DNA of 64,000 nt from Aurantimonas manganoxydans SI85-9A1. GTDB taxonomy: Bacteria > Pseudomonadota > Alphaproteobacteria > Rhizobiales > Rhizobiaceae. Position 1 is the first letter of the stretch. Every line of letters starts with the position of its first letter. The position numbers were made by a program, and so were the translations under genes. Below, one piece after another: positions 1 to 64,000 of the stretch. The DNA lies in assembly GCF_000153465.1 (NCBI RefSeq), contig NZ_CH672387.1:3158932-3222931 (forward strand), read 5' to 3'. Under the pieces are notes generated by a model, which ran no database searches, was not told the DNA's origin, and worked only from the letters and a program-made list of their open reading frames with translations.

Positions 1-174
1 CAGAAACCATCCCGACGCCCCGCCCTGATGCTCCGCCATCCTCCGGCGGTCCGTCGCCGCGAGGAGCGTGACGCACAAGTCGACGTGCTGCCCCGCGTTC
101 CCATCGAAAGCAGACGGTCAGGCGAGGGATTGCCGGACCGCACCTCATCTCAAAATCCTTCGCAAGAGGTTCCA

Positions 175-1365
175 ATGACACGGACAGTCTTTCGGCGGCT
201 CCTCTGGAGCTCGGGCCTGGTGGTCGCCATCGCAATGGGTGCGACGACCGCGGCGATGAACGAAACAGGTCGCGCGACGGCCGGTGAATCGGCAGCCCCC
301 GCCGCCGCCGCGGTGAAGGTTTCCGTCCAGGAGGTGACACCGCGATCCGTGACGCTCTGGAAGGAGTATTCCGGGCGGCTGGAAGCGGTCGACCGGGTCG
401 AGATCAGGCCCCGCGTCGGCGGCGCGATCCAGTCGTTTCATTTTCGCGAGGGCGCGCTCGTCAAGGCAGGCGATCTCATCGCGACGATCGACCAGGCGCC
501 CTACCAGGCCGCCGTTGCAAGGGCTCGTGCCGATGTCGAGGCGGCCGAGGCGCAGGTGAATCTGGCAGCGCTGGAAGTCGGCCGCGCCAAGTCACTGGTG
601 ACCTCTCGCGCCGTCTCGCAGAGCACCCTTGACCAGCGTTCCAGCACCTTGGCCCAGGCGGTCGCCAACGCCGATGCGGCAAAGGCCGCCCTCAGAACCG
701 CCGAACTCGACCTCGGCTACACCGAGGTCCGGTCGCCGATCGATGGCCGGATCGGCCAGATCAAGGTGACTGCAGGCAATCTGGTGGCGGCGGGTCTCTC
801 CTCCGCCGTCCTGACGACGGTGGTCTCGGTCGATCCGATCTATGCCGGTTTCGACGTCAATGCCGGCGATGTCGCGGAGATCCTCTCCGCCCTGCCCGAC
901 CAGGACGGCCCGCTTCCCGCCTATGGCGACATCCCGGTCGAGGTGCAGAGGTTCGATTCCGAGGGGGCGCATTCGGCCGTTCACGGCCGTGTGCAGCTCA
1001 TCGGCAACGAGGTCGATCCGCAGAGCGGCACCTTGCGGATCAGGGCCGCGCTCGACAATCCGAAGGGATCGCTCATCCCCGGCGAATTCGTGCGGATCCG
1101 GCTCGGGCAACCCCGGCCGCAGGACAGGCTGCTGATCAGCGAGCGCACCGTGGGCACCGACCAGGACCGCAAATATGTCCTGGTCGTCGGCGAGGACAGG
1201 ACGGTCGAGTACCGGACCATCCGGCTGGGTGCCTCGGTGGATGGGCTGCGGGTGGTCGAAGATGGCCTGAAGCCCGGCGAGCAGATCGTCGCCGAGGGAA
1301 TCCAGTCCCTGACCCCGGGCACGCTCGTCGATCCCCAACCCGTCACGCTCGCCTCTGCCGAATAA
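175..1365 (+). CDS. RND efflux periplasmic adaptor (HlyD/AcrA family)
   Basis: Membrane-fusion subunit that joins an inner-membrane RND pump to an outer-membrane channel. The start at 175 is preferred because AAGAGG lies just upstream and the protein then opens with a basic n-region and a hydrophobic stretch (residues about 7-28), as expected for a secreted or anchored adaptor; an in-frame ATG at 28 would add an unlikely Arg-rich leader. The body shows the family order: lipoyl-like half-motif (VEIRPRVGGAI), a coiled-coil hairpin rich in Ala/Glu (about residues 95-160), second half-motif (TEVRSPIDGRIGQ), then a beta-barrel domain (IPGEFVRIRLG). At 396 aa it has normal family length. The pump gene follows after 152 bp containing a strong hairpin. 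No outer-membrane channel gene is seen in the window. Confidence 0.93.
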   Translation: MTRTVFRRLLWSSGLVVAIAMGATTAAMNETGRATAGESAAPAAAAVKVSVQEVTPRSVTLWKEYSGRLEAVDRVEIRPRVGGAIQSFHFREGALVKAGDLIATIDQAPYQAAVARARADVEAAEAQVNLAALEVGRAKSLVTSRAVSQSTLDQRSSTLAQAVANADAAKAALRTAELDLGYTEVRSPIDGRIGQIKVTAGNLVAAGLSSAVLTTVVSVDPIYAGFDVNAGDVAEILSALPDQDGPLPAYGDIPVEVQRFDSEGAHSAVHGRVQLIGNEVDPQSGTLRIRAALDNPKGSLIPGEFVRIRLGQPRPQDRLLISERTVGTDQDRKYVLVVGEDRTVEYRTIRLGASVDGLRVVEDGLKPGEQIVAEGIQSLTPGTLVDPQPVTLASAE

Positions 1366-1379
1366 GTCGTGACGGTCGA

Positions 1380-1415
1380 GGGCGGCCCGGCTCTTCCCCC
1401 GTAGCCGGGCCGCCC
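1380..1415 (+). terminator. Intercistronic GC-rich hairpin
   Basis: Two 13-nt perfectly complementary arms (1380-1392 and 1403-1415) with a 10-nt loop lie 14 nt after the adaptor stop. No T tract follows, so this is more likely an mRNA-stabilising or attenuating element between adaptor and pump than a full terminator. Confidence 0.5.
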
Positions 1416-1517
1416 GTCCACCAGTGCCTTCAAGATCCGCCGGCCGCCGTGACACCCCGCTTTGCCGGGCCGGGCGCTGCTGCTGAAACGCCATCGCCGT
1501 CAGACGGAGAGCCCCAC

Positions 1518-4500
1518 ATGAACATCTCGAACTTCTTCATTGATCGCCCGGTCTTTGCAGGCGTGTTGTCGGTTCTCATCCTGCTCGGCGGTCTGCTCGG
1601 CATGCAGGCCCTGCCGATCTCCGAATATCCCGAGGTGGTACCGCCCTCGGTCGTGGTCCGGGCGCAATATCCCGGTGCCAATCCGAAGGTTATCGCGGAG
1701 ACCGTCGCGACGCCGATCGAGGAGGAGATCAACGGCGTCGAGGACATGCTCTACATGTCCAGCCAGGCGACCGCGGACGGCGCCCTCACCCTGACCGTCA
1801 CGTTTCAGCTCGGCACCGATCCCGACCGGGCCCAGCAGCTCGTCCAGAACCGCGTCAGCCAGGCGGAACCCCGGCTCCCGGAAGAGGTCCGCGCGCTCGG
1901 CATCACGACGACCAAGAGCTCCCCGGACCTGATGATGGTGGTGCATCTGGTCTCGCCGGATGGCCGCTACGACATCAAGTATCTGCGCAACTACGCCGTC
2001 ATCAACGTCAAGGACAAGCTGGCGCAGATCGCGGGAGTCGGCGACGTCCAGGTGTTCGGTTCGGGCGACTATGCCATGCGTGTCTGGCTCGACCCGCAAA
2101 AGGTCGCCGAGGAGGGCCTGTCGGCGAGCGACGTGGTGGCCGCGATCCGCCAGCAGAACGTCCAGGCCGCAGCCGGCCAGATCGGTGCGCCGCCGACCAG
2201 CGGCAACATCGAGCTGCAGCTGTCCGTGAACGCGCAGGGCCGGCTGAACACGCCCGAGGCCTTCGGCGACATCATCATCAAGACCGCCCCGAACGGCGCC
2301 GTCGTCCGCCTGCGCGACGTCGCCCGGGTCGAACTCGGCGTCTCCAGCTATTCGCTGCGCTCCCTCCTCAGCAGCGAGCCGGCCGTCGCCCTGCCGATCT
2401 TCCAGTCGCCTGGCTCCAACGCGATCGCCGTCTCCGACGCCATCCGCGCGACGATGGACGAGCTGCAGGCCAACATGCCGCAAGGGGTCGAGTACGAGAT
2501 CGTCTACGACACGACCCAGTTCGTGCGCGCCTCGATCGAGGCCGTCGTGCATACGCTGCTCGAGGCCGTCGTGCTCGTCGTGCTGGTGGTCATCGTCTTC
2601 CTGCAGACGTGGCGTGCCTCGATCATCCCGCTGATCGCCGTCCCGGTGTCGATCATCGGCACGTTCGGCGCGCTCTACCTGCTCGGCTTCTCGATCAACG
2701 CGCTCAGCCTGTTCGGCCTGGTGCTGGCGATCGGCATCGTCGTCGACGACGCGATCGTCGTCGTCGAGAATGTCGAGCGCAACATCGAAGAGGGCCTCGC
2801 GCCCCGCGCGGCGACCTACAAGGCGATGCGCGAGGTCTCCGGCCCGATCATCGCGATCGCTCTGGTCCTTGTCGCCGTCTTCGTTCCGCTGGCCTTCATT
2901 TCCGGTCTCACGGGGCAATTCTACCGACAGTTCGCCGTCACGATCGCGATCTCGACCGTGATCTCCGCGATCAATTCGCTGACGTTGTCGCCGGCACTCG
3001 CGGCCCTTCTCCTGAAAGGACACGACGCCCCGAAGGATCCCCTGACACGGGCCATGGATGGCGTCTTCGGGTGGTTTTTCCGCGGTTTCAACCGCACCTT
3101 CGCTTTCGGCTCACGCGCCTATGGCAACTCCGTCGGACGATTGCTGTCGAGAAAGACGATCGTGATGGGCGTCTACCTCGCCCTCGTCGGCGCGACCGCG
3201 TTCATGTTCAACCAGGTGCCCGGCGGCTTCGTGCCGGCGCAGGACAAGGGCTACCTCGTCGGCTTCGCCCAGTTGCCCGATGGCGCCAGCCTCGACCGGA
3301 CAGAGACAGTCATCCGGGAGATGAGCGACATCGCCCTCGATGAACCGGGCGCCAGCAGCACCGTCGCCTTCCCGGGTCTGTCGATCAACGGCTTCACCAA
3401 CAGCCCCAGCGCCGGCGTCGTCTTCGTCACCGAAGCGCCCTTCGAGGACCGTGAAGGCCTGCCGGGCGGGGCCATTGCGGGCTCGCTCAACCAGAAATAC
3501 GCCGCCCTTCGCGAGGCGACGATCGCCATGTTCCCGCCGCCGCCGGTGCAGGGCCTCGGCACCATCGGCGGCTTCAAGCTGCAGCTCCAGGACCGCGCCG
3601 GCCGCGGCTACGAGGCGCTGAGCCAGGCGACGAACGCCTTCCTGGCCGAGGCTCGGGCGACGCCCGAGCTCGCCGGCATGTTCTCCAGCTATCGGATCAC
3701 CGTTCCGCAGCTCTTCGCCGATCTCGACCGGACCAAGGCGCATCAGGTCGGTGTCTCGGTGACGGACGTCTTCGACACGCTGCAGATCTATCTCGGATCG
3801 CTGTACGTGAACGATTTCAACGCCTTCGGCCGCACCTACTCGGTGCGCGTCCAGGCCGATGCCGGTGCTCGCAGTCAATCCGACGATATCGCCCGTTTGA
3901 AAGTGCGCTCGTCGAACGGCGCCATGGTGCCGCTGTCGGCGCTGATGACCGTGAAGCCGTCGGCCGGGCCTGAACTGGTGAGCCGTTACAACGGGTTCCT
4001 CGCCGCAGATATCAATGGCGGCCCTGCCCCCGGCTATTCGTCCGGCGAAGCGCAGGCCGCGGTCGAGCGCGTCGCGGCCAAGACACTGCCCAACGGCTTC
4101 GGCTTCGAGTGGACGGACCTGACCTACCAGCAGATCATTGCCGGCAATTCGGGCCTGATCGTCTTTCCGCTGGCCCTGCTCCTGGTCTTCCTGGTTCTGG
4201 CGGCTCAGTACGAGAGCCTGACCCTGCCCATCGCGATCATCATGATCGTGCCGACGGGAATTCTCGCTGCGCTGGTCGGCGTCTGGCTCGACCAGGGCGA
4301 CAACAACATCTTCACGCAGATCGGCTTCATCGTTCTGGTCGGCCTGTCCGCCAAGAATGCCATTCTGATCGTCGAGTTCGCCCGCGATCTGGAGATGTCC
4401 GGCATGGCGACCCGCCAGGCGGCGGTGGAGGCGAGCCGGCTGCGGCTGCGCCCCATTCTGATGACCTCGATCGCCTTCATCATGGGCGTCGTGCCCCTGG

Positions 4501-4697
4501 TGCTGTCGACAGGCCCGGGCGCCGAGATGCGCGCGGCCATGGGCGTCGCCGTCTTCGCCGGCATGCTGGGCGTCACGGTCTTCGGGATCTTCCTGACGCC
4601 GGTATTCTACGTGCTGGTGCGCGCTCTGGCCGGTTTCCGGCCGCTGACAAGGGCCGAGACGGCGACTGTCGATGCAGCGCCGGTCACCCCGCAATAA
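1518..4697 (+). CDS. RND multidrug efflux permease (HAE1/AcrB family)
   Basis: Proton-driven inner-membrane efflux pump, working with the adaptor encoded upstream. The start at 1518 follows GGAGA and gives the classic HAE1 N-terminus (MNISNFFIDRPVFA). The 1059-aa length is normal for AcrB homologues. Visible hallmarks are TM1 followed by the SEYPEV porter segment, the TM4 region with the GIVVDDAIVVVEN motif carrying the paired Asp residues of the proton relay, and the second-half repeat with the GLSAKNAILIVEF segment. Twelve membrane helices in two blocks of six, separated by large periplasmic loops, fit the hydrophobic pattern. Substrates cannot be predicted. A TetR gene on the same strand 81 bp downstream probably controls this pair. 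Confidence 0.95.
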   Translation: MNISNFFIDRPVFAGVLSVLILLGGLLGMQALPISEYPEVVPPSVVVRAQYPGANPKVIAETVATPIEEEINGVEDMLYMSSQATADGALTLTVTFQLGTDPDRAQQLVQNRVSQAEPRLPEEVRALGITTTKSSPDLMMVVHLVSPDGRYDIKYLRNYAVINVKDKLAQIAGVGDVQVFGSGDYAMRVWLDPQKVAEEGLSASDVVAAIRQQNVQAAAGQIGAPPTSGNIELQLSVNAQGRLNTPEAFGDIIIKTAPNGAVVRLRDVARVELGVSSYSLRSLLSSEPAVALPIFQSPGSNAIAVSDAIRATMDELQANMPQGVEYEIVYDTTQFVRASIEAVVHTLLEAVVLVVLVVIVFLQTWRASIIPLIAVPVSIIGTFGALYLLGFSINALSLFGLVLAIGIVVDDAIVVVENVERNIEEGLAPRAATYKAMREVSGPIIAIALVLVAVFVPLAFISGLTGQFYRQFAVTIAISTVISAINSLTLSPALAALLLKGHDAPKDPLTRAMDGVFGWFFRGFNRTFAFGSRAYGNSVGRLLSRKTIVMGVYLALVGATAFMFNQVPGGFVPAQDKGYLVGFAQLPDGASLDRTETVIREMSDIALDEPGASSTVAFPGLSINGFTNSPSAGVVFVTEAPFEDREGLPGGAIAGSLNQKYAALREATIAMFPPPPVQGLGTIGGFKLQLQDRAGRGYEALSQATNAFLAEARATPELAGMFSSYRITVPQLFADLDRTKAHQVGVSVTDVFDTLQIYLGSLYVNDFNAFGRTYSVRVQADAGARSQSDDIARLKVRSSNGAMVPLSALMTVKPSAGPELVSRYNGFLAADINGGPAPGYSSGEAQAAVERVAAKTLPNGFGFEWTDLTYQQIIAGNSGLIVFPLALLLVFLVLAAQYESLTLPIAIIMIVPTGILAALVGVWLDQGDNNIFTQIGFIVLVGLSAKNAILIVEFARDLEMSGMATRQAAVEASRLRLRPILMTSIAFIMGVVPLVLSTGPGAEMRAAMGVAVFAGMLGVTVFGIFLTPVFYVLVRALAGFRPLTRAETATVDAAPVTPQ

Positions 4698-4715
4698 CAA
4701 GCCTGGCCCGTCGTT

Positions 4716-4743
4716 TTGAGGACGGCGCAGAGTTTCCTATATG
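4716..4743 (+). promoter_or_regulatory. Candidate sigma70-type promoter for the TetR gene
   Basis: TTGAGG (4716-4721), a 16-bp spacer and TATATG (4738-4743) lie in the 81-bp gap between the pump and the TetR gene. Read by eye only. Confidence 0.35.
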
Positions 4744-4755
4744 GAGGCAAGGAAA
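4733..4755. promoter_or_regulatory. Inverted repeat, possible TetR operator
   Basis: TTTCCT (4733-4738) and AGGAAA (4750-4755) form 6-bp arms with an 11-bp spacer, overlapping the candidate -10 element and lying just before the TetR start. The position suits autoregulation; the arms are short. Confidence 0.3.
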
Positions 4756-4778
4756 TCTACGGATCGGGAGGATATGAA

Positions 4779-5405
4779 ATGGCCAGGGGCCGCCCCAGGG
4801 AGTTCGACGTCGACGAGGCTCTGGACAAGGCGATCCTCTTGTTCTGGCGACAGGGCTACGAGGGCACGTCGCTGGCCGACCTCATCGAAGCCATGGGCAT
4901 TACCAAGCCAAGCCTCTATGCCGCCTTCGGCAACAAGGAAGAGCTGTTCCGAAAGGCGGTCGATCGCTACGCCGAACGGCGGATCGCCTACATGGATACG
5001 ATCCTCGATCAGCCCTCGTCCCGGCGCGCCATCGAAGGCTTCCTGATGCTGTTTACCGGAGCGGAAGCGCCCGACGGTACGCCCAGCGGCTGCCTGATGG
5101 TGCAGGGAGCGCTCGTCTGCAGCCCGGACGGCGATTCCGTCAAGGATGATCTGCAGTCGCGCCGGATGTCGAATCTGAAGCGGCTGTGCGAACGGCTGGA
5201 GCGCTGGAAGGCCGACGGCGACCTCCCGGTCGATACCGACACAGACAGCCTCGGCCGCTATGTGATCACCGTCGCCAACGGCCTCGTGGTGCAGGCCAAT
5301 GGCGGCGCCGGACCAGAGCAGCTCAGGACGGTCGTCCGGCAGTTCATGCAGTCGTGGCCCGGCAAGCCGGATGACGCAGGAGCGCCGTCCATCTGCGCGG
5401 CTTGA
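4779..5405 (+). CDS. TetR/AcrR family transcriptional regulator
   Basis: One-component repressor, probably of the adjacent efflux genes. The start at 4779 follows CGGGAGGAT with good spacing; the upstream in-frame codons are not family-like. Residues about 7-55 form the TetR helix-turn-helix (LADLIEAMGITKPSLYAAF, then NKEELFRKAVDRY). The rest is a helical ligand-binding domain with a Cys (SGCLMVQGA) of the kind seen in the subfamily with large hydrophobic effectors. 208 aa is typical. It is the last gene of the plus-strand group and converges on a GntR gene. Confidence 0.9.
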   Translation: MARGRPREFDVDEALDKAILLFWRQGYEGTSLADLIEAMGITKPSLYAAFGNKEELFRKAVDRYAERRIAYMDTILDQPSSRRAIEGFLMLFTGAEAPDGTPSGCLMVQGALVCSPDGDSVKDDLQSRRMSNLKRLCERLERWKADGDLPVDTDTDSLGRYVITVANGLVVQANGGAGPEQLRTVVRQFMQSWPGKPDDAGAPSICAA

Positions 5406-5465
5406 ACAGCAATCGACGGCGTTCGGGTCAATGGCGTCGATGCGTCCCCTGGCCGCTGCGGTGTC

Positions 5466-5485
5466 CCGGCCGTTTGCGCGGCCGG
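5466..5485. terminator. Hairpin between convergent TetR and GntR genes
   Basis: Seven-bp arms CCGGCCG/CGGCCGG with a 6-nt loop in the 165-bp gap between two convergent stops. There is no T run on either side; a weak bidirectional terminator is possible. Confidence 0.3.
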
Positions 5486-5570
5486 AGCGCAGGCGGATTC
5501 GACGATCATCGCTGCAATCCGGCGGGCAATCTTGGATCTGACGCATCTCGATGACGTTCGGCCGCAAGCG

Positions 5571-6299
5571 TCAGGCCGGCGCAGTACCTCCGCTCGAGGC
5601 TGATTTGAAGAAGCGTCTGATGGCCAGATGCGCCGAGCGGATATCGAGATTTATGGCCCATCGCGCGGCCGCGCGGTCCCGCTGTGCAATGGCGTCGATG
5701 GCGTCGTCGTGAATGCGGATACCGGTGTTGAACAGCCGATCGAACAGCACCTCGTCCCGTCGCGCCGATGCAACGATCGGACCGGTCCGCAGCCAGAGCG
5801 TGGAAATGATGTCGAGCAATTGCGGATAGCCTGCCGCACGGTAGACTTCGAAGTGGAACGACTGGTTGCCCGCGAGCGCCGCCTCGAAGTCGCGCGCTTG
5901 CAGCGCCTCCCCGATGCTCGCGTTGTGTCGCTTGAGCGATTCGATCAATGCCGGATCCTTCGGGAGGCTTGCCGCGCGTTCGGCCGCATAGCCTTCGAGT
6001 TGCATGCGGATGCGAATATAGTTTTCGTGATCCGACGCCAGATACGGAAACACCCGAATGCTGCGCGGCCCCGATTGTTCGAAGGCGCGCTCGGCGATCA
6101 GTCGCGCCACCGCGTCGCGCACCGGCATCGGGCTCGTCCCGAGCACTTCGGCAAGGCCGCGGATCGAAACCTGTTCGCCGGGAAGAAACTCACCCTTGAG
6201 GAGCCCCAGCCGAAGGCTCTGGTAGACGCGCTCCTGCACCGTCGTGACGTCGACAGGTTCGAGCGTAGACTTTTTCTGCGACGTATCGAAGATGTTCAC
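5571..6299 (-). CDS. GntR family regulator with FCD domain
   Basis: Transcription factor likely controlling the divergent ABC/catabolic operon beginning at 6612. The N-terminal winged helix covers about residues 15-80 (RVYQSLRLGLLKGEFLPGE, then LGTSPMPVRDAVARL). The remainder is an all-helical FCD ligand domain with the expected Arg/His-rich metal-ligand helices (FHFEVYRAAG; IHDDAIDAIAQRD). Start choice is uncertain: a GTG at 6299 gives a family-like N-terminus, while an ATG at 6347 would add 16 residues with no visible ribosome-binding site. A strong palindrome in the divergent promoter region (6461-6480) is a candidate operator. The ligand is unknown but probably a carboxylic acid handled by the operon. 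Confidence 0.88.
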   Translation of the reverse strand: MNIFDTSQKKSTLEPVDVTTVQERVYQSLRLGLLKGEFLPGEQVSIRGLAEVLGTSPMPVRDAVARLIAERAFEQSGPRSIRVFPYLASDHENYIRIRMQLEGYAAERAASLPKDPALIESLKRHNASIGEALQARDFEAALAGNQSFHFEVYRAAGYPQLLDIISTLWLRTGPIVASARRDEVLFDRLFNTGIRIHDDAIDAIAQRDRAAARWAINLDIRSAHLAIRRFFKSASSGGTAPA

Positions 6300-6460
6300 C
6301 TGCTCGGGGCCTCGTTGGCTGCATCGAAGAAGGACAGTGCATTCCATGCGGAAGCCGCTGTCCGGACGGGGAAACTCCAGACCGCAAAGAGTCCTCCTCC
6401 CGAAGCCTACGTTCTAGACATCGCGCGGACAAAAGCCAGAACTGACTCCGCCGCGGTCAT

Positions 6461-6480
6461 TTGATGTGATCACACATCAA
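6461..6480. promoter_or_regulatory. Palindrome in GntR/ABC divergent promoter
   Basis: Eight-bp perfect arms TTGATGTG (6461-6468) and CACATCAA (6473-6480) around ATCA. The centre also contains the perfect 10-mer TGTGATCACA (6465-6474). It lies in the 312-bp space between the divergent GntR and binding-protein genes, where a FCD-type GntR operator is expected. Confidence 0.55.
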
Positions 6481-6611
6481 ATATCTTTACGCGTCGACAG
6501 GAATCTGATTTGCTCCCGGTCAAGTGCCCGAGGAAAGCCTCGCGTGACCCTCGATCGAGAGGGCCATGCGGCGTTGGCACGACGACGAACAACTCTGGGA
6601 GGAGAACCAAC

Positions 6612-7844
6612 ATGAAACGTCTCGCTCTATTCGTGGTCACGTCCGCAGCGACGCTGGGCGCGACGGCCCTGCACGCCGAGCCCCTGAAGATCGGCATCAT
6701 CGAGAGCCTGTCAGGCGCTCAGACCTCGACCGGCCGGCTTTATGCCAACGCGGTCAAATACGAGATCGGCCGGATCAACGATGCCGGCGGCTTCAACGGC
6801 GAACCGATCACCGTCACCGAGTACGACAATGCCGGGGGCGCGCCCGATGCCGCCAACAAGTTCCGGCAGGCCGTTGCCGACGGGGTCGACATCATCTTCC
6901 AGGGGGCGTCGTCGGCCATTGCCGGTCAGCTCACCGAAGATGTGCGCAAGCACAATCTGCGCAATCCCGGCGAGGAGGTGATGTTCATCAATCTCGGCGG
7001 CGAGGCGATGGAACTGACCGGCGACAAGTGCCAGTTCTACCACTTCCGCTTCACCACCACCGCACCGATGCGGGTGAACGCGTTGGTCAGCGCGATGAAG
7101 GAAGCCGGTGACCTCGGCACCAAGGTGTATTCGATCAACCAGAACTATTCCTGGGGCCAGGACGTGCAGGCGGCCGTCGCGGCGGCGGCTCAGACCGGCG
7201 GTTACGAAGTTGTCGACGAAGTTCTGCACGACGTGAACAAGATCCAGGATTTCGCGCCCTTCGTCGCGCGCATCAAGGCGGCCGATCCGGACACGCTGTT
7301 CACCGGCAACTGGTCGAACGACCTGCTGCTCCTGATGAAGGCCGCCGGCAACGCCGGGCTCGACGTGACCTTCGCCACGGCGTTTCTGGACCAGCCCGGC
7401 AACATTGCCAATGCCGGCAACACGGCGCTCGGGCACTACATCGCCAACAACTACGACAACGCCGCCGGCAGCGCCGAATTCGCCGAAGCCTACAAGGGCG
7501 CGACGGGCCACTATCCGATCTTCGTCGAAGCTCACACCGTCTTTGCGGTGGCGGCGCTCCAGCAGGCGCTCGAAACGCTCGACTTCGGCGGCGGCGACAT
7601 CGACGTCACGGACATCGCCCTGGCTCTCGAGGACACGACCTACGAAACCCCGATCGGCCCGGTCTCGGTCCGCAAGGAGGATCACCAGACGATCCGTCCG
7701 GTGGTGGTTTCCAAGGTCGTCGAGAACGCGAAATACCCGGCCGACGATACCGACATGGGCTTTCAGACCGTGAAGATCGTTCCTGCCGAGGAGGCGATCT
7801 ATCCGGTGCAGGAAAGCTGCAAGATGGAACGTCCGGAAGGCTGA
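6612..7844 (+). CDS. Branched-chain-amino-acid-type ABC substrate-binding protein (LivK-like)
   Basis: Periplasmic type-I binding protein that delivers a substrate to the permeases encoded next. The start at 6612 has a strong GGGAGGAG site and gives a signal peptide of about 22 residues ending ALHA-EP. The mature part has the Peripla_BP_6 pattern: KIGIIESLSG at the start, ligand-loop region around QGASSAIAGQL, and interlobe segments NQNYSWGQDV and FTGNWSNDLLLL. At 410 aa it is of usual size. The residues are unlike those of true Leu/Ile/Val receptors, and the downstream BKACE and dehydrogenases make a carboxylate or amino-acid derivative a likelier ligand (inference). A large hairpin follows the stop. 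Confidence 0.92.
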   Translation: MKRLALFVVTSAATLGATALHAEPLKIGIIESLSGAQTSTGRLYANAVKYEIGRINDAGGFNGEPITVTEYDNAGGAPDAANKFRQAVADGVDIIFQGASSAIAGQLTEDVRKHNLRNPGEEVMFINLGGEAMELTGDKCQFYHFRFTTTAPMRVNALVSAMKEAGDLGTKVYSINQNYSWGQDVQAAVAAAAQTGGYEVVDEVLHDVNKIQDFAPFVARIKAADPDTLFTGNWSNDLLLLMKAAGNAGLDVTFATAFLDQPGNIANAGNTALGHYIANNYDNAAGSAEFAEAYKGATGHYPIFVEAHTVFAVAALQQALETLDFGGGDIDVTDIALALEDTTYETPIGPVSVRKEDHQTIRPVVVSKVVENAKYPADDTDMGFQTVKIVPAEEAIYPVQESCKMERPEG

Positions 7845-7859
7845 ACCACGCCTTGCCGG

Positions 7860-7889
7860 GGTTCGGCCAGCCTTCGGGCCGGCCGGACC
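7860..7889 (+). other. Intercistronic hairpin with UUCG loop after binding-protein gene
   Basis: Thirteen-nt arms (7860-7872 and 7877-7889) pair with one A-C mismatch and one G-U pair around a TTCG tetraloop. It starts 15 nt after the binding-protein stop and ends 29 nt before the permease start. There is no T tract, so partial attenuation or 3' protection of the upstream mRNA is more likely than termination. Confidence 0.6.
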
Positions 7890-7918
7890 GTCCCTGCCGT
7901 TCCCAAGTCGGAAGTCAT

Positions 7919-8860
7919 ATGGAATTCGCGATCATCTCCGCGCTCAACGGCGTGACCTACGGGCTGTTGCTGTTCATGGTCTCGGCCGGCCTCACGCTGA
8001 TCTTCGGCATGATGGGTGTGCTGAACTTTGCCCACGCCTCCTTCTACATGCTGGGCGCCTACGTGGCCTATGCCGTCTCGTCGGTGTTCGGCTTCTGGGT
8101 CGGGCTTCTCGTGGCGCCGATCTTCGTCGGCATCGTCGGCATGGGCGTCGAACGCTTCCTGCTGCCAAGGGTCCATGCCCACGGCCACGCACACGAGTTG
8201 CTGCTGACCTTCGGCCTGGCGCTGATCATCGAAGAACTGATCAAGCTCTTCTTCGGCGACTTCCCCGTGAATTATCAGATGCCCGGGGGGCTGCGCTTCT
8301 CCGCCTTCAGCATCTTCGGCTCCGACTATCCCTTCTACCGCCTGTTCATCGGTGCCATCGCCGTCGTGATGTTCACCGTGCTGTGGCTGCTCCTGACGCG
8401 GACCCGCACCGGGATCGTAGTGCGTGCCGCCGAACGGCTGCCTGCCATGGCCGGGGCGCTGGGACATAACATCCCGATGGTCTTCATGTTCGTCTTCGGC
8501 ACCGGAGCGGCGCTGGCCGGGCTTGCCGGCGCCGTGGCGGGAGCCTTCTACCCGACCAATCCGAATATGGGCCTCGAACTCGGGGTGATCGTCTTCGTGG
8601 TCGTCGTGGTCGGCGGGCTCGGCTCGCTCAAGGGTTCGCTTCTCGCCTCGCTGCTGATCGGCCTGTTCTCCTCCTTCGCGGTCGGCCTCGACTGGTCGCT
8701 GGCAAGTCTGTTCGGCCTTGTCGGCCTCGGCGAGTGGGCCCGGTCGCTGGGCGGGCTGATGACGCTCGAGCTGTCCTCGATCAGCGCCACCATCCCCTTC
8801 GCACTGATGCTGATCGTCCTGCTGGTCCGCCCGGCAGGCCTCATGGGCGAGCGCAACTGA
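7919..8860 (+). CDS. Branched-chain-type ABC permease (LivH-like)
   Basis: First inner-membrane subunit of the importer. The start at 7919 gives the family N-terminus (MEFAIISALNGVTYGLLLF). About eight hydrophobic helices are visible with the LivH signature GLTLIFGMMGVLNFAHASFYMLGA near residue 25-48 and the coupling region with RAAERLPAMAGALGHN (LivH proteins carry an EAA-like R-A/E..M--LG motif here). 313 aa is normal. It is followed after 1 bp by the second permease, indicating tight translational coupling. Confidence 0.93.
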   Translation: MEFAIISALNGVTYGLLLFMVSAGLTLIFGMMGVLNFAHASFYMLGAYVAYAVSSVFGFWVGLLVAPIFVGIVGMGVERFLLPRVHAHGHAHELLLTFGLALIIEELIKLFFGDFPVNYQMPGGLRFSAFSIFGSDYPFYRLFIGAIAVVMFTVLWLLLTRTRTGIVVRAAERLPAMAGALGHNIPMVFMFVFGTGAALAGLAGAVAGAFYPTNPNMGLELGVIVFVVVVVGGLGSLKGSLLASLLIGLFSSFAVGLDWSLASLFGLVGLGEWARSLGGLMTLELSSISATIPFALMLIVLLVRPAGLMGERN

Positions 8861-8861
8861 C

Positions 8862-10148
8862 ATGATCTCCATGCGCAACACTTCCATCCTGGCCGGCATT
8901 CTCGCACTGCTGATCGTCGTGCCTCCCTTTCTGGACATCAGCTGGCAGAATGCGCTGGTGAACGTCCTGATCGCCAGCCTGTTCGCGCTGGCCTTCAACC
9001 TGCTCATCGGCCAGGCCGGGCTCCTGTCCTTCGGCCATGCCGCCTATTTCGGCGTCGGCGCCTTCGCGGCGCTGCACCTCATGATCGCGGTCGAGGACGG
9101 GCTTCCCCTCCCGACCCCGCTCCTGCCGTTCGCCGGCGCGGCCGCCGGCCTTCTGGTCGGACTGATCGCCGGTTACTTCTCGACGATGCGTTCGGGGGTC
9201 TATTTCGCACTCGTAACCCTCGCGATCGCCGAGCTCTTCCATTCCCTGGCGCCGCGTCTGCAGGATCTGTTCGGTGGAGAATCCGGCATTTCCTCGATGC
9301 GGATGCCCTGGCAGGGCCTTACCTTCGGCTCGTTGCTCGAAGTCTATTATCTGACGCTCGGCTGGGTGGTGATCTGCGGGCTGGGGCTCTGGGCCTTCAC
9401 GCGGACGCCCTTCGGCCGGCTCACCCTCGCCCTGCGCGACAACGAGCAGCGCGTGCGCTTCCTCGGCTACAACGCGCATGCTTCCAAGGTGGTCATCTTC
9501 GCCGTCTCGGCGATGGTGGCCGGCGTTGCCGGTTCACTGCAGGCGATCTCGAACGAGACGGCAAACTATTCGCTGTTTGCGACCGATGTCTCGGCGCAGG
9601 TGGTGCTGCAGACCTTCGTCGGCGGCTCCACGGTGTTCTTTGGGCCTGTCATCGGCGCGACGGCCTTCACGTTGTTCTCGTTTCTGGTCTCGGATCTCAC
9701 CCGCTCGTGGGTGTTCTACCAAGGGCTGATCTTCGTGCTGGTGATGCTGTACATGCCGACCGGCATCGGCGGCGTCGCCTATGACCATATCCGCAACCGC
9801 AAGCGGCTCGACTGGTCGCTTCTGGCCGGCCCCTATCTCGTGGCGCTCGCCGGCGGCCTGCTGATCACCGCCGGCATCGTCTTCCTCACCGAGACCGTGG
9901 CGGTGCTCTTCGGCGAGGATTATGCCCGCAGCCGAGAAGCGGCCGAAGGTGCCCTGCCCGCCTTCGAACTCTTCGGCATCAGCTGGAATCCGGCCGGCAT
10001 CCTGACCTGGCTGATCCCGCTCGCCCTGCTGGTGGTCGGCGGCACGATCCTCATTCGCACCCGCCGGCGGATCGACATCCTCTGGAACCGCTCGGACGCA
10101 AGCAACAGGACGGCGGCCGTGCCAAACCCGCTGGGAGGTGGCGAATGA
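8862..10148 (+). CDS. Branched-chain-type ABC permease (LivM-like), C-terminally extended
   Basis: Second membrane subunit. It contains the LivM landmarks (NLLIGQAGLLSFGHAAYFGVGA near residues 45-68; ALRDNEQRVRFLGYN coupling segment near residue 192). At 428 aa it is longer than the usual 320-360 aa: after the normal end (GIGGVAYDHIRNRK) there are two more hydrophobic segments (about residues 325-350 and 373-395) separated by an acidic loop, ending in a basic cytoplasmic tail. Its stop overlaps the next start by 4 bp. The extension is in frame and well formed rather than a read-through artefact. Confidence 0.9.
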   Translation: MISMRNTSILAGILALLIVVPPFLDISWQNALVNVLIASLFALAFNLLIGQAGLLSFGHAAYFGVGAFAALHLMIAVEDGLPLPTPLLPFAGAAAGLLVGLIAGYFSTMRSGVYFALVTLAIAELFHSLAPRLQDLFGGESGISSMRMPWQGLTFGSLLEVYYLTLGWVVICGLGLWAFTRTPFGRLTLALRDNEQRVRFLGYNAHASKVVIFAVSAMVAGVAGSLQAISNETANYSLFATDVSAQVVLQTFVGGSTVFFGPVIGATAFTLFSFLVSDLTRSWVFYQGLIFVLVMLYMPTGIGGVAYDHIRNRKRLDWSLLAGPYLVALAGGLLITAGIVFLTETVAVLFGEDYARSREAAEGALPAFELFGISWNPAGILTWLIPLALLVVGGTILIRTRRRIDILWNRSDASNRTAAVPNPLGGGE

Positions 10149-10912
10149 CCGCGACGACGAAAGACCAGCCGGCGCTGCGGCTGGCGGGCGTGACCAAATC
10201 GTTCGGGCCGATCGAGGTTCTGCAGGGCCTGAACCTCGACATCAGCCCCGGCGAGCGCCATGCCGTGATCGGCCCGAACGGCGCCGGCAAGTCCACTCTG
10301 TTCAACCTGATCTCAGGTATGTTCGAGCCGTCCGCGGGCGACATCTCCCTGCACGGCAAGAGCATCGCGGGACTGTCGCCGCACCGGATCAACCGGGCTG
10401 GGCTGGCGCGCTCCTTCCAGATCACCAACATCTTCCATCGGCTCAGCGTCTTCGAGAATCTGCGCATCGGCGTCCTCGCACGCCACGGCGTGCGCTTCGG
10501 CCTCTTCCGCCCGGTGGCGAAGATGCGGATGGTGAACGAGGAGACCGCCGACGTCCTCGCGCGCGTTGGCCTTGCGTCCCGCCGTGACGATCTCGCCGGA
10601 GACCTCAGCTATTCCGAACAGCGTGCACTGGAAATCGGCATGACGCTGACCACCGGTGCCGATGTCATCCTTCTCGACGAGCCAACCGCCGGCATGTCCA
10701 GAGAAGAGACCGCGCAGGCGGTCGAACTCATCCGTTCGGTGACCGAGGGCAAGACGCTGCTGATGGTCGAGCACGACATGAGCGTCGTGTTCAGCCTCTG
10801 CGACCGGGTCTCGGTGCTGGTCTACGGCAACATACTCGCCACCGACATCCCCAAGCGCATCAGCGAAAATCACGGGGTGCAGGAAGCCTATCTTGGCGAG
10901 GAAGCGGCATGA
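10145..10912 (+). CDS. Branched-chain-type ABC ATPase (LivG-like)
   Basis: Cytoplasmic ATPase. Walker A GPNGAGKST lies near residue 43-51, followed by the LivG-type RSFQITNIF Q-loop, signature variant LSYSEQRALEIG, Walker B with VILLDEPTAGMS, and the switch His in LLMVEHDMSVVFSLCDRV. 255 aa is typical. It overlaps the preceding gene by 4 bp and the following ATPase gene by 4 bp, so the two ATPases are translationally coupled. Confidence 0.95.
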   Translation: MTATTKDQPALRLAGVTKSFGPIEVLQGLNLDISPGERHAVIGPNGAGKSTLFNLISGMFEPSAGDISLHGKSIAGLSPHRINRAGLARSFQITNIFHRLSVFENLRIGVLARHGVRFGLFRPVAKMRMVNEETADVLARVGLASRRDDLAGDLSYSEQRALEIGMTLTTGADVILLDEPTAGMSREETAQAVELIRSVTEGKTLLMVEHDMSVVFSLCDRVSVLVYGNILATDIPKRISENHGVQEAYLGEEAA

Positions 10913-11619
10913 GCCTGCTCGAGGTGAAAGGCCTTCACGCCCATTACGGCAAGAGCCACATCCTTCACGGCATCGACATGGTCGTGCCGGAGGCCGCCAT
11001 CGTCTCGCTGCTCGGCCGCAACGGCTCGGGACGCTCGACGCTGCTGAAGGCGCTGATGGGGCTGGTTCCCCCCAGCGCCGGAACGGTGACGCTGGACGGG
11101 CGGGCGCTCGCCGGGCAGCAGCCTTTCGAGATCTGCCGACAGGGCATCGGCTACGTGCCCGAGGAGCGGCTTGTTTTTCCCAACCTGACGGTCGAGGAGA
11201 ACCTCGCCATGGGCGTTCAGAAGGGCACGCCGGGGGCGCACCGCTGGTCGGTCGCGGAGATGTACGACTATTTTCCCCGGCTGAAGGAGCGGCGCGCGAT
11301 CCGCGCCGGCTATCTCTCCGGCGGCGAGCAGCAGATGCTCACCATCTGTCGCTCGCTCCTGGGCAATCCCCGCGTGCTGCTGATCGACGAGCCGACCGAA
11401 GGTCTCGCGCCGAAGATCGTCGACGTGGTGATGGAGGTCATACTCGACATCGGCCGTCGCGGCGTCGCAGTGGTGCTGGTCGAGCAGAAGCTGACCATCG
11501 CGCTCAAGGTCGCCCAGAAGGTTCTGGTGATGGGTCATGGCGAACTGGTCTTCCGCGGCACGCCCGCCGAACTCGAAGCGGCGCCGGACGTGCGCCGCAA
11601 CTGGCTCGAGGTGGGCTGA
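10909..11619 (+). CDS. Branched-chain-type ABC ATPase (LivF-like) with Arg in Walker A
   Basis: Second ATPase of the importer. Family features are present: GIGYVPEERLVFPNLTVEENL, signature LSGGEQQML, Walker B with LIDEPTEGLAP and a C-terminal VLVEQ switch segment. The Walker A reads GRNGSGRST (residues 36-44), with Arg42 where the nucleotide-binding Lys normally stands; the codon is CGC, so the change is clear in the DNA. The partner LivG-like ATPase keeps its Lys. Arg may still bind nucleotide, or this site may be catalytically weakened. The gene closes the transport part of the operon; an SDR gene follows after 39 bp. Confidence 0.92.
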   Translation: MSLLEVKGLHAHYGKSHILHGIDMVVPEAAIVSLLGRNGSGRSTLLKALMGLVPPSAGTVTLDGRALAGQQPFEICRQGIGYVPEERLVFPNLTVEENLAMGVQKGTPGAHRWSVAEMYDYFPRLKERRAIRAGYLSGGEQQMLTICRSLLGNPRVLLIDEPTEGLAPKIVDVVMEVILDIGRRGVAVVLVEQKLTIALKVAQKVLVMGHGELVFRGTPAELEAAPDVRRNWLEVG

Positions 11620-11658
11620 CATGGCGGCCCTCCCCCAAAATCTGCGACTGGACGAAGC

Positions 11659-12447
11659 ATGAGCATGATCGAACGACTGCAGCCGCCGCGCGGCTTGCGG
11701 GTCCTTATCACGGCCGGCGCCTCGGGCATCGGCGCCGCCATCACACGTGCGTTTCTCGAAACCGGGGCGAAGGTGCTGATCTGCGACATCGACCCCGCCG
11801 CCTTGTCGGCGTTCGCGGAGGCACATCCCGATGTGATGACCCTGAAGGCCGACGTCTCGGACGAGAAAGAGGTCGATGCCTTGCTCGATGCCGCCGCCCA
11901 GCAACTGGGCGGGCTCGACGTTCTGGTCAACAATGCCGGCATCGCCGGTCCGACCGGTGCCATCGACGAGATCCCCCTCGAAGAGATCCGTCGCACCATC
12001 GACGTTGACCTGATGGGCCAGTTCCTGGTGCTGCGCCGGGCCGCTGCGCTGCTGCGTGAGAGCGATGCCGGCGTGATCATCAACATCTCCTCTGTCGCCG
12101 GACGACTCGGCTACGCGCTCCGTACGCCCTATTCCGCGGCAAAATGGGGGATCGTCGGCCTGACGGCGAGCCTTGCCAAGGAGATGGGACCCGACGGCAT
12201 CCGCGTGAATGCGATCCTGCCCGGCGTCGTGCGCGGCCCCCGCATCGAAGGCGTCATCCGCGACCGCGCCGAAGCATCCGGCGTCAGCTATGCGGCGATG
12301 GAGGCGCAATATCTCGCCAATATCTCGCTGCGCCGCATGGTTGAGCCCGAGGATGTCGCCGGCACCGCGCTGTTCCTCTGCTCGCCCGCCGGGGCGAACA
12401 TTTCCGGCCAGGCGATCAGCGTCTGCGGCAACGTCGAAAACATCTGA
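11659..12447 (+). CDS. Short-chain dehydrogenase/reductase (SDR)
   Basis: Classical SDR of 262 aa, probably oxidising a hydroxy acid or alcohol taken up by the upstream transporter. The nucleotide-binding motif is TAGASGIG, one residue off the usual TGxxxGIG (Ala for the first Gly). The NNAG motif (LVNNAGIAG), the Ser region (NISSVAG) and catalytic YSAAK are all present. The C-terminus (GQAISVCGNVENI) is of the substrate-loop/oligomer type. Tight spacing on both sides places it in the ABC/BKACE operon. Physiological substrate not known. Confidence 0.9.
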   Translation: MSMIERLQPPRGLRVLITAGASGIGAAITRAFLETGAKVLICDIDPAALSAFAEAHPDVMTLKADVSDEKEVDALLDAAAQQLGGLDVLVNNAGIAGPTGAIDEIPLEEIRRTIDVDLMGQFLVLRRAAALLRESDAGVIINISSVAGRLGYALRTPYSAAKWGIVGLTASLAKEMGPDGIRVNAILPGVVRGPRIEGVIRDRAEASGVSYAAMEAQYLANISLRRMVEPEDVAGTALFLCSPAGANISGQAISVCGNVENI

Positions 12448-12470
12448 TCGTCAGGAGAGCGAAAACACTC

Positions 12471-13406
12471 ATGGCAAAGCCGTCTCGCAAGGTCATCATC
12501 ACCTGCGCCGTCACCGGCGGCATTCACACGCCGAGCATGTCCCCGCATCTGCCGGTGACCGCAGACCAGATCGCCGAGCAAGCGATCGGCGCGGCCGAAG
12601 CCGGCGCCGCGATCCTGCATCTGCACGCCCGCCATCCTGAAGACGGGCGCCCCACGCAGGACCCGGAGGCCTTCGCCCGCTTTCTGCCGCGCATCAAGCA
12701 GAGCACCGACGCTGTGCTGAACCTCACCACCGGCGGCAGCCCCGTCATGCAGGTCGAGGAACGTCTGCAGCCGGCGCTGACGTTCCGCCCCGAGGTCGCA
12801 TCGCTGAACATGGGGTCGATGAATTTCGGCCTGTTCCCGATGCTCGGCCGCTACGAGAACTTTCAGCACGCCTGGGAGCCCGAATATCTGGAGAAGACCC
12901 GCGACGTGGTTTTCCGCAATACCTTCAAGGACATCGAGTACATTCTCGAATCCTGCGCGGACAACGGGACCCGCTTCGAGTTCGAGTGCTACGACACCAG
13001 TCATCTTTACAATCTGGCACATTTCCTCGACCGCGGACTGGTGAGCGGGCCGCTCTTTGTGCAGTCGGTGTTCGGCATTCTCGGCGGCATCGGCACCCAT
13101 GCCGAGGACGTCGCGCATATGCGCCGCACCGCCGACCGGTTGTTCGGCGATGAATATGTGTGGTCGGTGCTCGGCGCCGGGCGCCACCAGATGCCGATCA
13201 CCACGCTGGCTGCGGCCATGGGCGGCAATGTCCGCGTCGGGCTCGAGGATTCGCTCTGGGACGGCCCGGGACGGCCCGCAGAATCGAACGCTGCGCAGGT
13301 GCTTCGTGTCAGGCAGGTGCTGGAAGGACTGGGCCTTGAGGTCGCAACGCCGGCTCAGGCCCGCGCCATGCTGGCGCTGAAGGGCGGCGACCAGGTGAAC
13401 TTCTGA
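12471..13406 (+). CDS. Beta-keto acid cleavage enzyme (BKACE, former DUF849)
   Basis: Zinc enzyme family that condenses a beta-keto acid with acetyl-CoA and splits the product to acetoacetate plus a new acyl-CoA. The N-terminus (KVIITCAVTGGIHTPSMSPHLP) and the Zn-binding HLHAR segment (His50, His52) match the family, as do the NLTTGG strand and the WSVLGAGRHQMP region near residue 225. 311 aa is typical. The variable substrate pocket cannot be read reliably, so the particular keto acid is open (carnitine, 3-keto-5-aminohexanoate and others are known in the family). Flanking dehydrogenases could provide its beta-keto substrate. Confidence 0.92.
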   Translation: MAKPSRKVIITCAVTGGIHTPSMSPHLPVTADQIAEQAIGAAEAGAAILHLHARHPEDGRPTQDPEAFARFLPRIKQSTDAVLNLTTGGSPVMQVEERLQPALTFRPEVASLNMGSMNFGLFPMLGRYENFQHAWEPEYLEKTRDVVFRNTFKDIEYILESCADNGTRFEFECYDTSHLYNLAHFLDRGLVSGPLFVQSVFGILGGIGTHAEDVAHMRRTADRLFGDEYVWSVLGAGRHQMPITTLAAAMGGNVRVGLEDSLWDGPGRPAESNAAQVLRVRQVLEGLGLEVATPAQARAMLALKGGDQVNF

Positions 13407-13423
13407 GCCCCACGAGACGGGAA

Positions 13424-14338
13424 ATGAGCATGACGAACGAATTTGACGGACGCGTGGCCATCGTCACCGGGGCCGGGACCGGGCTCGGCCGCTGCCATGC
13501 GCTGGCGCTGGCCCGCGCCGGCGCATGCGTCGTCGTCAACGACATCGCCGGCAGGGACGGAACGGCGGGTGCCGCGGCGCATGCGGTGGTGGCGGAGATC
13601 GAAGCCATGGGCGGCGAAGCCGTGGCCGAGCCCGCCGATGTTTCCTCCTTCGCCGAGGTCGAGGCGATGGTGGCGCGCGTCGTCGCGCGATGGGGACGGG
13701 TCGACATCCTCGTCGCCAATGCCGGCATCCTGCGCGATCGCTCCTTCGCCAAAATGGAAATGGCGGATCTCGAGAAGGTCGTGGCGGTGCATCTCGTCGG
13801 TTCGGCCCATTGCTGCCGTGCGGTCTGGGCACTGATGCGCCAGCAGGGCTACGGGCGCATCGTCTTGACCACGTCGAGTTCCGGCCTCTACGGCAACTAC
13901 GGCCAGGCCAACTACGCCGCCGCCAAGGCCGGGATGATCGGGCTGATGACGACGCTGCAGCAGGAGGGGGCGAAATACGGCATCCACGTCAACTGCCTCT
14001 CGCCGATCGCTGCGACGGGCATGACCGAGGGCCTGCTGTCCCCCGACGATGCCGCGCAATTGACGCCGGAAGCGGTCTCGCCGGCCGTGCTCTTCATGGC
14101 TTCGGAGGCGGCACCGAAAAAGACCATCATCGGCGCGGGGGCCGGTGTCTATTCGGTCGTCCACGTCGTCGAATCGGAGGGCGTATACCTGCCGCCAGAG
14201 GCCCGCGATCCGGCCGACTTCCAGAAGGCCTTCGCGACGATGTCCGACCTCTCGACCGCCCGTCCGGTCGACACCGGTTTCGATCAGGCGAAGCGCTTCA
14301 CCGCCACGGCGAACCGCACCCGCTCGGTGCCTGCCTGA
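13424..14338 (+). CDS. SDR, MFE-2/hydroxyacyl dehydrogenase-like
   Basis: Dehydrogenase of 304 aa resembling the hydroxyacyl-CoA dehydrogenase domain of multifunctional beta-oxidation enzymes. It has an intact cofactor motif (VTGAGTGLG), the long insert after NDIAG, the NAGILRD segment characteristic of that subgroup, the Ser region (TTSSSGLYGNYGQ) and catalytic YAAAK. A C-terminal extension after residue 230 carries no recognised domain. An ATG at 13430 with GGGAA upstream is an alternative start. It ends the plus-strand operon. Together with the first SDR and the BKACE it suggests oxidation of a beta-hydroxy acid (or its CoA ester) followed by keto-acid cleavage. Confidence 0.88.
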   Translation: MSMTNEFDGRVAIVTGAGTGLGRCHALALARAGACVVVNDIAGRDGTAGAAAHAVVAEIEAMGGEAVAEPADVSSFAEVEAMVARVVARWGRVDILVANAGILRDRSFAKMEMADLEKVVAVHLVGSAHCCRAVWALMRQQGYGRIVLTTSSSGLYGNYGQANYAAAKAGMIGLMTTLQQEGAKYGIHVNCLSPIAATGMTEGLLSPDDAAQLTPEAVSPAVLFMASEAAPKKTIIGAGAGVYSVVHVVESEGVYLPPEARDPADFQKAFATMSDLSTARPVDTGFDQAKRFTATANRTRSVPA

Positions 14339-14372
14339 AGCCAAGCCCAGCCGGCTGGTCGCTGATCTCCGC

Positions 14373-14400
14373 GGCAGTGCCGCCTTGATGGCGGACTGCC
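14373..14400 (+). terminator. Hairpin at the end of the liv/BKACE operon
   Basis: Arms GGCAGTGCCGCC and GGCGGACTGCC with a short TTGAT loop and one bulged base, 34 nt past the last stop. No T tract; termination may need Rho. Confidence 0.4.
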
Positions 14401-14992
14401 GGAGCCGCCACGTCAAGGACGACCAGCGATCAGTCCCTGATCCGCGGGCCCGCCAGTACTCATCCCAGGCGCCCGTCGCGATCTTCGGCCGGTAGACGCA
14501 CGAAGACGGCATCGCCGCCACCGAAGAGCAACGCGGCGGAACAGGGGCATGATCCAGAGTGCCGTGCTGCGGTATCGCAAGCATATCGGTCGCCCAAGGT
14601 CCGGGGAGGCGCTGCCCTCCCTCGCAGCGAGACGTCCTCTTTCGCCGTGGCAGGGCGGCGGCAGTGTGCCCCGCACCGGCACCACCCGGAGTGCCTGTGA
14701 GACCATATCTTCTCACACCCGCGAGGGGCGTGGCAGCCGCCGGAAGGTTCTCGCACCGTCGGCTTGCGGCGCCGCGATACAAGGCTTTGCCAGCGGCGTT
14801 TCGGAACCGTTGCAGAAACACCTGCACCGCTGAAGGGGCGCGTCGCTGCCGCGCAGCGAGGCGGGCGAGACACCAGCCATATGCGCGTTGCCGCCGGCCG
14901 CCAAGCGCAAGATCCCTATCGTTGCGCATCGTGGGACAGACCCATTGCTCGCGCTGCAAATTTTCCCACGGCCGACGCTGTCCGTCAGGGCG
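14401..14992. other. Long intergenic stretch without a recognisable gene
   Basis: Open frames exist on both strands but all are Arg/Pro-rich, lack ribosome-binding sites and resemble no family I know. Apart from the terminal hairpin before it and the inverted repeat after it I see no structure here. It may hold the 5' leader and promoter of the RpiR gene. Confidence 0.5.
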
Positions 14993-15015
14993 ATTGGAAT
15001 CTCTGTGCTTCCAAT
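14993..15015. promoter_or_regulatory. Inverted repeat upstream of RpiR gene, candidate operator
   Basis: Perfect 7-bp arms ATTGGAA (14993-14999) and TTCCAAT (15009-15015) with a 9-bp spacer, centred about 60 bp before the RpiR start. RpiR-family proteins bind AT-rich inverted repeats of this size, so autoregulation is plausible. Confidence 0.45.
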
Positions 15016-15063
15016 ATAGGTCTGGACGACTTTCGGATCGACGCGAGCGGGGAAGCACCTTTG

Positions 15064-15981
15064 ATGAAACAGAGGCGAGAAACCGGCGAATCGAAAGCTC
15101 TTCCCCCATCGAGCCTGATCGATCGCATGCGCCAGGAACTTCCGGCCATGAAGCGTGCCGACAGGGCCGTTGCGGATGCGCTGCTGGAGAACATCGACGC
15201 TGCCACCCGCAGCAGCGTGAAGGCGGTGGCCGGCCGGGCCGGTGTCAGCGAACCGAGCGTCATCCGCTTCGCCCGCCACATGGGCTGCGAGGGGTTCAGC
15301 GATTTCAAGATCCGGCTCGCTCAGGATTACGCCATCGGCCGCATGTATCTTTCGGCGGACTACCAGCACCCGGCAAAGACGGGCAGCGACGTTGCCGGGC
15401 ACGTCTATGAGGCGACCAGCCAGGCTCTCGCCAGCGCCTTCGCGCAGCGTGATCCCGCTGCTCTCGATCGAGCTGCCGATCTGATCGACGGATCACGACG
15501 GGTCTTCTGCTTCGGGGTCGGCGGCAGTTCAGCCAATGTGGCAGCGGAGGCCGAGAACCGGCTGTTCCGGCTGGATCTGGCAGCCAGCGCGACCGCCGAT
15601 GCCTACAAGCAGCGCATTACAGCGGCGACCGCCGGGAAAGACGATGTCTTCCTGATGTTCTCTGTGACCGGTCGTCCGCGCTCGTTGATCGAAAGCGCGC
15701 GATCGGCCAAGCAATGCGGCGCCTCGATCATCGCGGTGACCACGGCCGGAACGCCATTGGCAATCGAGGCAGACGTCCTCATTCCGCTCATCGCCTTCGA
15801 CGAGGAGAAGTTCTTCTACATGCCGAACCGTGGGAGATACGGCCAGCTGTTCATCCTGGACTGCCTCGCGACGCTCCTCGGCGGCCGCCGGATGAAGCAC
15901 ATCTCCTCCAAACTGTGGAATGCGCGCACGATGCTCGCCGACCTGAACGGCGAAAGCGAAAACCAGCCAGTCGGCGACTAA
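15064..15981 (+). CDS. RpiR/MurR family regulator (HTH + SIS)
   Basis: Regulator probably controlling the operon that starts 140 bp downstream. The start at 15064 follows GGGGAAG; the open frame extends upstream but is not family-like. Residues about 15-90 are the HTH_6 domain (RADRAVADALLENIDAATRSS, then AGVSEPSVIRFARHMG and GFSDFKIRLAQ). Residues about 130-260 are a sugar-isomerase (SIS) domain with FCFGVGGSSANVAAEAENRLFR and FSVTGRPRSLIE. SIS domains bind phosphosugars, but members also control amino-acid and amide catabolism. 305 aa is slightly longer than usual because of a C-terminal tail. Confidence 0.9.
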   Translation: MKQRRETGESKALPPSSLIDRMRQELPAMKRADRAVADALLENIDAATRSSVKAVAGRAGVSEPSVIRFARHMGCEGFSDFKIRLAQDYAIGRMYLSADYQHPAKTGSDVAGHVYEATSQALASAFAQRDPAALDRAADLIDGSRRVFCFGVGGSSANVAAEAENRLFRLDLAASATADAYKQRITAATAGKDDVFLMFSVTGRPRSLIESARSAKQCGASIIAVTTAGTPLAIEADVLIPLIAFDEEKFFYMPNRGRYGQLFILDCLATLLGGRRMKHISSKLWNARTMLADLNGESENQPVGD

Positions 15982-16065
15982 AATGTAGTGATTCGCAATT
16001 CTCCGGGGAATCAAGGCCGGAATTCCTCCCGTGAAGGGCGAAATGCGGGCGATAGCGAGGCCTTG

Positions 16066-16093
16066 TTGACAGCATATGTAGTTTTGGTACAAA
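16066..16093 (+). promoter_or_regulatory. Candidate sigma70 promoter for the enolase-family operon
   Basis: TTGACA (16066-16071), 16-bp spacer, TACAAA (16088-16093), ending 28 bp before the GTG start at 16122. The -35 hexamer is a perfect consensus, and the local AT content is well above that of the surroundings. Confidence 0.55.
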
Positions 16094-16121
16094 TTCCGTC
16101 TGAACGCAGACGGAGACCCTC

Positions 16122-17279
16122 GTGGACGGCATCGCATCGCGCCAAGCGCACATCATCGGGTTCGAATTTGATGAGGTCGTTGTTCCGGCCCATCCCGGCG
16201 TCATCAATTCCGAAACTCTCGCCAAGCCGCTGCACATGCTTCCTGTCGGCGGCAAGGAAAGCTGGAGCGTGCAGTTCGACGAACTGCCCAAGCTGATCCT
16301 TCGCCTGCATCTTTCCGACGGTACGATGGGTCTCGGCGAGTTCTACCGCGACCATGAATGGACGCGCGTCGAACAGATCGCCGACAATCTCATGGGGCGC
16401 TCGCTCGACCAACTGATCTTGCAGAAGCTGCCGATCCCGCTGTGCCGCGAATATGACGGGTTCGAATGCGCGATCTGGGACGCCTACGCCAAGCAGCTCG
16501 GGGTTCCCCTGCATCGCCTTCTCGGCGGCGCATTGCGCGACAAGATCGCAGTCAGCGCCTGGTCCAGTCATCGCACGCAGGACGAGATCGGCCCATGGGT
16601 CCGCCAGTATCAGGACCAGGGCTTCGAGGTCATCAAGTTCAAATGTGACCTCGAGGACGACGTGCCGGGCTGGTGCGCGAGGATTGCCGAGCACGCTCCG
16701 GGCATGAAGATCATCTTCGATCCGAACCAGCGCTGGGAGAACCCGGGCAACGCGCGGCCGATCATCCGCGAGATCGAGAAGATCGGCAACGTGCTCGTTC
16801 TCGAGGATCCGATCCCGCGCTGGATGATGCTGGACTACAAGGAACTGCGGCGCTTTTCGTCGATCCCGATCGCGCTGCATGTCTCCCTCCCCTACATCTA
16901 TCAGGGGCAGCGTCCTTATGATGCCATCAACGCCATTGCCCACGGCGCCGTCGACGGGTTCAACTTCAACGGCGGACTGGCAGGGTTTCAGCAGCTCGAC
17001 CATATTGCCCGCACGGCGGGGCTTTACTGCTGGCACGGCTCCGAGGTCGATCTCGGCATCCTCGAGGCCATGTACGTCCACCAGTGCTCGGCCGCTGCGA
17101 GCTGCGTCTGGCCCGGCGATATCTTCGGCCGGATGATCCGGTCGCACGATCTGCTCGAGACGCCGCTGAAGGTCGAGCCCCCCTTCATCCACGTGCCGAC
17201 CGATGGTCCGGGTCTCGGCGTAAAGCTGAGTGAAGCCGCCCTCGAACGTTTCGGCATCTCCAAGCGCAGGATCGATTGA
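16122..17279 (+). CDS. Enolase-superfamily (mandelate racemase subgroup-like) protein
   Basis: Starts with GTG at 16122 behind ACGGAGA. The 385-aa protein has a capping domain (residues about 1-130) and a barrel with the KxK pair (VIKFKCD), metal-ligand Asp (IIFDPNQRW) and Glu (LVLEDPIPRW). On strand 6 an Asp (VDGFNFNGG) and on strand 7 a His (YCWHGSE) could form the His-Asp dyad of the mandelate-racemase subgroup. The third metal ligand, normally acidic after the IPI strand, is not where expected: the sequence reads IPIALHVS, with His and Val at the usual Asp/Glu positions. It could be a dehydratase, racemase or a neofunctionalised relative. It opens an operon with an amidohydrolase and a peptide-type ABC importer. 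Confidence 0.85.
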   Translation: MDGIASRQAHIIGFEFDEVVVPAHPGVINSETLAKPLHMLPVGGKESWSVQFDELPKLILRLHLSDGTMGLGEFYRDHEWTRVEQIADNLMGRSLDQLILQKLPIPLCREYDGFECAIWDAYAKQLGVPLHRLLGGALRDKIAVSAWSSHRTQDEIGPWVRQYQDQGFEVIKFKCDLEDDVPGWCARIAEHAPGMKIIFDPNQRWENPGNARPIIREIEKIGNVLVLEDPIPRWMMLDYKELRRFSSIPIALHVSLPYIYQGQRPYDAINAIAHGAVDGFNFNGGLAGFQQLDHIARTAGLYCWHGSEVDLGILEAMYVHQCSAAASCVWPGDIFGRMIRSHDLLETPLKVEPPFIHVPTDGPGLGVKLSEAALERFGISKRRID

Positions 17280-17283
17280 TCCG

Positions 17284-18078
17284 ATGCGCTGGGAACGTTT
17301 GACCACACGCGAAATCCAGGACCTGCCGCGGACCATTCCGGTCATTGTCAATGTCGCGGCGATCGAGCAGCACGGCCCGCATCTGCCGCTCGACACCGAT
17401 GCGGTCATCGGCGCGGCGTTTCTCGATTCCTTGGAAGCGCGAGCCGGCGACGAAGTCCTGATCCTGCCCCAGGTCAAGGTCTGCTGCTCCGAGCACCATA
17501 TGGATTTTCCCGGTACGCTCAGCATCGGGCACCGCAGTTTCCTCGATTATGTCGGCGCCATTCTCCAATCCGTCGTCCGGCACGGCTTCCGCAATCTCGT
17601 GATCTTCAACAGCCATGGCGGCAACCAGGCCATCGGCCAGGTCCTGCTCGAGGAATTCGGCGCCTCGCATCGCGATTGCCGGATCGTGATGCTGACGTGG
17701 TGGCGGCTGGCGGGTCCCGAAATCTCGCAGATCCGCGAAAGCGGCTTTGCCGGCGCCAATCACGCCTGCGAACTCGAGACATCGCTGATGCTGCATGTCG
17801 ATCCGGCGTCGGTTCGCCAACCCGACCATCTTCCGCCCATGAGCTACGTTCCGACCCACGGCTGGGCCAATGCGGACATGATCCTGCCGGCCCGCGGCGC
17901 GCTGTTCCGCTCCATGGCCGAGATGTCCGACGGGCTGGGCGCCGTCGGCGACGCATCCCTGGCGACGGCGGCCAAGGGCCAGGCGATCATCGAAGCGGTC
18001 ACCGAACAACTCCTTGCAGTCGTCCGTGACCTGTCGGTCGCGTCTTCCACAGCAGATCTGAAAACCGAAGGAGACTGA
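17284..18078 (+). CDS. Creatininase-family amidohydrolase
   Basis: Metal-dependent hydrolase of cyclic or linear amides, located in the cytosol. The start at 17284 lies 4 bp after the previous stop. The diagnostic metal-ligand segment is EQHGPHLPLDTD (Glu28, His30, Asp39), followed by FNSHGGN near residue 103 and the downstream Glu in ELETSLMLH. 264 aa is normal for the family, which includes creatininase, MftE and FAPy deformylase (ArfB). With an adjacent dipeptide-type importer and a RidA protein, a role in opening a lactam or amide nutrient is plausible (inference). Confidence 0.9.
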   Translation: MRWERLTTREIQDLPRTIPVIVNVAAIEQHGPHLPLDTDAVIGAAFLDSLEARAGDEVLILPQVKVCCSEHHMDFPGTLSIGHRSFLDYVGAILQSVVRHGFRNLVIFNSHGGNQAIGQVLLEEFGASHRDCRIVMLTWWRLAGPEISQIRESGFAGANHACELETSLMLHVDPASVRQPDHLPPMSYVPTHGWANADMILPARGALFRSMAEMSDGLGAVGDASLATAAKGQAIIEAVTEQLLAVVRDLSVASSTADLKTEGD

Positions 18079-18081
18079 GAT

Positions 18082-19620
18082 ATGTTGAAGACATTGGCAC
18101 GAAGCTGCCTTGCGGCGACCATGGCGTTTGGGGGGCTCGCCGCGTCTAGCGCGGCGGTGATGGCGCAGGACAAGCCCGGCGGCATCATCACGGTCGCCAC
18201 GATCGGCGAGCCGAACACGCTCGACCCGATGGCCGCGACGGGCGACCTTCTGGGCATGGTCACCCAGCATTTCCTCGAGACGCTCTACACCTTCGACAAG
18301 GAATGGAACGTCACCCCGCTGCTGGCGGCCGACATGCCGGAAATTTCCGATGACGGAAAGATCGTGACGATTGCGCTGCGCGAGGGGATCAAGTTCCACA
18401 ACGGCAAGACGATGACGGCGGACGATGTCGTCGCCTCGCTGGAGCGCTGGCTCAAGATCGCATCGCGCGGACAGCTCGTCGCCGACAAGGTGGAGAAGGT
18501 CGAGGCGGTGGACGCCAACACCGTCAAGATCTCGCTGAGCGCCCCCTTCGGCCCGCTGCCGGCGCTGCTCGCCTTCAACAATTCCGCCGCCGTGATCCTG
18601 CCGAAGGAAATCCTGGCCGAACCGCTGATCGAATTCATCGGCACCGGACCTTTCATGCTGAAGGAACGGCGCCCCGATCAGTACATCCAGTTGGTGAGCT
18701 TTCCCGACTACAAGCCGCTGGACGGCGACGCGGACGGCTTCGGTGGCCGCAGGGAGGCGCTTCTCGACGAGGTGCGGTTCGTGCCCGTCCCCGACGCCAA
18801 CACCCGCGTGGAAGGGGCCGTCGCCGGCCAGTACGATTTCGCCGAACTGCTCCCCGTCGAATCCTACGACCGGCTGACCGGCCAGACCGAGCCGATGCTG
18901 ACGGAATCCTTCGGGTGGCCGATGTTCATCATGAACACCAAACAGGGTGTCATGACGGATCAGGACATGCGCAAGGCTGTCCAGTCCTTGCAGAACTCCG
19001 ACGATTTGATGCTCGCAGCCTTCGGCGAGGAGCGCTTCTTCAAGGTCGACGGAGCGATGTATCCAGAGGGCTATGTCTGGCGCAACGAGGCGGGCGTCGA
19101 AGCCTATAACCAGGGCGATGTGGAACAGGCCAAGAGCCTGGCCGAGAAAGCCGGATACGACGGCGAACCGATCCGCATTCTCACGAGCCGACAGTACGAG
19201 TTCCACTACAAGATGGCCCAGGTCCTGGACGCCTATCTGAAGTCCGCCGGCCTCAAGTCCCAGCTGGACGTCGTCGATTGGGCGACCCTCGTGCAGCGGC
19301 GCGCGGATCCGGCGCTGTGGGACATCTTCATCACCCACAGCCCCTTCCTGCCGGATCCGGCGCTGATCGCGCCGCTGCCGGCAAGCTATCCCGGCTGGTG
19401 GTCGACGCCGGAAAAGGAAAAGCTCCTGACGGCACTCAACACCGAAACCGACCTTGAGAAGCGCCAGGCGATCTGGTCCGACATCCAGGGCCTGATCTAC
19501 GAGCAGGCCCCGTTCTACAAGGTCGGCGATTTCGCGGCACTCGCGGCCAAGTCGCCGAAGGTCGAGGGCTTCGAGGCATCGCCCTGGCCCTATTTCTGGA
19601 ACGTGTCGATCAAGCAGTAA
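18082..19620 (+). CDS. ABC peptide/amide-type substrate-binding protein (SBP_bac_5)
   Basis: Extracytoplasmic binding protein for the importer encoded just downstream. The start follows AAGGAGA. A signal peptide of about 32 residues ends with AAVMA-QD. The mature protein has the SBP_5 opening (TIGEPNTLDPMAATGD), the ETLYTFDKEWNVTPLLA segment and the GTGPFMLKERRPDQY region near residue 190. 512 aa is usual. Substrates of this family include peptides, opines, glycosides and nickel; here the companion creatininase-like and enolase-like enzymes suggest a small amide. A strong hairpin follows its stop. Confidence 0.93.
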   Translation: MLKTLARSCLAATMAFGGLAASSAAVMAQDKPGGIITVATIGEPNTLDPMAATGDLLGMVTQHFLETLYTFDKEWNVTPLLAADMPEISDDGKIVTIALREGIKFHNGKTMTADDVVASLERWLKIASRGQLVADKVEKVEAVDANTVKISLSAPFGPLPALLAFNNSAAVILPKEILAEPLIEFIGTGPFMLKERRPDQYIQLVSFPDYKPLDGDADGFGGRREALLDEVRFVPVPDANTRVEGAVAGQYDFAELLPVESYDRLTGQTEPMLTESFGWPMFIMNTKQGVMTDQDMRKAVQSLQNSDDLMLAAFGEERFFKVDGAMYPEGYVWRNEAGVEAYNQGDVEQAKSLAEKAGYDGEPIRILTSRQYEFHYKMAQVLDAYLKSAGLKSQLDVVDWATLVQRRADPALWDIFITHSPFLPDPALIAPLPASYPGWWSTPEKEKLLTALNTETDLEKRQAIWSDIQGLIYEQAPFYKVGDFAALAAKSPKVEGFEASPWPYFWNVSIKQ

Positions 19621-19627
19621 CCCGATT

Positions 19628-19652
19628 CCGGCGGGCGCACAGCGTCCGCCGG
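19628..19652 (+). other. Intercistronic hairpin after binding-protein gene
   Basis: Eleven-nt arms CCGGCGGGCGC (19628-19638) and GCGTCCGCCGG (19642-19652) with one G-U pair and a 3-nt loop, 7 nt after the stop. No T tract follows. Confidence 0.6.
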
Positions 19653-19680
19653 GCCCGCCCCGATGTCACCGGAAAGCGCG

Positions 19681-20622
19681 ATGGCCAGCTACGTCCTCAA
19701 ACGATTCACCGGCATGATCGTCGTCCTCTTCGTCGTGGCGACCATTGTCTTCGTGATCGTGCGCATCGCACCGGGCGACCCGGCAGCCGTCATGCTCGGT
19801 CCCGATGCGACGCCTGCCGACATCGCGGCGCTACGCGACCGGCTTGGTCTCAACCAACCCCTCCTCGTCCAGTTTGGCGTCTATCTCGGCCAGATCCTCA
19901 CCGGCAATCTCGGCGATTCCATCTTCCTGAACATGCCGGTGTTGACGGCCCTGGGCCAACGCGCCGAGCCGACCTTCTTTCTCACCCTGTTCTCGATCCT
20001 CATCGCCACCGTCATTGCCCTGCCCATCGGCATCCTGTCGGCCTATCATCGCGGCAGCCTGTTCGATCAGGCGTCAACGACGCTCGCCATGTTCGCTGCG
20101 AGCGTTCCGAGCTTCTGGCTGGCGCTCATCCTGATCCAGGTGTTTGCCGTGCGTCTGGGCTGGTTCCCCGTCGCCGGCTACGGCGGTCCCGATACGACGC
20201 TGTTCGAGCGGTTGCATCATCTGGTCCTGCCGGCCGTGACACTCGGCGTCGTCAGTTCGGCGCTGATCCTGCGCTTCACCCGTGCCTCCATGCTGGATGT
20301 CCTCGATGACGACTACATCCGCACCGCCCGATCGAAGGGCATGGCGGAAACGCCGGTCATCCTCAAGCACGCCTTCAAGAATGCCCTGATCCCGATCCTC
20401 ACGGTCATCGGCATCACGGCCGCCCTTCTGATTTCCGGGGCGATCGTGACGGAAACGGTATTCGGCCTTCCCGGCGTCGGCAATCTCGTCGTGTCGGCGG
20501 TCATGCGCCGGGACTATCCGGTGATCCAGGGAGCGCTTCTCGTTGTCGCCGCACTCTATGTCCTGATCAATTTTGCCATCGACATGCTCTATCTCGTCAT
20601 CGATCCCAGGGTGCGGTTCTGA
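19681..20622 (+). CDS. ABC permease (DppB/OppB-like)
   Basis: First membrane subunit of the dipeptide-type importer. The start at 19681 is chosen because GGAAAG precedes it and the product begins MASYVLKRFTGM as in the family; an ATG at 19663 is possible. Six membrane helices are apparent. The N-terminal TM1 with ATIVFVIVRIAPGDPA is typical, and the coupling (EAA) loop reads YIRTARSKGMAETPVILKHA. 313 aa is normal. The stop overlaps the next start (TGATG). Confidence 0.94.
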   Translation: MASYVLKRFTGMIVVLFVVATIVFVIVRIAPGDPAAVMLGPDATPADIAALRDRLGLNQPLLVQFGVYLGQILTGNLGDSIFLNMPVLTALGQRAEPTFFLTLFSILIATVIALPIGILSAYHRGSLFDQASTTLAMFAASVPSFWLALILIQVFAVRLGWFPVAGYGGPDTTLFERLHHLVLPAVTLGVVSSALILRFTRASMLDVLDDDYIRTARSKGMAETPVILKHAFKNALIPILTVIGITAALLISGAIVTETVFGLPGVGNLVVSAVMRRDYPVIQGALLVVAALYVLINFAIDMLYLVIDPRVRF

Positions 20623-21488
20623 TGGCCGTTTCCGTCGCCGCACGAAGCACCCGGATCGCCGGCATTGCGAAGATCCTGCGCGAGCGCAAGCCGCTCGCCC
20701 TTGGTGCAGCGCTCCTCCTGATCATCGTGGTCCTGTGCGTATTCGCTCCGCTGTTCGCGCCTTACGATCCCAACAAGCTGTCGATCGCCAATCGCCTGAT
20801 CGCACCGGGAGCGGACCATTTTTTCGGCACCGACGAATTTGGCCGCGACGTGTTCACCCGCGCGATCTATGCCGGCCGGACGTCGCTGATGATCGGAGCG
20901 GCTGCCACGATCTTCGCCTCGGTGATCGGCATCGCCCTCGGGCTCGTGGCGGGCTTCTTCCGCCGCACCGATGTCGTCATCGCCCGGGTCATCGACGCGA
21001 TGATGGCCTTCCCGGACATCCTTCTCGCCATCGCGCTTGTCGCAGCCCTCGGCCCCTCGGCGGCCACCGTCATCGTCGCTCTGGGTATCGTCTACACGCC
21101 GCGCCTGGCCCGCATCGTGCGCGCCTCCACCTTCGTCATCCGCGAACTGCCCTATGTGGAGGCCGCCCGAGCCCTTGGCGTACCGACCTGGCGCATTCTC
21201 TATCGCCACGTCCTGCGCAACCTCTTGTCCGTCATCATGGTCCAGGCGACCTTCATCTTTGCCTACGCGATGCTGGCGGAGGCGAGCCTGACCTTCCTCG
21301 GTGTCGGCGTCAGCCCGGACATTCCCACCTGGGGGACGATGATCTCGGCAGGGCGCCAGTATGTCGGTCAAGCCGACTGGATGACCGTCTTCCCGGGCCT
21401 TGCCATCATCCTGTCCGTGATGTCGCTCCAGCTCGTCGGCGACGGCTTGCGCGACCTTCTCGACCCCCGCCTGCGCAAGGATCTCTGA
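20622..21488 (+). CDS. ABC permease (DppC/OppC-like)
   Basis: Second membrane subunit. The OppC N-terminal segment is present (FAPYDPNKLSIANRL, then HFFGTDEFGRDVFTRAIYAGRTSL), followed by five more helices and the EAA loop YVEAARALGVPTWRILYRHVL. 288 aa is normal. Translationally coupled to the preceding permease, and 1 bp before the ATPase gene. Confidence 0.95.
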   Translation: MAVSVAARSTRIAGIAKILRERKPLALGAALLLIIVVLCVFAPLFAPYDPNKLSIANRLIAPGADHFFGTDEFGRDVFTRAIYAGRTSLMIGAAATIFASVIGIALGLVAGFFRRTDVVIARVIDAMMAFPDILLAIALVAALGPSAATVIVALGIVYTPRLARIVRASTFVIRELPYVEAARALGVPTWRILYRHVLRNLLSVIMVQATFIFAYAMLAEASLTFLGVGVSPDIPTWGTMISAGRQYVGQADWMTVFPGLAIILSVMSLQLVGDGLRDLLDPRLRKDL

Positions 21489-21489
21489 C

Positions 21490-22539
21490 ATGACGCAGAT
21501 GAACGCGGAGCCGATGAACCCGGTGCCGGCGTCTTCGGACGCCGTCACGCTGAAGGTGACCGGCTTGCGGACCCATTTCCGGATCGGTTCGACCATTGCA
21601 AAGGCCGTGGACGACGTCGATCTGACAGTCCGCCAGGGCAAGACCCTCGCCGTCGTCGGCGAATCCGGCTCCGGCAAATCGGTGACCAGCCTGTCGATCA
21701 TGCGGCTGCTTGCCCCTTCGGCGAGGATCGTCGACGGGACGATGACCTTCAAGCGACGCGATGGCAGCGTCGTTGATCTGGCCCGGGCCAACAATCGCGT
21801 GATGCGCAAGATCCGAGGCGGGGAGATCGCGATGATCTTCCAGGAGCCGATGACGAGCCTCAATCCGCTTTATACTGTCGGCGATCAGATCATCGAGATG
21901 ATCCGCCTGCACGAGACGATCTCGCGTGCCGACGCCCGCAGCCGGGCCCGCCGCATGCTCGAACTGGTCGAGATCGCCTCGCCGGAGCAGCGCCTCGACG
22001 ATTATCCGCACTCCATGTCCGGCGGCATGCGCCAACGGGTGATGATTGCCCTGGCTCTCGCCTGCGACCCTTTCCTCCTGATCGCCGACGAGCCGACGAC
22101 GGCGCTCGACGTGACAATTCAGGCGCAGATCCTCGAGCTTCTGCGACGGCTCCAGCACGAAATGGGCATGAGCATCCTGTTCGTGACCCACAATCTCGGC
22201 GTCGTGGCCGAGATCGCCGATGATGTCGCCGTCATGTATGCCGGCAAGGTGGTCGAGCAGGCACCGGTCAGGTCGCTCTTCAAGATGCCGCGTCATCCTT
22301 ATACGAAAGGGCTGATCGCCTGCATCCCGGACCCCGCACGCGACCGGGACGAAACGGGACGGCGGCGCCTGCTCAGTCCGATCCCCGGCTCCGTTCCCAG
22401 CGTCACCAACCTTCCCCGCGGTTGCGCCTATGCCGATCGCTGCCCTCTGACAGTCGATAGATGCCGCGTGGAGAGCCCGCCGCTGATCGCGGTGGAGACG
22501 CTGCATTCCACCCGCTGCTGGAGGCACGAAGACGTATGA
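21490..22539 (+). CDS. ABC ATPase (DppD/OppD-like)
   Basis: First ATPase of the importer. Walker [10 protein letters not shown] lies near residue 57, then [11 protein letters not shown] (Q-loop), signature [12 protein letters not shown], Walker B with [13 protein letters not shown], and switch His in FVTHNLGVV. The C-terminal oligopeptide-transporter domain contains a Cys cluster (RGCAYADRC) of the kind that binds an Fe-S cluster in some homologues. 349 aa is typical. Its stop overlaps the start of the next ATPase (ATGA at 22536). Confidence 0.95.
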
Positions 22540-23549
22540 GTGCAACCGATCAGACGAACGAGACGCTCCTGTCGGTGCGCAATCTCGTCAAGACGTTTCA
22601 TATCGGGAAGGGGCTCGTCCAGGCCATCGCCGGCGTGTCCTTCGATGTCAGACGTGGCAGGACCACCGGGATCGTCGGCGAATCCGGCTCGGGCAAGACG
22701 ACGATCGGGCGCTGCATCATGCGCCTGGTCGAGCCGTCGGGCGGCGAAGCGCTGTTCGAGGGAGAGGATCTCTTCCAGGCCTCGAACAAGCGTCTTCGCG
22801 ATCTGCGCAAACGCCTGCAGTTCATCTTCCAGGACCCCTATTCCAGCCTGAACCCGAAGATGAAGGTCGCCGACATCATCGGCGAGGCGATCGACACGCA
22901 CCGGATCGCCAAGGGCGGCGCCAGGCGCCAGATGATCGGCGATCTTCTCGAACGCGTTGGGCTCGATCGGGACCATGATCGCCGCTTCCCGCACGAATTC
23001 TCCGGCGGCCAGCGCCAGCGGATCGGCATTGCCAGGGCCCTGGCAGTGCAGCCCGACCTGATCGTCGCCGACGAGCCGATCTCGGCGCTCGACGTGTCCG
23101 TTCAGGCGCAGATCCTCAATCTCTTCCAGTCGCTTCAGACCGAGCTGGGACTGACGGTCGTGTTCATCTCTCACGATTTGACCGTCGTCGAATATCTCTG
23201 TGACGACGTCGTCGTCCTCTATCTCGGGCGCGTCATGGAGAGCGGCCGGGCCGAAGACATCTACGGCAACCCGCGTCACCCCTACACGCGGGCGCTGCTG
23301 TCGAGCTCGCCGCTTCCCGATCCCGAACGCCGTCGCGAGCGCATCGTCCTGAAGGGCGACATTCCCAGCCCGCTCGCGCCTCCGTCGGGCTGTGTCTTCC
23401 GCACACGCTGCCCCGCCGCGATCGACGCCTGCGCAAAGACGGTTCCGCCGATCGAGGAAGTCGGCGAACACCACACCGTCGCCTGCATCAGGCACCGAGA
23501 CTTGCCGGCCTGGCTGCCTGCACAGAACCAAACGAAGGAAATCGCATGA
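22536..23549 (+). CDS. ABC ATPase (DppF/OppF-like)
   Basis: Second ATPase. The start at 22536 overlaps the previous stop; GGAGG lies upstream. Walker A GESGSGKTT, Q-loop IFQDPYSSLNPK, signature FSGGQRQRIGIA, Walker B with IVADEPISALDVS and switch His in FISHDLTVVEYL are all intact. The C-terminal Cys motif (GCVFRTRCPAAIDAC) is present. 337 aa. Its stop overlaps the RidA start by 4 bp, which ties the small enzyme to the transporter. Confidence 0.95.
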   Translation: MSATDQTNETLLSVRNLVKTFHIGKGLVQAIAGVSFDVRRGRTTGIVGESGSGKTTIGRCIMRLVEPSGGEALFEGEDLFQASNKRLRDLRKRLQFIFQDPYSSLNPKMKVADIIGEAIDTHRIAKGGARRQMIGDLLERVGLDRDHDRRFPHEFSGGQRQRIGIARALAVQPDLIVADEPISALDVSVQAQILNLFQSLQTELGLTVVFISHDLTVVEYLCDDVVVLYLGRVMESGRAEDIYGNPRHPYTRALLSSSPLPDPERRRERIVLKGDIPSPLAPPSGCVFRTRCPAAIDACAKTVPPIEEVGEHHTVACIRHRDLPAWLPAQNQTKEIA

Positions 23550-24010
23550 CGCCCGAAGAAAAGCTCGCCGAACTCGGCCTTACCCTTCCGCCTGTGGCCG
23601 CGCCGATCGCCAATTTCGTCACCCACGTCGAAGATGGATCGCTCCTCTATCTGTCCGGTCAGGGGCCTCGCGATCACAACGGCCAGTTGGCGACCGGAAA
23701 GGTCGGCGCTGGCGTTTCCGTCGAGGAGGCCTACGCGCACGCGCAACTGACGGGCCTCAATCTCCTCGCTGTGATGAAGCATGCCCTCGGCGATCTCGGC
23801 CGCGTCGAGCGCGTGGTCAAGCTTCTGGGCATGGTCAATGCCGATCCGCTTTTCTGCGACCACCCGAAGGTCATCAACGGGTGCTCAGACCTGATGGTCA
23901 ACGTCTTCGGCGACAAGGGCCGCCACGCACGATCCGCGGTCGGCTTCGGATCGCTTCCGGGCCAGATCACCGTAGAGATCGAGGCCATTGTCAGGTTCAG
24001 GAAGGACTAG
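23546..24010 (+). CDS. RidA family protein (YjgF/YER057c/UK114)
   Basis: Small trimeric cytosolic enzyme family that hydrolyses reactive imine/enamine intermediates or acts as a specialised deaminase. The fold signature LLYLSGQGP is near residue 35, the VVKLLGMVNAD strand follows, and the catalytic-Arg region is ARSAVGFGSLP near residue 128. 154 aa places it in the longer UK114-like (atu1953-type) subgroup rather than canonical 128-aa RidA. As last gene of an amide-uptake operon it could process an imine released by the pathway (inference). Confidence 0.9.
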   Translation: MTPEEKLAELGLTLPPVAAPIANFVTHVEDGSLLYLSGQGPRDHNGQLATGKVGAGVSVEEAYAHAQLTGLNLLAVMKHALGDLGRVERVVKLLGMVNADPLFCDHPKVINGCSDLMVNVFGDKGRHARSAVGFGSLPGQITVEIEAIVRFRKD

Positions 24011-24164
24011 TACCGGTCGGCGGCTGTGTGCGGCTCGGGAACGCGGCGGCCCGGTTTTCTACGCTTTCATTGACCGGGGTCCATTCGAAGCCGGGGAATT
24101 CCAATCTGGAAAAAAGCAGCGCTTCCGCCTTGAAGTTAGCCGGATATGGGCAGAAGCAGGAAGA

Positions 24165-24181
24165 CGTAACCTAGCGTAACC
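24165..24181 (+). repeat. Tandem 7-bp direct repeats CGTAACC, one helical turn apart
   Basis: CGTAACC occurs at 24165-24171 and 24175-24181, a 10-bp start-to-start spacing, about 37 bp before the FecR-like gene. The phasing is that of a response-regulator-type site; no cognate regulator is encoded next to it. Confidence 0.35.
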
Positions 24182-24217
24182 GGTCTGACCGGGCAGGCAG
24201 CCATCAGGAGACGTCGA

Positions 24218-24733
24218 ATGCAAGTCTCTCGTTCCCGGACGTTCGCGGCGGTGGCAGCCCTTTTCCTCATGACGTCTCCGGCAGCCGTCGCACAGCAGGA
24301 TCGGGCCTGCACATCCGTTACCCTGGATGATCCGCCGCGCACCATGATCCGGTGCCCCGGCGGATTGCTCATCGAGGCCGAGGCCACCGCGAGGCTGCAG
24401 ATCCTTGCGCCGTCGTCGGGCGGACCGCCCCACGCGGTCCGTCTCGATACGAAGGCGGTTCTGATCGACTTGAAGACCGCGCGGCCTTTTCAGATCATGA
24501 CGCCCCACGCGATCGCCTCGGTGCGGGGCACCGTCTATGCGGTCGATGTCGGCCCTGGCACGACCGCTGTTTTCGTGGCCGAAGGACAGGTGCAGGTTGG
24601 TCGGCGCAGGGGGCCGGGCGCCGTTCTCCTGGGACCGGGCGAAGGCGTTGACGTGAGTCCCGGCGCCCCCTTGGCAGTTCGCCGCTGGCCACAGGAGCGG
24701 GTTTCCCGCCTGCTTTCCCGCTTCGGGCGATAA
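24218..24733 (+). CDS. Exported FecR-domain-like protein
   Basis: 171-aa protein with a clear signal peptide (about residues 1-26, cleavage after AAVAQ), preceded by AGGAGAC. The mature part is a beta-rich FecR-type domain (MTPHAIASVRGTVYAVDV, then VFVAEGQVQV and LGPGEGVDV), the pattern found in small periplasmic FecR proteins that are not sigma-factor regulators. Two Cys (about residues 30 and 46) could form a disulfide. The next gene encodes a CHASE2 cyclase only 4 bp away, so this may be its periplasmic partner. Confidence 0.82.
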   Translation: MQVSRSRTFAAVAALFLMTSPAAVAQQDRACTSVTLDDPPRTMIRCPGGLLIEAEATARLQILAPSSGGPPHAVRLDTKAVLIDLKTARPFQIMTPHAIASVRGTVYAVDVGPGTTAVFVAEGQVQVGRRRGPGAVLLGPGEGVDVSPGAPLAVRRWPQERVSRLLSRFGR

Positions 24734-24737
24734 ACCG

Positions 24738-26600
24738 TTGCAGCGGCGGGTGCGAACTCCGCTAACGACTATCGCCCTGGTGGCCCTCGCAGCCATCGCC
24801 TGGGCCGGATGGCTCGGCACGCTGCACGTTGCGGGACAGCGCAGCGTCGTCGATCTCGTCGAAGCGCCGCTGACCGATCTCCGGCTTGTCCTCACCGGCC
24901 CTCGGAAGGCGCCGGACGATGTCGTGATCGTCGCGATCGATGACGCGACGGTCGCGGCCGAAGGTGGCTATCCCCTCGAGCGCGAACGCCTCGCCATGCT
25001 GATCCAGGCAGTCGCCGCCGCAGGCGCGAGAACCTTGGCTCTCGACATCCTGCTGGTCGATCCGGCGGATCCGGACGCGGATGACGCGCTGGCCGCGGCA
25101 CTGGCCACCATTCCCAGCGTAATCGCATCTGCCGGCCAATTCCGTCAGGGTGGCCCGCAGGCGCTGCTGGCTCCCATGCCCGACAGCGATCTGTGGCCCT
25201 TGCCGAAATTCGAGCGCGCCGCGGCAGTGGGCCTTGCCAACGTCGCTGCGGACGCAGGCGGGACGCCACGCCACCTGCCGCTGCTGTTCCAGACACCGCG
25301 CGGCCTTGTTCAGGGGTTCGCCCTGCGGGCCGCCGCGCTCCACCGACGCGCGGAGACCATTCTGTCGGCCGATAGCGTCACCATCGGTGACGAGCCGGTT
25401 CCCCTCGACACGCGCTGGCACTTGCCGCTGCGGTTCTTCGGACCGGCGCGGTCGATACGGACAATCAGCGCGCAAGACCTTCTTGCGGGCCAGGGCCCAC
25501 CCTTGACCGGCCGTCTCGTGGTGATCGGGGTCACCGCGACCGGTGTGGGCGACAGCTTTGCGACCCCTTTCGACCCGGTTACGCCCGGTGTCGAGATCCA
25601 GGCGACCGGCATCGCGCAATTGCTGAGCGGCCAAGGTCTCGCCCGCAACGCGGCAATCCGCCAGGCTGACGCGTCACTGGCCTTGATGCTGGCCCTGAGC
25701 GGCGTTCTTCTCGTCCTTTTGCTGCCGCTGACGCAAGGCCTGCCTCTGGTCTGCCTGGCCCTCCTGGCGGTTCTGGCAGGTGCGGTCATCCTTTTCGCGA
25801 GCGGCATCTGGATGAGCGCCGCGTTACCGTTCGTCGCCACGGTTCCTCCCATCGCGGTAGCGAGCTTCGTCCGCCAGTTGCACGAGCGCAGGCAGGCGCG
25901 GACTGTACTTGCGGCAGAGACCGCCCTTCGTCGCTTCCAGCCCGCCCTGCTTGCCGACCGTATCGCAACGGATCCGGGCTATCTGAAGCAGCCGGTGGAA
26001 CAAGCGGCTGCGGTCCTCTTTCTCGACCTTTCCGGCTTCACCCGACGGAGCGAAGACCTCGGCCTTGCCCGCACACAAACGTTCCTGAAGCAGTTCCACA
26101 CTCTCGTCGTCGACACGGTCGCCAGGCATGAAGGAATGGTGATGAACTTCATGGGAGACGGCGCAATGGTCGTCTTCGGCATTGTCGAAGACGCCGCCGA
26201 CCCGGCCGGCCGCGCCTTCGCGGCGGGCGTCGCGCTCGCCGACAGCACCCGTGACTGGCTGGCAGAGCAGCCGCAGGCAGAGCCCGGCGACCTCGGCTTG
26301 CGGCTCGGCCTGCATTACGGTGCGGTCGTGCTGGCGCGTCTCGGCCATGACGCCCACCAGCAGATCAGCGTCAGCGGCGATACCGTCAATCTGGCGAGCC
26401 GGCTGATGGAAGTCGCCAAGGCCGAGCGTGCGGTCTTCGCCGTCTCCGCTGCGGCGATCGATGCGATGGAAGGCAGCAGCGAAGACTCCACCCCTCCCGA
26501 CACCGTTCGCAGGCAGAGAATTCGCGGCCACAGCCAGACGATCGACGTGGCGCTTTGGACGCACCCGAAGCGCCAGGATAAGCGCTCCGGCACAAGCTGA
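24738..26600 (+). CDS. CHASE2-domain membrane class III nucleotide cyclase
   Basis: Sensor enzyme of 620 aa. It begins with TTG at 24738, the only good start near the preceding stop. Layout: TM1 (about 10-30), periplasmic CHASE2 domain (about 35-300; VVIVAIDD, ALDILLVD, VVIGVTATGVGDSFATP), three helices (about 313-375), short linker, then cyclase domain (about 425-600). The two metal-binding Asp residues are Asp430 (FLDLSGFT) and Asp474 (FMGDG), and the transition-state Asn/Arg pair is in TVNLASRL. The Lys that usually specifies adenine just before FxGD is Asn470, so nucleotide choice is not certain. Coupled to the FecR-like gene upstream. Confidence 0.9.
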   Translation: MQRRVRTPLTTIALVALAAIAWAGWLGTLHVAGQRSVVDLVEAPLTDLRLVLTGPRKAPDDVVIVAIDDATVAAEGGYPLERERLAMLIQAVAAAGARTLALDILLVDPADPDADDALAAALATIPSVIASAGQFRQGGPQALLAPMPDSDLWPLPKFERAAAVGLANVAADAGGTPRHLPLLFQTPRGLVQGFALRAAALHRRAETILSADSVTIGDEPVPLDTRWHLPLRFFGPARSIRTISAQDLLAGQGPPLTGRLVVIGVTATGVGDSFATPFDPVTPGVEIQATGIAQLLSGQGLARNAAIRQADASLALMLALSGVLLVLLLPLTQGLPLVCLALLAVLAGAVILFASGIWMSAALPFVATVPPIAVASFVRQLHERRQARTVLAAETALRRFQPALLADRIATDPGYLKQPVEQAAAVLFLDLSGFTRRSEDLGLARTQTFLKQFHTLVVDTVARHEGMVMNFMGDGAMVVFGIVEDAADPAGRAFAAGVALADSTRDWLAEQPQAEPGDLGLRLGLHYGAVVLARLGHDAHQQISVSGDTVNLASRLMEVAKAERAVFAVSAAAIDAMEGSSEDSTPPDTVRRQRIRGHSQTIDVALWTHPKRQDKRSGTS

Positions 26601-26741
26601 TCTGTCCTGCAGCGCGATGAAAGGCGCGGACGAGATCAACGACGCTACCGCAGAGCTACACCACGGATGGGGACACGACCGCCGACCAACTTGCCCGCTG
26701 CAGAGCTTCTCCTGCCTGAATTGCTCGGAGCGATACGGGGC

Positions 26742-28364
26742 TCAGCTCCGCAGCCCCGGCGCCTCCTGGCCGGTGCGCTCGACATATTCGGCATAGCCGC
26801 CCCCATAGAGATGCGGCCCCTCCGGCGTCAGCTCCAGCACGCGGTTGGAGAGCGCCGCCAGGAAATGGCGGTCGTGGCTGACGAAGAGCATCGCGCCTTC
26901 GTAGCGCGACAGCGCCTCGACCAGCATCTGCTTGGTGGCGATGTCGAGATGGTTGGTGGGCTCGTCCAGGACGAGGAAGTTCGGCGGGTCGAACAGCATC
27001 CTGGCCATGACCAGCCGGGCCTTCTCGCCGCCTGACAGCACGCGACACTTCTTCTCGATCTCGTCGCCGTAAAAGCCGAAGCAGCCCGCCAGCGAACGCA
27101 AAGGCGCCTGGCCTGCCTGCGGAAAGCTGTCTTCCAGCGTCTGCAGAACGGTACGATCGCCTTCCAGCAGTTCCATGGCGTGCTGGGCGAAATAGCCCGT
27201 CTTGACGCTCGGACCCCGGGTCACGTGGCCGGTATCCGGCTCCGAGGCACCGGCGACCAGCTTGAGCAGCGTCGATTTGCCAGCGCCGTTGACGCCCATC
27301 ACGCACCAGCGCTCGCGCCGGCGCACCTGGAAGTCGAGGCCGTGATAGATGGTGCGATCACCGTAGCTCTTGTGGACGCCCCTGACGGTTGCGACGTCCT
27401 CGCCCGAGCGCGGCGCCGGCTGGAACTCGAAGCGCACCGTCTGCTGGCGCTTGGGCGGCTCGACGCGCTCGATCTTGTCGAGCTTCTTGACCCGGCTCTG
27501 CACCTGCGCGGCGTGGCTGGCGCGCGCCTTGAAGCGCTCGATGAAGGCCACTTCCTTCGCCAGCATCGCCTGCTGCCGCTCGAACTGCGCCTGCTGCTGC
27601 ACCTCGGCAATGGCGCGCTGCTGGCAATAGAACTCGTAGTCGCCCGAATAGGAATTCAGCGCGCCGCCGTCGATCTCGATGATCTTGTTGACGATGCGGT
27701 TCATGAATTCGCGATCGTGCGAGGTCATCAGGACGGCGCCGTCGAAGCCCTTCAGGAAGGTTTCGAGCCAGATCAGGCTTTCGATATCGAGATGGTTCGA
27801 TGGTTCGTCGAGGAGCATGATGTCGGGGCGCATGAGCAGGATCTTTGCCAGAGCCACGCGCATCTTCCACCCGCCGGACAGCTCGCCGACATCGCCATCC
27901 ATCATCGCCTGGCTGAAGCCAAGGCCGTCCAGCACCTCGCGGGCGCGCCCGTCCAGCGCATAGCCGTCGAGTTCGTCGTAACGCTCCTGCGCTTCGCCGT
28001 AGCGGGTGATGATCTCGTCCATCTCGTCGGCGCGGTCCGGATCGGCCATGGCCGCCTCCAACTCGGCCATCTCGGCGGCCAGGGCGCTGACCGGCCCCAC
28101 CCCGTCAATCACCTCGACCACCGCGCTGCGGCCCGCCATGTCGCCGACATCCTGGCTGAAATAGCCGATGGTCACGCCACGATCGACCGAGACCTGACCT
28201 TCGTCCGGCAGTTCCTCGCCGGTCATCATGCGAAACAACGTCGTCTTGCCCGCACCGTTCGGGCCGACAAGGCCGACCTTTTCGCCGCGCTGTAGTGCGG
28301 CCGACGCCTCGATGAAGACGATCTGCTTGCCGTTCTGCTTGCCGAGGCTTTCAAGGCGGATCAT
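26742..28364 (-). CDS. ABC-F family ATPase (translation factor type)
   Basis: Soluble tandem ABC protein without membrane helices, of the family that acts on the ribosome. The start at 28364 begins MIRLESLGKQNG; the upstream in-frame extension is not family-like. The first nucleotide domain has GPNGAGKTT (34-42), signature ELSGGWKMR (161-169) and LLDEPSNHLD (184-193). A charged Gln/Arg-rich P-site-tRNA-interaction linker follows (AEVQQQAQFERQQAML). The second domain has GVNGAGKST, LSGGEKAR and LDEPTNHLD. 540 aa is normal. The N-terminal domain most resembles YbiT/Uup-type members. Monocistronic, converging with the cyclase gene. Confidence 0.93.
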   Translation of the reverse strand: MIRLESLGKQNGKQIVFIEASAALQRGEKVGLVGPNGAGKTTLFRMMTGEELPDEGQVSVDRGVTIGYFSQDVGDMAGRSAVVEVIDGVGPVSALAAEMAELEAAMADPDRADEMDEIITRYGEAQERYDELDGYALDGRAREVLDGLGFSQAMMDGDVGELSGGWKMRVALAKILLMRPDIMLLDEPSNHLDIESLIWLETFLKGFDGAVLMTSHDREFMNRIVNKIIEIDGGALNSYSGDYEFYCQQRAIAEVQQQAQFERQQAMLAKEVAFIERFKARASHAAQVQSRVKKLDKIERVEPPKRQQTVRFEFQPAPRSGEDVATVRGVHKSYGDRTIYHGLDFQVRRRERWCVMGVNGAGKSTLLKLVAGASEPDTGHVTRGPSVKTGYFAQHAMELLEGDRTVLQTLEDSFPQAGQAPLRSLAGCFGFYGDEIEKKCRVLSGGEKARLVMARMLFDPPNFLVLDEPTNHLDIATKQMLVEALSRYEGAMLFVSHDRHFLAALSNRVLELTPEGPHLYGGGYAEYVERTGQEAPGLRS

Positions 28365-28621
28365 GCGGGAAATTCCAGGTCGGAGCGAGGGAGGAGCCGC
28401 CTCAAACCATCCCACCCGCCGCCGTGCAAGGGGCCGCGACGCCACCGGCCGGTTTTGCTGACGCTCGTACGGCTTTGGACCTTCGACGCAGCCTCAGCCG
28501 TGGAAGCTGGAGGACCATTCAAGAGACAATGAAGGGCTATGGCCGGGAGCGGACGGGCAGCAAACTACCGTCGTTGACGCCGTGCCGTTAGCGCCTCGAG
28601 ATCGGCCATCGGACTGGCGGC

Positions 28622-29527
28622 CTAGCCAGCCTCCAAGGTGCCCTGGCGAGCAAACTGCATCGGCGAGACACCGACAAACCGGGTGAACGCGACGCTGAAG
28701 GAACTGGCGGATCCATAGCCCACCGTCTCGGCAACCGTCTTTACACCCCCCTCGCCGCGCCTCAGCATGTTCCGCGCGAGCGCCATTCGCCAGGACAGCA
28801 GATACTCCATCGGCGGCACACCGACTTCCCTTCGAAACCTGTCGAAGAAGACCGAGCGTGACATGGACGCCTCCCTGGCCAATCGCTCCACGGTCCACCC
28901 ATGACGCGGATCGGCGTGGATGCAGCGTATGGCGCTTCCCAGCCGGGCATCGGCCAGTCCGCGGAGCAATCCCGGCGGCGCAGCATTGCTCGACGCCGCC
29001 CGCAACGCCTCGATGAGCAGCACCTCAAGCAGGCGTGTCAGGACCATCTCCCGGGCGGGCCGGTCGTCCTGTGCCTCGTTCCTGACGAGTTGCACGAGGG
29101 TCGCAATCCGCTTCAGCCCGCGCACATGGATGAGCTCCGGAAGGAGGGACAGGAGCAGCCCGGCATCCGGCGAGCCGAAGGCAAGGCGGCCGGCCAGCAT
29201 GCGCATGTCCGTCGGGCCCGACGGATCGCCGTGCCTCATCTCGTCGTCCAGCATCGTATGGACCGACTGCCCCTTGGGCGGACCTCCATCGACGCTGCAC
29301 ATCGTGAAGTCGCGGGCCGCGGGGACAAGAACGAAGTCATTCTCCTGCAGCTCGAGCCACGGCCGCCCTTCCAGCGACATGAGCACGGCTCCCTCCAGGA
29401 TCACGCAGAACAGAGGATCGTTCGTCACCGCCACGTCGATCCGCCACGACCCCGCGCCGCTCGCCTGTTTGGAGAAAGGCAGGCTCGGCTGGAGCAAAGC
29501 CACCACCTCGGCGAAGGGATCGGTCAA
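28622..29527 (-). CDS. AraC family regulator with cupin-like N-terminal domain
   Basis: Transcription factor diverging from the SDR gene at 29626. The N-terminal half is a cupin_6-type effector domain (FCVILEGAVLMSLEGRP and LVPAARDFTM). The C-terminal AraC domain has two HTHs (WTVERLAREASMSRSVFFDRF and TVAETVGYGSASSFSVAF) and ends in the family PMQF motif. Start uncertain: TTG at 29527 gives a family-like N-terminus (LTDPFAEVVALL), whereas the frame remains open to another TTG at 29608. AraC/cupin_6 regulators commonly control an adjacent divergent oxidoreductase. Confidence 0.88.
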   Translation of the reverse strand: MTDPFAEVVALLQPSLPFSKQASGAGSWRIDVAVTNDPLFCVILEGAVLMSLEGRPWLELQENDFVLVPAARDFTMCSVDGGPPKGQSVHTMLDDEMRHGDPSGPTDMRMLAGRLAFGSPDAGLLLSLLPELIHVRGLKRIATLVQLVRNEAQDDRPAREMVLTRLLEVLLIEALRAASSNAAPPGLLRGLADARLGSAIRCIHADPRHGWTVERLAREASMSRSVFFDRFRREVGVPPMEYLLSWRMALARNMLRRGEGGVKTVAETVGYGSASSFSVAFTRFVGVSPMQFARQGTLEAG

Positions 29528-29555
29528 TTCAGGACGCTCGCGAATGCTAACAGGA

Positions 29556-29568
29556 CTATCTGTGATAG
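29556..29568. promoter_or_regulatory. Small palindrome CTATC-N3-GATAG between AraC and SDR genes
   Basis: Five-bp arms around TGT, 29 bp before the AraC start and 57 bp before the SDR start. A possible binding site for the divergent regulator; short, so tentative. Confidence 0.3.
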
Positions 29569-29625
29569 ATGGTCCGCAGTGCGACGTCCATATGTCTCCC
29601 GTGCACAAGCACTGAAGGAGACACC

Positions 29626-30381
29626 ATGAACACCGTCCTCATCACAGGCTGCTCGTCCGGTTTCGGGCTCGACATCGCCAGGCATTTCCTCGCCCAAGGC
29701 TGGAAGGTCGTGGCCACCATGCGCACCCCGCACGAGAGCGTCCTGCCCGCCTCGGAACAACTCCGTATCCTCGCCCTCGACGTGCGGAGCGACGAGAGCG
29801 TCCGGCAGGCGGTCGAGGCTTCAGGTCCGATCGACGTCCTGGTCAACAATGCGGGGATTGGCTGGCTGAATGCGCTGGAAGGCACGCCAATGGACATTGC
29901 CCGGGACATCTTCGAGACCAACACGATCGGGACCATGCGGACCATGCAGGCTGTCCTGCCGCAGTTCCGCGAGCGTCGGTCTGGCACGATCGTCAACGTG
30001 ACTTCGACCGTCACGGTAAAGCCGCTGCCATTGCTGTCCGTTTACACGGCCAGCAAGGCGGCAGTGAACGCCTTCACCGAATCCGTCGCGCTGGAGTTGG
30101 AACCCTTCGGCGTCACGGTCCGCATTGTGCTGCCGGGTCTCGCGCCCGAGACGAGCTTCGGACAGAATGCTTTCGGACGCATCGAGGAGGCTGGCGGGTT
30201 CCCCGAGCCCTATGCGGACTACACGAACGCGGCCGTTGCGCAAATGCGGCAGCACTCCGGCCCCGTCACCAGGTCGACGGATGTGGCAGAAGCCGTATGG
30301 CGCGCCGCCACTGATCCGACCTGCCCGATGAAGCTTCCGGCAGGTGCCGACGCTGTGGCCGCGGCCGACTGGGACGCCTGA
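29626..30381 (+). CDS. SDR oxidoreductase
   Basis: Classical SDR of 251 aa. Start at 29626 follows AAGGAG. Motifs: TGCSSGFG cofactor loop, DVRSD acidic loop, VNNAGIG, NVTSTV Ser region, YTASK catalytic site (Tyr/Lys), and PGLAPETSF after the active site. Target of the divergent AraC-type regulator by position. Its strong terminator follows 30 bp after the stop, so it is monocistronic. Substrate unknown. Confidence 0.92.
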   Translation: MNTVLITGCSSGFGLDIARHFLAQGWKVVATMRTPHESVLPASEQLRILALDVRSDESVRQAVEASGPIDVLVNNAGIGWLNALEGTPMDIARDIFETNTIGTMRTMQAVLPQFRERRSGTIVNVTSTVTVKPLPLLSVYTASKAAVNAFTESVALELEPFGVTVRIVLPGLAPETSFGQNAFGRIEEAGGFPEPYADYTNAAVAQMRQHSGPVTRSTDVAEAVWRAATDPTCPMKLPAGADAVAAADWDA

Positions 30382-30411
30382 ATCCGCTTCGGCAGGGTCT
30401 GCCGCCATGTC

Positions 30412-30446
30412 GATGTCTGGTCCCCAACAGGGACCAGACATCTTTA
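30412..30446 (+). terminator. Rho-independent terminator of the SDR gene
   Basis: Thirteen-bp perfect stem (GATGTCTGGTCCC, 30412-30424; complement 30430-30442) with a CAACA loop followed by TTTAT. Confidence 0.75.
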
Positions 30447-30551
30447 TCGAGCCGAGCCACGAGAGCGGGCGAGGATGTTTGCCACGGTACGGGCGGGAGG
30501 CCTTGCGCAGCCGCCCTGGGCGACTAGAACATAGCTCGGCAGCACCGCCAG

Positions 30552-30845
30552 GCCGCGACAGCCATGTTCGTCGCGCAGATGCTCGAAGATCCGCTCGGCC
30601 GTGTGCCGCTGCTTGACCGGCGCCGTGCCGTCCGCCGCCAGAATCGCATCGATCACCGGCAGCAGCGCTTCCAGCTTCGGCCCGGCAAGCGGCTTCACCC
30701 GCCTTAGCCTGGAGGTAGCGAGAACCGACACATCTTCGGGACCGTCTCGCGGCTCAGCCCAAACCCCGGGGCCGCATATCGCTGGCTGTTGCGCTCGACA
30801 AGCACGCAATGGCGAACGGCGGCGTAATCTTCCCCGGCGAACATT
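30552..30845 (-). pseudogene. istA: Decayed 5' fragment of an IS21-family istA transposase
   Basis: Reading the minus strand from ATG at 30845 gives an IstA N-terminus (MFAGEDYAAVRHCVLVE, then GLSRETVPKMCRFSLPPG) that ends at a TAA at 30704-30706. A one-base loss in the expected Tyr codon there moves the homology to the next frame, which continues with RRVKPLAGPKLEALLPVIDAIL and KQRHTAERIFEHLRDEHG to about 30552. Beyond that no similarity is seen. The DDE core and istB are missing, so the element is dead. IS21 IstA is normally about 500 aa; only the first hundred codons remain. Confidence 0.8.
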
Positions 30846-30995
30846 CCCGGCCGCTTCCGAAAAGGAAATCAGCCTGACCACCGGCCAGATTCTACTCCGG
30901 CCGCCGCAGCATCAGCGTCGCGGCTCCTTGGCCCCCCTCTCTCCCCGCTCGGCACAAACCTTGCAGAAGGAGAGGTCCATGGCGTGGGCCATCTC

Positions 30996-31034
30996 TTGAC
31001 GCGGAGGCCATCATGTAACATATGAAGTTCCATG
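30996..31034 (+). promoter_or_regulatory. Rrf2 gene promoter with overlapping operator; possible leaderless start
   Basis: TTGACG (30996-31001), 17-bp spacer, CATATG (31019-31024). An imperfect inverted repeat CATGTAAC (31012-31019)/GTTCCATG (31027-31034) with a 7-bp spacer covers the -10 and the ATG at 31032. No Shine-Dalgarno is present, and a transcript starting about 7 nt after the -10 would begin at the ATG. Confidence 0.5.
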
Positions 31035-31499
31035 AAACGAGATAGCCGACTTTCGGGCGTCCTGCACGTCCTCCTCCACATGGCCGAGACCGACGGCCCG
31101 GTCACTTCCGAGCAACTTGCAAAGGCGATGCAGACCAATCCGGTCGTCATCCGCCGGATCATGGCCGGACTGCGGAACCAGGGTCTCGTGCGTTCCACGA
31201 AGGGGCATGGCGGCGGCTGGACCATTGCGAAGGAGCTCAGCACCGTGACGCTCCGCGATATCTACGAGGCGCTCGGGTCGCCCGAATTCTTCGCCATGGG
31301 GAACCGGACCGAGGCGCCGGGATGCCTCGTCGAGGAAGCGGTCAACGCGGCGATGGACGACACCTTCGCGCGCGCCGAAGCGCTGCTTCTGGAACGGCTG
31401 GGCGAGGTGACGCTCGCCGCTCTCAGCGCTGATTTCCACACCCGCGTGACCAGGCGCGCCACCCATTGCGAGTTCGAGGACGCCCCTCATGCAGCTTGA
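31032..31499 (+). CDS. Rrf2 family transcriptional regulator
   Basis: Winged-helix regulator of 155 aa. The N-terminus (MKRDSRLSGVLHVLLHMAE) and recognition region (LAKAMQTNPVVIRRIMAGL, then GLVRSTKGHGGGW) are those of the YwnA-like Rrf2 subgroup. Only two Cys (around 97 and 148) are present rather than the three-Cys Fe-S cluster set of IscR/NsrR, so a thiol switch is more likely than a cluster (inference). It overlaps the flavoprotein gene by 11 bp and heads a four-gene operon. Confidence 0.9.
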   Translation: MKRDSRLSGVLHVLLHMAETDGPVTSEQLAKAMQTNPVVIRRIMAGLRNQGLVRSTKGHGGGWTIAKELSTVTLRDIYEALGSPEFFAMGNRTEAPGCLVEEAVNAAMDDTFARAEALLLERLGEVTLAALSADFHTRVTRRATHCEFEDAPHAA

Positions 31500-32385
31500 C
31501 GCGATCGTTGTCGGGGGAAGCTTCGCCGGCCTGTCCGCAGCCACCTACATCGCCCGCGGCCGCCGCACTGTTGCGGTGATCGACGCGGGTTCACCTCGCA
31601 ACCGTTTCGCCGCCCGCTCCCATGGCTTCATCGCGCAGGACGGTACAGATCCCCGGTCCATCCTGTCGGCCGCGCGGGCGCAGCTTGCGGCCTATCGCGG
31701 CGTCTCGCTGGTGGAGGCGACCGCGCACGATGCACGCCCGACCGACGGTGGTTTTGCTGTCGTACTCGAAGACGGCGAGATCCTGGAAGCCGCGAGGCTT
31801 GTGCTCGCCTTCGGCGTCTCCGACCTGTTGCCGGACGTTCCGGGGCTGCGCGAGCGCTGGGGGCACACGGTGCTCCATTGTCCTTATTGCCACGGATACG
31901 AGTTTGCCGGGCAGCGCCTTGGCGTCCTCCAGACGGCTGCCCATTCGACGCATCAGGCGATGCTGATCGCCGAATGGGGACCGACGACCCTGTTCCTGGA
32001 CGGCAGCGAGATGCCGGATGCGGAGACGCGGGACGAGTTGACGCGACGCGGCATCCGGATCGAGCCGGCGCCCGTGCTCTCGCTGGAGGGCGATGCCCGC
32101 ACCCTCTCGCATCTGGTCCTCGGCGATGGTCGGGAGGTGGCGATGGATGCGCTGTTCATCGCGGCGCCGACACGGCTGAACAGTGACCTGGCGGACCGGC
32201 TGGGTTGCGCAATCGATGGCGGACCGTTCGGGTCGTTGATCCGGACGAACGCCGACAAGCTGACGAGCGTACCCGGCATCTATGCCGCCGGTGACATCGC
32301 CCGGGCGCAGCACAGCGTCACCTGGGCGGCCAGCGACGGTGTCACCGCGGGCGTGGCACTGCACCGCTCGCTCGTCTTCGGATAG
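31489..32385 (+). CDS. Thioredoxin-reductase-like FAD/NAD(P) oxidoreductase
   Basis: 298-aa soluble flavoprotein. FAD-binding GGSFAG near residue 9, redox-active CPYC (Cys131, Cys134) within HCPYCHGYEF, and the C-terminal FAD signature IYAAGDIAR. The NAD(P) GxGxxA motif of true thioredoxin reductase is degenerate (LGVLQTAAHSTHQA), as in ferredoxin- or self-disulfide-type relatives. Translated from a start inside the Rrf2 gene, indicating coupled expression. Probably a disulfide oxidoreductase whose expression responds to the regulator. Confidence 0.9.
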   Translation: MQLDAIVVGGSFAGLSAATYIARGRRTVAVIDAGSPRNRFAARSHGFIAQDGTDPRSILSAARAQLAAYRGVSLVEATAHDARPTDGGFAVVLEDGEILEAARLVLAFGVSDLLPDVPGLRERWGHTVLHCPYCHGYEFAGQRLGVLQTAAHSTHQAMLIAEWGPTTLFLDGSEMPDAETRDELTRRGIRIEPAPVLSLEGDARTLSHLVLGDGREVAMDALFIAAPTRLNSDLADRLGCAIDGGPFGSLIRTNADKLTSVPGIYAAGDIARAQHSVTWAASDGVTAGVALHRSLVFG

Positions 32386-32393
32386 GCGGCGGC

Positions 32394-33152
32394 ATGGCGA
32401 TCGGCGGCGACTTCACGCGTCGGCTCCTGCTGGACGCAGGGATCGAAAGGGGCATGCGGGTGCTCGACGTGGGGTGCGGGACCGGGGACGTTTCCCTCAT
32501 CGCCTGTGAACTGGTCGGGACCACCGGACACGTCCTCGGCATCGACCGCGATGCGCGGATGGTCGATGCGGCCCGCGACCGCACCCGGGGCGCCGGGCTG
32601 GTCAACCTCCATGTCGAAGTGCGGGGCATGGATGAGTTGCCTGCTGGCTCCGGCCCCTTCGACGCGATCGTCGGAAGGCGCGTGCTGATGTACCAGCCGG
32701 ATGTCGTTCGCGCGGTCCGCGGACTCGCCGCCCTCCTGCGGCCCGGCGGCATTGTCGCCTTCCACGAGCATGCCGCAGGTGACCCCATGGCGAGCGGCGA
32801 CCTGCCGCTTCACCGCACGGTTCAGTCCTGGCTGCGGGAAACCGTCCGGCGGGAAGGCGGCAACGTCCTGATGGGGCTCGACCTCCACGAAGTGCTGACC
32901 CGAGCGGGTCTGTTGGTGAAGGGCGTTCGCGCCGAAGCGATCGTCCAAACGCCGACACAGCCTTACCCGCTTGCAGCGATCGCCTGCTCGATCCTTCCAA
33001 GGATCCTCGAGCGAAAGGTCGCCACGGCCGACGAGATCGACATCGAGACCCTTGCGCGACGCCTCGACGCCGAACGCCTGGGCTCGCCGGCAACCTATGT
33101 CGGCGACACGATGTTCGGCGCATGGGCTCAAAAGGCGCACCAATCGGAATGA
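32394..33152 (+). CDS. Class I SAM-dependent methyltransferase
   Basis: 252 aa. SAM-binding motif I is VLDVGCGTGDVS near residue 24, the acidic loop is GIDRDARMVD, and motif III-IV is FDAIVGRRVLMYQPD followed by LRPGGIVAFHEH. No target-recognition domain is recognisable, so a small-molecule substrate is likely. Third gene of the Rrf2 operon, 8 bp after the flavoprotein. Confidence 0.9.
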   Translation: MAIGGDFTRRLLLDAGIERGMRVLDVGCGTGDVSLIACELVGTTGHVLGIDRDARMVDAARDRTRGAGLVNLHVEVRGMDELPAGSGPFDAIVGRRVLMYQPDVVRAVRGLAALLRPGGIVAFHEHAAGDPMASGDLPLHRTVQSWLRETVRREGGNVLMGLDLHEVLTRAGLLVKGVRAEAIVQTPTQPYPLAAIACSILPRILERKVATADEIDIETLARRLDAERLGSPATYVGDTMFGAWAQKAHQSE

Positions 33153-33286
33153 GATCCCGCATCCGCGACAAACCGGGACAAGCGTCCCGCATTTGGTAAC
33201 ACCCTCCTTTCGGAACCTCATCCCACTCGCACGCACCACGGCGACAATCGCAAAGCGAGCGTCATCATGAGATCTGGAGTTGCCGC

Positions 33287-33961
33287 TTGTCATCGTTCTC
33301 TGATCCCGAAGCGGTTGCGCGATATGCCGAAGGTCCGGTGCGGATGGTACCGGGCTTCCAGCACCTGCAACGCATGGCGGCGCTCCTTCTCGCGGAGCGA
33401 GTCGACGCCAACGGCCATGTGCTGGTTCTGGGAGCCGGTGGCGGGCTTGAGCTGAAGGCATTCGCCGAGTTCCAGCCCGGTTGGCGGTTGGATGGCGTCG
33501 ATCCCTCGGCGGAGATGCTGGGGCTGGCGAGACGGACCCTCGGCCCCCTCGCCTCGCAAGTCCGGCTGCATGAAGGCACCATCGACGTGGCGCCCGAGGG
33601 CCCTTTCGACGGTGCCACATGTCTGCTGACCCTGCACTTCCTGCCACGGGAGGAGCGCTTGCGGACCCTGATCGCCATCCGCAGGCGGCTCAGGCCCGGC
33701 GCTCCCTTCGTCGTTGCCTATCACAGCTTTCCGCAGGATCTGGAAGGCAAAGCGCTCTGGCTTGAGCGTTTTGCAGCCTTCGCCATCGCCTCCGGTATGC
33801 CGTCGGCGCAGATGCGGGGCGCAATCACGGCGATCGGCAATCGTCTGCCCGCCTTGTCGCCTGAGGAAGATGAAACTCTACTCCGGGATGCCGGCTTCGA
33901 GGATGTCGCTCTCTTCTACGCCGGGTTCACGTTCAGAGGCTGGGTCACCTACGGCCCGTGA
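33287..33961 (+). CDS. Class I SAM-dependent methyltransferase (second)
   Basis: 224 aa from a TTG start at 33287 with GGAG upstream. It carries HVLVLGAGGGLELKAF (motif I), GVDPSAEMLGLARR (acidic loop), FDGATCLLTLHFLP and LRPGAPFVVAYHSF. It belongs to a different subgroup from the preceding methyltransferase and is not a duplicate. 134 bp separates the two, with a 6-bp-stem hairpin at 33174-33189. A terminator follows directly. Confidence 0.85.
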   Translation: MSSFSDPEAVARYAEGPVRMVPGFQHLQRMAALLLAERVDANGHVLVLGAGGGLELKAFAEFQPGWRLDGVDPSAEMLGLARRTLGPLASQVRLHEGTIDVAPEGPFDGATCLLTLHFLPREERLRTLIAIRRRLRPGAPFVVAYHSFPQDLEGKALWLERFAAFAIASGMPSAQMRGAITAIGNRLPALSPEEDETLLRDAGFEDVALFYAGFTFRGWVTYGP

Positions 33962-33982
33962 CCCAGGGCTGCCCCGGGTTTT
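33961..33982 (+). terminator. Probable terminator of the Rrf2 operon
   Basis: Stem ACCC(A)GGG / CCCGGGT with a bulged A and a 4-nt loop, then TTTT, beginning on the last base of the stop codon. Confidence 0.5.
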
Positions 33983-34103
33983 CAGGTTCTCGGGCGGATC
34001 CACTCCATCAAGGGCATTACGGGCACGAAGCGCGACATCGCCCTGTCGACCTGCCTCGAACGGAAGCAACCGGATTGTGAGTGATCGAACCACTTGACCG
34101 AGA

Positions 34104-34994
34104 TCACAGGGCCTTCTTGAACCTCGACGATGCCCAGTCGAGAAACACGCGAAGCCGCGGCGCCAGTTGACGGTTTTGCGGGTAGAGGGCGGACAATGGC
34201 GTTGGCGACGGGGGGAAATCCGTCAGCACCTCCACCAATCGGCCTGACGCCAGGTCGTCGGCAAAGCGGTACCGCGGCGCCTGGACAAGGCCAAGGCCAA
34301 GGCGGGCGAGATCGGCCATTGCATCGGAATTGCTGACAATGACGCGGCTGGGCAGGCGCACAGGGCGGACAATGCCATCCATCGTGAACTCCAGCGGGAG
34401 GATGCCTCCGGTTCTCGATGAGACGAACCCGACTGTCTGGTGCCCATGCAGATCGTCGGGTGTGGCGGGCATGCCGTGGCGCTGGAGGTAGGTGGGGCTC
34501 GCTACGGTAATCTCTTCGATGGTGCCGAGGCTTCGCAGGATCAGCCGGCTGTCTTCGGGGTGTCCGGCGCGGATGACGCAGTCCACGCCCTCTCGTACGA
34601 GATCGACCAGTCGGTCGCCCTGACCGAGATGGAGATCTATCAGCGGATAGCGGTTCAGGAACTCCGGCAAGCCGGGAAGCAGGAACGTCCGCGTCAGACG
34701 ACTGTGGGCATCGACGCGCAACGTCCCACGCGGTTCCGCCCCGCGAAAGGCGCCCTCCGCCTCGTCGAGATCTGCGAGGATGGTGATGCAGCGACGATAG
34801 TAACTCTCCCCGTCAAGCGTCGGCGCAACGTGGCGCGTCGTCCTGTCGAGAAGCCGCGTGCCGAGATACGTCTCGAGGCTCTTCGTGGCTTCCGTCGCCG
34901 TCGACCGCGGCAGGCCGAGATCGCTGGCTGCCGACGTGAAGCTGCCACGCTCCACGATTCGAACGAAGAGGCGGATGCGGTCGAGATGATCCAT
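34104..34994 (-). CDS. LysR family transcriptional regulator
   Basis: 296 aa from ATG at 34994 (MDHLDRIRLFVRIVERGSF); upstream in-frame codons are not family-like. The winged HTH is residues about 3-60 (ASDLGLPRSTATEATKSLE), followed by a type-2 periplasmic-binding-like effector domain. The CrgA/PA0477-like start and the LRVFLDW C-terminus resemble LysRs next to SDR genes. It diverges from the SDR at 35098 with 103 bp between starts, so it probably controls the SDR and tautomerase. Confidence 0.92.
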   Translation of the reverse strand: MDHLDRIRLFVRIVERGSFTSAASDLGLPRSTATEATKSLETYLGTRLLDRTTRHVAPTLDGESYYRRCITILADLDEAEGAFRGAEPRGTLRVDAHSRLTRTFLLPGLPEFLNRYPLIDLHLGQGDRLVDLVREGVDCVIRAGHPEDSRLILRSLGTIEEITVASPTYLQRHGMPATPDDLHGHQTVGFVSSRTGGILPLEFTMDGIVRPVRLPSRVIVSNSDAMADLARLGLGLVQAPRYRFADDLASGRLVEVLTDFPPSPTPLSALYPQNRQLAPRLRVFLDWASSRFKKAL

Positions 34995-35097
34995 CCCGTA
35001 TTGTTCGCTCGATCCGAATGCACTTGGCAAGTTGCGGCTCATGATCGCCGAGCCTCGACCCGTTAGATCTTTGGTCGATGTCGAGGAGAACAAAGTG

Positions 35098-35838
35098 ATG
35101 AGCGAACTTGATCAACGTGTGGCCATCGTCACCGGAGCATCCCGGGGCATGGGGGCAGCCGCCGCAGGGCGACTGGCAAAGGGCGGCATTGCTGTCGTCG
35201 TCAACTATGCCCGCGCTCGCGTGGAGGCTGAGACCCTGGTCGGCCAGATCGAGGCAGCAGGCGGCCGCGCACTCGCCGTGCAGGCGGACATTGGCGAGCC
35301 GAGTGGAGTGCGCACCCTCTTTGATGCGGCCGAACAGATGTTCGGTGGTGTCGACATCCTCGTCAACAATGCCGGCATGATGAAGCTTGGGCGCCTGATT
35401 GAGGTCGAGGATGTCGACTTCGACGTTCAAGTGGCGCTGAACCTCGGCGGTGTCTTCAGGGGTATGCGAGAAGGCGCACGCCGTCTTCGGGATGGCGGGC
35501 GCATCGTCAGCATCTCCACCAGCGTCGTCGGACTCTACCAGCCCGGCTACGGCGTCTACGCCGCGACCAAGGCCGCGGTCGAAGCGATGACCCATGTTCT
35601 TGCAAAAGAGCTTGGTGGACGCGGCATCACCGTCAACGCCGTCGCACCCGGGCCCGTCGAGACGACGTTCTTCCTCGCAGGCAAGAGCGAGGAGCAGGTA
35701 CGGGCGATCGCGGGGGCAAATCCTTTTGGACGCCTCGGCCAGCCGGACGACATCGCCGATGTGGTTGCCTTCCTCGCCAGCCCGCAAGGCCGCTGGATCA
35801 GCGGCCAGATCATCCGCGCCAACGGCGGCGTCGTCTGA
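35098..35838 (+). CDS. SDR oxidoreductase
   Basis: 246-aa classical SDR, start at 35098 after GAGGAGA. Motifs TGASRGMG, NNAGMMK, SISTSVVG and catalytic YAATK are intact; the C-terminus (GRWISGQIIRANGGVV) is of the FabG-like tetramer type. Divergent from a LysR gene, and followed 119 bp later by a tautomerase gene. Substrate unknown. Confidence 0.93.
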   Translation: MSELDQRVAIVTGASRGMGAAAAGRLAKGGIAVVVNYARARVEAETLVGQIEAAGGRALAVQADIGEPSGVRTLFDAAEQMFGGVDILVNNAGMMKLGRLIEVEDVDFDVQVALNLGGVFRGMREGARRLRDGGRIVSISTSVVGLYQPGYGVYAATKAAVEAMTHVLAKELGGRGITVNAVAPGPVETTFFLAGKSEEQVRAIAGANPFGRLGQPDDIADVVAFLASPQGRWISGQIIRANGGVV

Positions 35839-35957
35839 CCGTTGCATTCGTCTGGCCGAGCCCCATCCGCGATTCCGGAGTGAAAGGGCGAACAGCCCGT
35901 TCCCAAGCCCCTGAACCCACGCGCTTCATCCGAAGCCAAACCCGAAAGGAAACTTCC

Positions 35958-36170
35958 ATGCCCTTCGCCAACATCAAGGTTCCCCAAGCAGCGTTGTCTT
36001 CCGCCCAGAAGGCGGAGATCGTGCACCGCGTGACCGACCTCTTCGTCGACTACTTCAGCGAAGCAGTGCGCCCCCACACGATGGTCCTCATCGAAGAAGT
36101 CCCGGATGGCGGCTACGGCCGGGCAGATGAGGTGTTCATCATTCCAGAAGCCTACCGAGCCGGCCACTAG
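35958..36170 (+). CDS. 4-oxalocrotonate tautomerase family protein
   Basis: 70-aa small tautomerase. The start at 35958 behind AAAGGAAA gives MPFANIKV, so Pro2 becomes the catalytic N-terminal proline after Met removal. Core features are LSSAQKAEIVHRVTDLF and the HTMVLIEEV strand. The TAG stop is made from the TA target of the IS630 insertion plus the first base of the element. The right flank of the element also begins G, so the stop was TAG before insertion and the protein is unaltered. Confidence 0.9.
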   Translation: MPFANIKVPQAALSSAQKAEIVHRVTDLFVDYFSEAVRPHTMVLIEEVPDGGYGRADEVFIIPEAYRAGH

Positions 36171-36180
36171 AGCGTCGGAC
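36170..36180 (+). repeat. IS630 left terminal inverted repeat
   Basis: GAGCGTCGGAC immediately after TA; identical on the opposite strand to 37211-37221. Confidence 0.9.
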
Positions 36181-36250
36181 TGAATCTCAGAATCCCCGGC
36201 CCGCTTCCCTTTAAGCCTTCACCGTGATTCCCTCGTGTTGGAGGTGGATC

Positions 36251-36640
36251 ATGAGCAAAAGCTATTCGATTGATCTGCGTGAACGGGTCGCCGGCTTCAT
36301 CGACAAGGGTCAGTCTCGTCGGGCGGCGGCTCGCCATTTTGGCGTTAGCGAGAGCTTTGCGATCAAGCTGGACCAGCGGCGGGTCCGGTCAGGATCGATC
36401 GCACCGCACAAGCAGGGCCGCCCTCGCGGTAGCGGAAAGCTGGAGGTGTTTGAGGCCTTCCTGATCGGCGCCGTCGAAGCCAAGCCCGACATCACCATGC
36501 CGGAACTGGCCGCGCTGCTGATGGAGGTGCACAGCGTGACCGCCGCCCCGGCGGTGCTGTCGCGCTTTCTGTGCCGGCGCGGCTTCACATATAAAAAAAT
36601 GCCTGATGGCGTCGGAATGCGCACGCGCCGGCGTGCGTGA
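36251..36640 (+). CDS. IS630 transposase, N-terminal frame
   Basis: DNA-binding part (129 aa from ATG at 36251, after GGAGGTGG). It contains the homeodomain-like HTH ([17 protein letters not shown], then [19 protein letters not shown]) and a second HTH. The frame crosses an A7 run (36593-36599, coding YKK) and then diverges into unrelated residues. In complete IS630 transposases the text continues YKK-x-LMASE, which is found in the next frame. Joining them needs a +1 (or -2) slip at A7, or the element has gained a base there. Confidence 0.88.
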
Positions 36641-37208
36641 GGAGCGCCGGGTCTGGAAGACCAAGCGCCAGCCCCGGATGCGATTGGCGCCGCAGCGTCT
36701 GGTGTTCATCGACGAGACGTCGGTGACGACCAAGATGGCCCGGCTGCGCGGCCGTAGCCGGCGCGGCCGGAGACTGCGCGCCGACGCACCCTTCGGCCAC
36801 TGGGGCACCCAGACCTTCATTGCCGGCCTGCGCTGCCACGAACTAACCGCACCCTGGGTCATCGACCGGCCGCTCAACCGATCCGCCTTCGACACCTACA
36901 TCGAGACCCAGCTCGCGCCGACGCTGCGCAAAGGCGACATCGTCATTCTCGACAATCTTGCTGTCCACAAAAGTCAGCGGGCGGCCGAGTGCCTTCGACG
37001 AAGAGGCGCCTGGTTCCTATTCCTGCCACCCTATTCGCCGGATCTGAACCCGATCGAGATGGCGTTCTCAAAGCTGAAGGCACATCTGCGCAAGGCTGCC
37101 GCCAGAACATTCGACGATCTCTGGAAGGCCATCGGCGATATCTGCGGCCTCTTTGAACCAGAAGAGTGCTGGAACTACCTCAAGGCCGCGGGATATGCGT
37201 CTGATTAA
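36606..37208 (+). CDS. IS630 transposase, catalytic frame
   Basis: DDE part of the transposase. Catalytic Asp in VFIDETS, second Asp in [11 protein letters not shown], and Glu in [14 protein letters not shown]; the C-terminus [14 protein letters not shown] is the family ending. This frame is open across the A7 run, so the fused product would be about 319 aa, normal for IS630. It is unlikely to be translated alone, because the ATG at 36606 has no convincing ribosome-binding site. Confidence 0.9.
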
Positions 37209-37210
37209 GC

Positions 37211-37221
37211 GTCCGACGCTC
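37211..37221 (-). repeat. IS630 right terminal inverted repeat
   Basis: GTCCGACGCTC immediately before TA; the perfect complement of the left end. Confidence 0.9.
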
Positions 37222-37376
37222 TAGCCCGAATTGTATGACCATCCCAGATGGGGATCCTTGCCGATCCGGTTGTAAATGGTCATCCAACGCCAACGCATTC
37301 CCGGCGGACGCGCGCCGACATCAAGCATCGAGCGGTGGGCGCGCAGATAGGCGGCATGAGGTAGCAGAAGCCACAT
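37221..37376 (-). CDS. Short unidentified protein or gene 3' remnant next to IS630
   Basis: From ATG at 37376 the minus strand encodes 51 aa with real-protein texture (MWLLLPHAAYLRAH, RPPGMRWRWMTIYNRIGK, DPHLGWSYNSG), rich in Trp/Tyr. The frame is open for about 24 more codons upstream, without another ATG, to a stop near 37450, suggesting the 3' end of a larger gene whose front was lost. Its TAG stop lies on the CTA at 37221-37223, the IS630 junction. It is in the same direction as, and downstream of, dhaL. Family not recognised. Confidence 0.35.
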   Translation of the reverse strand: MWLLLPHAAYLRAHRSMLDVGARPPGMRWRWMTIYNRIGKDPHLGWSYNSG

Positions 37377-37477
37377 GATCGGCGGCTCGTTTCCGCAGCC
37401 GTTCGTTCGTTTCCGTGTCTCGGAGGCTGCATCAGGTCCCTGCGAGCATCAGCCCGGCTCACTCGGGAAGAAGCGCA

Positions 37478-38086
37478 TCAACACTCCTCGGCTGTAGCGG
37501 CTTCGATGATCCGCAAGAGTGCGAGTTGCCCCGGGTCATCCAACTCGGCGCTCTTTTCCGCGAACATCCTGGCGCGGCCGAGCTTGCATGGCCTGCCGCG
37601 GAAATCATGCAACGTGTCTTTGGCTGCGTCCAACGCGGCCCTGGCCATTAGGTCCGGTGGCACCCCGTCGAGGGCCCTGGCGACGCGATCGAGGCTGTCG
37701 AGGACCGTCTTGTCTCCCAGATTGCCCTTCCCCCGCGCCATCATCGCGTCCCTCGCCGCGGCGATCAGTCCGGCCAGGTCTTCGGGCTCGATGGCATGCG
37801 AGCCCTTTGCAGATTTGGCCGCAGCCATGAACCCCGTCGCGAGAAGGGTACCGTAGGACGAGGCCGACACGCGCTGAAATGCCTTTGCGCATTCCAGCAA
37901 CGCCATGCCCATGTCCTCCGGCAACGTCGCCTCGGCCGCCTCCGCGAAGCCTCGGGATACGGTGATGCCGAGGTCGCCATCACCCAACTGACCATCGGCA
38001 GCGTTGAGCTCGTCCGCAAAGGCTGCCGCCTTCGTCGCCACGCGCGTCAGCGCAGCGTGCATAACGCCCCGGTCGATCTGCGTCAT
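37478..38086 (-). CDS. dhaL: Dihydroxyacetone kinase subunit DhaL-like
   Basis: Nucleotide-binding subunit of a two-component ketose/triose kinase. The start at 38086 follows GAGGAGG. The Mg-ADP motif DGQLGDGDLGITVSRG is near residue 30 and GDKTVLDSL near residue 125; the all-helical DhaL barrel accounts for the whole 202 aa. It lies 10 bp after dhaK and ends the minus-strand operon. No DhaM phosphotransfer gene is present in the window, so whether ATP or a PTS protein is the phosphate donor is not settled. Confidence 0.93.
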   Translation of the reverse strand: MTQIDRGVMHAALTRVATKAAAFADELNAADGQLGDGDLGITVSRGFAEAAEATLPEDMGMALLECAKAFQRVSASSYGTLLATGFMAAAKSAKGSHAIEPEDLAGLIAAARDAMMARGKGNLGDKTVLDSLDRVARALDGVPPDLMARAALDAAKDTLHDFRGRPCKLGRARMFAEKSAELDDPGQLALLRIIEAATAEEC

Positions 38087-38096
38087 GGCATCCTCC

Positions 38097-39092
38097 TCAG
38101 ACTTGCCAGTATGCACAGGCCGCCGGCGCCTTCAGATACCGTTCGAGTTCCTCGTCCAGCGCCAGGGTCGTGATCGTTGCGCCGGTCATCTCCATCGAAG
38201 TCGCATAGCGTCCGACCAGCGGCATGACGATCTCCGCGCCCAGATCATCGAAGCGCTGCTTCACCCGCCGGTACATGATGTAGAGTTCCTCCAGCGGCGT
38301 GGCGCCCAGCGAGTTCACCAATACGGACAAACGATCGCCCTTGCCGAACTCATGATCCGCCAGGATGCGATCGATCATTTCGTCGGTGATCGCATCAGCC
38401 GGTTTGAGCTTGTCGCGCCAGATACCTGGCTCGCCATGGATGCCCATTCCCATTTCCATCTCGTCCTCGCCGATCGCGAAGGTGGCCTTCCCGGCCTGGG
38501 GCACGATGCAGGGGCTGAGCGCCATGCCGATGGAACGACAGGAATCGGCCGCCTTCTGCGCGATCCGAGTGACCTCGCCGAGGTCGGCCCTCGTATCCGC
38601 GGCGGCGCCGGCGATCTTGAAAGCGTAGACCATTCCCGCGACACCCCGGCGTTTCTCGGCCTCCTGCTTCGGTGCCGAGACAACGTCGTCAGCCAACAAT
38701 ACCGTGGCGGTTGCGATATCGTCTTCCATCTCGACCATCTCGCCGGCCATGTCGAAATTCATGACATCGCCGCCGTAATTGCCATAGAGCCGCAGGACAC
38801 CGGCTCCGCCATTCGCATGCCGGATGGCGCTCGCCATCTGTTCGGCCGAGGGAGACGCAAAGACATCTCCGACCGCGCAGGCATCGAGAAAGCCCGGGCC
38901 GACATAACCGGTGAATATCGGCAGATGGCCGGAGCCGCCCCCCGTGACGATCCCCACCTTTCCCTGGACCGAGCCGCCCGCGCGGACGATGACCCGCCGA
39001 TCCGGCTGCTCGTAATATTCCGGATGTGCCGCGGTGAAGCCCGACAGCATCTCGTCGACATAGGATTCGGGCTGATTGAGGATCTTCTTCAA
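38097..39092 (-). CDS. dhaK: Dihydroxyacetone kinase subunit DhaK-like
   Basis: Substrate-binding subunit, 331 aa, starting at TTG (39092) with GGGAGGGAGA upstream. It has TGGGSGH (residues 50-56) and the catalytic His219 in GIHGEPG that binds the substrate carbonyl covalently. Known members phosphorylate dihydroxyacetone or tetruloses such as erythrulose. Membership of a sugar/polyol ABC operon with a second (FGGY) kinase argues for a ketose intermediate made by the pathway rather than free dihydroxyacetone (inference). Confidence 0.93.
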   Translation of the reverse strand: MKKILNQPESYVDEMLSGFTAAHPEYYEQPDRRVIVRAGGSVQGKVGIVTGGGSGHLPIFTGYVGPGFLDACAVGDVFASPSAEQMASAIRHANGGAGVLRLYGNYGGDVMNFDMAGEMVEMEDDIATATVLLADDVVSAPKQEAEKRRGVAGMVYAFKIAGAAADTRADLGEVTRIAQKAADSCRSIGMALSPCIVPQAGKATFAIGEDEMEMGMGIHGEPGIWRDKLKPADAITDEMIDRILADHEFGKGDRLSVLVNSLGATPLEELYIMYRRVKQRFDDLGAEIVMPLVGRYATSMEMTGATITTLALDEELERYLKAPAACAYWQV

Positions 39093-39121
39093 GGCTTCGT
39101 CTCCCTCCCTGGAGCGTTGGC

Positions 39122-40135
39122 TCAGACGGCGGCTCGAGCAAGGCGCTCGCGGTGTTTGGCGAAACGGTCGATCACGATCGGCAGTCCGGTGCCGAGGATG
39201 ATCAGGATACCGACCACGACCTTCTGCCAGTAGGACGGAACGCCGGCACTGATCAGCGATGTGTTGATCATGGTGATCACCAGAGCACCAAGCAACGTGC
39301 CCACGACGGTTCCATGCCCGCCGCTGATCCGGGCTCCGCCCAGAACCACGGCTGCGATGACATTCAGCTCGATACCGACGAGATCGAAGGGATTGGCCAT
39401 GCGTGAGAGCGTCATGTGCGTCATGCCGGCCAAGCCCGCGATCGTGCCGGCGATGACGTAGATCCAGATCTTCACACGCGACACGTTGATCCCGATCCGA
39501 CGCGCGCCCTCCTCCGAGCCGCCGATCGCATAGATGGTACGACCAAACCGCGTGAGATTCATCAGGACCCCCACGGCGAGCGCCGCAAGGATGAGCACGA
39601 CGAAGGACAGCGGCAACGAGACCAACTGTCCGACCGCATTTTCCATGCGGACGATCATCGTCCGGGCAAAAGAGATTACGTTGCGCGGGACAGTCGTGAT
39701 GTAGGTCGTCCCGACAAAGGTCAGAAGCGCACCGCGAAACAGGCTCAGGGTCCCGAGCGTGACGATCAGAGTCGGAAGCCCGAGACCACCGATAAGCAAG
39801 CCGTTGACGAGGCCTAGGGACGCGCCGATCAGGGCGCTGATCACGAACAAGCCGAGCACCGGCATCGGGATGTCGATCCCGAGTACCAGGGTCATCGTCG
39901 TGTACATCGCGAAGGCACCGATGGCGGTGAAAGAGACGTCGATCCCGCCGGAGGCCAGCACCATCATCACGCCGAGGGCGAAAATGCCGGTGACCAGCGA
40001 GTTGCGCATCAGATCGACCAGCGTCGCCAGCGACAGGAAATCGGGATTGAAGCCGCCGATGACGAGCGCGAACAGGATCGCGGCGATCAACACCACGCCT
40101 TGCGGCGAAGCCAGTGCGTTCGATACCAGCCGCAT
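39122..40135 (-). CDS. Sugar ABC permease (RbsC family), permease 2
   Basis: 337-aa membrane subunit with about ten hydrophobic helices. Family motifs are MMVLASGGIDVSFTAIGAFAMY near residue 58, TLGTLSLFRGALLTFVG near residue 127, and the coupling loop GRTIYAIGGSEEGARRIGINV; the C-terminal GGARISGGHGTVVGTLLGALV is typical. It overlaps the ATPase stop by 1 bp (ATGA arrangement). The operon has a second, different RbsC-like permease at 45325-46323, as in AI-2 (LsrC/LsrD) and rhamnose-type systems that use a heterodimer. Confidence 0.93.
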   Translation of the reverse strand: MRLVSNALASPQGVVLIAAILFALVIGGFNPDFLSLATLVDLMRNSLVTGIFALGVMMVLASGGIDVSFTAIGAFAMYTTMTLVLGIDIPMPVLGLFVISALIGASLGLVNGLLIGGLGLPTLIVTLGTLSLFRGALLTFVGTTYITTVPRNVISFARTMIVRMENAVGQLVSLPLSFVVLILAALAVGVLMNLTRFGRTIYAIGGSEEGARRIGINVSRVKIWIYVIAGTIAGLAGMTHMTLSRMANPFDLVGIELNVIAAVVLGGARISGGHGTVVGTLLGALVITMINTSLISAGVPSYWQKVVVGILIILGTGLPIVIDRFAKHRERLARAAV

Positions 40136-41622
40136 CAGGCCTGCACCTCCTTCGTCACTTCGGCATTGAGGCGGTCCTCATCGACGGTGGCCGCGTCGAA
40201 ACGAGCGGTGATCCTGCCCTTGACCATCACCAGGATGCGATCGGAAAGGGCCAGCGCCTCACCGATGTCGTCGGTGATCACCATCACCGCCATTCCGCTG
40301 CGGCTGAGCGAGAGCAGGATTTCGTGGATCTCCCGCTTCGAGCCGATATCGACCCCGACCGTGGGTCCGTTGAGGATCATCAGCCGCGGGGTGCGTTCCA
40401 TCCAACGTGCGAGCACGACGCGCTGCTGGTTGCCGCCGGACAGGGTGGCCACGGTCGGCTCGACCCCCTGGGTCTTGATCCGCAGCTTTTCGACGGCTGC
40501 GCGGGCGCGCTGGCGCAATCCCCTGCGCGAAACGAAGATATTGTCCTCCAGAGTCGCGACGGTGATATTGTCGGCGATAGATTGGTCCAGAAACAGGCCT
40601 TCCGTCAGCCGATCCTCGGGCACATAAGCGATGCCTGCAGCCATGGCATCGCGCGGGCCTGAGAAGGCTGTGGGCATTCCATCGACAACGATGTCGCCCT
40701 CGTCCGGCGACAGCATGCCGAAGAGCGACAGCGACAGCTCTGTCCGACCCGAGCCCAGCAACCCGACCAGAGATACGATCTCTCCGGGCTTCAGCTCCAG
40801 ATCGACATCGGCATACTCGCCCTTGCGCGAAAGGTTGCGCGCCGACAGGAAGACCGGTGCATCCCTGACCGGCTCTCGCTCCATGCGTTGTGTCTCGACC
40901 TTGCGCCCGGTCATGTCCCGTCCGAGCCGCGTGGCGTCGAAGGCACCGACCGGGCCTTCCGACACGATGCGTCCGTCCCGCAACACCGTGATCGTGTCAC
41001 AGAAGGCGAAGACCTCCTCGGTCTTGTGGCTGACGAAGAGGAACGCAACCCCGTCCGCCTTGAGCGACGTGATGATCTCGGACAAGCGCCGCACCTCGCT
41101 GCGGGTCAGCGCGGTCGTCGGCTCGTCCATCACGATTATCCGCGCTTCGTTGGCCAGCGCGCGGGCAATCGCGACCAGTTGCTTGGACGCGACAGGCAGC
41201 AACTCAACGAGCATCGCCGGATCGAGCTCGACTCCCATGCGGGCCAACGTATCGACCGCGATGCGGCGGTCAGCCCCGGCGCGGTGCCAGCGCTCGCCGG
41301 ATGCGGCGGCGCGCAGGAAGGCAATATTCTCGGCCACCGTCAGGTTCGGGAACAACGAGAAATCCTGGTAGATCACCGACAGCCCGGCCGCGATCGCTTC
41401 CGTTGAATCGCCGTGCATCCTGCGGCCAGCGATCGTCACCTCGCCCGCGTCAGCCGCTACAATGCCGGACAGAATCTTGATGAGCGTCGATTTTCCGGAG
41501 CCATTTTCGCCGGCGATACAGCGCACTTCCCCCCGTTCGAGACGAAGCCCCACATCTTCCAGCACGCGTACCGGTCCATACGCCTTGCTGATTCCGGTCA
41601 TCGACAGGAGGGGGTCGGCCAT
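40135..41622 (-). CDS. Sugar ABC ATPase (RbsA family, duplicated)
   Basis: 495-aa protein of two fused ABC domains. The first has GENGSGKST (residues about 38-46), Q-loop YQDFSLFPNLT, Walker B with IVMDEPTTAL and a weak signature (LPVASKQLVAIA). The second has the degenerate P-loop GLLGSGRTEL usual in RbsA proteins, a good LSGGNQQRV signature, and LNGPTVGVD in place of the usual DEPT. It energises both permeases of the operon. Separated from the binding-protein gene by 65 bp with a 12-bp hairpin. Confidence 0.93.
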   Translation of the reverse strand: MADPLLSMTGISKAYGPVRVLEDVGLRLERGEVRCIAGENGSGKSTLIKILSGIVAADAGEVTIAGRRMHGDSTEAIAAGLSVIYQDFSLFPNLTVAENIAFLRAAASGERWHRAGADRRIAVDTLARMGVELDPAMLVELLPVASKQLVAIARALANEARIIVMDEPTTALTRSEVRRLSEIITSLKADGVAFLFVSHKTEEVFAFCDTITVLRDGRIVSEGPVGAFDATRLGRDMTGRKVETQRMEREPVRDAPVFLSARNLSRKGEYADVDLELKPGEIVSLVGLLGSGRTELSLSLFGMLSPDEGDIVVDGMPTAFSGPRDAMAAGIAYVPEDRLTEGLFLDQSIADNITVATLEDNIFVSRRGLRQRARAAVEKLRIKTQGVEPTVATLSGGNQQRVVLARWMERTPRLMILNGPTVGVDIGSKREIHEILLSLSRSGMAVMVITDDIGEALALSDRILVMVKGRITARFDAATVDEDRLNAEVTKEVQA

Positions 41623-41652
41623 CGCAGATCACGCTCGCATACACGTTCAGAG

Positions 41653-41680
41653 CGGGCTGCCCGGACCCCCGGGCAGCCCG
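41653..41680 (-). other. Intercistronic hairpin after sugar-binding-protein gene
   Basis: Perfect 12-bp arms (CGGGCTGCCCGG at 41653-41664, complement at 41669-41680) with a 4-nt loop, 7 nt beyond the binding-protein stop and before the ATPase gene. No T run in the direction of transcription. Confidence 0.65.
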
Positions 41681-41687
41681 TCGACAA

Positions 41688-42680
41688 TCAGAAATCGTAA
41701 TCGTTCATGTTGTCAGCGGTCACGTCGACCCACGCCTGGCCGTAGATGACCTTTCCATCCACCCGAACCTCGTTGTAGCCCTCGACCCCGAGATCGGCCC
41801 CCGTCTCGATCGTTTCGCCGTTCATTGCCTTCGCCGCGACGACGTTCATGGCGTAGCCGGCCTTGGCCGGATCCCAGAACGAAATCATGTCGATATCACC
41901 GGTTTCGAGATACGGGCCCGATACCGACGGCAGACTGGTTCCGACAATCGAAATCTGATCGTTGAGCCCGGCTTCCTCGACAGCCAGCGCCGCACCGACC
42001 ACGTCCTCGCCGGCAGAGCCCTGCATGCCCTTGATGTTGGGGTAGGTGCGCAGCAATTCGCGCATCTTGGCATAGGCCTGCTGCTGCTGTTCGGCGGATT
42101 CCTGCTTTCCGCCGACCAGGGTCATGTTCGGGTAATTCGCTTCCTGGTAGGCAATCGCCGCGTCGACCCATGCATTGTGGGTCACCGAGGTCAGATAACC
42201 GACGAAGACAGCATATTCCCCCTCGCCGCCCATCTTCTGGGCGAGAGCTTCCATCAGATGCTCGCCATAGGCCTTGTTGTCGAACGCCTCGAGATCGTAG
42301 GTGATGTTCTCCAGCGTCGCGCCTTCATGACCGACAACGACAATATTGTTGTCGAGGGCACGCTTGAGCACCGGCTCGAGGGTCTGGGGCGAATTGGGTA
42401 CCACGTTGATCGCATCGACGCCGCGGGCGATCAGATCCTCGATCAACTGGACCTGCAGGGCCGCGTCGGCAGTTGCCGCGCCGACCTGGGTGGCGTCATT
42501 GCCGGTTGCCTCGGCGTACTCGCGAACACCTTCTTCCATGCGGTTGAACCAAGCGATGCCGGACAGCTTGACGACCGTCACCATCTCGCGTGCGTCCTGG
42601 GCGCCAACCATTCCGGCAGCGCCAATAAGGGTCGACGCAGCGAGCGCCCCCATCAGTGCAGTTCTGAACTTGCCTGCCAT
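41688..42680 (-). CDS. Sugar ABC substrate-binding protein (LsrB/RhaS-like)
   Basis: 330-aa type-I periplasmic binding protein with a signal peptide ending GMVGA-QD (about 27 residues), start preceded by AGGGAGAAG. Features are VKLSGIAWFNRMEEGVREYA at the N-lobe, AINVVPNSPQTLEPVLKRA, GHEGATLENITYDLEAF and MQGSAGEDVVGAALAVEEAGL, all of the Peripla_BP_4 group that binds AI-2, rhamnose or pentitol-type ligands. The ligand here is unknown. First gene of the transporter proper, after the FGGY kinase. Confidence 0.93.
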   Translation of the reverse strand: MAGKFRTALMGALAASTLIGAAGMVGAQDAREMVTVVKLSGIAWFNRMEEGVREYAEATGNDATQVGAATADAALQVQLIEDLIARGVDAINVVPNSPQTLEPVLKRALDNNIVVVGHEGATLENITYDLEAFDNKAYGEHLMEALAQKMGGEGEYAVFVGYLTSVTHNAWVDAAIAYQEANYPNMTLVGGKQESAEQQQQAYAKMRELLRTYPNIKGMQGSAGEDVVGAALAVEEAGLNDQISIVGTSLPSVSGPYLETGDIDMISFWDPAKAGYAMNVVAAKAMNGETIETGADLGVEGYNEVRVDGKVIYGQAWVDVTADNMNDYDF

Positions 42681-42725
42681 GCTACTTCTCCCTGTTGGGC
42701 ACCGGAACCGATGCCGTGGCCTCCC

Positions 42726-44222
42726 TCAAGCGCCAGCCTGCATGAGGTCCTTCGTGCGCTCGTAGAGTTCGCGATAGGTGCGGAATCCCGCCGCGTAGAG
42801 CGGGGCATGTTCAGTGCGGGGAACGATCGCCCCGGTTTGCGGATTCCATCTGTCGATATCCGCCTCGACAAGATCTCCCACGCCGAGGCCGGCAAGAAAG
42901 GCGCTGCCGAGACTTGCGCCGACCGTTTCCCGGCGCAGCAACTGATCGGTGCCGCAGATATCCGACACGGCCTGCGACCAGACGGCGTTCTTGGTGCCGC
43001 CGCCGACAGCCGCCAGGATGGATGGCGGGTGGTCACTCTCGACATAGGTGTCGATTACGTGGCGAACGCCATAGGCGATCCCTTCGAGCACGGCCCGGAA
43101 CAGGTCCCCGCGCTCGTGAGTCAGGTCGAGGCCGAAGATGATGCCTTTGGCGTGGGGATCGTGAATCGGTGTCCGTTCGCCGGAAAAATAGGGCAGGATG
43201 ATCAGCCCCCGCGAGCCCGGGGGGGATTGCGCCGCTTCGGCCGCCAACGCGCCCATGGCCGTCTCCGACGGCAAGTCGCGGGCGAAGCGGTTGCGGAACC
43301 ATTGGGTCAGCGTTCCGCTCGTCGCCAGACCGGACATCAGGGCATGGCGGCCGGGAAACAGCCAGGGCGCGTACCACAGCCGCGGATCGCGCGCCCGGTC
43401 CTCCGTCACCTGGATGATGAAGACCGTCGAGCCGTACATCATCATGGTCTCGCCCGGTCGGGACACCCCAACGCTCATCGCTTCGGCGGCAGCATCGATC
43501 GTCCCGGCGATGACCGGGGTGCCGACAGCCAGACCCGTGGCTTCTGCGGCAGCAGGCGTAACCCGCCCGGCAATTTCGGTCGTCCACAGCAGTTCGGGCA
43601 TCCGTTCACGCTCGACGATGCCGTCCATCAGGGTATCCGACCAGTCCTGATGTTCCACGTCGTAAAGCGGCTGAAAGCTCCCGGCAGAATAATGGTCGAT
43701 CACGCGGCGCCCGGTCAGCCGCTCGACAAGAAACGTCGTGGAATTCACGAAGCCGTCGGCCTGTGCGTAGATCTCCGGACGGTGACGCTTCAGCCAGAGG
43801 ATCTTCGGGCCAACCGATTGCGAGGTCAGCGCATTCCCCGTGCGCTCGAACAGCGTGTCCAGACCGATGCGCTCGTTCAGCTCGGCGATTTCGGCGTGGG
43901 CGCGCGTGTCGACCCCATACAACACGGCGTTCATCAGCGGGTTGCCGAAACGATCGACCGGCAACATGCACGGACCAATTCCACTGGCGCCGACTGCCCG
44001 TATAGCCGTTGCAGGCAGATCGGCCTCGGCAAGCAGTTCCCGGGAGATCGCGGCGAACTCTCCCCACCAGTCCGATTCCGGGTCGTGTTCGGCCCAGCCC
44101 GGACGCGGCACGATCAGTCGGTGCGAACGGCGCGCCTGGGCGAGGATCCGACCATCCCCCACGACGAGGACGCCTTTCGTCTCGAAGGTTCCGACGTCGA
44201 TGCCGAGATAGGTGCCGCTCAC
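42726..44222 (-). CDS. FGGY-family carbohydrate kinase
   Basis: 498-aa kinase beginning with GTG at 44222, overlapping the preceding stop by 4 bp. It has the N-terminal phosphate-1 motif (LGIDVGTFETKGVLV), a substrate-site region near GASGIGPCMLPVD, and the C-terminal ATPase-fold motifs (YGVRHVIDTY, AVGGGTKNAVWSQ and GASLGSAFLAGLG). Resembles xylulokinase/L-ribulokinase-like members of uncertain specificity. In this ABC-fed operon it would perform the phosphorylation that a PTS would otherwise provide. Confidence 0.92.
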   Translation of the reverse strand: MSGTYLGIDVGTFETKGVLVVGDGRILAQARRSHRLIVPRPGWAEHDPESDWWGEFAAISRELLAEADLPATAIRAVGASGIGPCMLPVDRFGNPLMNAVLYGVDTRAHAEIAELNERIGLDTLFERTGNALTSQSVGPKILWLKRHRPEIYAQADGFVNSTTFLVERLTGRRVIDHYSAGSFQPLYDVEHQDWSDTLMDGIVERERMPELLWTTEIAGRVTPAAAEATGLAVGTPVIAGTIDAAAEAMSVGVSRPGETMMMYGSTVFIIQVTEDRARDPRLWYAPWLFPGRHALMSGLATSGTLTQWFRNRFARDLPSETAMGALAAEAAQSPPGSRGLIILPYFSGERTPIHDPHAKGIIFGLDLTHERGDLFRAVLEGIAYGVRHVIDTYVESDHPPSILAAVGGGTKNAVWSQAVSDICGTDQLLRRETVGASLGSAFLAGLGVGDLVEADIDRWNPQTGAIVPRTEHAPLYAAGFRTYRELYERTKDLMQAGA

Positions 44223-45328
44223 GTGTAGACATCCCGATCAAGGGGGAAGTCGACCCCGATACGCCGGATGGCGCCGACCACCAGTTCGGTCAGACCGACG
44301 AGATCGTTCAGATCGCAGACCTCGAGCGCGGTATGGGTGTAGCGGCTTGGAAAACACAGATCGATGCAGGCAACGCCCTCGCCGACAAGCTGGACATAGG
44401 ACGAGTCCGTCAACGCGCCGACATGCGCGGTGCGCTGAAGCGGAATCCCGTCCTCCCTGGCGGTCGACGCCACCAACGCCGTCAGCGCCGGATGCGGAAT
44501 CGTGCCGTTGAGCGTGCCGCGACCATGGAAGGAATAGAGGCTCATGGCAGGCCCACCGCCCAGTCGCACCTCTCCCCGATGCGTCATGTCCGGCGTGTCC
44601 GCCGTCAGCGCGAGATCGAGCTGGATCGCAATATCCGGGCGGAGCGCCTGAGCTGCTACCATTGCGCCGCGCAGGTTGAACTCCTCCAGTACCGCGAATA
44701 CGAAATGCACGGTGGGGCGTGGCGAGATGTCCTTCAACAGCCGGGCTGCTTCCACGACCACCGCACAGCCGGCGCGATCGTCGACCGACGTGCCGGCGAT
44801 CCGATCGGCATTCAGATGCATGACCCTGGGCTCGTAGACGACAGGCGTCCCGATCTCGATCCCCAGCGCCCGCACCGCGTCCGCCGTGTCGGCCCCCACG
44901 TCGATGAACAGGTCGGCATAGGGCGTGACCTTGTATTTCTCTTCCGGCGGCGTCGCGTGGTGGCTCTTGTTGGCGACGATACCTGAGACATCCCGCCCCT
45001 CGCCGACACAGAAGCGTACGGCCTGAGCCGCCAACGCCTTTTCGGGGACCCCGCCGAGCCGCTCGACACGGATCAGGCCGCTCGGCTCGATCTTGCGGGT
45101 TACGAACCCCAACTGATCGGTATGCGCGAAGAGCATGATGCTCGGGGCCCCCGCCTCGCCTTCGATCGTCGAGATGAGATTTCCGAGCCGATCGGTGCGA
45201 GAGGTCAGGCCGAATTCCGCCAGTGCGTCGGCCGTCCTGCGACGGACCCTGTCTTCGTGGCCGGACAGTCCGGGTACCAGCATCAGGTCGTGAAGGATTG
45301 TCCGCAGTCTGGTCTTGAGGTCAGTCAT
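44219..45328 (-). CDS. M42-family metallohydrolase (SgcX-like)
   Basis: 369 aa from ATG at 45328, overlapping the upstream permease by 4 bp. Di-metal ligands follow the M42 pattern: His69 (FAHTDQLGF), Asp184 (SVDDRAG), the Glu215-Glu216 pair (VLEEFN), Asp238 (IQLDLA) and a C-terminal His in PSRYTHTALE. M42 enzymes are classed as aminopeptidases or endoglucanase-like proteins; the member in E. coli sgc, SgcX, sits next to a BtpA protein and a DeoR regulator, as here. An action on a glycoconjugate or N-acylated sugar is possible but not shown. Confidence 0.9.
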   Translation of the reverse strand: MTDLKTRLRTILHDLMLVPGLSGHEDRVRRRTADALAEFGLTSRTDRLGNLISTIEGEAGAPSIMLFAHTDQLGFVTRKIEPSGLIRVERLGGVPEKALAAQAVRFCVGEGRDVSGIVANKSHHATPPEEKYKVTPYADLFIDVGADTADAVRALGIEIGTPVVYEPRVMHLNADRIAGTSVDDRAGCAVVVEAARLLKDISPRPTVHFVFAVLEEFNLRGAMVAAQALRPDIAIQLDLALTADTPDMTHRGEVRLGGGPAMSLYSFHGRGTLNGTIPHPALTALVASTAREDGIPLQRTAHVGALTDSSYVQLVGEGVACIDLCFPSRYTHTALEVCDLNDLVGLTELVVGAIRRIGVDFPLDRDVYT

Positions 45329-46323
45329 GTCGAAGTCGCCTTGTCGGGCCTCGGCCGGAACCTTGCGAGACCAGCGCCTTCGAAGAGTGCTCTGACGGTC
45401 ATTACGAGGATCAGCAGGCCACCGAAGAACAGGTCGCGTGCGAAGGCCGAGAATGCGAGAAAGTTGAGGCCGGAGGAAATCAGCTGCAGGCTGATCACCG
45501 CCAGAACGATGCCGGTGACCGAACCCGATCCGCCAAACGGACTGACGCCGGCAAGGATGTTGATGAGAATAACGAGGAGCAGGTACGACCCGCCGTAATC
45601 CGCATTGGCGGAGTTGACCCGTGCAAGGATCACGAGGCCGGCGAGGGCCGCGATGAAGCCGGACATTCCGTAGATCTTCAGGATCAACGACGTTTCCGGC
45701 ATGCCGGCGAAGCGGGCCGCCACCGGGTTGGCGCCGAACAGTCGCGCGCGCATGCCCGAGGGGGTCAGCCGCAGATACAGGCCGAGGCCCACGGCGGCCA
45801 ACGCGAAGACCAGCAGCGGAACCGGGAGGAAGCCGCCGATCGAGGCGTTGCCGAAGGCGCCGTACCATGAAGGTATGCCGGTAATGGCGGGCCCGCCGGT
45901 CACCACAATGCCGATCCCGCCGTAGAGCTGCAGGGTGCCGAGCGTCGCGAGAATGGGCGGGAGGCGGAGATAGGCGACCAGGCAGCCATTGAGCAGGCCG
46001 CAGAGAATGCCGATCAGCAGCGCCGCGGGAATTGCCAGCCAGGCGAATTCCGGCCCCGCGCGCAGCAGAAGCGCGGCCACGATCGATGCGAGATTGGCCA
46101 TCGCCACGACCGACAGGTCGATGCCGCCCGACAGCATGGTGGGCAAGACCGCCAGAGCCAGAAGACCGAATTCGGGAAACTGCGACCCCATCGAATTGAG
46201 GTTGGCGAAGCTCAGGAAGTTCGGTGCGAACAAAGACAGCGCCGCGAAGATCACGAGCGCCAGCGCGCCGAGCCCGAAAAGATACGAGCCGTGACTGTCG
46301 CGACGCACGCTCATCGCGCTCAC
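45325..46323 (-). CDS. Sugar ABC permease (RbsC family), permease 1
   Basis: 332-aa membrane protein, about ten helices. Motifs LPTMLSGGIDLSVVAMANLAS near residue 60, TLGTLQLYGGIGIVVTGG near residue 122, coupling loop RARLFGANPVAARFAGM and a C-terminal GVSPFGGSGSVTGIVLAVI. Its sequence differs clearly from the second permease of the operon, so a heterodimeric channel is likely. It overlaps both neighbours by 4 bp (BtpA upstream, M42 downstream). Confidence 0.92.
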   Translation of the reverse strand: MSAMSVRRDSHGSYLFGLGALALVIFAALSLFAPNFLSFANLNSMGSQFPEFGLLALAVLPTMLSGGIDLSVVAMANLASIVAALLLRAGPEFAWLAIPAALLIGILCGLLNGCLVAYLRLPPILATLGTLQLYGGIGIVVTGGPAITGIPSWYGAFGNASIGGFLPVPLLVFALAAVGLGLYLRLTPSGMRARLFGANPVAARFAGMPETSLILKIYGMSGFIAALAGLVILARVNSANADYGGSYLLLVILINILAGVSPFGGSGSVTGIVLAVISLQLISSGLNFLAFSAFARDLFFGGLLILVMTVRALFEGAGLARFRPRPDKATST

Positions 46324-47129
46324 TCCCCCCTTGCGACCTTTGCGAGCCGCATGAATTCGGCGGCCCGGTCAGCATCCACCGGTTTCCAGGTATCGCCGTC
46401 TATCTTCAGCGAAGAGCCCACGATACAGCCATCAGCGACCTTGAGAACATCGGCGACCGTCGCGTGCTTGACGCCGGTATTGGCAAGCACCGGCGTTGTC
46501 GGAAGCACACCCTTCACGGCGATGAGGTCAGTCATTTCGGCCGCTTCGCCGGTGATCGCGCCGGACACGAGGATCGCATCCGGGATCGATGAGAACACGG
46601 CCGAACGCGCCCGATCCGCCAGTTCACGACGATCCAGCGAATAAGCGAACTCCGCGCAAACATTGGCGAACATTGCAAGGTCCGGCCGGCGCAGTCTATC
46701 ACGATACCGCATCGCAGCGCCGGCATCTGGGGTCCAGGGCCCCATGTCGGACGCATAGGTTCCGGTCAGGATCTCGCGCAGGAAGGCGGCACCCGTTGCT
46801 GCGGCCAGCGCGACGCTCGCCATCGGATCCCACAGAACGTTGACGCCGAACGGTTTCTCGATCTCCGGCCGCAGCCGTCCGATCACCTGGGCCATGGTTG
46901 CCGTCGACGCCGTATCGACCTTCAGTTCGTACGGGCGGTCATTCTCGTTGCCGAACATCACCGCATCGACATCGGCAGCCTGGAGTGCCTGCAGGTCACG
47001 TCGCGCCGCCTCGACGATCGCCTCGATCCCCCCTGCGGGATCGTACAGGGGCGTCCCCGGAAGCGGCAGCAAATGCACCATCGCAATGACGGGCTTGCGT
47101 TCGCCGAATAAGGTCCTGAACTTGTTCAT
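46320..47129 (-). CDS. BtpA/SgcQ family protein
   Basis: 269 aa. The BtpA barrel signature is easy to see: VIAMVHLLPLPGTPLYD near residue 14, DVDAVMFGNENDRPYELKVD, FGVNVLWDPMASVALAAATGA, FLREILTGTYASDMG, and C-terminal VLANTGVKHATVADVLKVADGCIVGS. BtpA was named for photosystem I biogenesis in cyanobacteria; heterotroph homologues such as SgcQ lie in sugar operons and have no proven reaction. The TIM-barrel layout suggests a phosphosugar or nucleotide ligand (inference). Second gene of the operon. Confidence 0.92.
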   Translation of the reverse strand: MNKFRTLFGERKPVIAMVHLLPLPGTPLYDPAGGIEAIVEAARRDLQALQAADVDAVMFGNENDRPYELKVDTASTATMAQVIGRLRPEIEKPFGVNVLWDPMASVALAAATGAAFLREILTGTYASDMGPWTPDAGAAMRYRDRLRRPDLAMFANVCAEFAYSLDRRELADRARSAVFSSIPDAILVSGAITGEAAEMTDLIAVKGVLPTTPVLANTGVKHATVADVLKVADGCIVGSSLKIDGDTWKPVDADRAAEFMRLAKVARGE

Positions 47130-47180
47130 TGGTCGGCCCGGTGTCCTGTGCTGGGCAAGACGGCTGTCGCCGTGATTGCG

Positions 47181-47957
47181 TTAGTGAAGTTCGATCCTGT
47201 CGAACGACGAGCGATAGGGGTCGAGACGACCGGCGGCCTTGCGATCCGTAATCAGGGTCTCGATTGCATCGAGGCCGCAGACCGGAACCGGCGCGCGCGT
47301 CCCCAGTTTGGAATGATCGGCGAGAAGGATCGTCCGGGCGGCGCAGCCGATGCCGCCCTGCTTTACGGCCGCTTCCTCCGGGGTGGAATTCGAGACGCCG
47401 GCCGGGTCGAGCGCATCCGCCGACATCAGAAAGAGATCGCAGACCAAGTCGCGCAGCGCGCGCAACGACCACTCGCCGATCAGACTGTAGTAGCCGTTCC
47501 TCACTTCGCCACCGAGAAGAGACACCCGGGTTTCGCCAACAGCGACGGCTTCCGCGATCTTGAGATCCATCGCGAAGATGCGCACGGGGCGGCCGGCAAG
47601 CACGCGAGCCGCCGCAAGGGTTGTCGTGCCCGAATCCACCAGAACGCGTTGTCCATCCTCGACCCGGCGGGCGGCGGCGGCTCCGATACGCGTCTTGGCT
47701 GCCTGATGCGTGCGCAGCTTCTCCATGAACAAGGGCTCTGTCGGCCCGCCCTGTCCTGGCGCCATCGCGCCGCCGTGCGTCCGCACGATCAGCCCGGCTT
47801 GCGACAGCACTTCGAGATCCCGGCGCGCCGTCGGGCCGGAAACGCCAAACGCATCGATCAGCTCTCCAACCGTCATGCGACCACGTGCGGCGATGAGTTC
47901 GGCCATGCGCCGGTGGCGATCTTGCGGGAAACGGATCTGGCGTGCCGGCTTCTGCAT
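47181..47957 (-). CDS. DeoR family transcriptional regulator (SgcR-like position)
   Basis: 258 aa from ATG at 47957 (MQKPARQIRFPQDRHRRM); the frame stays open far upstream but without family resemblance. The HTH is AELIAARGRMTVGELIDAFGVSGPTARRDLEVL (two adjoining helices and turn, residues about 16-48), then the DeoR sensor domain with VDSGTTTLAAARVL (phosphosugar loop), LLGGEVRNGYYSLIGEW and LLADHSKLGTRAPVPV. It is the first gene of the operon and has a perfect palindrome just 5 bp before its start, so it likely represses the whole operon including itself. Confidence 0.93.
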   Translation of the reverse strand: MQKPARQIRFPQDRHRRMAELIAARGRMTVGELIDAFGVSGPTARRDLEVLSQAGLIVRTHGGAMAPGQGGPTEPLFMEKLRTHQAAKTRIGAAAARRVEDGQRVLVDSGTTTLAAARVLAGRPVRIFAMDLKIAEAVAVGETRVSLLGGEVRNGYYSLIGEWSLRALRDLVCDLFLMSADALDPAGVSNSTPEEAAVKQGGIGCAARTILLADHSKLGTRAPVPVCGLDAIETLITDRKAAGRLDPYRSSFDRIELH

Positions 47958-47961
47958 GCCA

Positions 47962-47977
47962 TGATCATTAATGATCA
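47962..47977. promoter_or_regulatory. Perfect 16-bp palindrome, candidate DeoR operator
   Basis: TGATCATTAATGATCA is its own reverse complement and ends 5 bp before the DeoR ATG, a location that would block promoter clearance or translation start. It is strikingly AT-rich compared with its surroundings. Confidence 0.65.
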
Positions 47978-48393
47978 CTTTGCCAGCGTCAAGTCTCGCG
48001 TGGCGTGGGCGAAAGAGGCATGAAACCGCTTGAGGGAATGCGCCTGATCGAGGCCTGCGGGCTCGCTGGCACGCCGTCTCGGCCCTCCTCCTCTGCGGCC
48101 CTATCTGCTCAGATCGTCGGGTCATGCTGTTGGACGAAAAAAGCTTCCGATGCTGCTCGCCGGGTCGAGCGGGGGAAACCAGCGCATCGCGCCCGCGCCG
48201 GATTGGCCTGGAGGAACTCGCGAACGGCGACGACCGCGCGACCAAAATCACGAGGAGGCGCAACACCGTATGGAACGAGTGATCGCCTGGAGAAGGGTCA
48301 AGCGTGCCGCTCCTCTTCGACATCGTTCCTTGCTCGCAATTGGGCTCGCGGGGACCTCGTTACTCAAGATTGCCTTCATCGGCTGTCGGCATT
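47978..48393. other. Intergenic region upstream of the DeoR operon, possible gene remnant
   Basis: Must hold the promoter of the minus-strand operon. On the plus strand an ATG at 48020 after AAAGAGG opens with MKPLEGMRLIEACGL, reminiscent of the N-terminus of CaiB/BaiF CoA-transferases, but the similarity stops after about 15 codons. A separate plus frame near 48150-48280 ends ATKITRRRNTVWNE. These may be debris of lost genes. No intact gene is supported. Confidence 0.3.
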
Positions 48394-49386
48394 TCAGCTG
48401 CTCATGGCAGCGAGTTCTCCGCGCGCCATCCCCCAAAGCGTGCGCGCCAGCAGCGCCAAGACGGCAAGCGTTGCGAACCCCAGGAGGAGCAGGGCGATCA
48501 CATCGGCTACGCTGCTCGCCGCGGCCGTTGCGAAGCGGATTCCGGCAATGGCGGTGGCTGCGAGCGGGAAGCTGATCGCCCACCACGAAACATTGAAGGG
48601 GCAACAGGTCGCCGCGTGACGCAGCCTCCCCACAAGCACGACAAGCATAAAAAGCGAGAGGACGTAGAGCGATTCCGCCAACAGATCGATCTGCCCAGTG
48701 GTGACGACATAGGTGGAAAAGCCGACCGCGAAGGGCGCGATCAGGATCATCAGCGAGGGCTGCAACGCCGGCGGCAGAGGCTCCTCGAACAGGAGGCGGG
48801 AGAAAACCAGCGTGAATATCGGGATGGCGAAGAACAGCCCGACCGCCAGACCCAGCACCATCACGCCGTGCATTGGCGGAAGCCCCAGCGATGGCAGCGC
48901 CAGCGGCAGATCGAGCATGCCGACCACCGGTACGATCCATGCGGGTGTCGCGTGGGCGACGACCTGGCGGTCGCTCATCCAGCGGCTGACGATAGTCCAG
49001 GCAAAGACAACCATCCCGACGGCGCCGATCAACCAGATCGCTTGGGCGAGCAGCAGGGAGTACGGCGCCAACACGATCGGGATCAGCAGCAAACTGATGA
49101 AGACCGTCCCGAACAGATTACCTGCGACGGGGTGACGGAACTCGGCCACGACGGCGGCGGGCGCCGTCATCACTTTCGCCGCGTAGCCGATCACGAGCGC
49201 GGCGAACGTCAAGAGCGCTACGAGGCCGATCGTGTCTGCGATCAAGGGGGGCGCCTCGTATCGGATCTGCGCTTGGCGCCACGCCACGCTCAGTCCGGTG
49301 AGCCCCATCGTCGAACCGAACAGTCCGACGGGCAGGAAAGCAACGATCGATCGGTGAGGCTGTCTCGATATCACCGTCTCAGTCAT
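48394..49386 (-). CDS. TehA/SLAC1-type (TDT family) transporter
   Basis: 330-aa integral membrane protein of about ten helices. The start at 49386 yields MTETVISRQPHRSIVAFLPVGLFGS; the N-terminal GLFGSTMGLTGLSVAW and the FRHPVAGNLFGT segment (residues about 80-92) match the voltage-dependent anion channel / C4-dicarboxylate TDT family. The gating Phe of TehA is expected in the FSTYVVTTG region near residue 225. Members carry anions such as malate, sulfite, nitrate or tellurite-related ions. A small ORF overlaps its start by 8 bp. Confidence 0.9.
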   Translation of the reverse strand: MTETVISRQPHRSIVAFLPVGLFGSTMGLTGLSVAWRQAQIRYEAPPLIADTIGLVALLTFAALVIGYAAKVMTAPAAVVAEFRHPVAGNLFGTVFISLLLIPIVLAPYSLLLAQAIWLIGAVGMVVFAWTIVSRWMSDRQVVAHATPAWIVPVVGMLDLPLALPSLGLPPMHGVMVLGLAVGLFFAIPIFTLVFSRLLFEEPLPPALQPSLMILIAPFAVGFSTYVVTTGQIDLLAESLYVLSLFMLVVLVGRLRHAATCCPFNVSWWAISFPLAATAIAGIRFATAAASSVADVIALLLLGFATLAVLALLARTLWGMARGELAAMSS

Positions 49387-49540
49387 GGCCGGAACGCCTT
49401 GAGAAGCGGGCCTGTGATGGCGCCAGCGGCGCCACGAGCGGGCCGGTGGGCGGCGAAAGCGCCGGGACGGACCCAGGCACGAGACCCCAAGGAAAGGCAC
49501 CCGGTCGTTCGATCGAGGCTTCGTCGGCAGCAGCAGACAT
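49379..49540 (-). CDS. Small hypothetical protein with strong ribosome-binding site
   Basis: 53-aa frame from ATG at 49540 with AGGAGG (49546-49551) at ideal spacing. The product (begins MSAAADEASIERPG, ends SRRSGHD) is Pro/Ala-rich without a known domain. It overlaps the start of the transporter gene, an arrangement typical of translational coupling or a leader peptide. The strong site is the only evidence that it is expressed. Confidence 0.35.
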   Translation of the reverse strand: MSAAADEASIERPGAFPWGLVPGSVPALSPPTGPLVAPLAPSQARFSRRSGHD

Positions 49541-49586
49541 GCCAACCTCCTGCGGGTTCACCGTTCGAGACCCGTTTCCGGGCTGT

Positions 49587-50201
49587 TCAGCCATGACGGG
49601 CGCGGAGCGCCGCATTTTCCGCCTCGAGTCCGGCCAGTCTGGCATGGAGCGGCTCCATCACTTCGGCGAGTTGTTCCCCGGTAAAGCGCGGCGTAATGTG
49701 CTGCGCACAGTTCCAGTCGAACGCGGCGAGCCGCAGCCGAAACAGTCGTTCCGGTCGGCCTCGATAGTCCGGGTCCTCGACCTGCGCCCGCAGGGCCGGG
49801 TCGCTTTCCAGCGTGACGACTTGCGCATGGGCGTAGATCTTGAGCCGCGTGCGATGAGGATAATCGACCAAGAACAGGCAGACGCGGTCGTTCGCGGCGA
49901 CATTGCCCCTGCTGATATACTGGCGATTGCCGCGATAGTCGGCGAAAGCCAGCGTTCGTTCGTCGACCACTTTCAGAAAGCCAGGCGGTCCGCCCCGGTG
50001 CTGGACATAGGGCCATCCGGTCTCCGAAACGGAAGCGAGGTAAAAGCTGTCACGCGCTTCGATGAAGCGTTTCGTCGACTCGTCGAAGCGATCGAATTCC
50101 CGGTGGCCCGTGAAATTCTGCCACATCTCGGCAACGCCGTTCTCCTCCTGCGCGGAGCGAACGGTGGGCGTCACCGCAATGTCGAGAAATCCGTAGGCCA
50201 T
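49587..50201 (-). CDS. Pyridoxamine 5'-phosphate oxidase-fold protein
   Basis: 204 aa from ATG at 50201 behind GAAGGAGG. Flavin-binding split-barrel pattern: FIEARDSFYLASVSETGWPYVQ (residues about 45-66), HRGGPPGFLKVVDERTLAFADY, RGNRQYISRGNV and RVCLFLVDYPHRTRLKIYAHA. This is the general stress / flavin-reductase-like branch rather than PdxH. The C-terminus ends in a short coiled coil (LHARLAGLEAENAALRARH). It lies between a transporter and an exported hydrolase on the same strand; operon membership is unclear. Confidence 0.9.
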   Translation of the reverse strand: MAYGFLDIAVTPTVRSAQEENGVAEMWQNFTGHREFDRFDESTKRFIEARDSFYLASVSETGWPYVQHRGGPPGFLKVVDERTLAFADYRGNRQYISRGNVAANDRVCLFLVDYPHRTRLKIYAHAQVVTLESDPALRAQVEDPDYRGRPERLFRLRLAAFDWNCAQHITPRFTGEQLAEVMEPLHARLAGLEAENAALRARHG

Positions 50202-50237
50202 ACTGCCTCCTTCGAAGAAGCGGACGACGATCGACAA

Positions 50238-50259
50238 TCAGGCGCCGGTCAGGCGCCGG
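50238..50259. repeat. Tandem 11-bp direct repeat
   Basis: TCAGGCGCCGG occurs twice head to tail just upstream of the oxidase-fold gene. Possibly regulatory, possibly slippage. Confidence 0.4.
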
Positions 50260-50349
50260 TCGCGGACCGGGCGACCGAACGTCCGGCGGCCGGTGCAAAA
50301 GCCGAACGACCTTGAGCCAGTTCGTTCGTCCCGATGGCGCCGGGCCCTC

Positions 50350-50376
50350 GCGACGCTTCGCGTTGGCGAAGCGTCG
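50350..50376 (-). terminator. Hairpin after the alpha/beta hydrolase gene
   Basis: Perfect 11-bp arms (50350-50360 and 50366/50367-50376) with a 6-nt loop, 10 bp beyond the hydrolase stop in its direction of transcription. Lacks a T tract. Confidence 0.45.
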
Positions 50377-50385
50377 CAGTCGACC

Positions 50386-51405
50386 TTATCCGACCTCCCG
50401 GTCGAGAAAGTCGCGGATCAGCGGGACCATCTCGTCCGCCCTGTCCTCCAAGGCGAAATGACCTGAATCGATCAGATGGAACTCGACCTCCGGAAGATCG
50501 CGCTTGTAGGGATGCGCGCCGACGGCCGGAAAGATCGTGTCGTTCTGGCCCCAGACGATCAGGGTCGGTGGCTGATGCTCGCGAAAATAGGCCTGCACCT
50601 GCGGATAAAGCGGCAGGTTGGTCCGGTAATCGTAGAGCATGTCCATCTGCACCTCGACATTGCCCGGGCGATCGAGCAGCGCCTGGTCGTGCACCCAGTT
50701 GTCGGGGGAGACGCGACGAGTATCCTTGACGCCGTCGAGGTACTGGAACTTTGTGATCTGCGGCGTCACAAGGACGTGGAGCGCCTCGCGGTGGGGCGTC
50801 GAGGGGTCGGCCCAGTAGGTCTTGATCGGATCCCAGAAGTCGGTCAGTCCTTCTTCGTAAGCATTGCCGTTCTGGACGATCAGGGCCGTCACCCGCGCGG
50901 GATGGGCGAGCGCCAGCCGCCAGCCGACGGGGGCGCCATAATCCATGACGTACATGGCGTAGCGGGTCACCGCGAGGCGCTCAAGCAGGCCGCCGACGAG
51001 TTCGCCGAACCGGTCGAAGGTGTAGTCGAATCCGTCGCGGTCAGGCATGTCGCTCTGGCCGTAGCCGGGATAGTCCGGAGCAATGACGCGGTAGCGGTCG
51101 GCAAGCGCCGGAATAAGGTTGCGGAACATGTGCGACGACGTCGGGAAGCCGTGCAGGAGCAGGATGACCGGAGCGTCAACAGGTCCAGCCTCGCGGTAGA
51201 AGATGCCGATGCCGTCAATGGTCTCCGTCTTGTAGTGGGTCGTGGGGATCGGCGATACGACAGCCCTGATGCCGCCGCCTTCCGACGTCCCGGCCGCGGA
51301 GGCGACACGCGGCGCGGCGGTGCCCGCAACTGCCATCGTGAGCCCCAGAAGGAGGCTTCGACGGTCGACGGCGGGACGGCTGTCGGTGGTGCGCTCGACG
51401 TTCAT
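50386..51405 (-). CDS. Tat-exported alpha/beta hydrolase (epoxide hydrolase/haloalkane dehalogenase-like)
   Basis: 339 aa from ATG at 51405 after GAGAGGAT. A twin-arginine signal is visible ([10 protein letters not shown], Arg15-Arg16, then a hydrophobic stretch and cleavage near VASA). The hydrolase core has the HGFP oxyanion motif (residue 85), then VMDYGAPVG, where Asp155 replaces the usual Ser nucleophile, an acid near GQNDTIFP and the catalytic His in GHFALED. Asp nucleophiles occur in epoxide hydrolases and haloalkane dehalogenases. It diverges from a LysR gene that may control it. Export of such an enzyme is less common than a cytosolic location. Confidence 0.9.
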
Positions 51406-51760
51406 GTCATCCTCTCGGTTAGCGATGGAAACTGGATCCGGGCACAAGCGAACGAGGCGGCGACGGTCATCACCGACGCTCCCGATGAAATGTACGGCGC
51501 GCATGCATGCAGCCGGCCCGGGCAGTGCAGGCGTCGTTGCGAATTGCGCAGCCAGGGCGGAAGTCTGATGCCTGCGTCGACTTGGGTGGCGAAAGTGTTT
51601 TCGAAGATGTCAGGGGACAACCCAGCCAGCCGGCCGAGCAACCGCTTCAACGTGCTGTTTGACTTGCTTGCCTGCCGTGCGGATGATGAGCGATTGCGAC
51701 AGCGGGCCGCAACCCGTAAATCTGAAAATCAGCTTCTCGAAATCGGAAGGTTAGCTGCTG
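51406..51760. other. Divergent intergenic region, hydrolase/LysR
   Basis: 355 bp with no gene supported on either strand. It should contain both promoters and the LysR site. A self-complementary GCATGCATGC lies near 51501-51510; I see no convincing T-N11-A palindrome by eye. Confidence 0.4.
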
Positions 51761-52687
51761 ATGGATCGGCTGAAGTCGATGTCGGTCGTCATCGCGGTCG
51801 CGGACGAAGGCAGCCTCTCTGCCGCTGCGAGCAAGCTGGCGATGCCGGTCGCGACCGTCAGTCGCGGGCTTGCCGAACTGGAAGCTGCCTTGAACACCCA
51901 GCTGTTCACGCGCTCCTCGCGCCATCTGAAGCTGACCGACGCCGGCAGATCCTATGTCGAAGCCTGCAAGCGGATCCTCGAGGACGTCGAGGGGGCCGAG
52001 CGTGACGTCTCGGGCGAATATCGCACGCCCAGCGGCGATCTGGCGGTCACCTCGCCTTGGGGGCTGGGCCACATGCATCTGCTGCCGATCGCCTGCGCCT
52101 TCATGGCCGAGCATACCGCTATCAACCTGCGGCTCATGCTGACCGACCGGATCATGCGGCCGATGGAGGACCATATCGACGCCGCGATCCGGATCGGGCC
52201 GCTGGCCGACAGCAGCATGATTGCGACGCGGCTCGGCTCGGTTCGCATCGTGCTCTGCGCAAGCCCCGAATACGTCGCGGATCGGGGCCGTCCGGAAGAC
52301 CCGAAGGACCTGATCGCGCATGACTGCATCACCATCGACGATTTCGGGGCGCCGGGGTCGTGGAAATTCTTGCGGCAGGAGACGATCGTCGCAGAGCCGA
52401 TCCGGTCACGGCTGACAGTGAACACGTCGGAGGCGGCCGTCGCGGCGGCCATCGCCGGGGCCGGCATCGCCCAGGTGATGGGCTACAAGATGGAAGCAGC
52501 GAGGCAGGCCGGCTCTCTCGTCATCCTGTTGGAGGAATTCGAGCAACCGCCACTGCCCGTCCACGTCGTCTATTCAGGGCGCAAGCCGATGCCCTTGAAG
52601 CTGCGCGCCTTCCTCGATTGGGCGACGCCGCGATTGCGCGCCAAGCTCGCCCAACCGCCCGACCCACGGAAGCCGCGCGGCGCGTGA
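51761..52687 (+). CDS. LysR family transcriptional regulator
   Basis: 308 aa, start at 51761 after GGAAGG. HTH at residues about 3-60 (MDRLKSMSVVIAVADEGSL, then SKLAMPVATVSRGLAELE). The effector domain has GDLAVTSPWGLGHMHLLPIA and NTSEAAVAAAIAGAGIAQVMGYKM. It belongs to the CrgA/PA2758-like LysR group, like the one at 34104, and diverges from the exported hydrolase. The C-terminus carries a basic Pro-rich tail (RKPRGA). Confidence 0.92.
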   Translation: MDRLKSMSVVIAVADEGSLSAAASKLAMPVATVSRGLAELEAALNTQLFTRSSRHLKLTDAGRSYVEACKRILEDVEGAERDVSGEYRTPSGDLAVTSPWGLGHMHLLPIACAFMAEHTAINLRLMLTDRIMRPMEDHIDAAIRIGPLADSSMIATRLGSVRIVLCASPEYVADRGRPEDPKDLIAHDCITIDDFGAPGSWKFLRQETIVAEPIRSRLTVNTSEAAVAAAIAGAGIAQVMGYKMEAARQAGSLVILLEEFEQPPLPVHVVYSGRKPMPLKLRAFLDWATPRLRAKLAQPPDPRKPRGA

Positions 52688-53047
52688 AGCGATCGGACGC
52701 TTCGTCGAGGGGGCGGGACGTCGCCATGGCACTCTCCGCGCGAAGTGCATGCGGAGGGAGAGACGGCGCCGCAAGGGATGGATGTCAACTGGATCACGCG
52801 CCGAGCCCGCGACCTGAGCCACCTTGTTCGAAGGCTCAACTCAGCAAGTTCCAACCCGGTTCGCTCCACGAATTGCTCAGCTAACTGCTTCCACCGGTAG
52901 TAAACAGTGCCGGGACGTTCGAGACCTGTCGCGACCCCATTTCCGCACTCCGTGTCACACGGTTGCGCCACAGTCTTGTGTCCCAGCGGGGACGCGCTTC
53001 CCCAGCCTGGAACGCCGAGTCAAGAATTTCAAAGGGTTGAATGGTTC
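52688..53047. other. Intergenic region between LysR gene and tRNA
   Basis: 360 bp. A minus-strand frame (about 52570-52971) contains TVYYRWKQLAEQFVERTG, faintly like an IS3-type OrfA segment, but without supporting context. Nothing else recognised. tRNA 3' flanks are frequent integration sites, yet no integrase or att repeat is visible here. Confidence 0.35.
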
Positions 53048-53122
53048 TGGCTGGGGCGGCAGGATTCGAACCTGCGAATGGCGGCACCAAAAGCCGCTGC
53101 CTTACCACTTGGCGACGCCCCA
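53048..53122 (-). tRNA. tRNA-Gln (UUG)
   Basis: 75 nt on the minus strand including an encoded CCA. The seven-base-pair acceptor stem is TGGGGCG with CGCCCCA, discriminator G, the anticodon loop reads CTTTTGGT with anticodon TTG, and the T arm contains GGTTCGAATCC. All arms fold normally. Confidence 0.95.
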
Positions 53123-53393
53123 AGGCGCATGGCGGTCCTATAGCCTCTGGCCGGCGTCCATGCAACGACCCGTCGCGGGGGTCCGCACGCGGTGGGGCGC
53201 GCCGGATCGTCGCCGGGCGATGGGGGCCGTTTCGGCGTGCGGCGATGGCGGCCGTGGCGCCATCGCCGCGGCGCGATAGCCTGGACCGGCGGGCCGTTAG
53301 CCAGCCGTTGTCCCGCGCAATGACTTCCGCCGCCCTTGCTTGCTGCGCTCCCCGCGCGATGTCCTCAAGCATCCGCAACGACGAGACGCTGTC

Positions 53394-54620
53394 ATGGCCA
53401 AGAACCGGCGCCCCCGCCTGCCCGCCGCCCAGGCAACCGCGATCGACAAGTCCATGGCCCTCGACCGGTCGCGGTCCGGCACCGTCGATCTCACCTTTCG
53501 GGCGATCGACGAGCTGGCCCATGTCCACGACCCGATCTGGGAGGACGTCTCGGCACTGGCGGTGATCGGCCGCTCGATTTTCTGCACCTGCGACGAGACC
53601 GCGACCATCGAGCGGGTGGTGCTCGACGAGGCCGGGACGAACGCCGCCGGGCACGCGAACTTCCCGCTCGGCGAAGCCTTCGAGCTGCCCGACGGGCCGT
53701 CCGGCGAGATGGACATCGAAGGCCTGGCGATCGCCGACGGCTATCTGTGGATCTGCGGCTCCCATTCGCTGAAGCGCGACGATCCCGAAGAGGGTGGCCT
53801 GGCGGACATGGAGGACATCGACTGGGACCCCAACCGGGGCTTTCTCGGCCGCGTGCCGCTGATCGATCGCGGCGACGGGGTGTTCGAGCCGGTCGCCACC
53901 ATCGATGCGCTGGACGGCGTGCCGGGGCGGCGCGCGGCGATGGTGAAGATGTCGAAATCGTCCAAGACGCCGATCCGCAAGATGCTGGCGAAGGATGCGC
54001 TGATCGGGCCCTTCGTCGATCATCCCTGCAAGGAGAACGGCCTCGACATCGAGGGCCTGGCCGTGCAGGGCGACACGGTGCTTCTCGGCCTGCGCGGGCC
54101 GGTGATCGGCGGCCATGCGATGATCGTGCGGCTGGAGATGCAGGAAACCGGATCCGGCACCCTCAAGCCCCGCAAGCTGGAGAACGGCCAACGCTACCAG
54201 TTGCAGGCCGTCGATCTCGACGGACAGGCGATCCGCGACCTCGAATGGCGGGGCGACCGGCTGCTGATCCTCACCGGCGCGACCACCGATCTGGAGGCGA
54301 TGCAGTCGGTGGTGCTCATCGACGACTACGATCCGGGCCGGCCGGTCTACCCGGCCGGGCTGCTGGCGCGGATCCTCGACCTGCCGGTGATCCGCGGCTC
54401 CGACCATGCCGAGGGCCTTGCCACGATCGGGATCGGCGGGCAGGACAGACTGCTGGTGGCGTATGACTCGCCGCAGGAAACGCGGACCGACGCCGCCCGG
54501 CGCCGCCTGACGACGGATCTGTTCGAGATCGCCGAAGCGGCGGCGCAATCCGATCGCCCTGCCCCGGCGGCGAAGAAGGGCGGCAAGAAGCGAAAGGCCC
54601 GATCGCGCCAACATGCCTGA
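53394..54620 (+). CDS. DUF3616-domain protein
   Basis: 408 aa. Start at 53394 (MAKNRRPRLPAAQAT). It looks like a soluble beta-propeller type protein with repeated Asp-rich strands: DIEGLAIADGYLWICGSHS, LDIEGLAVQGDTVLLGLRGPV, IRDLEWRGDRLLILTG and HAEGLATIGIGG, the DUF3616 pattern. No signal peptide. It ends in a Lys/Arg-rich tail (KKGGKKRKARSRQ), unusual for the otherwise acidic protein. Overlaps the metallo-beta-lactamase-fold gene by 8 bp, suggesting coupled expression. Function unknown. Confidence 0.85.
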   Translation: MAKNRRPRLPAAQATAIDKSMALDRSRSGTVDLTFRAIDELAHVHDPIWEDVSALAVIGRSIFCTCDETATIERVVLDEAGTNAAGHANFPLGEAFELPDGPSGEMDIEGLAIADGYLWICGSHSLKRDDPEEGGLADMEDIDWDPNRGFLGRVPLIDRGDGVFEPVATIDALDGVPGRRAAMVKMSKSSKTPIRKMLAKDALIGPFVDHPCKENGLDIEGLAVQGDTVLLGLRGPVIGGHAMIVRLEMQETGSGTLKPRKLENGQRYQLQAVDLDGQAIRDLEWRGDRLLILTGATTDLEAMQSVVLIDDYDPGRPVYPAGLLARILDLPVIRGSDHAEGLATIGIGGQDRLLVAYDSPQETRTDAARRRLTTDLFEIAEAAAQSDRPAPAAKKGGKKRKARSRQHA

Positions 54621-55515
54621 GTTCCAGACGGATTTCGATCCCGCCTATGGCCGGCTGGTCCCGGTCGCCGCCGTTATCGGCCGGGTGACGGCCAACAATC
54701 CCAGCGCCTTCACCTTTGCCGGCACCAACAGCTACGTCGCCGGGCGGACAGGCTGCTTCGTGGTCGATCCCGGGCCGGACGACGATGCCCATCTGGATGC
54801 GCTGGTCGCGGCCATCGCCGGCCGGCCGGTCGAGGCGATCCTGCTGACCCACACCCACCGCGACCATACCGGGCTCGTGCGGCGGCTGGCCGCCCTCACC
54901 AAAGCGCCGATCGTCGGCGGCGGACCGCACCGCGCCTCACGCCCGCTGCGCGACGGCGAGGCCCACCGGCTGGAAGCGGCCGGCGACACCGATCTCGCCT
55001 TCGACCGCATTCTTTCCGACGGCGAGGAGCTGACGCTCGGCGGCCTGCCGGTCTCCGTCGTTGCGACGCCGGGCCATTGCGCCAATCATCTGGCTTTTGC
55101 GGTCGGTGAGGATGGCGTGCTGCTCTCCGGCGATCACGTCATGGGCTGGTCGACCTCCATCGTTGCGCCGCCCGATGGGGCGATGCGCGACTACATGGCG
55201 TCGCTCGAACGCCTGCTGGCGCGGGACGACCAGCTCTATCTGCCCGGCCATGGCGGCGTCATCGCCGCGCCCAAACCCTTCGTGCGCGGGCTGATCGGCC
55301 ATCGCCGCATGCGCGAGACCGCCATTGTCAGGCGCCTTGCCGAGGGCGACCGGACGATCCCGGAGATCGTCGCGGCGCTCTACAAGACGGTGGATATCCG
55401 CCTGCACGGGGCGGCCGGCCTGTCGGTGCTGGCGCATCTGGAAGATCTGGTCGCGCGCGGCGTCGTGGCCTGCGACGGGCCGCCGACACTGGCGACGATC
55501 TACACCGCCGCCTGA
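54613..55515 (+). CDS. Metallo-beta-lactamase-fold hydrolase (LACTB2/RNase-type)
   Basis: 300 aa. Zn-binding HTHRDHTG (His80, His82, Asp84, His85), then GHCANHLAF with the third His, SGDHVMGW with the bridging Asp, and PGHGG. A C-terminal winged-helix-like segment (RRMRETAIVRRLAEGDRTIPEIV, then HGAAGLSVLAHLEDLVARG) is that of the LACTB2-like group, which in animals is an endoribonuclease. Substrate in bacteria is uncertain. Overlaps the DUF3616 gene. Confidence 0.92.
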   Translation: MPEFQTDFDPAYGRLVPVAAVIGRVTANNPSAFTFAGTNSYVAGRTGCFVVDPGPDDDAHLDALVAAIAGRPVEAILLTHTHRDHTGLVRRLAALTKAPIVGGGPHRASRPLRDGEAHRLEAAGDTDLAFDRILSDGEELTLGGLPVSVVATPGHCANHLAFAVGEDGVLLSGDHVMGWSTSIVAPPDGAMRDYMASLERLLARDDQLYLPGHGGVIAAPKPFVRGLIGHRRMRETAIVRRLAEGDRTIPEIVAALYKTVDIRLHGAAGLSVLAHLEDLVARGVVACDGPPTLATIYTAA

Positions 55516-55543
55516 GACGGCGGAGCCGCGACCGGGGCGCCGC

Positions 55544-56452
55544 TCAGCCGGCGTCGATGGTTTCCAGGCCCGACATGGCGAGATCGAGATCGGCCAGGAA
55601 GGCCTCGATGAAGCGGCGGTTCTGGCCGAGATCCAGCCCGGTGGCGCGCGAGACGGCGCGCAGGTCGACGAAGGTTTCCCCGCCCTCCTGCACCAGCCGG
55701 ATCGTCACGTCGCTCGGCAGGGCGAACACACGGTCGCGCGCCACCGCGGCGACGCGGTACTGGTCGCTGTCGGGACGGTCGAGCCCGTCATCGGCGACCA
55801 TCGCGTCGATGCCGGCCCGCGGCGTCGGCAGCGGGACCGCGCCGGTGCTGACGCCGAGATCGTCGGATTGCCGCTCCGCCTCCGCTCCCGCCAGAGCCGG
55901 GTCGCCGACAATGACGTCCTCTACCGTCCAGCCGTGATCGGCCAGCACCGTGCGCGCGGCCTGGTAGACCCGCGGGGCGTCGGCGAGATAACGCCGGCCG
56001 GGCACCACGCTGGGCATCTCCGTCGGTGCGGCGAAGGCCGATGCGGGGGCGGTCGACGACGCGGCGGTGGCCTCGGGGGCAAAGCCGTCCGTGAAGGCGG
56101 CATTGGCCTGCGGATTGACGCGGGCGAGATAGGCGCCGGTGGCGAAGGGGGACAGCGCGATCAGCGACAGGACGAAGCCGGCGAACACCTTGTGTCCGCC
56201 GCGCACGCCGGTGAACCAGACGCGCAGCAGGCCGTAGCAGGCCACCACGAGGGCAAGCGCGGAAAGCCCGCCGACCAGAAGCAGCAGCCCGATCAGCGCC
56301 TGCGGCACGATCCAGCCGAGACGATAGAACACCACCGCCGCCACCATCAGCGCGATGGCGAAGGCGGCGAGCCCGCGGGCGAGCCCGGCGAAGCGCAGCC
56401 GCTTCTGAAGATAGTGGCCGGAAACCGGCAGGCGTCCGTAGATCGAATTCAT
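55544..56452 (-). CDS. DUF1499-domain membrane protein
   Basis: 302 aa. The N-terminal third contains three membrane segments (about residues 25-45, 48-70 and 83-105). The C-terminal DUF1499 domain (about 135-295) has RYLADAPRVYQAARTVLADHGW, RDRVFALPSDVTIRLV and DLRAVSRATGLDLGQNRRFIEAFL. Common in alphaproteobacteria, with no established function. Convergent with the metallo-hydrolase gene; the acyl-CoA ligase gene lies behind it on the same strand with a terminator between. Confidence 0.88.
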   Translation of the reverse strand: MNSIYGRLPVSGHYLQKRLRFAGLARGLAAFAIALMVAAVVFYRLGWIVPQALIGLLLLVGGLSALALVVACYGLLRVWFTGVRGGHKVFAGFVLSLIALSPFATGAYLARVNPQANAAFTDGFAPEATAASSTAPASAFAAPTEMPSVVPGRRYLADAPRVYQAARTVLADHGWTVEDVIVGDPALAGAEAERQSDDLGVSTGAVPLPTPRAGIDAMVADDGLDRPDSDQYRVAAVARDRVFALPSDVTIRLVQEGGETFVDLRAVSRATGLDLGQNRRFIEAFLADLDLAMSGLETIDAG

Positions 56453-56486
56453 GGGCGGGACCTTGGCAGGGGTTCCGCGAACATAG

Positions 56487-56518
56487 AGGAAAGCCCGGGC
56501 GGCAGAAAGACCGCCCGG
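56487..56518 (-). terminator. Terminator of the acyl-CoA ligase gene
   Basis: Perfect 8-bp stem CCGGGCGG/CCGCCCGG (56495-56502, 56511-56518), 8-nt loop, followed on the minus strand by GCTTTCC. Sixteen bp past the stop. Confidence 0.5.
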
Positions 56519-56533
56519 ACCGCTCTCACCCGA

Positions 56534-58162
<1,629 letters not shown>

Positions 58163-58321
58163 TCCGTCCTCCCTGACTCCGGACCGAAACATGGGCCCGC
58201 GCGTCAATCTCGGTAAAGGCAAGCCGGATGTCCAGCGTCGGCGGACAGCGCTTGCCATAGTTCAGCCGTCTCGCCGCGTGACCATCTCCGGCAAGGGACG
58301 AACGGATTGAGTGGTGGTGCC

Positions 58322-58726
58322 ATGCAGATTGCAGAACAGACCGTCGCGGTGCCGGACGTCGACGGCGACAGCTTCAGCGCCGTGGAGTTCGAGCTGGCGC
58401 TCGACATGCAGGACCTGACCGAGTTCGACTTCGCCGACTGCGTGCGCGCGGCCGCCGGCAGCGTGGGCGGGGAATTCCTCTTCGACATGCCGGCCGACGG
58501 GACGCTCGACAATGTCTCGCGCATCGCCGCGGTCCGGGTCGAGAGCCAGAACCGCGACCGTATCGCCTTCGCGGTCCTCAACGACGAGGGTACCGAGATC
58601 CGGGTCCCGGACGACGACGAGGTGGACGAGCGCCTGCGCGGATTTGCCCGTGCCTTTGTCGGCGTCCTGACCCACATCCGCGACGACCTGCCCTTCGGCT
58701 CGGTCAGGCCCGAAGGCACGGCCTGA
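58322..58726 (+). CDS. Small acidic hypothetical protein
   Basis: 134 aa from ATG at 58322 (MQIAEQTVAVPDVDGDSF). Strongly acidic, soluble, no signal peptide or helix hairpin. A pattern of Asp-rich strands (FELALDMQDLTEFDFADCV; DRIAFAVLNDEGTEIRVPDDDEVDERL) suggests a compact alpha/beta fold; no family recognised. Codon use and GC match the neighbours. It diverges from the acyl-CoA ligase gene. Confidence 0.6.
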   Translation: MQIAEQTVAVPDVDGDSFSAVEFELALDMQDLTEFDFADCVRAAAGSVGGEFLFDMPADGTLDNVSRIAAVRVESQNRDRIAFAVLNDEGTEIRVPDDDEVDERLRGFARAFVGVLTHIRDDLPFGSVRPEGTA

Positions 58727-58823
58727 CCCGGCGCTCCGGTCGCCGCTGCGGTGTCGCGCCGCGGCGTTTCGGGCGGGCCCGGGCCGATCATCGGCGGGCT
58801 TTGCGCGGGCCAAGATGACCGCG

Positions 58824-58849
58824 TGATCAGTATATCGTCGGGCTGATCA
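58824..58849. promoter_or_regulatory. Inverted repeat upstream of the SLC13-type transporter
   Basis: TGATCAG (58824-58830) and CTGATCA (58843-58849) with a 12-bp spacer including an AT-rich TATAT. About 60 bp before the transporter start. Candidate operator. Confidence 0.45.
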
Positions 58850-58909
58850 TACGCCCCCCTTGCAAAAGCTTCCGGCTCCTGCAGATCAGCGTTCCTGAAC
58901 CACGATTGC

Positions 58910-60703
58910 ATGGGTTATATGGACGCCTTCCTGACGGATTATTCCGCATTCATCGGCCTTGCGATCGTCGCATTGGTCTTCGTGGCGTTCGCCCTGGAAC
59001 TCTATCCGCCGGAGGTCATCGCCACGGGCGGCGCGGTCTCCTTCCTCGTCCTCGGCTATATCGAGGGCGACCAGTTCACCTCGGTGTTCCAGAACCCGGC
59101 GCCGATCACCATCGCCGCGATGTTCGTCCTGTCCGGCGCGCTGGTGCGAACCGGCACGCTGGAGGGGGCGGCCGGCTGGCTGGTCACCAGCGCCGAAAAG
59201 CGGCCACGCATCACCCTGGCGATCATGGGTATCGGGGTGCTCGTCGCCTCCGCCTTCATGAACAACACGCCGGTGGTCATCGTCTTCATCCCGATCATGA
59301 CCGAGCTGGCGCGCAAGATGGGCGTCGGCTCGACGAAGCTGTTGATCCCGCTGTCCTTCATGACCATCCTCGGCGGCACCTGCTCGCTGATCGGCACCTC
59401 GACCAACCTTCTGGTCGACGGCGTCGCGCGCGGCCAGGGACTGGAAGCGTTCTCGATCTTCGAGATCACCCCGATCGGAATCGTGACCGCGATCACCGGC
59501 ATCCTCTACCTTCTGTTCGTCGGCTCCAGACTGCTGCCCGACCGCACCTCCGCCGAAGACGTTCTCGGCGGCTCCGATGCCGACATGTATTTCACCGAGA
59601 TCGTCGTGCGCGAGGGCGCCAGCACCATCGGCAAGACGCTGGGCGAATCCGCCTCCTTCTCGGCGCGGGGCGTCCGCCCGGTGGCGATCCGGCGCGGCTC
59701 GGAGACCATCCGCAAGGGGATCGCCGAAGTGGTGATCCAGAAGGCCGACCGGGTGATCCTCTTCGCCTCGCCCGAGGAATTGCTGACCCTGCATTCCAAC
59801 GAGAATTTCCGCGTCGCGCGGGTCACCGCCGCGGCGGCCGAAGACGAGGAACGGGTCGTCGTCGAGGCCACCGTCGCGCCGCATCGCCGCGGCATCGGCC
59901 GCAAGATTTCCGAGCTCGTCGATATCTCCGGTTCGGGCGTGCATATTCTCGGCGTGCAGCGCCATCGCCACGTGCCCGGTCCCTCGCTGCACGACACCAA
60001 GCTGCGCCCGGCCGACCGCCTGCTGCTCGAAGGCCGGCCCGACGCCATCGCCCGCATCGCCGAATCCAACGATCTGATCGGCGTCGATCTCAGCGAGGCG
60101 CGCCCCTATCGCCGGCGTAAGGCGCCGCTGGCCATCGGCGCGCTGCTGGCAGTCGTGGTGCTCGCCGCCATGGGCATCGCCAGCATCCAGATCCTCGCCT
60201 TCGTCGCCATCGCGACACTGCTGCTGGTCCGGGTGCTGGATGCCGACGAGGCCTGGCGCTCGATCCACGGCGACATCCTGATCCTGATCTTCGCCATGCT
60301 GGCGATCGGCCTCGGCATGCAGAACGCCGGTGCGGTCGAGCTTCTGGTCGAGCTGGTCGAGCCGCTGCTGCAGGGGGCCTCACCCTTCCTGGTGCTGCTG
60401 ATCATCTATGCGATCTCGTCGGTTCTCACCGAGATCGTCACCAACAACGCGGTCGCCGTCGTCGTCACGCCGGTGGCGATCAGCCTGGCGACATCGCTGG
60501 GCATGGACCCGCGCGCGGCGGTGGTGGCGGTGATGTTCAGCGCCTCGGCGTCCTTCGCCACGCCGATCGGCTACCAGACCAACACGCTGGTCTATGCGGC
60601 CGGAAACTACCGCTTCACCGACTTCGTGAAGATCGGTGTGCCGATGAACGTCATCGTCGGGTTTACCACCTGCGTGGCGATCTACTTCTACTACGGCGTC
60701 TAG
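58910..60703 (+). CDS. SLC13-type anion transporter with RCK-C domains
   Basis: 597-aa membrane protein. Membrane block 1 (about 10-195) includes NNTPVVIVFIPIMTELARK and LIGTSTNLLVDGVARG, the CitMHS/SLC13 helix-hairpin signature with the SNT motif. A cytosolic insert (about 205-380) holds two TrkA-C (RCK-C) units (TEIVVREGASTIGKTLGE and RKISELVDISGSGVHILGVQR). Block 2 repeats the signature (TNNAVAVVVTPVAISLA, then ATPIGYQTNTLV). Members carry sulfate, dicarboxylates or phosphate. ATG at 58919 is an alternative start. The TAG stop shares CTAG with the stop of the convergent ppdK gene. Confidence 0.92.
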   Translation: MGYMDAFLTDYSAFIGLAIVALVFVAFALELYPPEVIATGGAVSFLVLGYIEGDQFTSVFQNPAPITIAAMFVLSGALVRTGTLEGAAGWLVTSAEKRPRITLAIMGIGVLVASAFMNNTPVVIVFIPIMTELARKMGVGSTKLLIPLSFMTILGGTCSLIGTSTNLLVDGVARGQGLEAFSIFEITPIGIVTAITGILYLLFVGSRLLPDRTSAEDVLGGSDADMYFTEIVVREGASTIGKTLGESASFSARGVRPVAIRRGSETIRKGIAEVVIQKADRVILFASPEELLTLHSNENFRVARVTAAAAEDEERVVVEATVAPHRRGIGRKISELVDISGSGVHILGVQRHRHVPGPSLHDTKLRPADRLLLEGRPDAIARIAESNDLIGVDLSEARPYRRRKAPLAIGALLAVVVLAAMGIASIQILAFVAIATLLLVRVLDADEAWRSIHGDILILIFAMLAIGLGMQNAGAVELLVELVEPLLQGASPFLVLLIIYAISSVLTEIVTNNAVAVVVTPVAISLATSLGMDPRAAVVAVMFSASASFATPIGYQTNTLVYAAGNYRFTDFVKIGVPMNVIVGFTTCVAIYFYYGV

Positions 60704-63363
60704 CGGCGGGCCCGGCCGCGCCGCGAGCGTTCGTCGCGGATGGTCGCCTGGGCCGCGGCGAGTCGCGCGATCGGCACGCGGAAGGGCGAACAGGAGACGT
60801 AGTCGAGCCCGGTCTGCTCGAAGAAGGCGATGGAGGCCGGATCGCCACCCTGCTCGCCGCAGACGCCGAGCGAAATGTCCGGCCGGGTGCGCCGCGCCTT
60901 CTCCACGGCCAGCGCGATCAGCTCGCCGACGCCCTCGACGTCGATGGTCTGGAAGGGATCGCGCTCGATGATGCCCTGGCGGACATAGGTCGACAGGAAA
61001 TTGCCGGCGTCGTCGCGCGAGATGCCGTAGACCGTCTGGGTCAGGTCGTTGGTGCCGAAGGAGAAGAAGTCGGCGATCTCCGCGATGGTATCGGCGCGCA
61101 CGATGGCGCGCGGCAACTCGATCATCGTGCCGACCGAATAGGTGATCTCGCAGCCGCGCTCGTCCATGACGAGGGCCGCGACCTTGTCGATGCGCCCCTT
61201 CACGAAGTCGAGTTCCTTGCGCAGACTGACCAGCGGCACCATGATTTCCGGCACCACCGCCTCGCCGGCCTTCTCACCGGCGTCGATGGCCGCCTCGAAG
61301 ATCGCCCGCGCCTGGGTCTCGACGATCTCCGGATAGGAGATCGCCAGCCGGCAGCCGCGATGGCCGAGCATCGGATTGAACTCCTGCAGGGCGGCAATGC
61401 GCTGGCGCACGACGGATTCGTCGACGCCCAGCATCGACGCCGTCTCGGCGATCTCGCCGTCGCTCTGGGGCAGGAATTCGTGCAGTGGCGGGTCGAGCAG
61501 GCGGATCGTCACCGGCAGGCCGGCCATGATCTCGAACAGTTCGGTGAAGTCGGAACGCTGAATCGGCAGCAGCTTTTCCAGCGCCGCGCGCCGGCCGGTC
61601 TCGTCGGAGGCGAGGATCATCTCGCGCATCGAGCGTACCCGGTCGCCTTCGAAGAACATGTGCTCGGTGCGGCAGAGCCCGATCCCCTCGGCCCCGAAGG
61701 CGCGCGCCGAGCGGGCCTCGATCGGGGTCTCGGTATTGGCCCTCACCCGCATGCGGCGGGCCCGGTCGGCGTAGTCCATCAGCGTCGCGAAATCGCCGGT
61801 CAGCGCCGGTCGCAGCAGCGGCACGGCCCCCTCGATCACCTCGCCGGAGGTGCCGTCGATGGTGATGGTGTCGCCCTCGCGCAGCACCTTGCCGGCGGCA
61901 TGCAGCGTGGCCGTGCCGGCATTGATGCGCAGCGCGCCGGCGCCGGTCACGCAGGGCCGGCCGATGCCGCGGGCGACAACCGCCGCGTGGCTGGTGGTGC
62001 CGCCACGGATGGTCAGGACGCCCTCGGCCACATGCATGCCGTGGATGTCTTCCGGATAGGTCTCGTTGCGCACGAGGATCACCGGCCGTTCCTCGTTGGC
62101 CAGTTCCTGGGCGCGCTCGGAGGTGAAGACGATCTCGCCCGTCGCCGCGCCCGGCGAGGCAGGCATGCCGCGGCCCAGTACGACGAGGTCGGAGGTCCGC
62201 TCGAAGGTCGGATGCAGCAATTCGTCGAGCGAATTCGGATCGATGCGCAGGATCGCCTCGGCCTCGTCGATCAGCCCCTCGTCGACGAACTGCACGGCGA
62301 TGCGGATCGCCTCCCCCGCCGTGCGCCGCGCCACCCGCGACTGCATCAGGAAGAGTTCGCCGTCGCCGACCATGAAGTCGACCTCGACGACATCGCCGAC
62401 ATGCGCCTCGATGCGGCGCACATGCTCGGTCAGTTCGGCCATGTCAGCGGGAAAGCGCTCGGCGTCGCCTGCCGACAGGGTTCCCAGATCGAGCACCGGC
62501 GGCTTCTCGCCGATCTCGCGCGCCCGCGGCGCCACCAGCCCGAATTCGCCCGACAAGCGGGATTCGCCGGTGGTTAGGTCGCGGGAGACGGCGCGCCCGG
62601 TGCCGGAATTGTGGTCGTGCTCGTTGAAGATCATCGCATGGGCGGTGATCGCCAGGCCGGCATTTTCGGGAATGCCCTGGATCAGCCGGTGCGACGTCGC
62701 CAGCGGGCTGCGCCAGGTCGCATAGGCGGCCTCGATGACGGCGGAGAGCTGTTCGAGCGGGGTCTGCGGCACGACGGCGCCGATCTCGGCGTCGAGATAG
62801 GTCTGGTAGCGCGCGATCAGCGCGCGCCAGCCGGCCCGGTCGCCCGGTTCCTCGGTCCAGCCCGCCTCGGCGGCTTCCGCGTCGGCGATGTCCTCGAACT
62901 CGGCCGGATCGACCGCCAGCACCAGATGGGCATAGCTTTCGATGAAGCGGCGATAGCTGCGATAGGCGAAGGCCGGGTCGTCCAGCTCGGCCGCGAGAAT
63001 ATCCACCGTGCGGTCGTTGAGGCCGACATCGAGCACCGATTCGGCCAGGCCCGGCATCTGGGCGCGGGCGCTGGTGCGCACGGCCAGGAGCAGCGGGCGC
63101 GTGTCGCCGTCGAAGCCCCGGCCGGTGACGCCCTCGAGCCATTCGATCGCCATGCGCAGATCGGCGCGCAGTTCCTGGGGCAGGCCGTCGCCGCCGCTCT
63201 GCACCTCGCGCCAGACCGAAGTGGCGAGGGTGAAGCCTGGCGGCACCGGCACGTCCAGCGACGCCAGCAGCGCCAGATTGGCACCCTTCAGCCCCAGGGC
63301 CTCGGACGCGTCGGCCGTGCGATCGGCCGCTCCGCGCCGGAATGTGAATATCCGTTTGGGCAT
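60700..63363 (-). CDS. ppdK: Pyruvate, phosphate dikinase
   Basis: 887 aa from ATG at 63361-63363, normal PPDK length. It interconverts pyruvate, ATP and Pi with PEP, AMP and PPi. The N-terminal ATP-grasp domain includes LAVRTSARAQMPGLAESVLDVGLND (about 93-116), somewhat altered from the usual SVRSGA text. The phosphohistidine domain has catalytic His459 (IRGGTTSHAAVV). The C-terminal PEP/pyruvate barrel has CRTEHMFF, FGTNDLTQTVYGISRDD and catalytic Cys near residue 858 (YVSCSPFRVPIARLAAAQ). The middle segment lacks the canonical GN/DDSGTG text (reads NEHDHNSGTG). Convergent with the anion transporter. Confidence 0.93.
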   Translation of the reverse strand: MPKRIFTFRRGAADRTADASEALGLKGANLALLASLDVPVPPGFTLATSVWREVQSGGDGLPQELRADLRMAIEWLEGVTGRGFDGDTRPLLLAVRTSARAQMPGLAESVLDVGLNDRTVDILAAELDDPAFAYRSYRRFIESYAHLVLAVDPAEFEDIADAEAAEAGWTEEPGDRAGWRALIARYQTYLDAEIGAVVPQTPLEQLSAVIEAAYATWRSPLATSHRLIQGIPENAGLAITAHAMIFNEHDHNSGTGRAVSRDLTTGESRLSGEFGLVAPRAREIGEKPPVLDLGTLSAGDAERFPADMAELTEHVRRIEAHVGDVVEVDFMVGDGELFLMQSRVARRTAGEAIRIAVQFVDEGLIDEAEAILRIDPNSLDELLHPTFERTSDLVVLGRGMPASPGAATGEIVFTSERAQELANEERPVILVRNETYPEDIHGMHVAEGVLTIRGGTTSHAAVVARGIGRPCVTGAGALRINAGTATLHAAGKVLREGDTITIDGTSGEVIEGAVPLLRPALTGDFATLMDYADRARRMRVRANTETPIEARSARAFGAEGIGLCRTEHMFFEGDRVRSMREMILASDETGRRAALEKLLPIQRSDFTELFEIMAGLPVTIRLLDPPLHEFLPQSDGEIAETASMLGVDESVVRQRIAALQEFNPMLGHRGCRLAISYPEIVETQARAIFEAAIDAGEKAGEAVVPEIMVPLVSLRKELDFVKGRIDKVAALVMDERGCEITYSVGTMIELPRAIVRADTIAEIADFFSFGTNDLTQTVYGISRDDAGNFLSTYVRQGIIERDPFQTIDVEGVGELIALAVEKARRTRPDISLGVCGEQGGDPASIAFFEQTGLDYVSCSPFRVPIARLAAAQATIRDERSRRGRARR

Positions 63364-63584
63364 CGAACGCGGTCGACCGTCCCCCTCGAGCTCGACGGGT
63401 CCTTTGCGGACCGCGTCACGTTTCTGGTCGGCGCGGCGTCTGCGCCTGCGCCTGCGGGGAGACGACGTCCGCCCCGCCACCGCGCGCCGCAAGCGGGAGC
63501 GGCAATCCCGCCGGTTCGCACCCCTCCCGCGAACCTTCGTTCATGTCTAGAAGAAATCCAATGCCCCGCCAATTGCTGCGACGC

Positions 63585-63620
63585 AAAAAAGCCCGCCGCG
63601 GCGGGGATGCCGCGGCGGGC
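63585..63620 (-). terminator. Rho-independent terminator of the DsbA-like gene
   Basis: Perfect 12-bp stem (63591-63602 with 63609-63620), loop GGGGAT, and A6 on the plus strand at 63585-63590, i.e. U6 in the minus-strand transcript. Confidence 0.9.
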
Positions 63621-63659
63621 CGGTCAGGCGAGGTCCAGCGAGGCTGGACGGCGCATGGC

Positions 63660-64000
63660 CTACATGCGGGCGCGGATGGCGGCCGCCATCTGCTCGGCGC
63701 TGAGCGCGCCGGAGAACTTGTCGCCATTGATGAAGAAGGTCGGGGTCGCGTTGACGCCGAATTCGTTCTGACCCTTCTGCTGGATCTCGACGATCTTCTC
63801 CTGCATCTCCTTGTCATTCAGGCAGCTGGTGAATTCGTCCTGGCTCATGCCGGCGAGCTTGGCAATCTTCAGGAGCGCGGCCGAGGCGTTGTCGGCGCGG
63901 GCCCAGTCATCCTGCTGGCTGAACAGCACATCGATCATCGCCGTGCGCTTGGCGTCGTCGCCGGTGCAGCGGGCCAGCATGAAGCCGGCGAGCGCGCGCG
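63660..64000 (-). CDS. DsbA-family thioredoxin-fold protein (3' part)
   Basis: The last 113 codons are in the window; the gene runs off the right edge. The visible part covers the helical insert (MLARCTGDDAKRTAMIDVLF, KLAGMSQDEFTSCLND) and the end of the thioredoxin fold with the cis-Pro loop GVNATPTFFINGDKFSG. It resembles the exported DsbA/ScsC-like proteins of alphaproteobacteria. The CxxC active site would lie outside the window. Followed by a strong terminator. Confidence 0.88.
   Translation of the reverse strand, partial: RALAGFMLARCTGDDAKRTAMIDVLFSQQDDWARADNASAALLKIAKLAGMSQDEFTSCLNDKEMQEKIVEIQQKGQNEFGVNATPTFFINGDKFSGALSAEQMAAAIRARM

Follow-up and report, generated by a model that had tools for sequence, protein, structure and literature searches.

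An ABC importer and FGGY kinase operon with sgc-like BtpA and M42 proteins in Aurantimonas manganoxydans SI85-9A1

Gene content and regulatory sites

The window, the whole stretch of 64,000 nucleotides of Aurantimonas manganoxydans that was analysed, carries ten genes on its minus strand between positions 47957 and 37478, in the order DeoR, BtpA, RbsC, M42, FGGY, receptor, RbsA, RbsC, DhaK and DhaL. Coordinates and Pfam matches, with scores well over the family cut-offs for all ten proteins, agree with the genes and the order given in the original prediction. The features are listed in the direction of transcription; the start codons of the DeoR, M42 and DhaL genes were chosen among several in-frame starts.

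47964..47992, minus: promoter-like site (-35-like TTGACG at 47992-47987, spacer 17, -10-like AATGAT at 47969-47964)
47962..47977, minus: putative operator, perfect palindrome TGATCATTAATGATCA, overlapping the -10-like hexamer and preceding the DeoR gene
47181..47957, minus: DeoR-family regulator, 258 aa (Pfam DeoRC, 126 bits)
46320..47129, minus: BtpA/SgcQ-type TIM barrel, 269 aa (Pfam BtpA, 246 bits; signature E62 D101 E119 D128 E160)
45325..46323, minus: RbsC-type ABC permease 1, 332 aa (Pfam BPD_transp_2; 106 and 124 bits for the two permeases)
44219..45328, minus: M42 metallohydrolase, SgcX-like, 369 aa (Pfam Peptidase_M42, 241 bits; metal ligands kept)
42726..44222, minus: FGGY kinase, XylB-like, 498 aa (Pfam FGGY_N, 159 bits)
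41688..42680, minus: periplasmic sugar receptor, 330 aa (Pfam Peripla_BP_4, 206 bits; AauA-like contacts)
41654..41679, minus: GC-rich hairpin between the receptor and RbsA genes (MFE -35.8 kcal/mol over an 83-nt stretch)
40135..41622, minus: RbsA-type double ATPase, 495 aa (Pfam ABC_tran, 168 bits)
39122..40135, minus: RbsC-type ABC permease 2, 337 aa (Pfam BPD_transp_2)
38097..39092, minus: DhaK-like kinase subunit, 331 aa (Pfam Dak1, 391 bits)
37478..38086, minus: DhaL-like kinase subunit, 202 aa (Pfam Dak2, 100 bits)

Overlaps of 1-4 bp, earlier claimed for many neighbouring genes, are present at four of the nine junctions (BtpA/RbsC1, RbsC1/M42, M42/FGGY and RbsA/RbsC2), whereas the remaining five are gaps of 51, 45, 65, 29 and 10 bp. 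None of the ten proteins matched a PTS family in the Pfam search, as had been predicted. The hairpin (z -2.0, with 6 of 200 shuffles of the 83-nt stretch folding equally well) is a possible mRNA stabiliser or attenuator. Intrinsic terminators within the operon were rejected: both strands of 37200-48400 hold 7 terminator-like sites against a mean of 6.3 in shuffles, so that these sites carry no signal.

The operator is present in 24 of the 25 DeoR upstream regions examined, and TTGAC begins 13-14 nt ahead of the 18-base operator reference in 23 of them. Conservation of these upstream regions reflects common descent in part. In the Aurantimonas genome the operator is the only such site at ≤2 mismatches; a second genomic operator was therefore discarded, a single further palindromic place being found at 3 mismatches. 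The promoter-like site is the sole promoter-like match in 37200-48400, which by itself is no evidence, as shuffles average 1.8 matches. Given one operator and a promoter-like site upstream of DeoR, the ten genes look, to the extent that sequence can tell, like one DeoR-regulated operon. Profile counts over the whole genome gave 1 BtpA (over cut-off), 3 M42 and 5 FGGY proteins, from which the chance of meeting an M42 or FGGY gene in a random 17-kb span was calculated as ~1% and ~2%, respectively; with so few copies, the clustering of the three goes beyond chance.

Relatives of the encoded proteins

The original prediction had equated the DeoR, BtpA and M42 genes with the SgcR, SgcQ and SgcX trio of E. 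coli. This stands for BtpA, which is 45% identical to SgcQ, and for M42, which is 36% identical to SgcX (FrvX 28%, YpdE 29%) and falls on the SgcX branch (88/92, not starred) of a tree for which the program warned of long branches. The DeoR protein is only 30% identical to SgcR, was consequently dismissed as a specific sgc marker, and is probably a generic family member (best NCBIfam model haloarchaeal GlpR, 148 of 300 bits). The specific link to sgc is thus formed by BtpA and M42, not by the trio.

In M42, residues His69, Asp183, Glu215, Glu216, Asp244 and His332, which we take to be metal-binding or catalytic from TET aminopeptidases, are conserved in 73-75 of 75 sequences. A cellulase function was not retained, since two characterised M42 enzymes formerly called cellulases are aminopeptidases (PMC3511314).

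BtpA belongs to its family by PF03437 (246 bits, cut-off 30) and TIGR00259 (247 bits, cut-off 153), and SgcQ has the same residues at positions 62, 101, 119, 128 and 160. Sequence searches found no solved structure of any BtpA homolog, and no assigned reaction was found in the literature searched. The predicted model (pLDDT 95) matched known folds at query-normalised TM values of 0.53-0.63 and 12-17% identity over the 50 matches listed, among them KDPGal aldolase, TrpA, ThiE, PcrB/GGGPS and DHPS; the C-terminal part gave a weak profile match to TrpA (1.7e-5). TIM barrels yield low-information fold matches. BtpA is predicted to be a TIM barrel of the phosphate-binding type. Length and 88% identity filters left 61 BtpA sequences, of which 47 were aligned and 14 left out. 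According to this alignment and the model, several invariant residues sit at strand ends, and the only fully invariant lysine, K242, lies beyond strand 8; a class I aldolase was discarded, as no invariant lysine is found in the barrel strands. With the M42 metal ligands kept and invariant BtpA residues at strand ends, catalytic roles for both proteins are plausible.

The receptor, earlier labelled LsrB-like, is by PDB matches nearer to 5bra (1.9e-85) and to the D-ribulose-binding AauA (9i1m, 1.4e-62) than to the best LsrB chain (5gta, 3.3e-24), and the former label was replaced accordingly. Five of the six AauA D-ribulose contacts are matched by K38, W44, E119, H168 and E197, and these are conserved in 23 of 23 receptors from loci of the same type as the window (window-type). 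At the sixth contact, Ser223, all 23 have Gly, and the ligand may therefore be something other than D-ribulose. None of the five is present in L094, the single receptor of another type used for comparison.

Against the XylB model TIGR01312 the FGGY protein scored 308 bits (cut-off 380), against the pentulose-kinase model 111 of 409 and against the AI-2 kinase model 153 of 528. It may work like an FGGY ketose kinase despite the XylB score below cut-off; its identity as a D-ribulokinase is disfavoured by these family scores. DhaK (TIGR02363, 371 bits) and DhaL (TIGR02365, 74 bits) are likewise under their cut-offs of 406 and 138. As in DhaKLM, the Dak1 and Dak2 subunits are encoded by separate adjoining genes, but an adjoining DhaM is missing. 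The DhaM phosphodonor consists of EIIA-man with an HPr part; a Pfam search of the ten genes found no EIIA-man, and its sole match in the genome is a 138-aa open frame at C1:3790543, >580 kb from the operon.

Comparison with sgc and recurrence across genomes

The E. coli sgc operon (sgcX, sgcB, sgcC, sgcQ, sgcA, sgcE, sgcR) and the window operon each combine BtpA and M42 with a regulator of the DeoR family in a single run of genes, and in both import would be coupled to phosphorylation. As originally proposed, an ABC importer and an FGGY kinase replace the PTS subunits: the window operon is without PTS IIA/IIB/IIC and the RPE-like SgcE, and has DhaK/DhaL added. A 2026 study describes the substrate and functions of sgc as yet to be established; it reports that sgc mutants grew without a defect on standard substrates and on the 190 carbon sources of a Biolog screen, and that sgc transcripts were up with a group of carbon sources that contain nitrogen (PMC13343008).

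Neighbours of BtpA genes were annotated with small home-made profiles at a 100-bit floor, which makes counts of "none" upper limits. The survey covered the best 80 of 422 BtpA loci and therefore over-represents close relatives; 22 of the 80 have the window-type gene set, and the arrangement, whose uniqueness to this genome had been posed as a test, is not confined to it. The window-type rule gave 25 loci, from which L078, L091 and L094 were dropped because their Rbs importer is a different one; L031, cut by a contig end, looks window-type and was left out. Within 8 kb of BtpA, M42 is present in 52 and FGGY in 53 of the 55 relatives that have 7 kb or more of sequence on each side, counts that are not independent, since the loci are related to one another. 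BtpA is still paired with FGGY in loci lacking M42. The 43 other M42+FGGY loci among the 80 have a CUT1-type importer in 34 cases, an HxlB-like SIS isomerase in 10 and a FucU-like mutarotase in 24. DhaKL is part of the gene run in 16 of the 22 window-type loci, and one of the six without it (L026) ends at a contig edge; of the 43 others, 1 has a DhaK near by and 42 lack it. DhaK/DhaL, which the original prediction had placed in a coherent pathway, thus fall outside the constant core, which on gene neighbourhoods is BtpA, M42 and FGGY, with importer, DhaKL and accessories varying. A distance-matrix test (rho 0.45-0.58) could not tell co-inheritance from species history. When the receptors from two variants of CUT1 type were compared with the PDB, one had no match; the second hit a number of sugar receptors (best 5iai, 1.1e-41), which point to no single ligand.

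A second set of 46 BtpA loci shares some genomes with the first, so that the counts are not additive. In full-flank loci of this set, SgcQ-type BtpA (E62/D101/E119/D128/E160) adjoins FGGY or PTS in 22 of 23 cases (FGGY 21, PTS 1), whereas BtpA-type proteins (mostly H/N/N/N/K) adjoin FGGY in 0 and PfkB in 9 of 14. Within the set as a whole, L150 is unclassified and L140 fits neither signature. No kinase or PTS was found within 8 kb in 7 of the 38 full-flank loci, again an upper limit; five of these are BtpA-type, one is SgcQ-type (L157) and one is L150. The genes next to BtpA in other variants are likewise in keeping with sugar phosphates: sgc has the RPE-like SgcE, while an HxlB-like SIS, or a ribokinase-like PfkB accompanied by a PTE-family protein, occurs elsewhere; the HxlB, ribokinase and phospho-furanose-lactonase matches are under the curated NCBIfam cut-offs.

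Proposed pathway and alternatives

On balance, though far from firmly, we think that this single DeoR-controlled operon serves to import and degrade a sugar of the ketose type, most probably a pentulose-like furanose, maybe with an amide-linked group. The sugar would enter through the CUT2-type ABC importer, a step supported by the AauA-type contacts of the receptor, and be phosphorylated intracellularly by the XylB-like kinase, which would take the role of the PTS in sgc. M42 would cleave an amide-type bond, either in the compound as imported or in an intermediate. BtpA would hold the kinase product by its phosphate while its acidic cluster, perhaps with a metal, rearranges or cleaves the molecule, and DhaK/DhaL would phosphorylate a short ketose fragment akin to dihydroxyacetone or erythrulose, in line with a retro-aldol cleavage that BtpA of this variant might carry out. 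As DhaKL is absent near 6 of the 22 window-type loci and DhaK from 42 of the 43 others, a fragment requiring it would not be general. The compound or a derivative would relieve DeoR at the single operator, which for its part has support in the sequence.

BtpA might instead be an epimerase or isomerase that makes an unusual ketose phosphate available to the pentose phosphate pathway, with DhaKL acting separately on a side product. The pairing of BtpA with an RPE-like epimerase in sgc, the SIS isomerases and mutarotases of the other-importer loci and the patchy occurrence of DhaKL speak for it; in loci that already have an epimerase or isomerase, however, a second one would need a different step, and DhaKL in the gene run of most window-type loci suggests a fragment to phosphorylate. 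We regard this as unlikely, if worth keeping in view. Plain use of D-ribulose, by import and D-ribulokinase to D-ribulose 5-phosphate with BtpA and M42 as accessories, is improbable: the kinase is XylB-like and far under the pentulose-kinase cut-off, and BtpA-M42-FGGY is the constant core, although to our knowledge D-ribulose 5-phosphate requires neither BtpA and M42 nor DhaKL. It draws on the receptor, with its similarity to AauA and the five shared contacts, as the D-ribulose systems rbl of Citrobacter rodentium and aau of EHEC have a CUT2 importer with an AauA-homologous receptor, and on the FGGY kinase that is also part of rbl (PMC12307932); rbl has a KpsF-like isomerase, and the text consulted on rbl and aau does not mention BtpA, M42 or DhaKL.

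A variant of Lsr that takes up and destroys autoinducer 2 would have the same component types, Lsr consisting of a receptor, two permeases, one ATPase, an FGGY kinase and a TIM-barrel enzyme, and both the 5gta match and the AI-2 kinase match agree with it. Kinase and receptor (106 of 384 bits against the LsrB family model) are nevertheless under the Lsr cut-offs, the AI-2 contacts of LsrB presumably include aspartates where the window receptor has Glu and His, and we know of no place for M42 and DhaKL in Lsr; this reading is highly improbable. Scavenging of peptide or amino-acid conjugates, with M42 as the main catabolic step and the sugar merely a carrier, would agree with the aminopeptidase activity of the two M42 enzymes (PMC3511314) and with the sgc response to nitrogen-containing carbon sources (PMC13343008). 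We hold it to be quite improbable, as the CUT2 importer, the kinases and DhaKL all indicate sugar carbon, the ten genes include no peptide transporter or amino-acid enzyme, and BtpA keeps FGGY where M42 is missing.

Beyond import and degradation of a ketose-type sugar, we tentatively put forward, as a possibility that may well fail, that the SgcQ-type BtpA proteins form an enzyme class not yet described. They would be TIM barrels that bind phosphate, carry a cluster of five acidic residues and split or rearrange the ketose phosphates that FGGY kinases or a PTS produce. Both active site and partners would set them apart from the BtpA-type proteins, which mostly have His/Asn/Asn/Asn/Lys and are often accompanied by a ribokinase-like PfkB and a PTE-family protein. 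The window operon would then be the ABC/kinase equivalent of sgc, and its receptor would lead directly to the substrate class handled by sgc. A further prediction open to test is that BtpA active sites divide according to kinase partner. No description of an ABC/FGGY operon with sgc-like BtpA and M42 was found in the literature searched, and the coherent, undescribed pathway originally proposed is upheld to that extent, with one operator upstream of DeoR. As the operon joins relatives of both odd sgc enzymes to a soluble receptor and a defined putative operator, it would open the question of sgc, BtpA and SgcX to direct experiment.

Gene set and recurrence among genomes

The ten genes named in the original prediction were found on the minus strand in the order given there (DeoR, BtpA, first RbsC, M42, FGGY, receptor, RbsA, second RbsC, DhaK, DhaL), each with a Pfam match well above the cut-off; overlaps of 1-4 bp, claimed for many adjacent genes, are present at four of the nine junctions, the other five being gaps of 10-65 bp. 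The 4.33 Mb genome has one BtpA copy above the family cut-off, and whole-genome counts, this operon included, are three for M42, five for FGGY and two for DhaK. Two features flank the operon:

36224-37208, plus strand: transposase-like element in two overlapping frames, just past the end of DhaL
48394-49545, minus strand: gene for a SLAC1-family anion channel, on the upstream side of the operon

The second frame of the transposase-like element matched DDE_3 with 109 bits and the first matched no Pfam family; presumably it resembles IS630-type elements read by frameshift. A tRNA-Gln is predicted at 53048-53122 (minus strand), within the span of a long open frame on that strand (52881-54614); this frame therefore may not be a complete gene.

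A scan of named genome contigs yielded 422 places encoding a BtpA relative, of which the best 80 were kept and their genes called from tblastn searches with the proteins of the window together with local profiles. The window set (BtpA, M42, FGGY, receptor, RbsA, RbsC, DeoR) is present in 22 of these 80 loci, so that the predicted association of BtpA and M42 with an ABC importer and FGGY recurs beyond the window's genome, with both DhaK and DhaL near by in 16 of the 22; they are absent near by in L054, L064 and L072-L074, and the L026 locus ends before their place. The 22 loci span eleven named genera, counting Brucella/Ochrobactrum as one: Mangrovicella, Antarcticirhabdus, Aurantimonas, Aureimonas, Rhizobium, Microvirga, Mesorhizobium, Aquamicrobium, Nitratireductor, Brucella/Ochrobactrum and Stappia. 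In five of them (L050, L064, L072-L074, Brucella/Ochrobactrum-type) BtpA lies in a neighbouring, oppositely oriented operon, which also has another FGGY gene and a HAD protein. Locus L091, from a record titled Mycobacterium sp. KBS0706, is very like Inquilinus L078, and its name may be wrong.

Counting the window's own genome, a BtpA match at E <= 0.001 was obtained in 31 of 120 genomes of relatives, and one above the family cut-off in 17 of 349 genomes of a phylum sample. Three of seven other genomes of the genus have a match (two close, 88-90%; one distant, 33%), and the operon is therefore patchy. A quickly built tree from 47 BtpA sequences, many of its forks left open, places the window type in one region with a few other loci among it (three changes of label), nested among rows from loci with a CUT1-type importer. 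The distances computed for BtpA, for M42 and for FGGY vary together (rho 0.45-0.58; at most 0.19 after permutation), a correlation that species history could also produce by itself.

Predicted operator and transcription unit

Two sites were noted in the operon region:

47962-47977: perfect 16-bp palindrome TGATCATTAATGATCA, upstream of DeoR, sharing bases with the -10 part of a promoter-like site
41654-41679, minus strand: GC-rich hairpin between the receptor and RbsA genes (z -2.0 for the stretch)

The promoter-like site has TTGACG 17 bases before its -10 part. DeoR upstream regions were compared for the window and 24 loci whose DeoR exceeded 200 bits in tblastn; the operator site is present in 24 of the 25, agreeing at no fewer than 14 of 18 positions, and TTGAC begins 13-14 bases ahead of it in 23, the exceptions being L094, without the site, and L050, which has the site and ends short of the TTGAC place. 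Two 8-mers of the operator occur in 18 of the 25 upstreams versus no more than 4 in any of 50 shuffles, an enrichment that in part reflects common descent because the upstreams are related. A weight matrix scanned over 1.49 Mb (window and 80 named loci) gave 29 matches, all within DeoR upstream regions; since it was built from the same sites, the informative point is their absence elsewhere. The operator is the sole such site in the window's genome at up to 2 mismatches (one further palindromic place has 3), and the window DeoR therefore probably controls this operon alone.

Judged by sequence, the ten genes would form one transcription unit. Terminator-like sites were no commoner than chance (7 versus a shuffle mean of 6.3), and the hairpin perhaps serves uneven expression of receptor and transporter. 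Six bases separate the -10-like hexamer from the DeoR start codon adopted here (47957-47992, minus strand), so that the DeoR message may be leaderless.

Core genes, kinship with sgc and the predicted BtpA barrel

BtpA, M42 and FGGY occur without the window importer in another 43 of the best 80 loci, which within 12 kb of BtpA encode a CUT1-type permease (34/43), a CUT1-type receptor (34/43), FucU-like mutarotase (24), aldo-keto reductase (22), creatininase-like (12), fuconolactonase-like (12), HxlB-like SIS isomerase (10) and galactarate-dehydratase-like (7) proteins, and DhaK (1). Locus L047 keeps DeoR, operator, BtpA, M42 and FGGY and has neither the window importer nor DhaKL. As the trio persists where importer and DhaKL differ or are missing, the gene content indicates that BtpA, M42 and FGGY are the core of the operon. 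A second kind of BtpA locus (L128, L130, L131, L132, L134, L141, L167, L168) combines a ribokinase-like PfkB, a GATase1-like protein, a phosphotriesterase-family protein and an RbsC/RbsA importer. A third (L127, L129, L136, L137, L138, L139), with BtpA, DeoR, FGGY, short-chain dehydrogenase, CUT1-type importer and, in four of the six, a HAD phosphatase, may represent a polyol variant.

In the E. coli K-12 record sgcX, sgcB, sgcC, sgcQ, sgcA, sgcE and sgcR follow one another. PMC13343008 states that the sgc substrate and the biochemical functions encoded there are still to be established. Identity is 45% between window BtpA and SgcQ and 30% between window DeoR and SgcR; for window M42 it is 36% with SgcX, versus 28% with FrvX, 29% with YpdE, and 29% and 23% with the two further M42 proteins of the same genome. 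In the M42 tree, the window protein and 16 others of such loci join SgcX and its L124 relative with support of 88/92, a branch that is not starred and carries a long-branch warning. PTS genes adjoin all three E. coli M42 genes (sgcX, frvX, ypdE). The sgc order is repeated in locus L124, whose genome belongs to the window's phylum; a galactitol-type EIIC above cut-off and an RPE-like epimerase are encoded there. Among the matches listed in the literature searched (titles and abstract openings), no description of such a BtpA/sgc/M42 sugar pathway was found.

For BtpA, a single-sequence search returned no homolog with known structure, and a profile search gave weak matches only, led by TrpA proteins and GGGP synthases, which align with the C-terminal part. 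Structure prediction yields a model of very high confidence (pLDDT 95, pTM 0.93); its alternating strands and helices are those of a TIM barrel, and its fold matches include, among those listed, DHPS, TrpA, KDPGal aldolase, ThiE and PcrB/GGGPS (query TM 0.53-0.63). Twenty residues are invariant in 47 sequences, with H19, N61, N97, R118, G219 and K242 at or just after strand ends. E62, D101, E119, D128 and E160 are each at least 95% conserved in 32 rows (window type and CUT1-type loci) and recur in the third locus kind (7/7 rows) and in SgcQ; seven distant rows have mostly His, Asn, Asn, Asn and Lys there. Partners were counted in a second locus set, limited to loci flanked on each side by 7 kb or more: the 23 loci with SgcQ-type residues have FGGY in 21, PTS in 1 and neither in 1, with M42 in 14, and the 14 loci of the other kind, some with Ala at position 62, have PfkB in 9, no kinase or PTS in 5, and neither FGGY nor M42 in any. 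All 55 named loci with full flanks (from the best 80 of 422) are SgcQ-type, with FGGY in 53, PfkB only in 1 and none in 1. The conserved residues may be catalytic or bind a metal, and BtpA may act either as a lyase or as an epimerase.

Receptor and proposed pathway

The receptor's nearest solved chains are 5bra (1.9e-85), 9i1m (1.4e-62) and 3d02 (2.7e-61). 9i1m is AauA with D-ribulose, which it contacts through Lys37, Trp43, Glu118, His167, Glu196 and Ser223 (PMC12307932); the window receptor has Lys38, Trp44, Glu119, His168 and Glu197 at these positions, with Gly224 in place of Ser223. All six residues are common to 22/22 other window-type receptors; the L094 receptor, which belongs to a different type, lacks all five that the window receptor shares with AauA. 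In the printed alignment 5bra, named in the PDB 'with substrate ribose', keeps Lys, Trp and the first Glu and not His. This pattern supports a ketofuranose as the ligand without singling out D-ribulose.

The FGGY protein scores below cut-off with the XylB model (308 of 380 bits) and reaches 111 of 409 bits with a pentulose-kinase model. The M42 metal site is intact by sequence. DhaK scores 371 of 406 bits and DhaL 74 of 138, each short of the cut-off for its subunit, and no DhaM-like protein adjoins them.

The sequence itself shows the class of the importer, the gene order, the operator and the kinship, and the most economical reading is an import-and-breakdown pathway for a ketose or ketose conjugate, its step order and chemistry being put forward conditionally. 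The importer would bring in the ketose or conjugate, FGGY would phosphorylate it, M42 would hydrolyse an amide-type bond, BtpA would convert the sugar phosphate, and DhaKL would take up a short ketose product.
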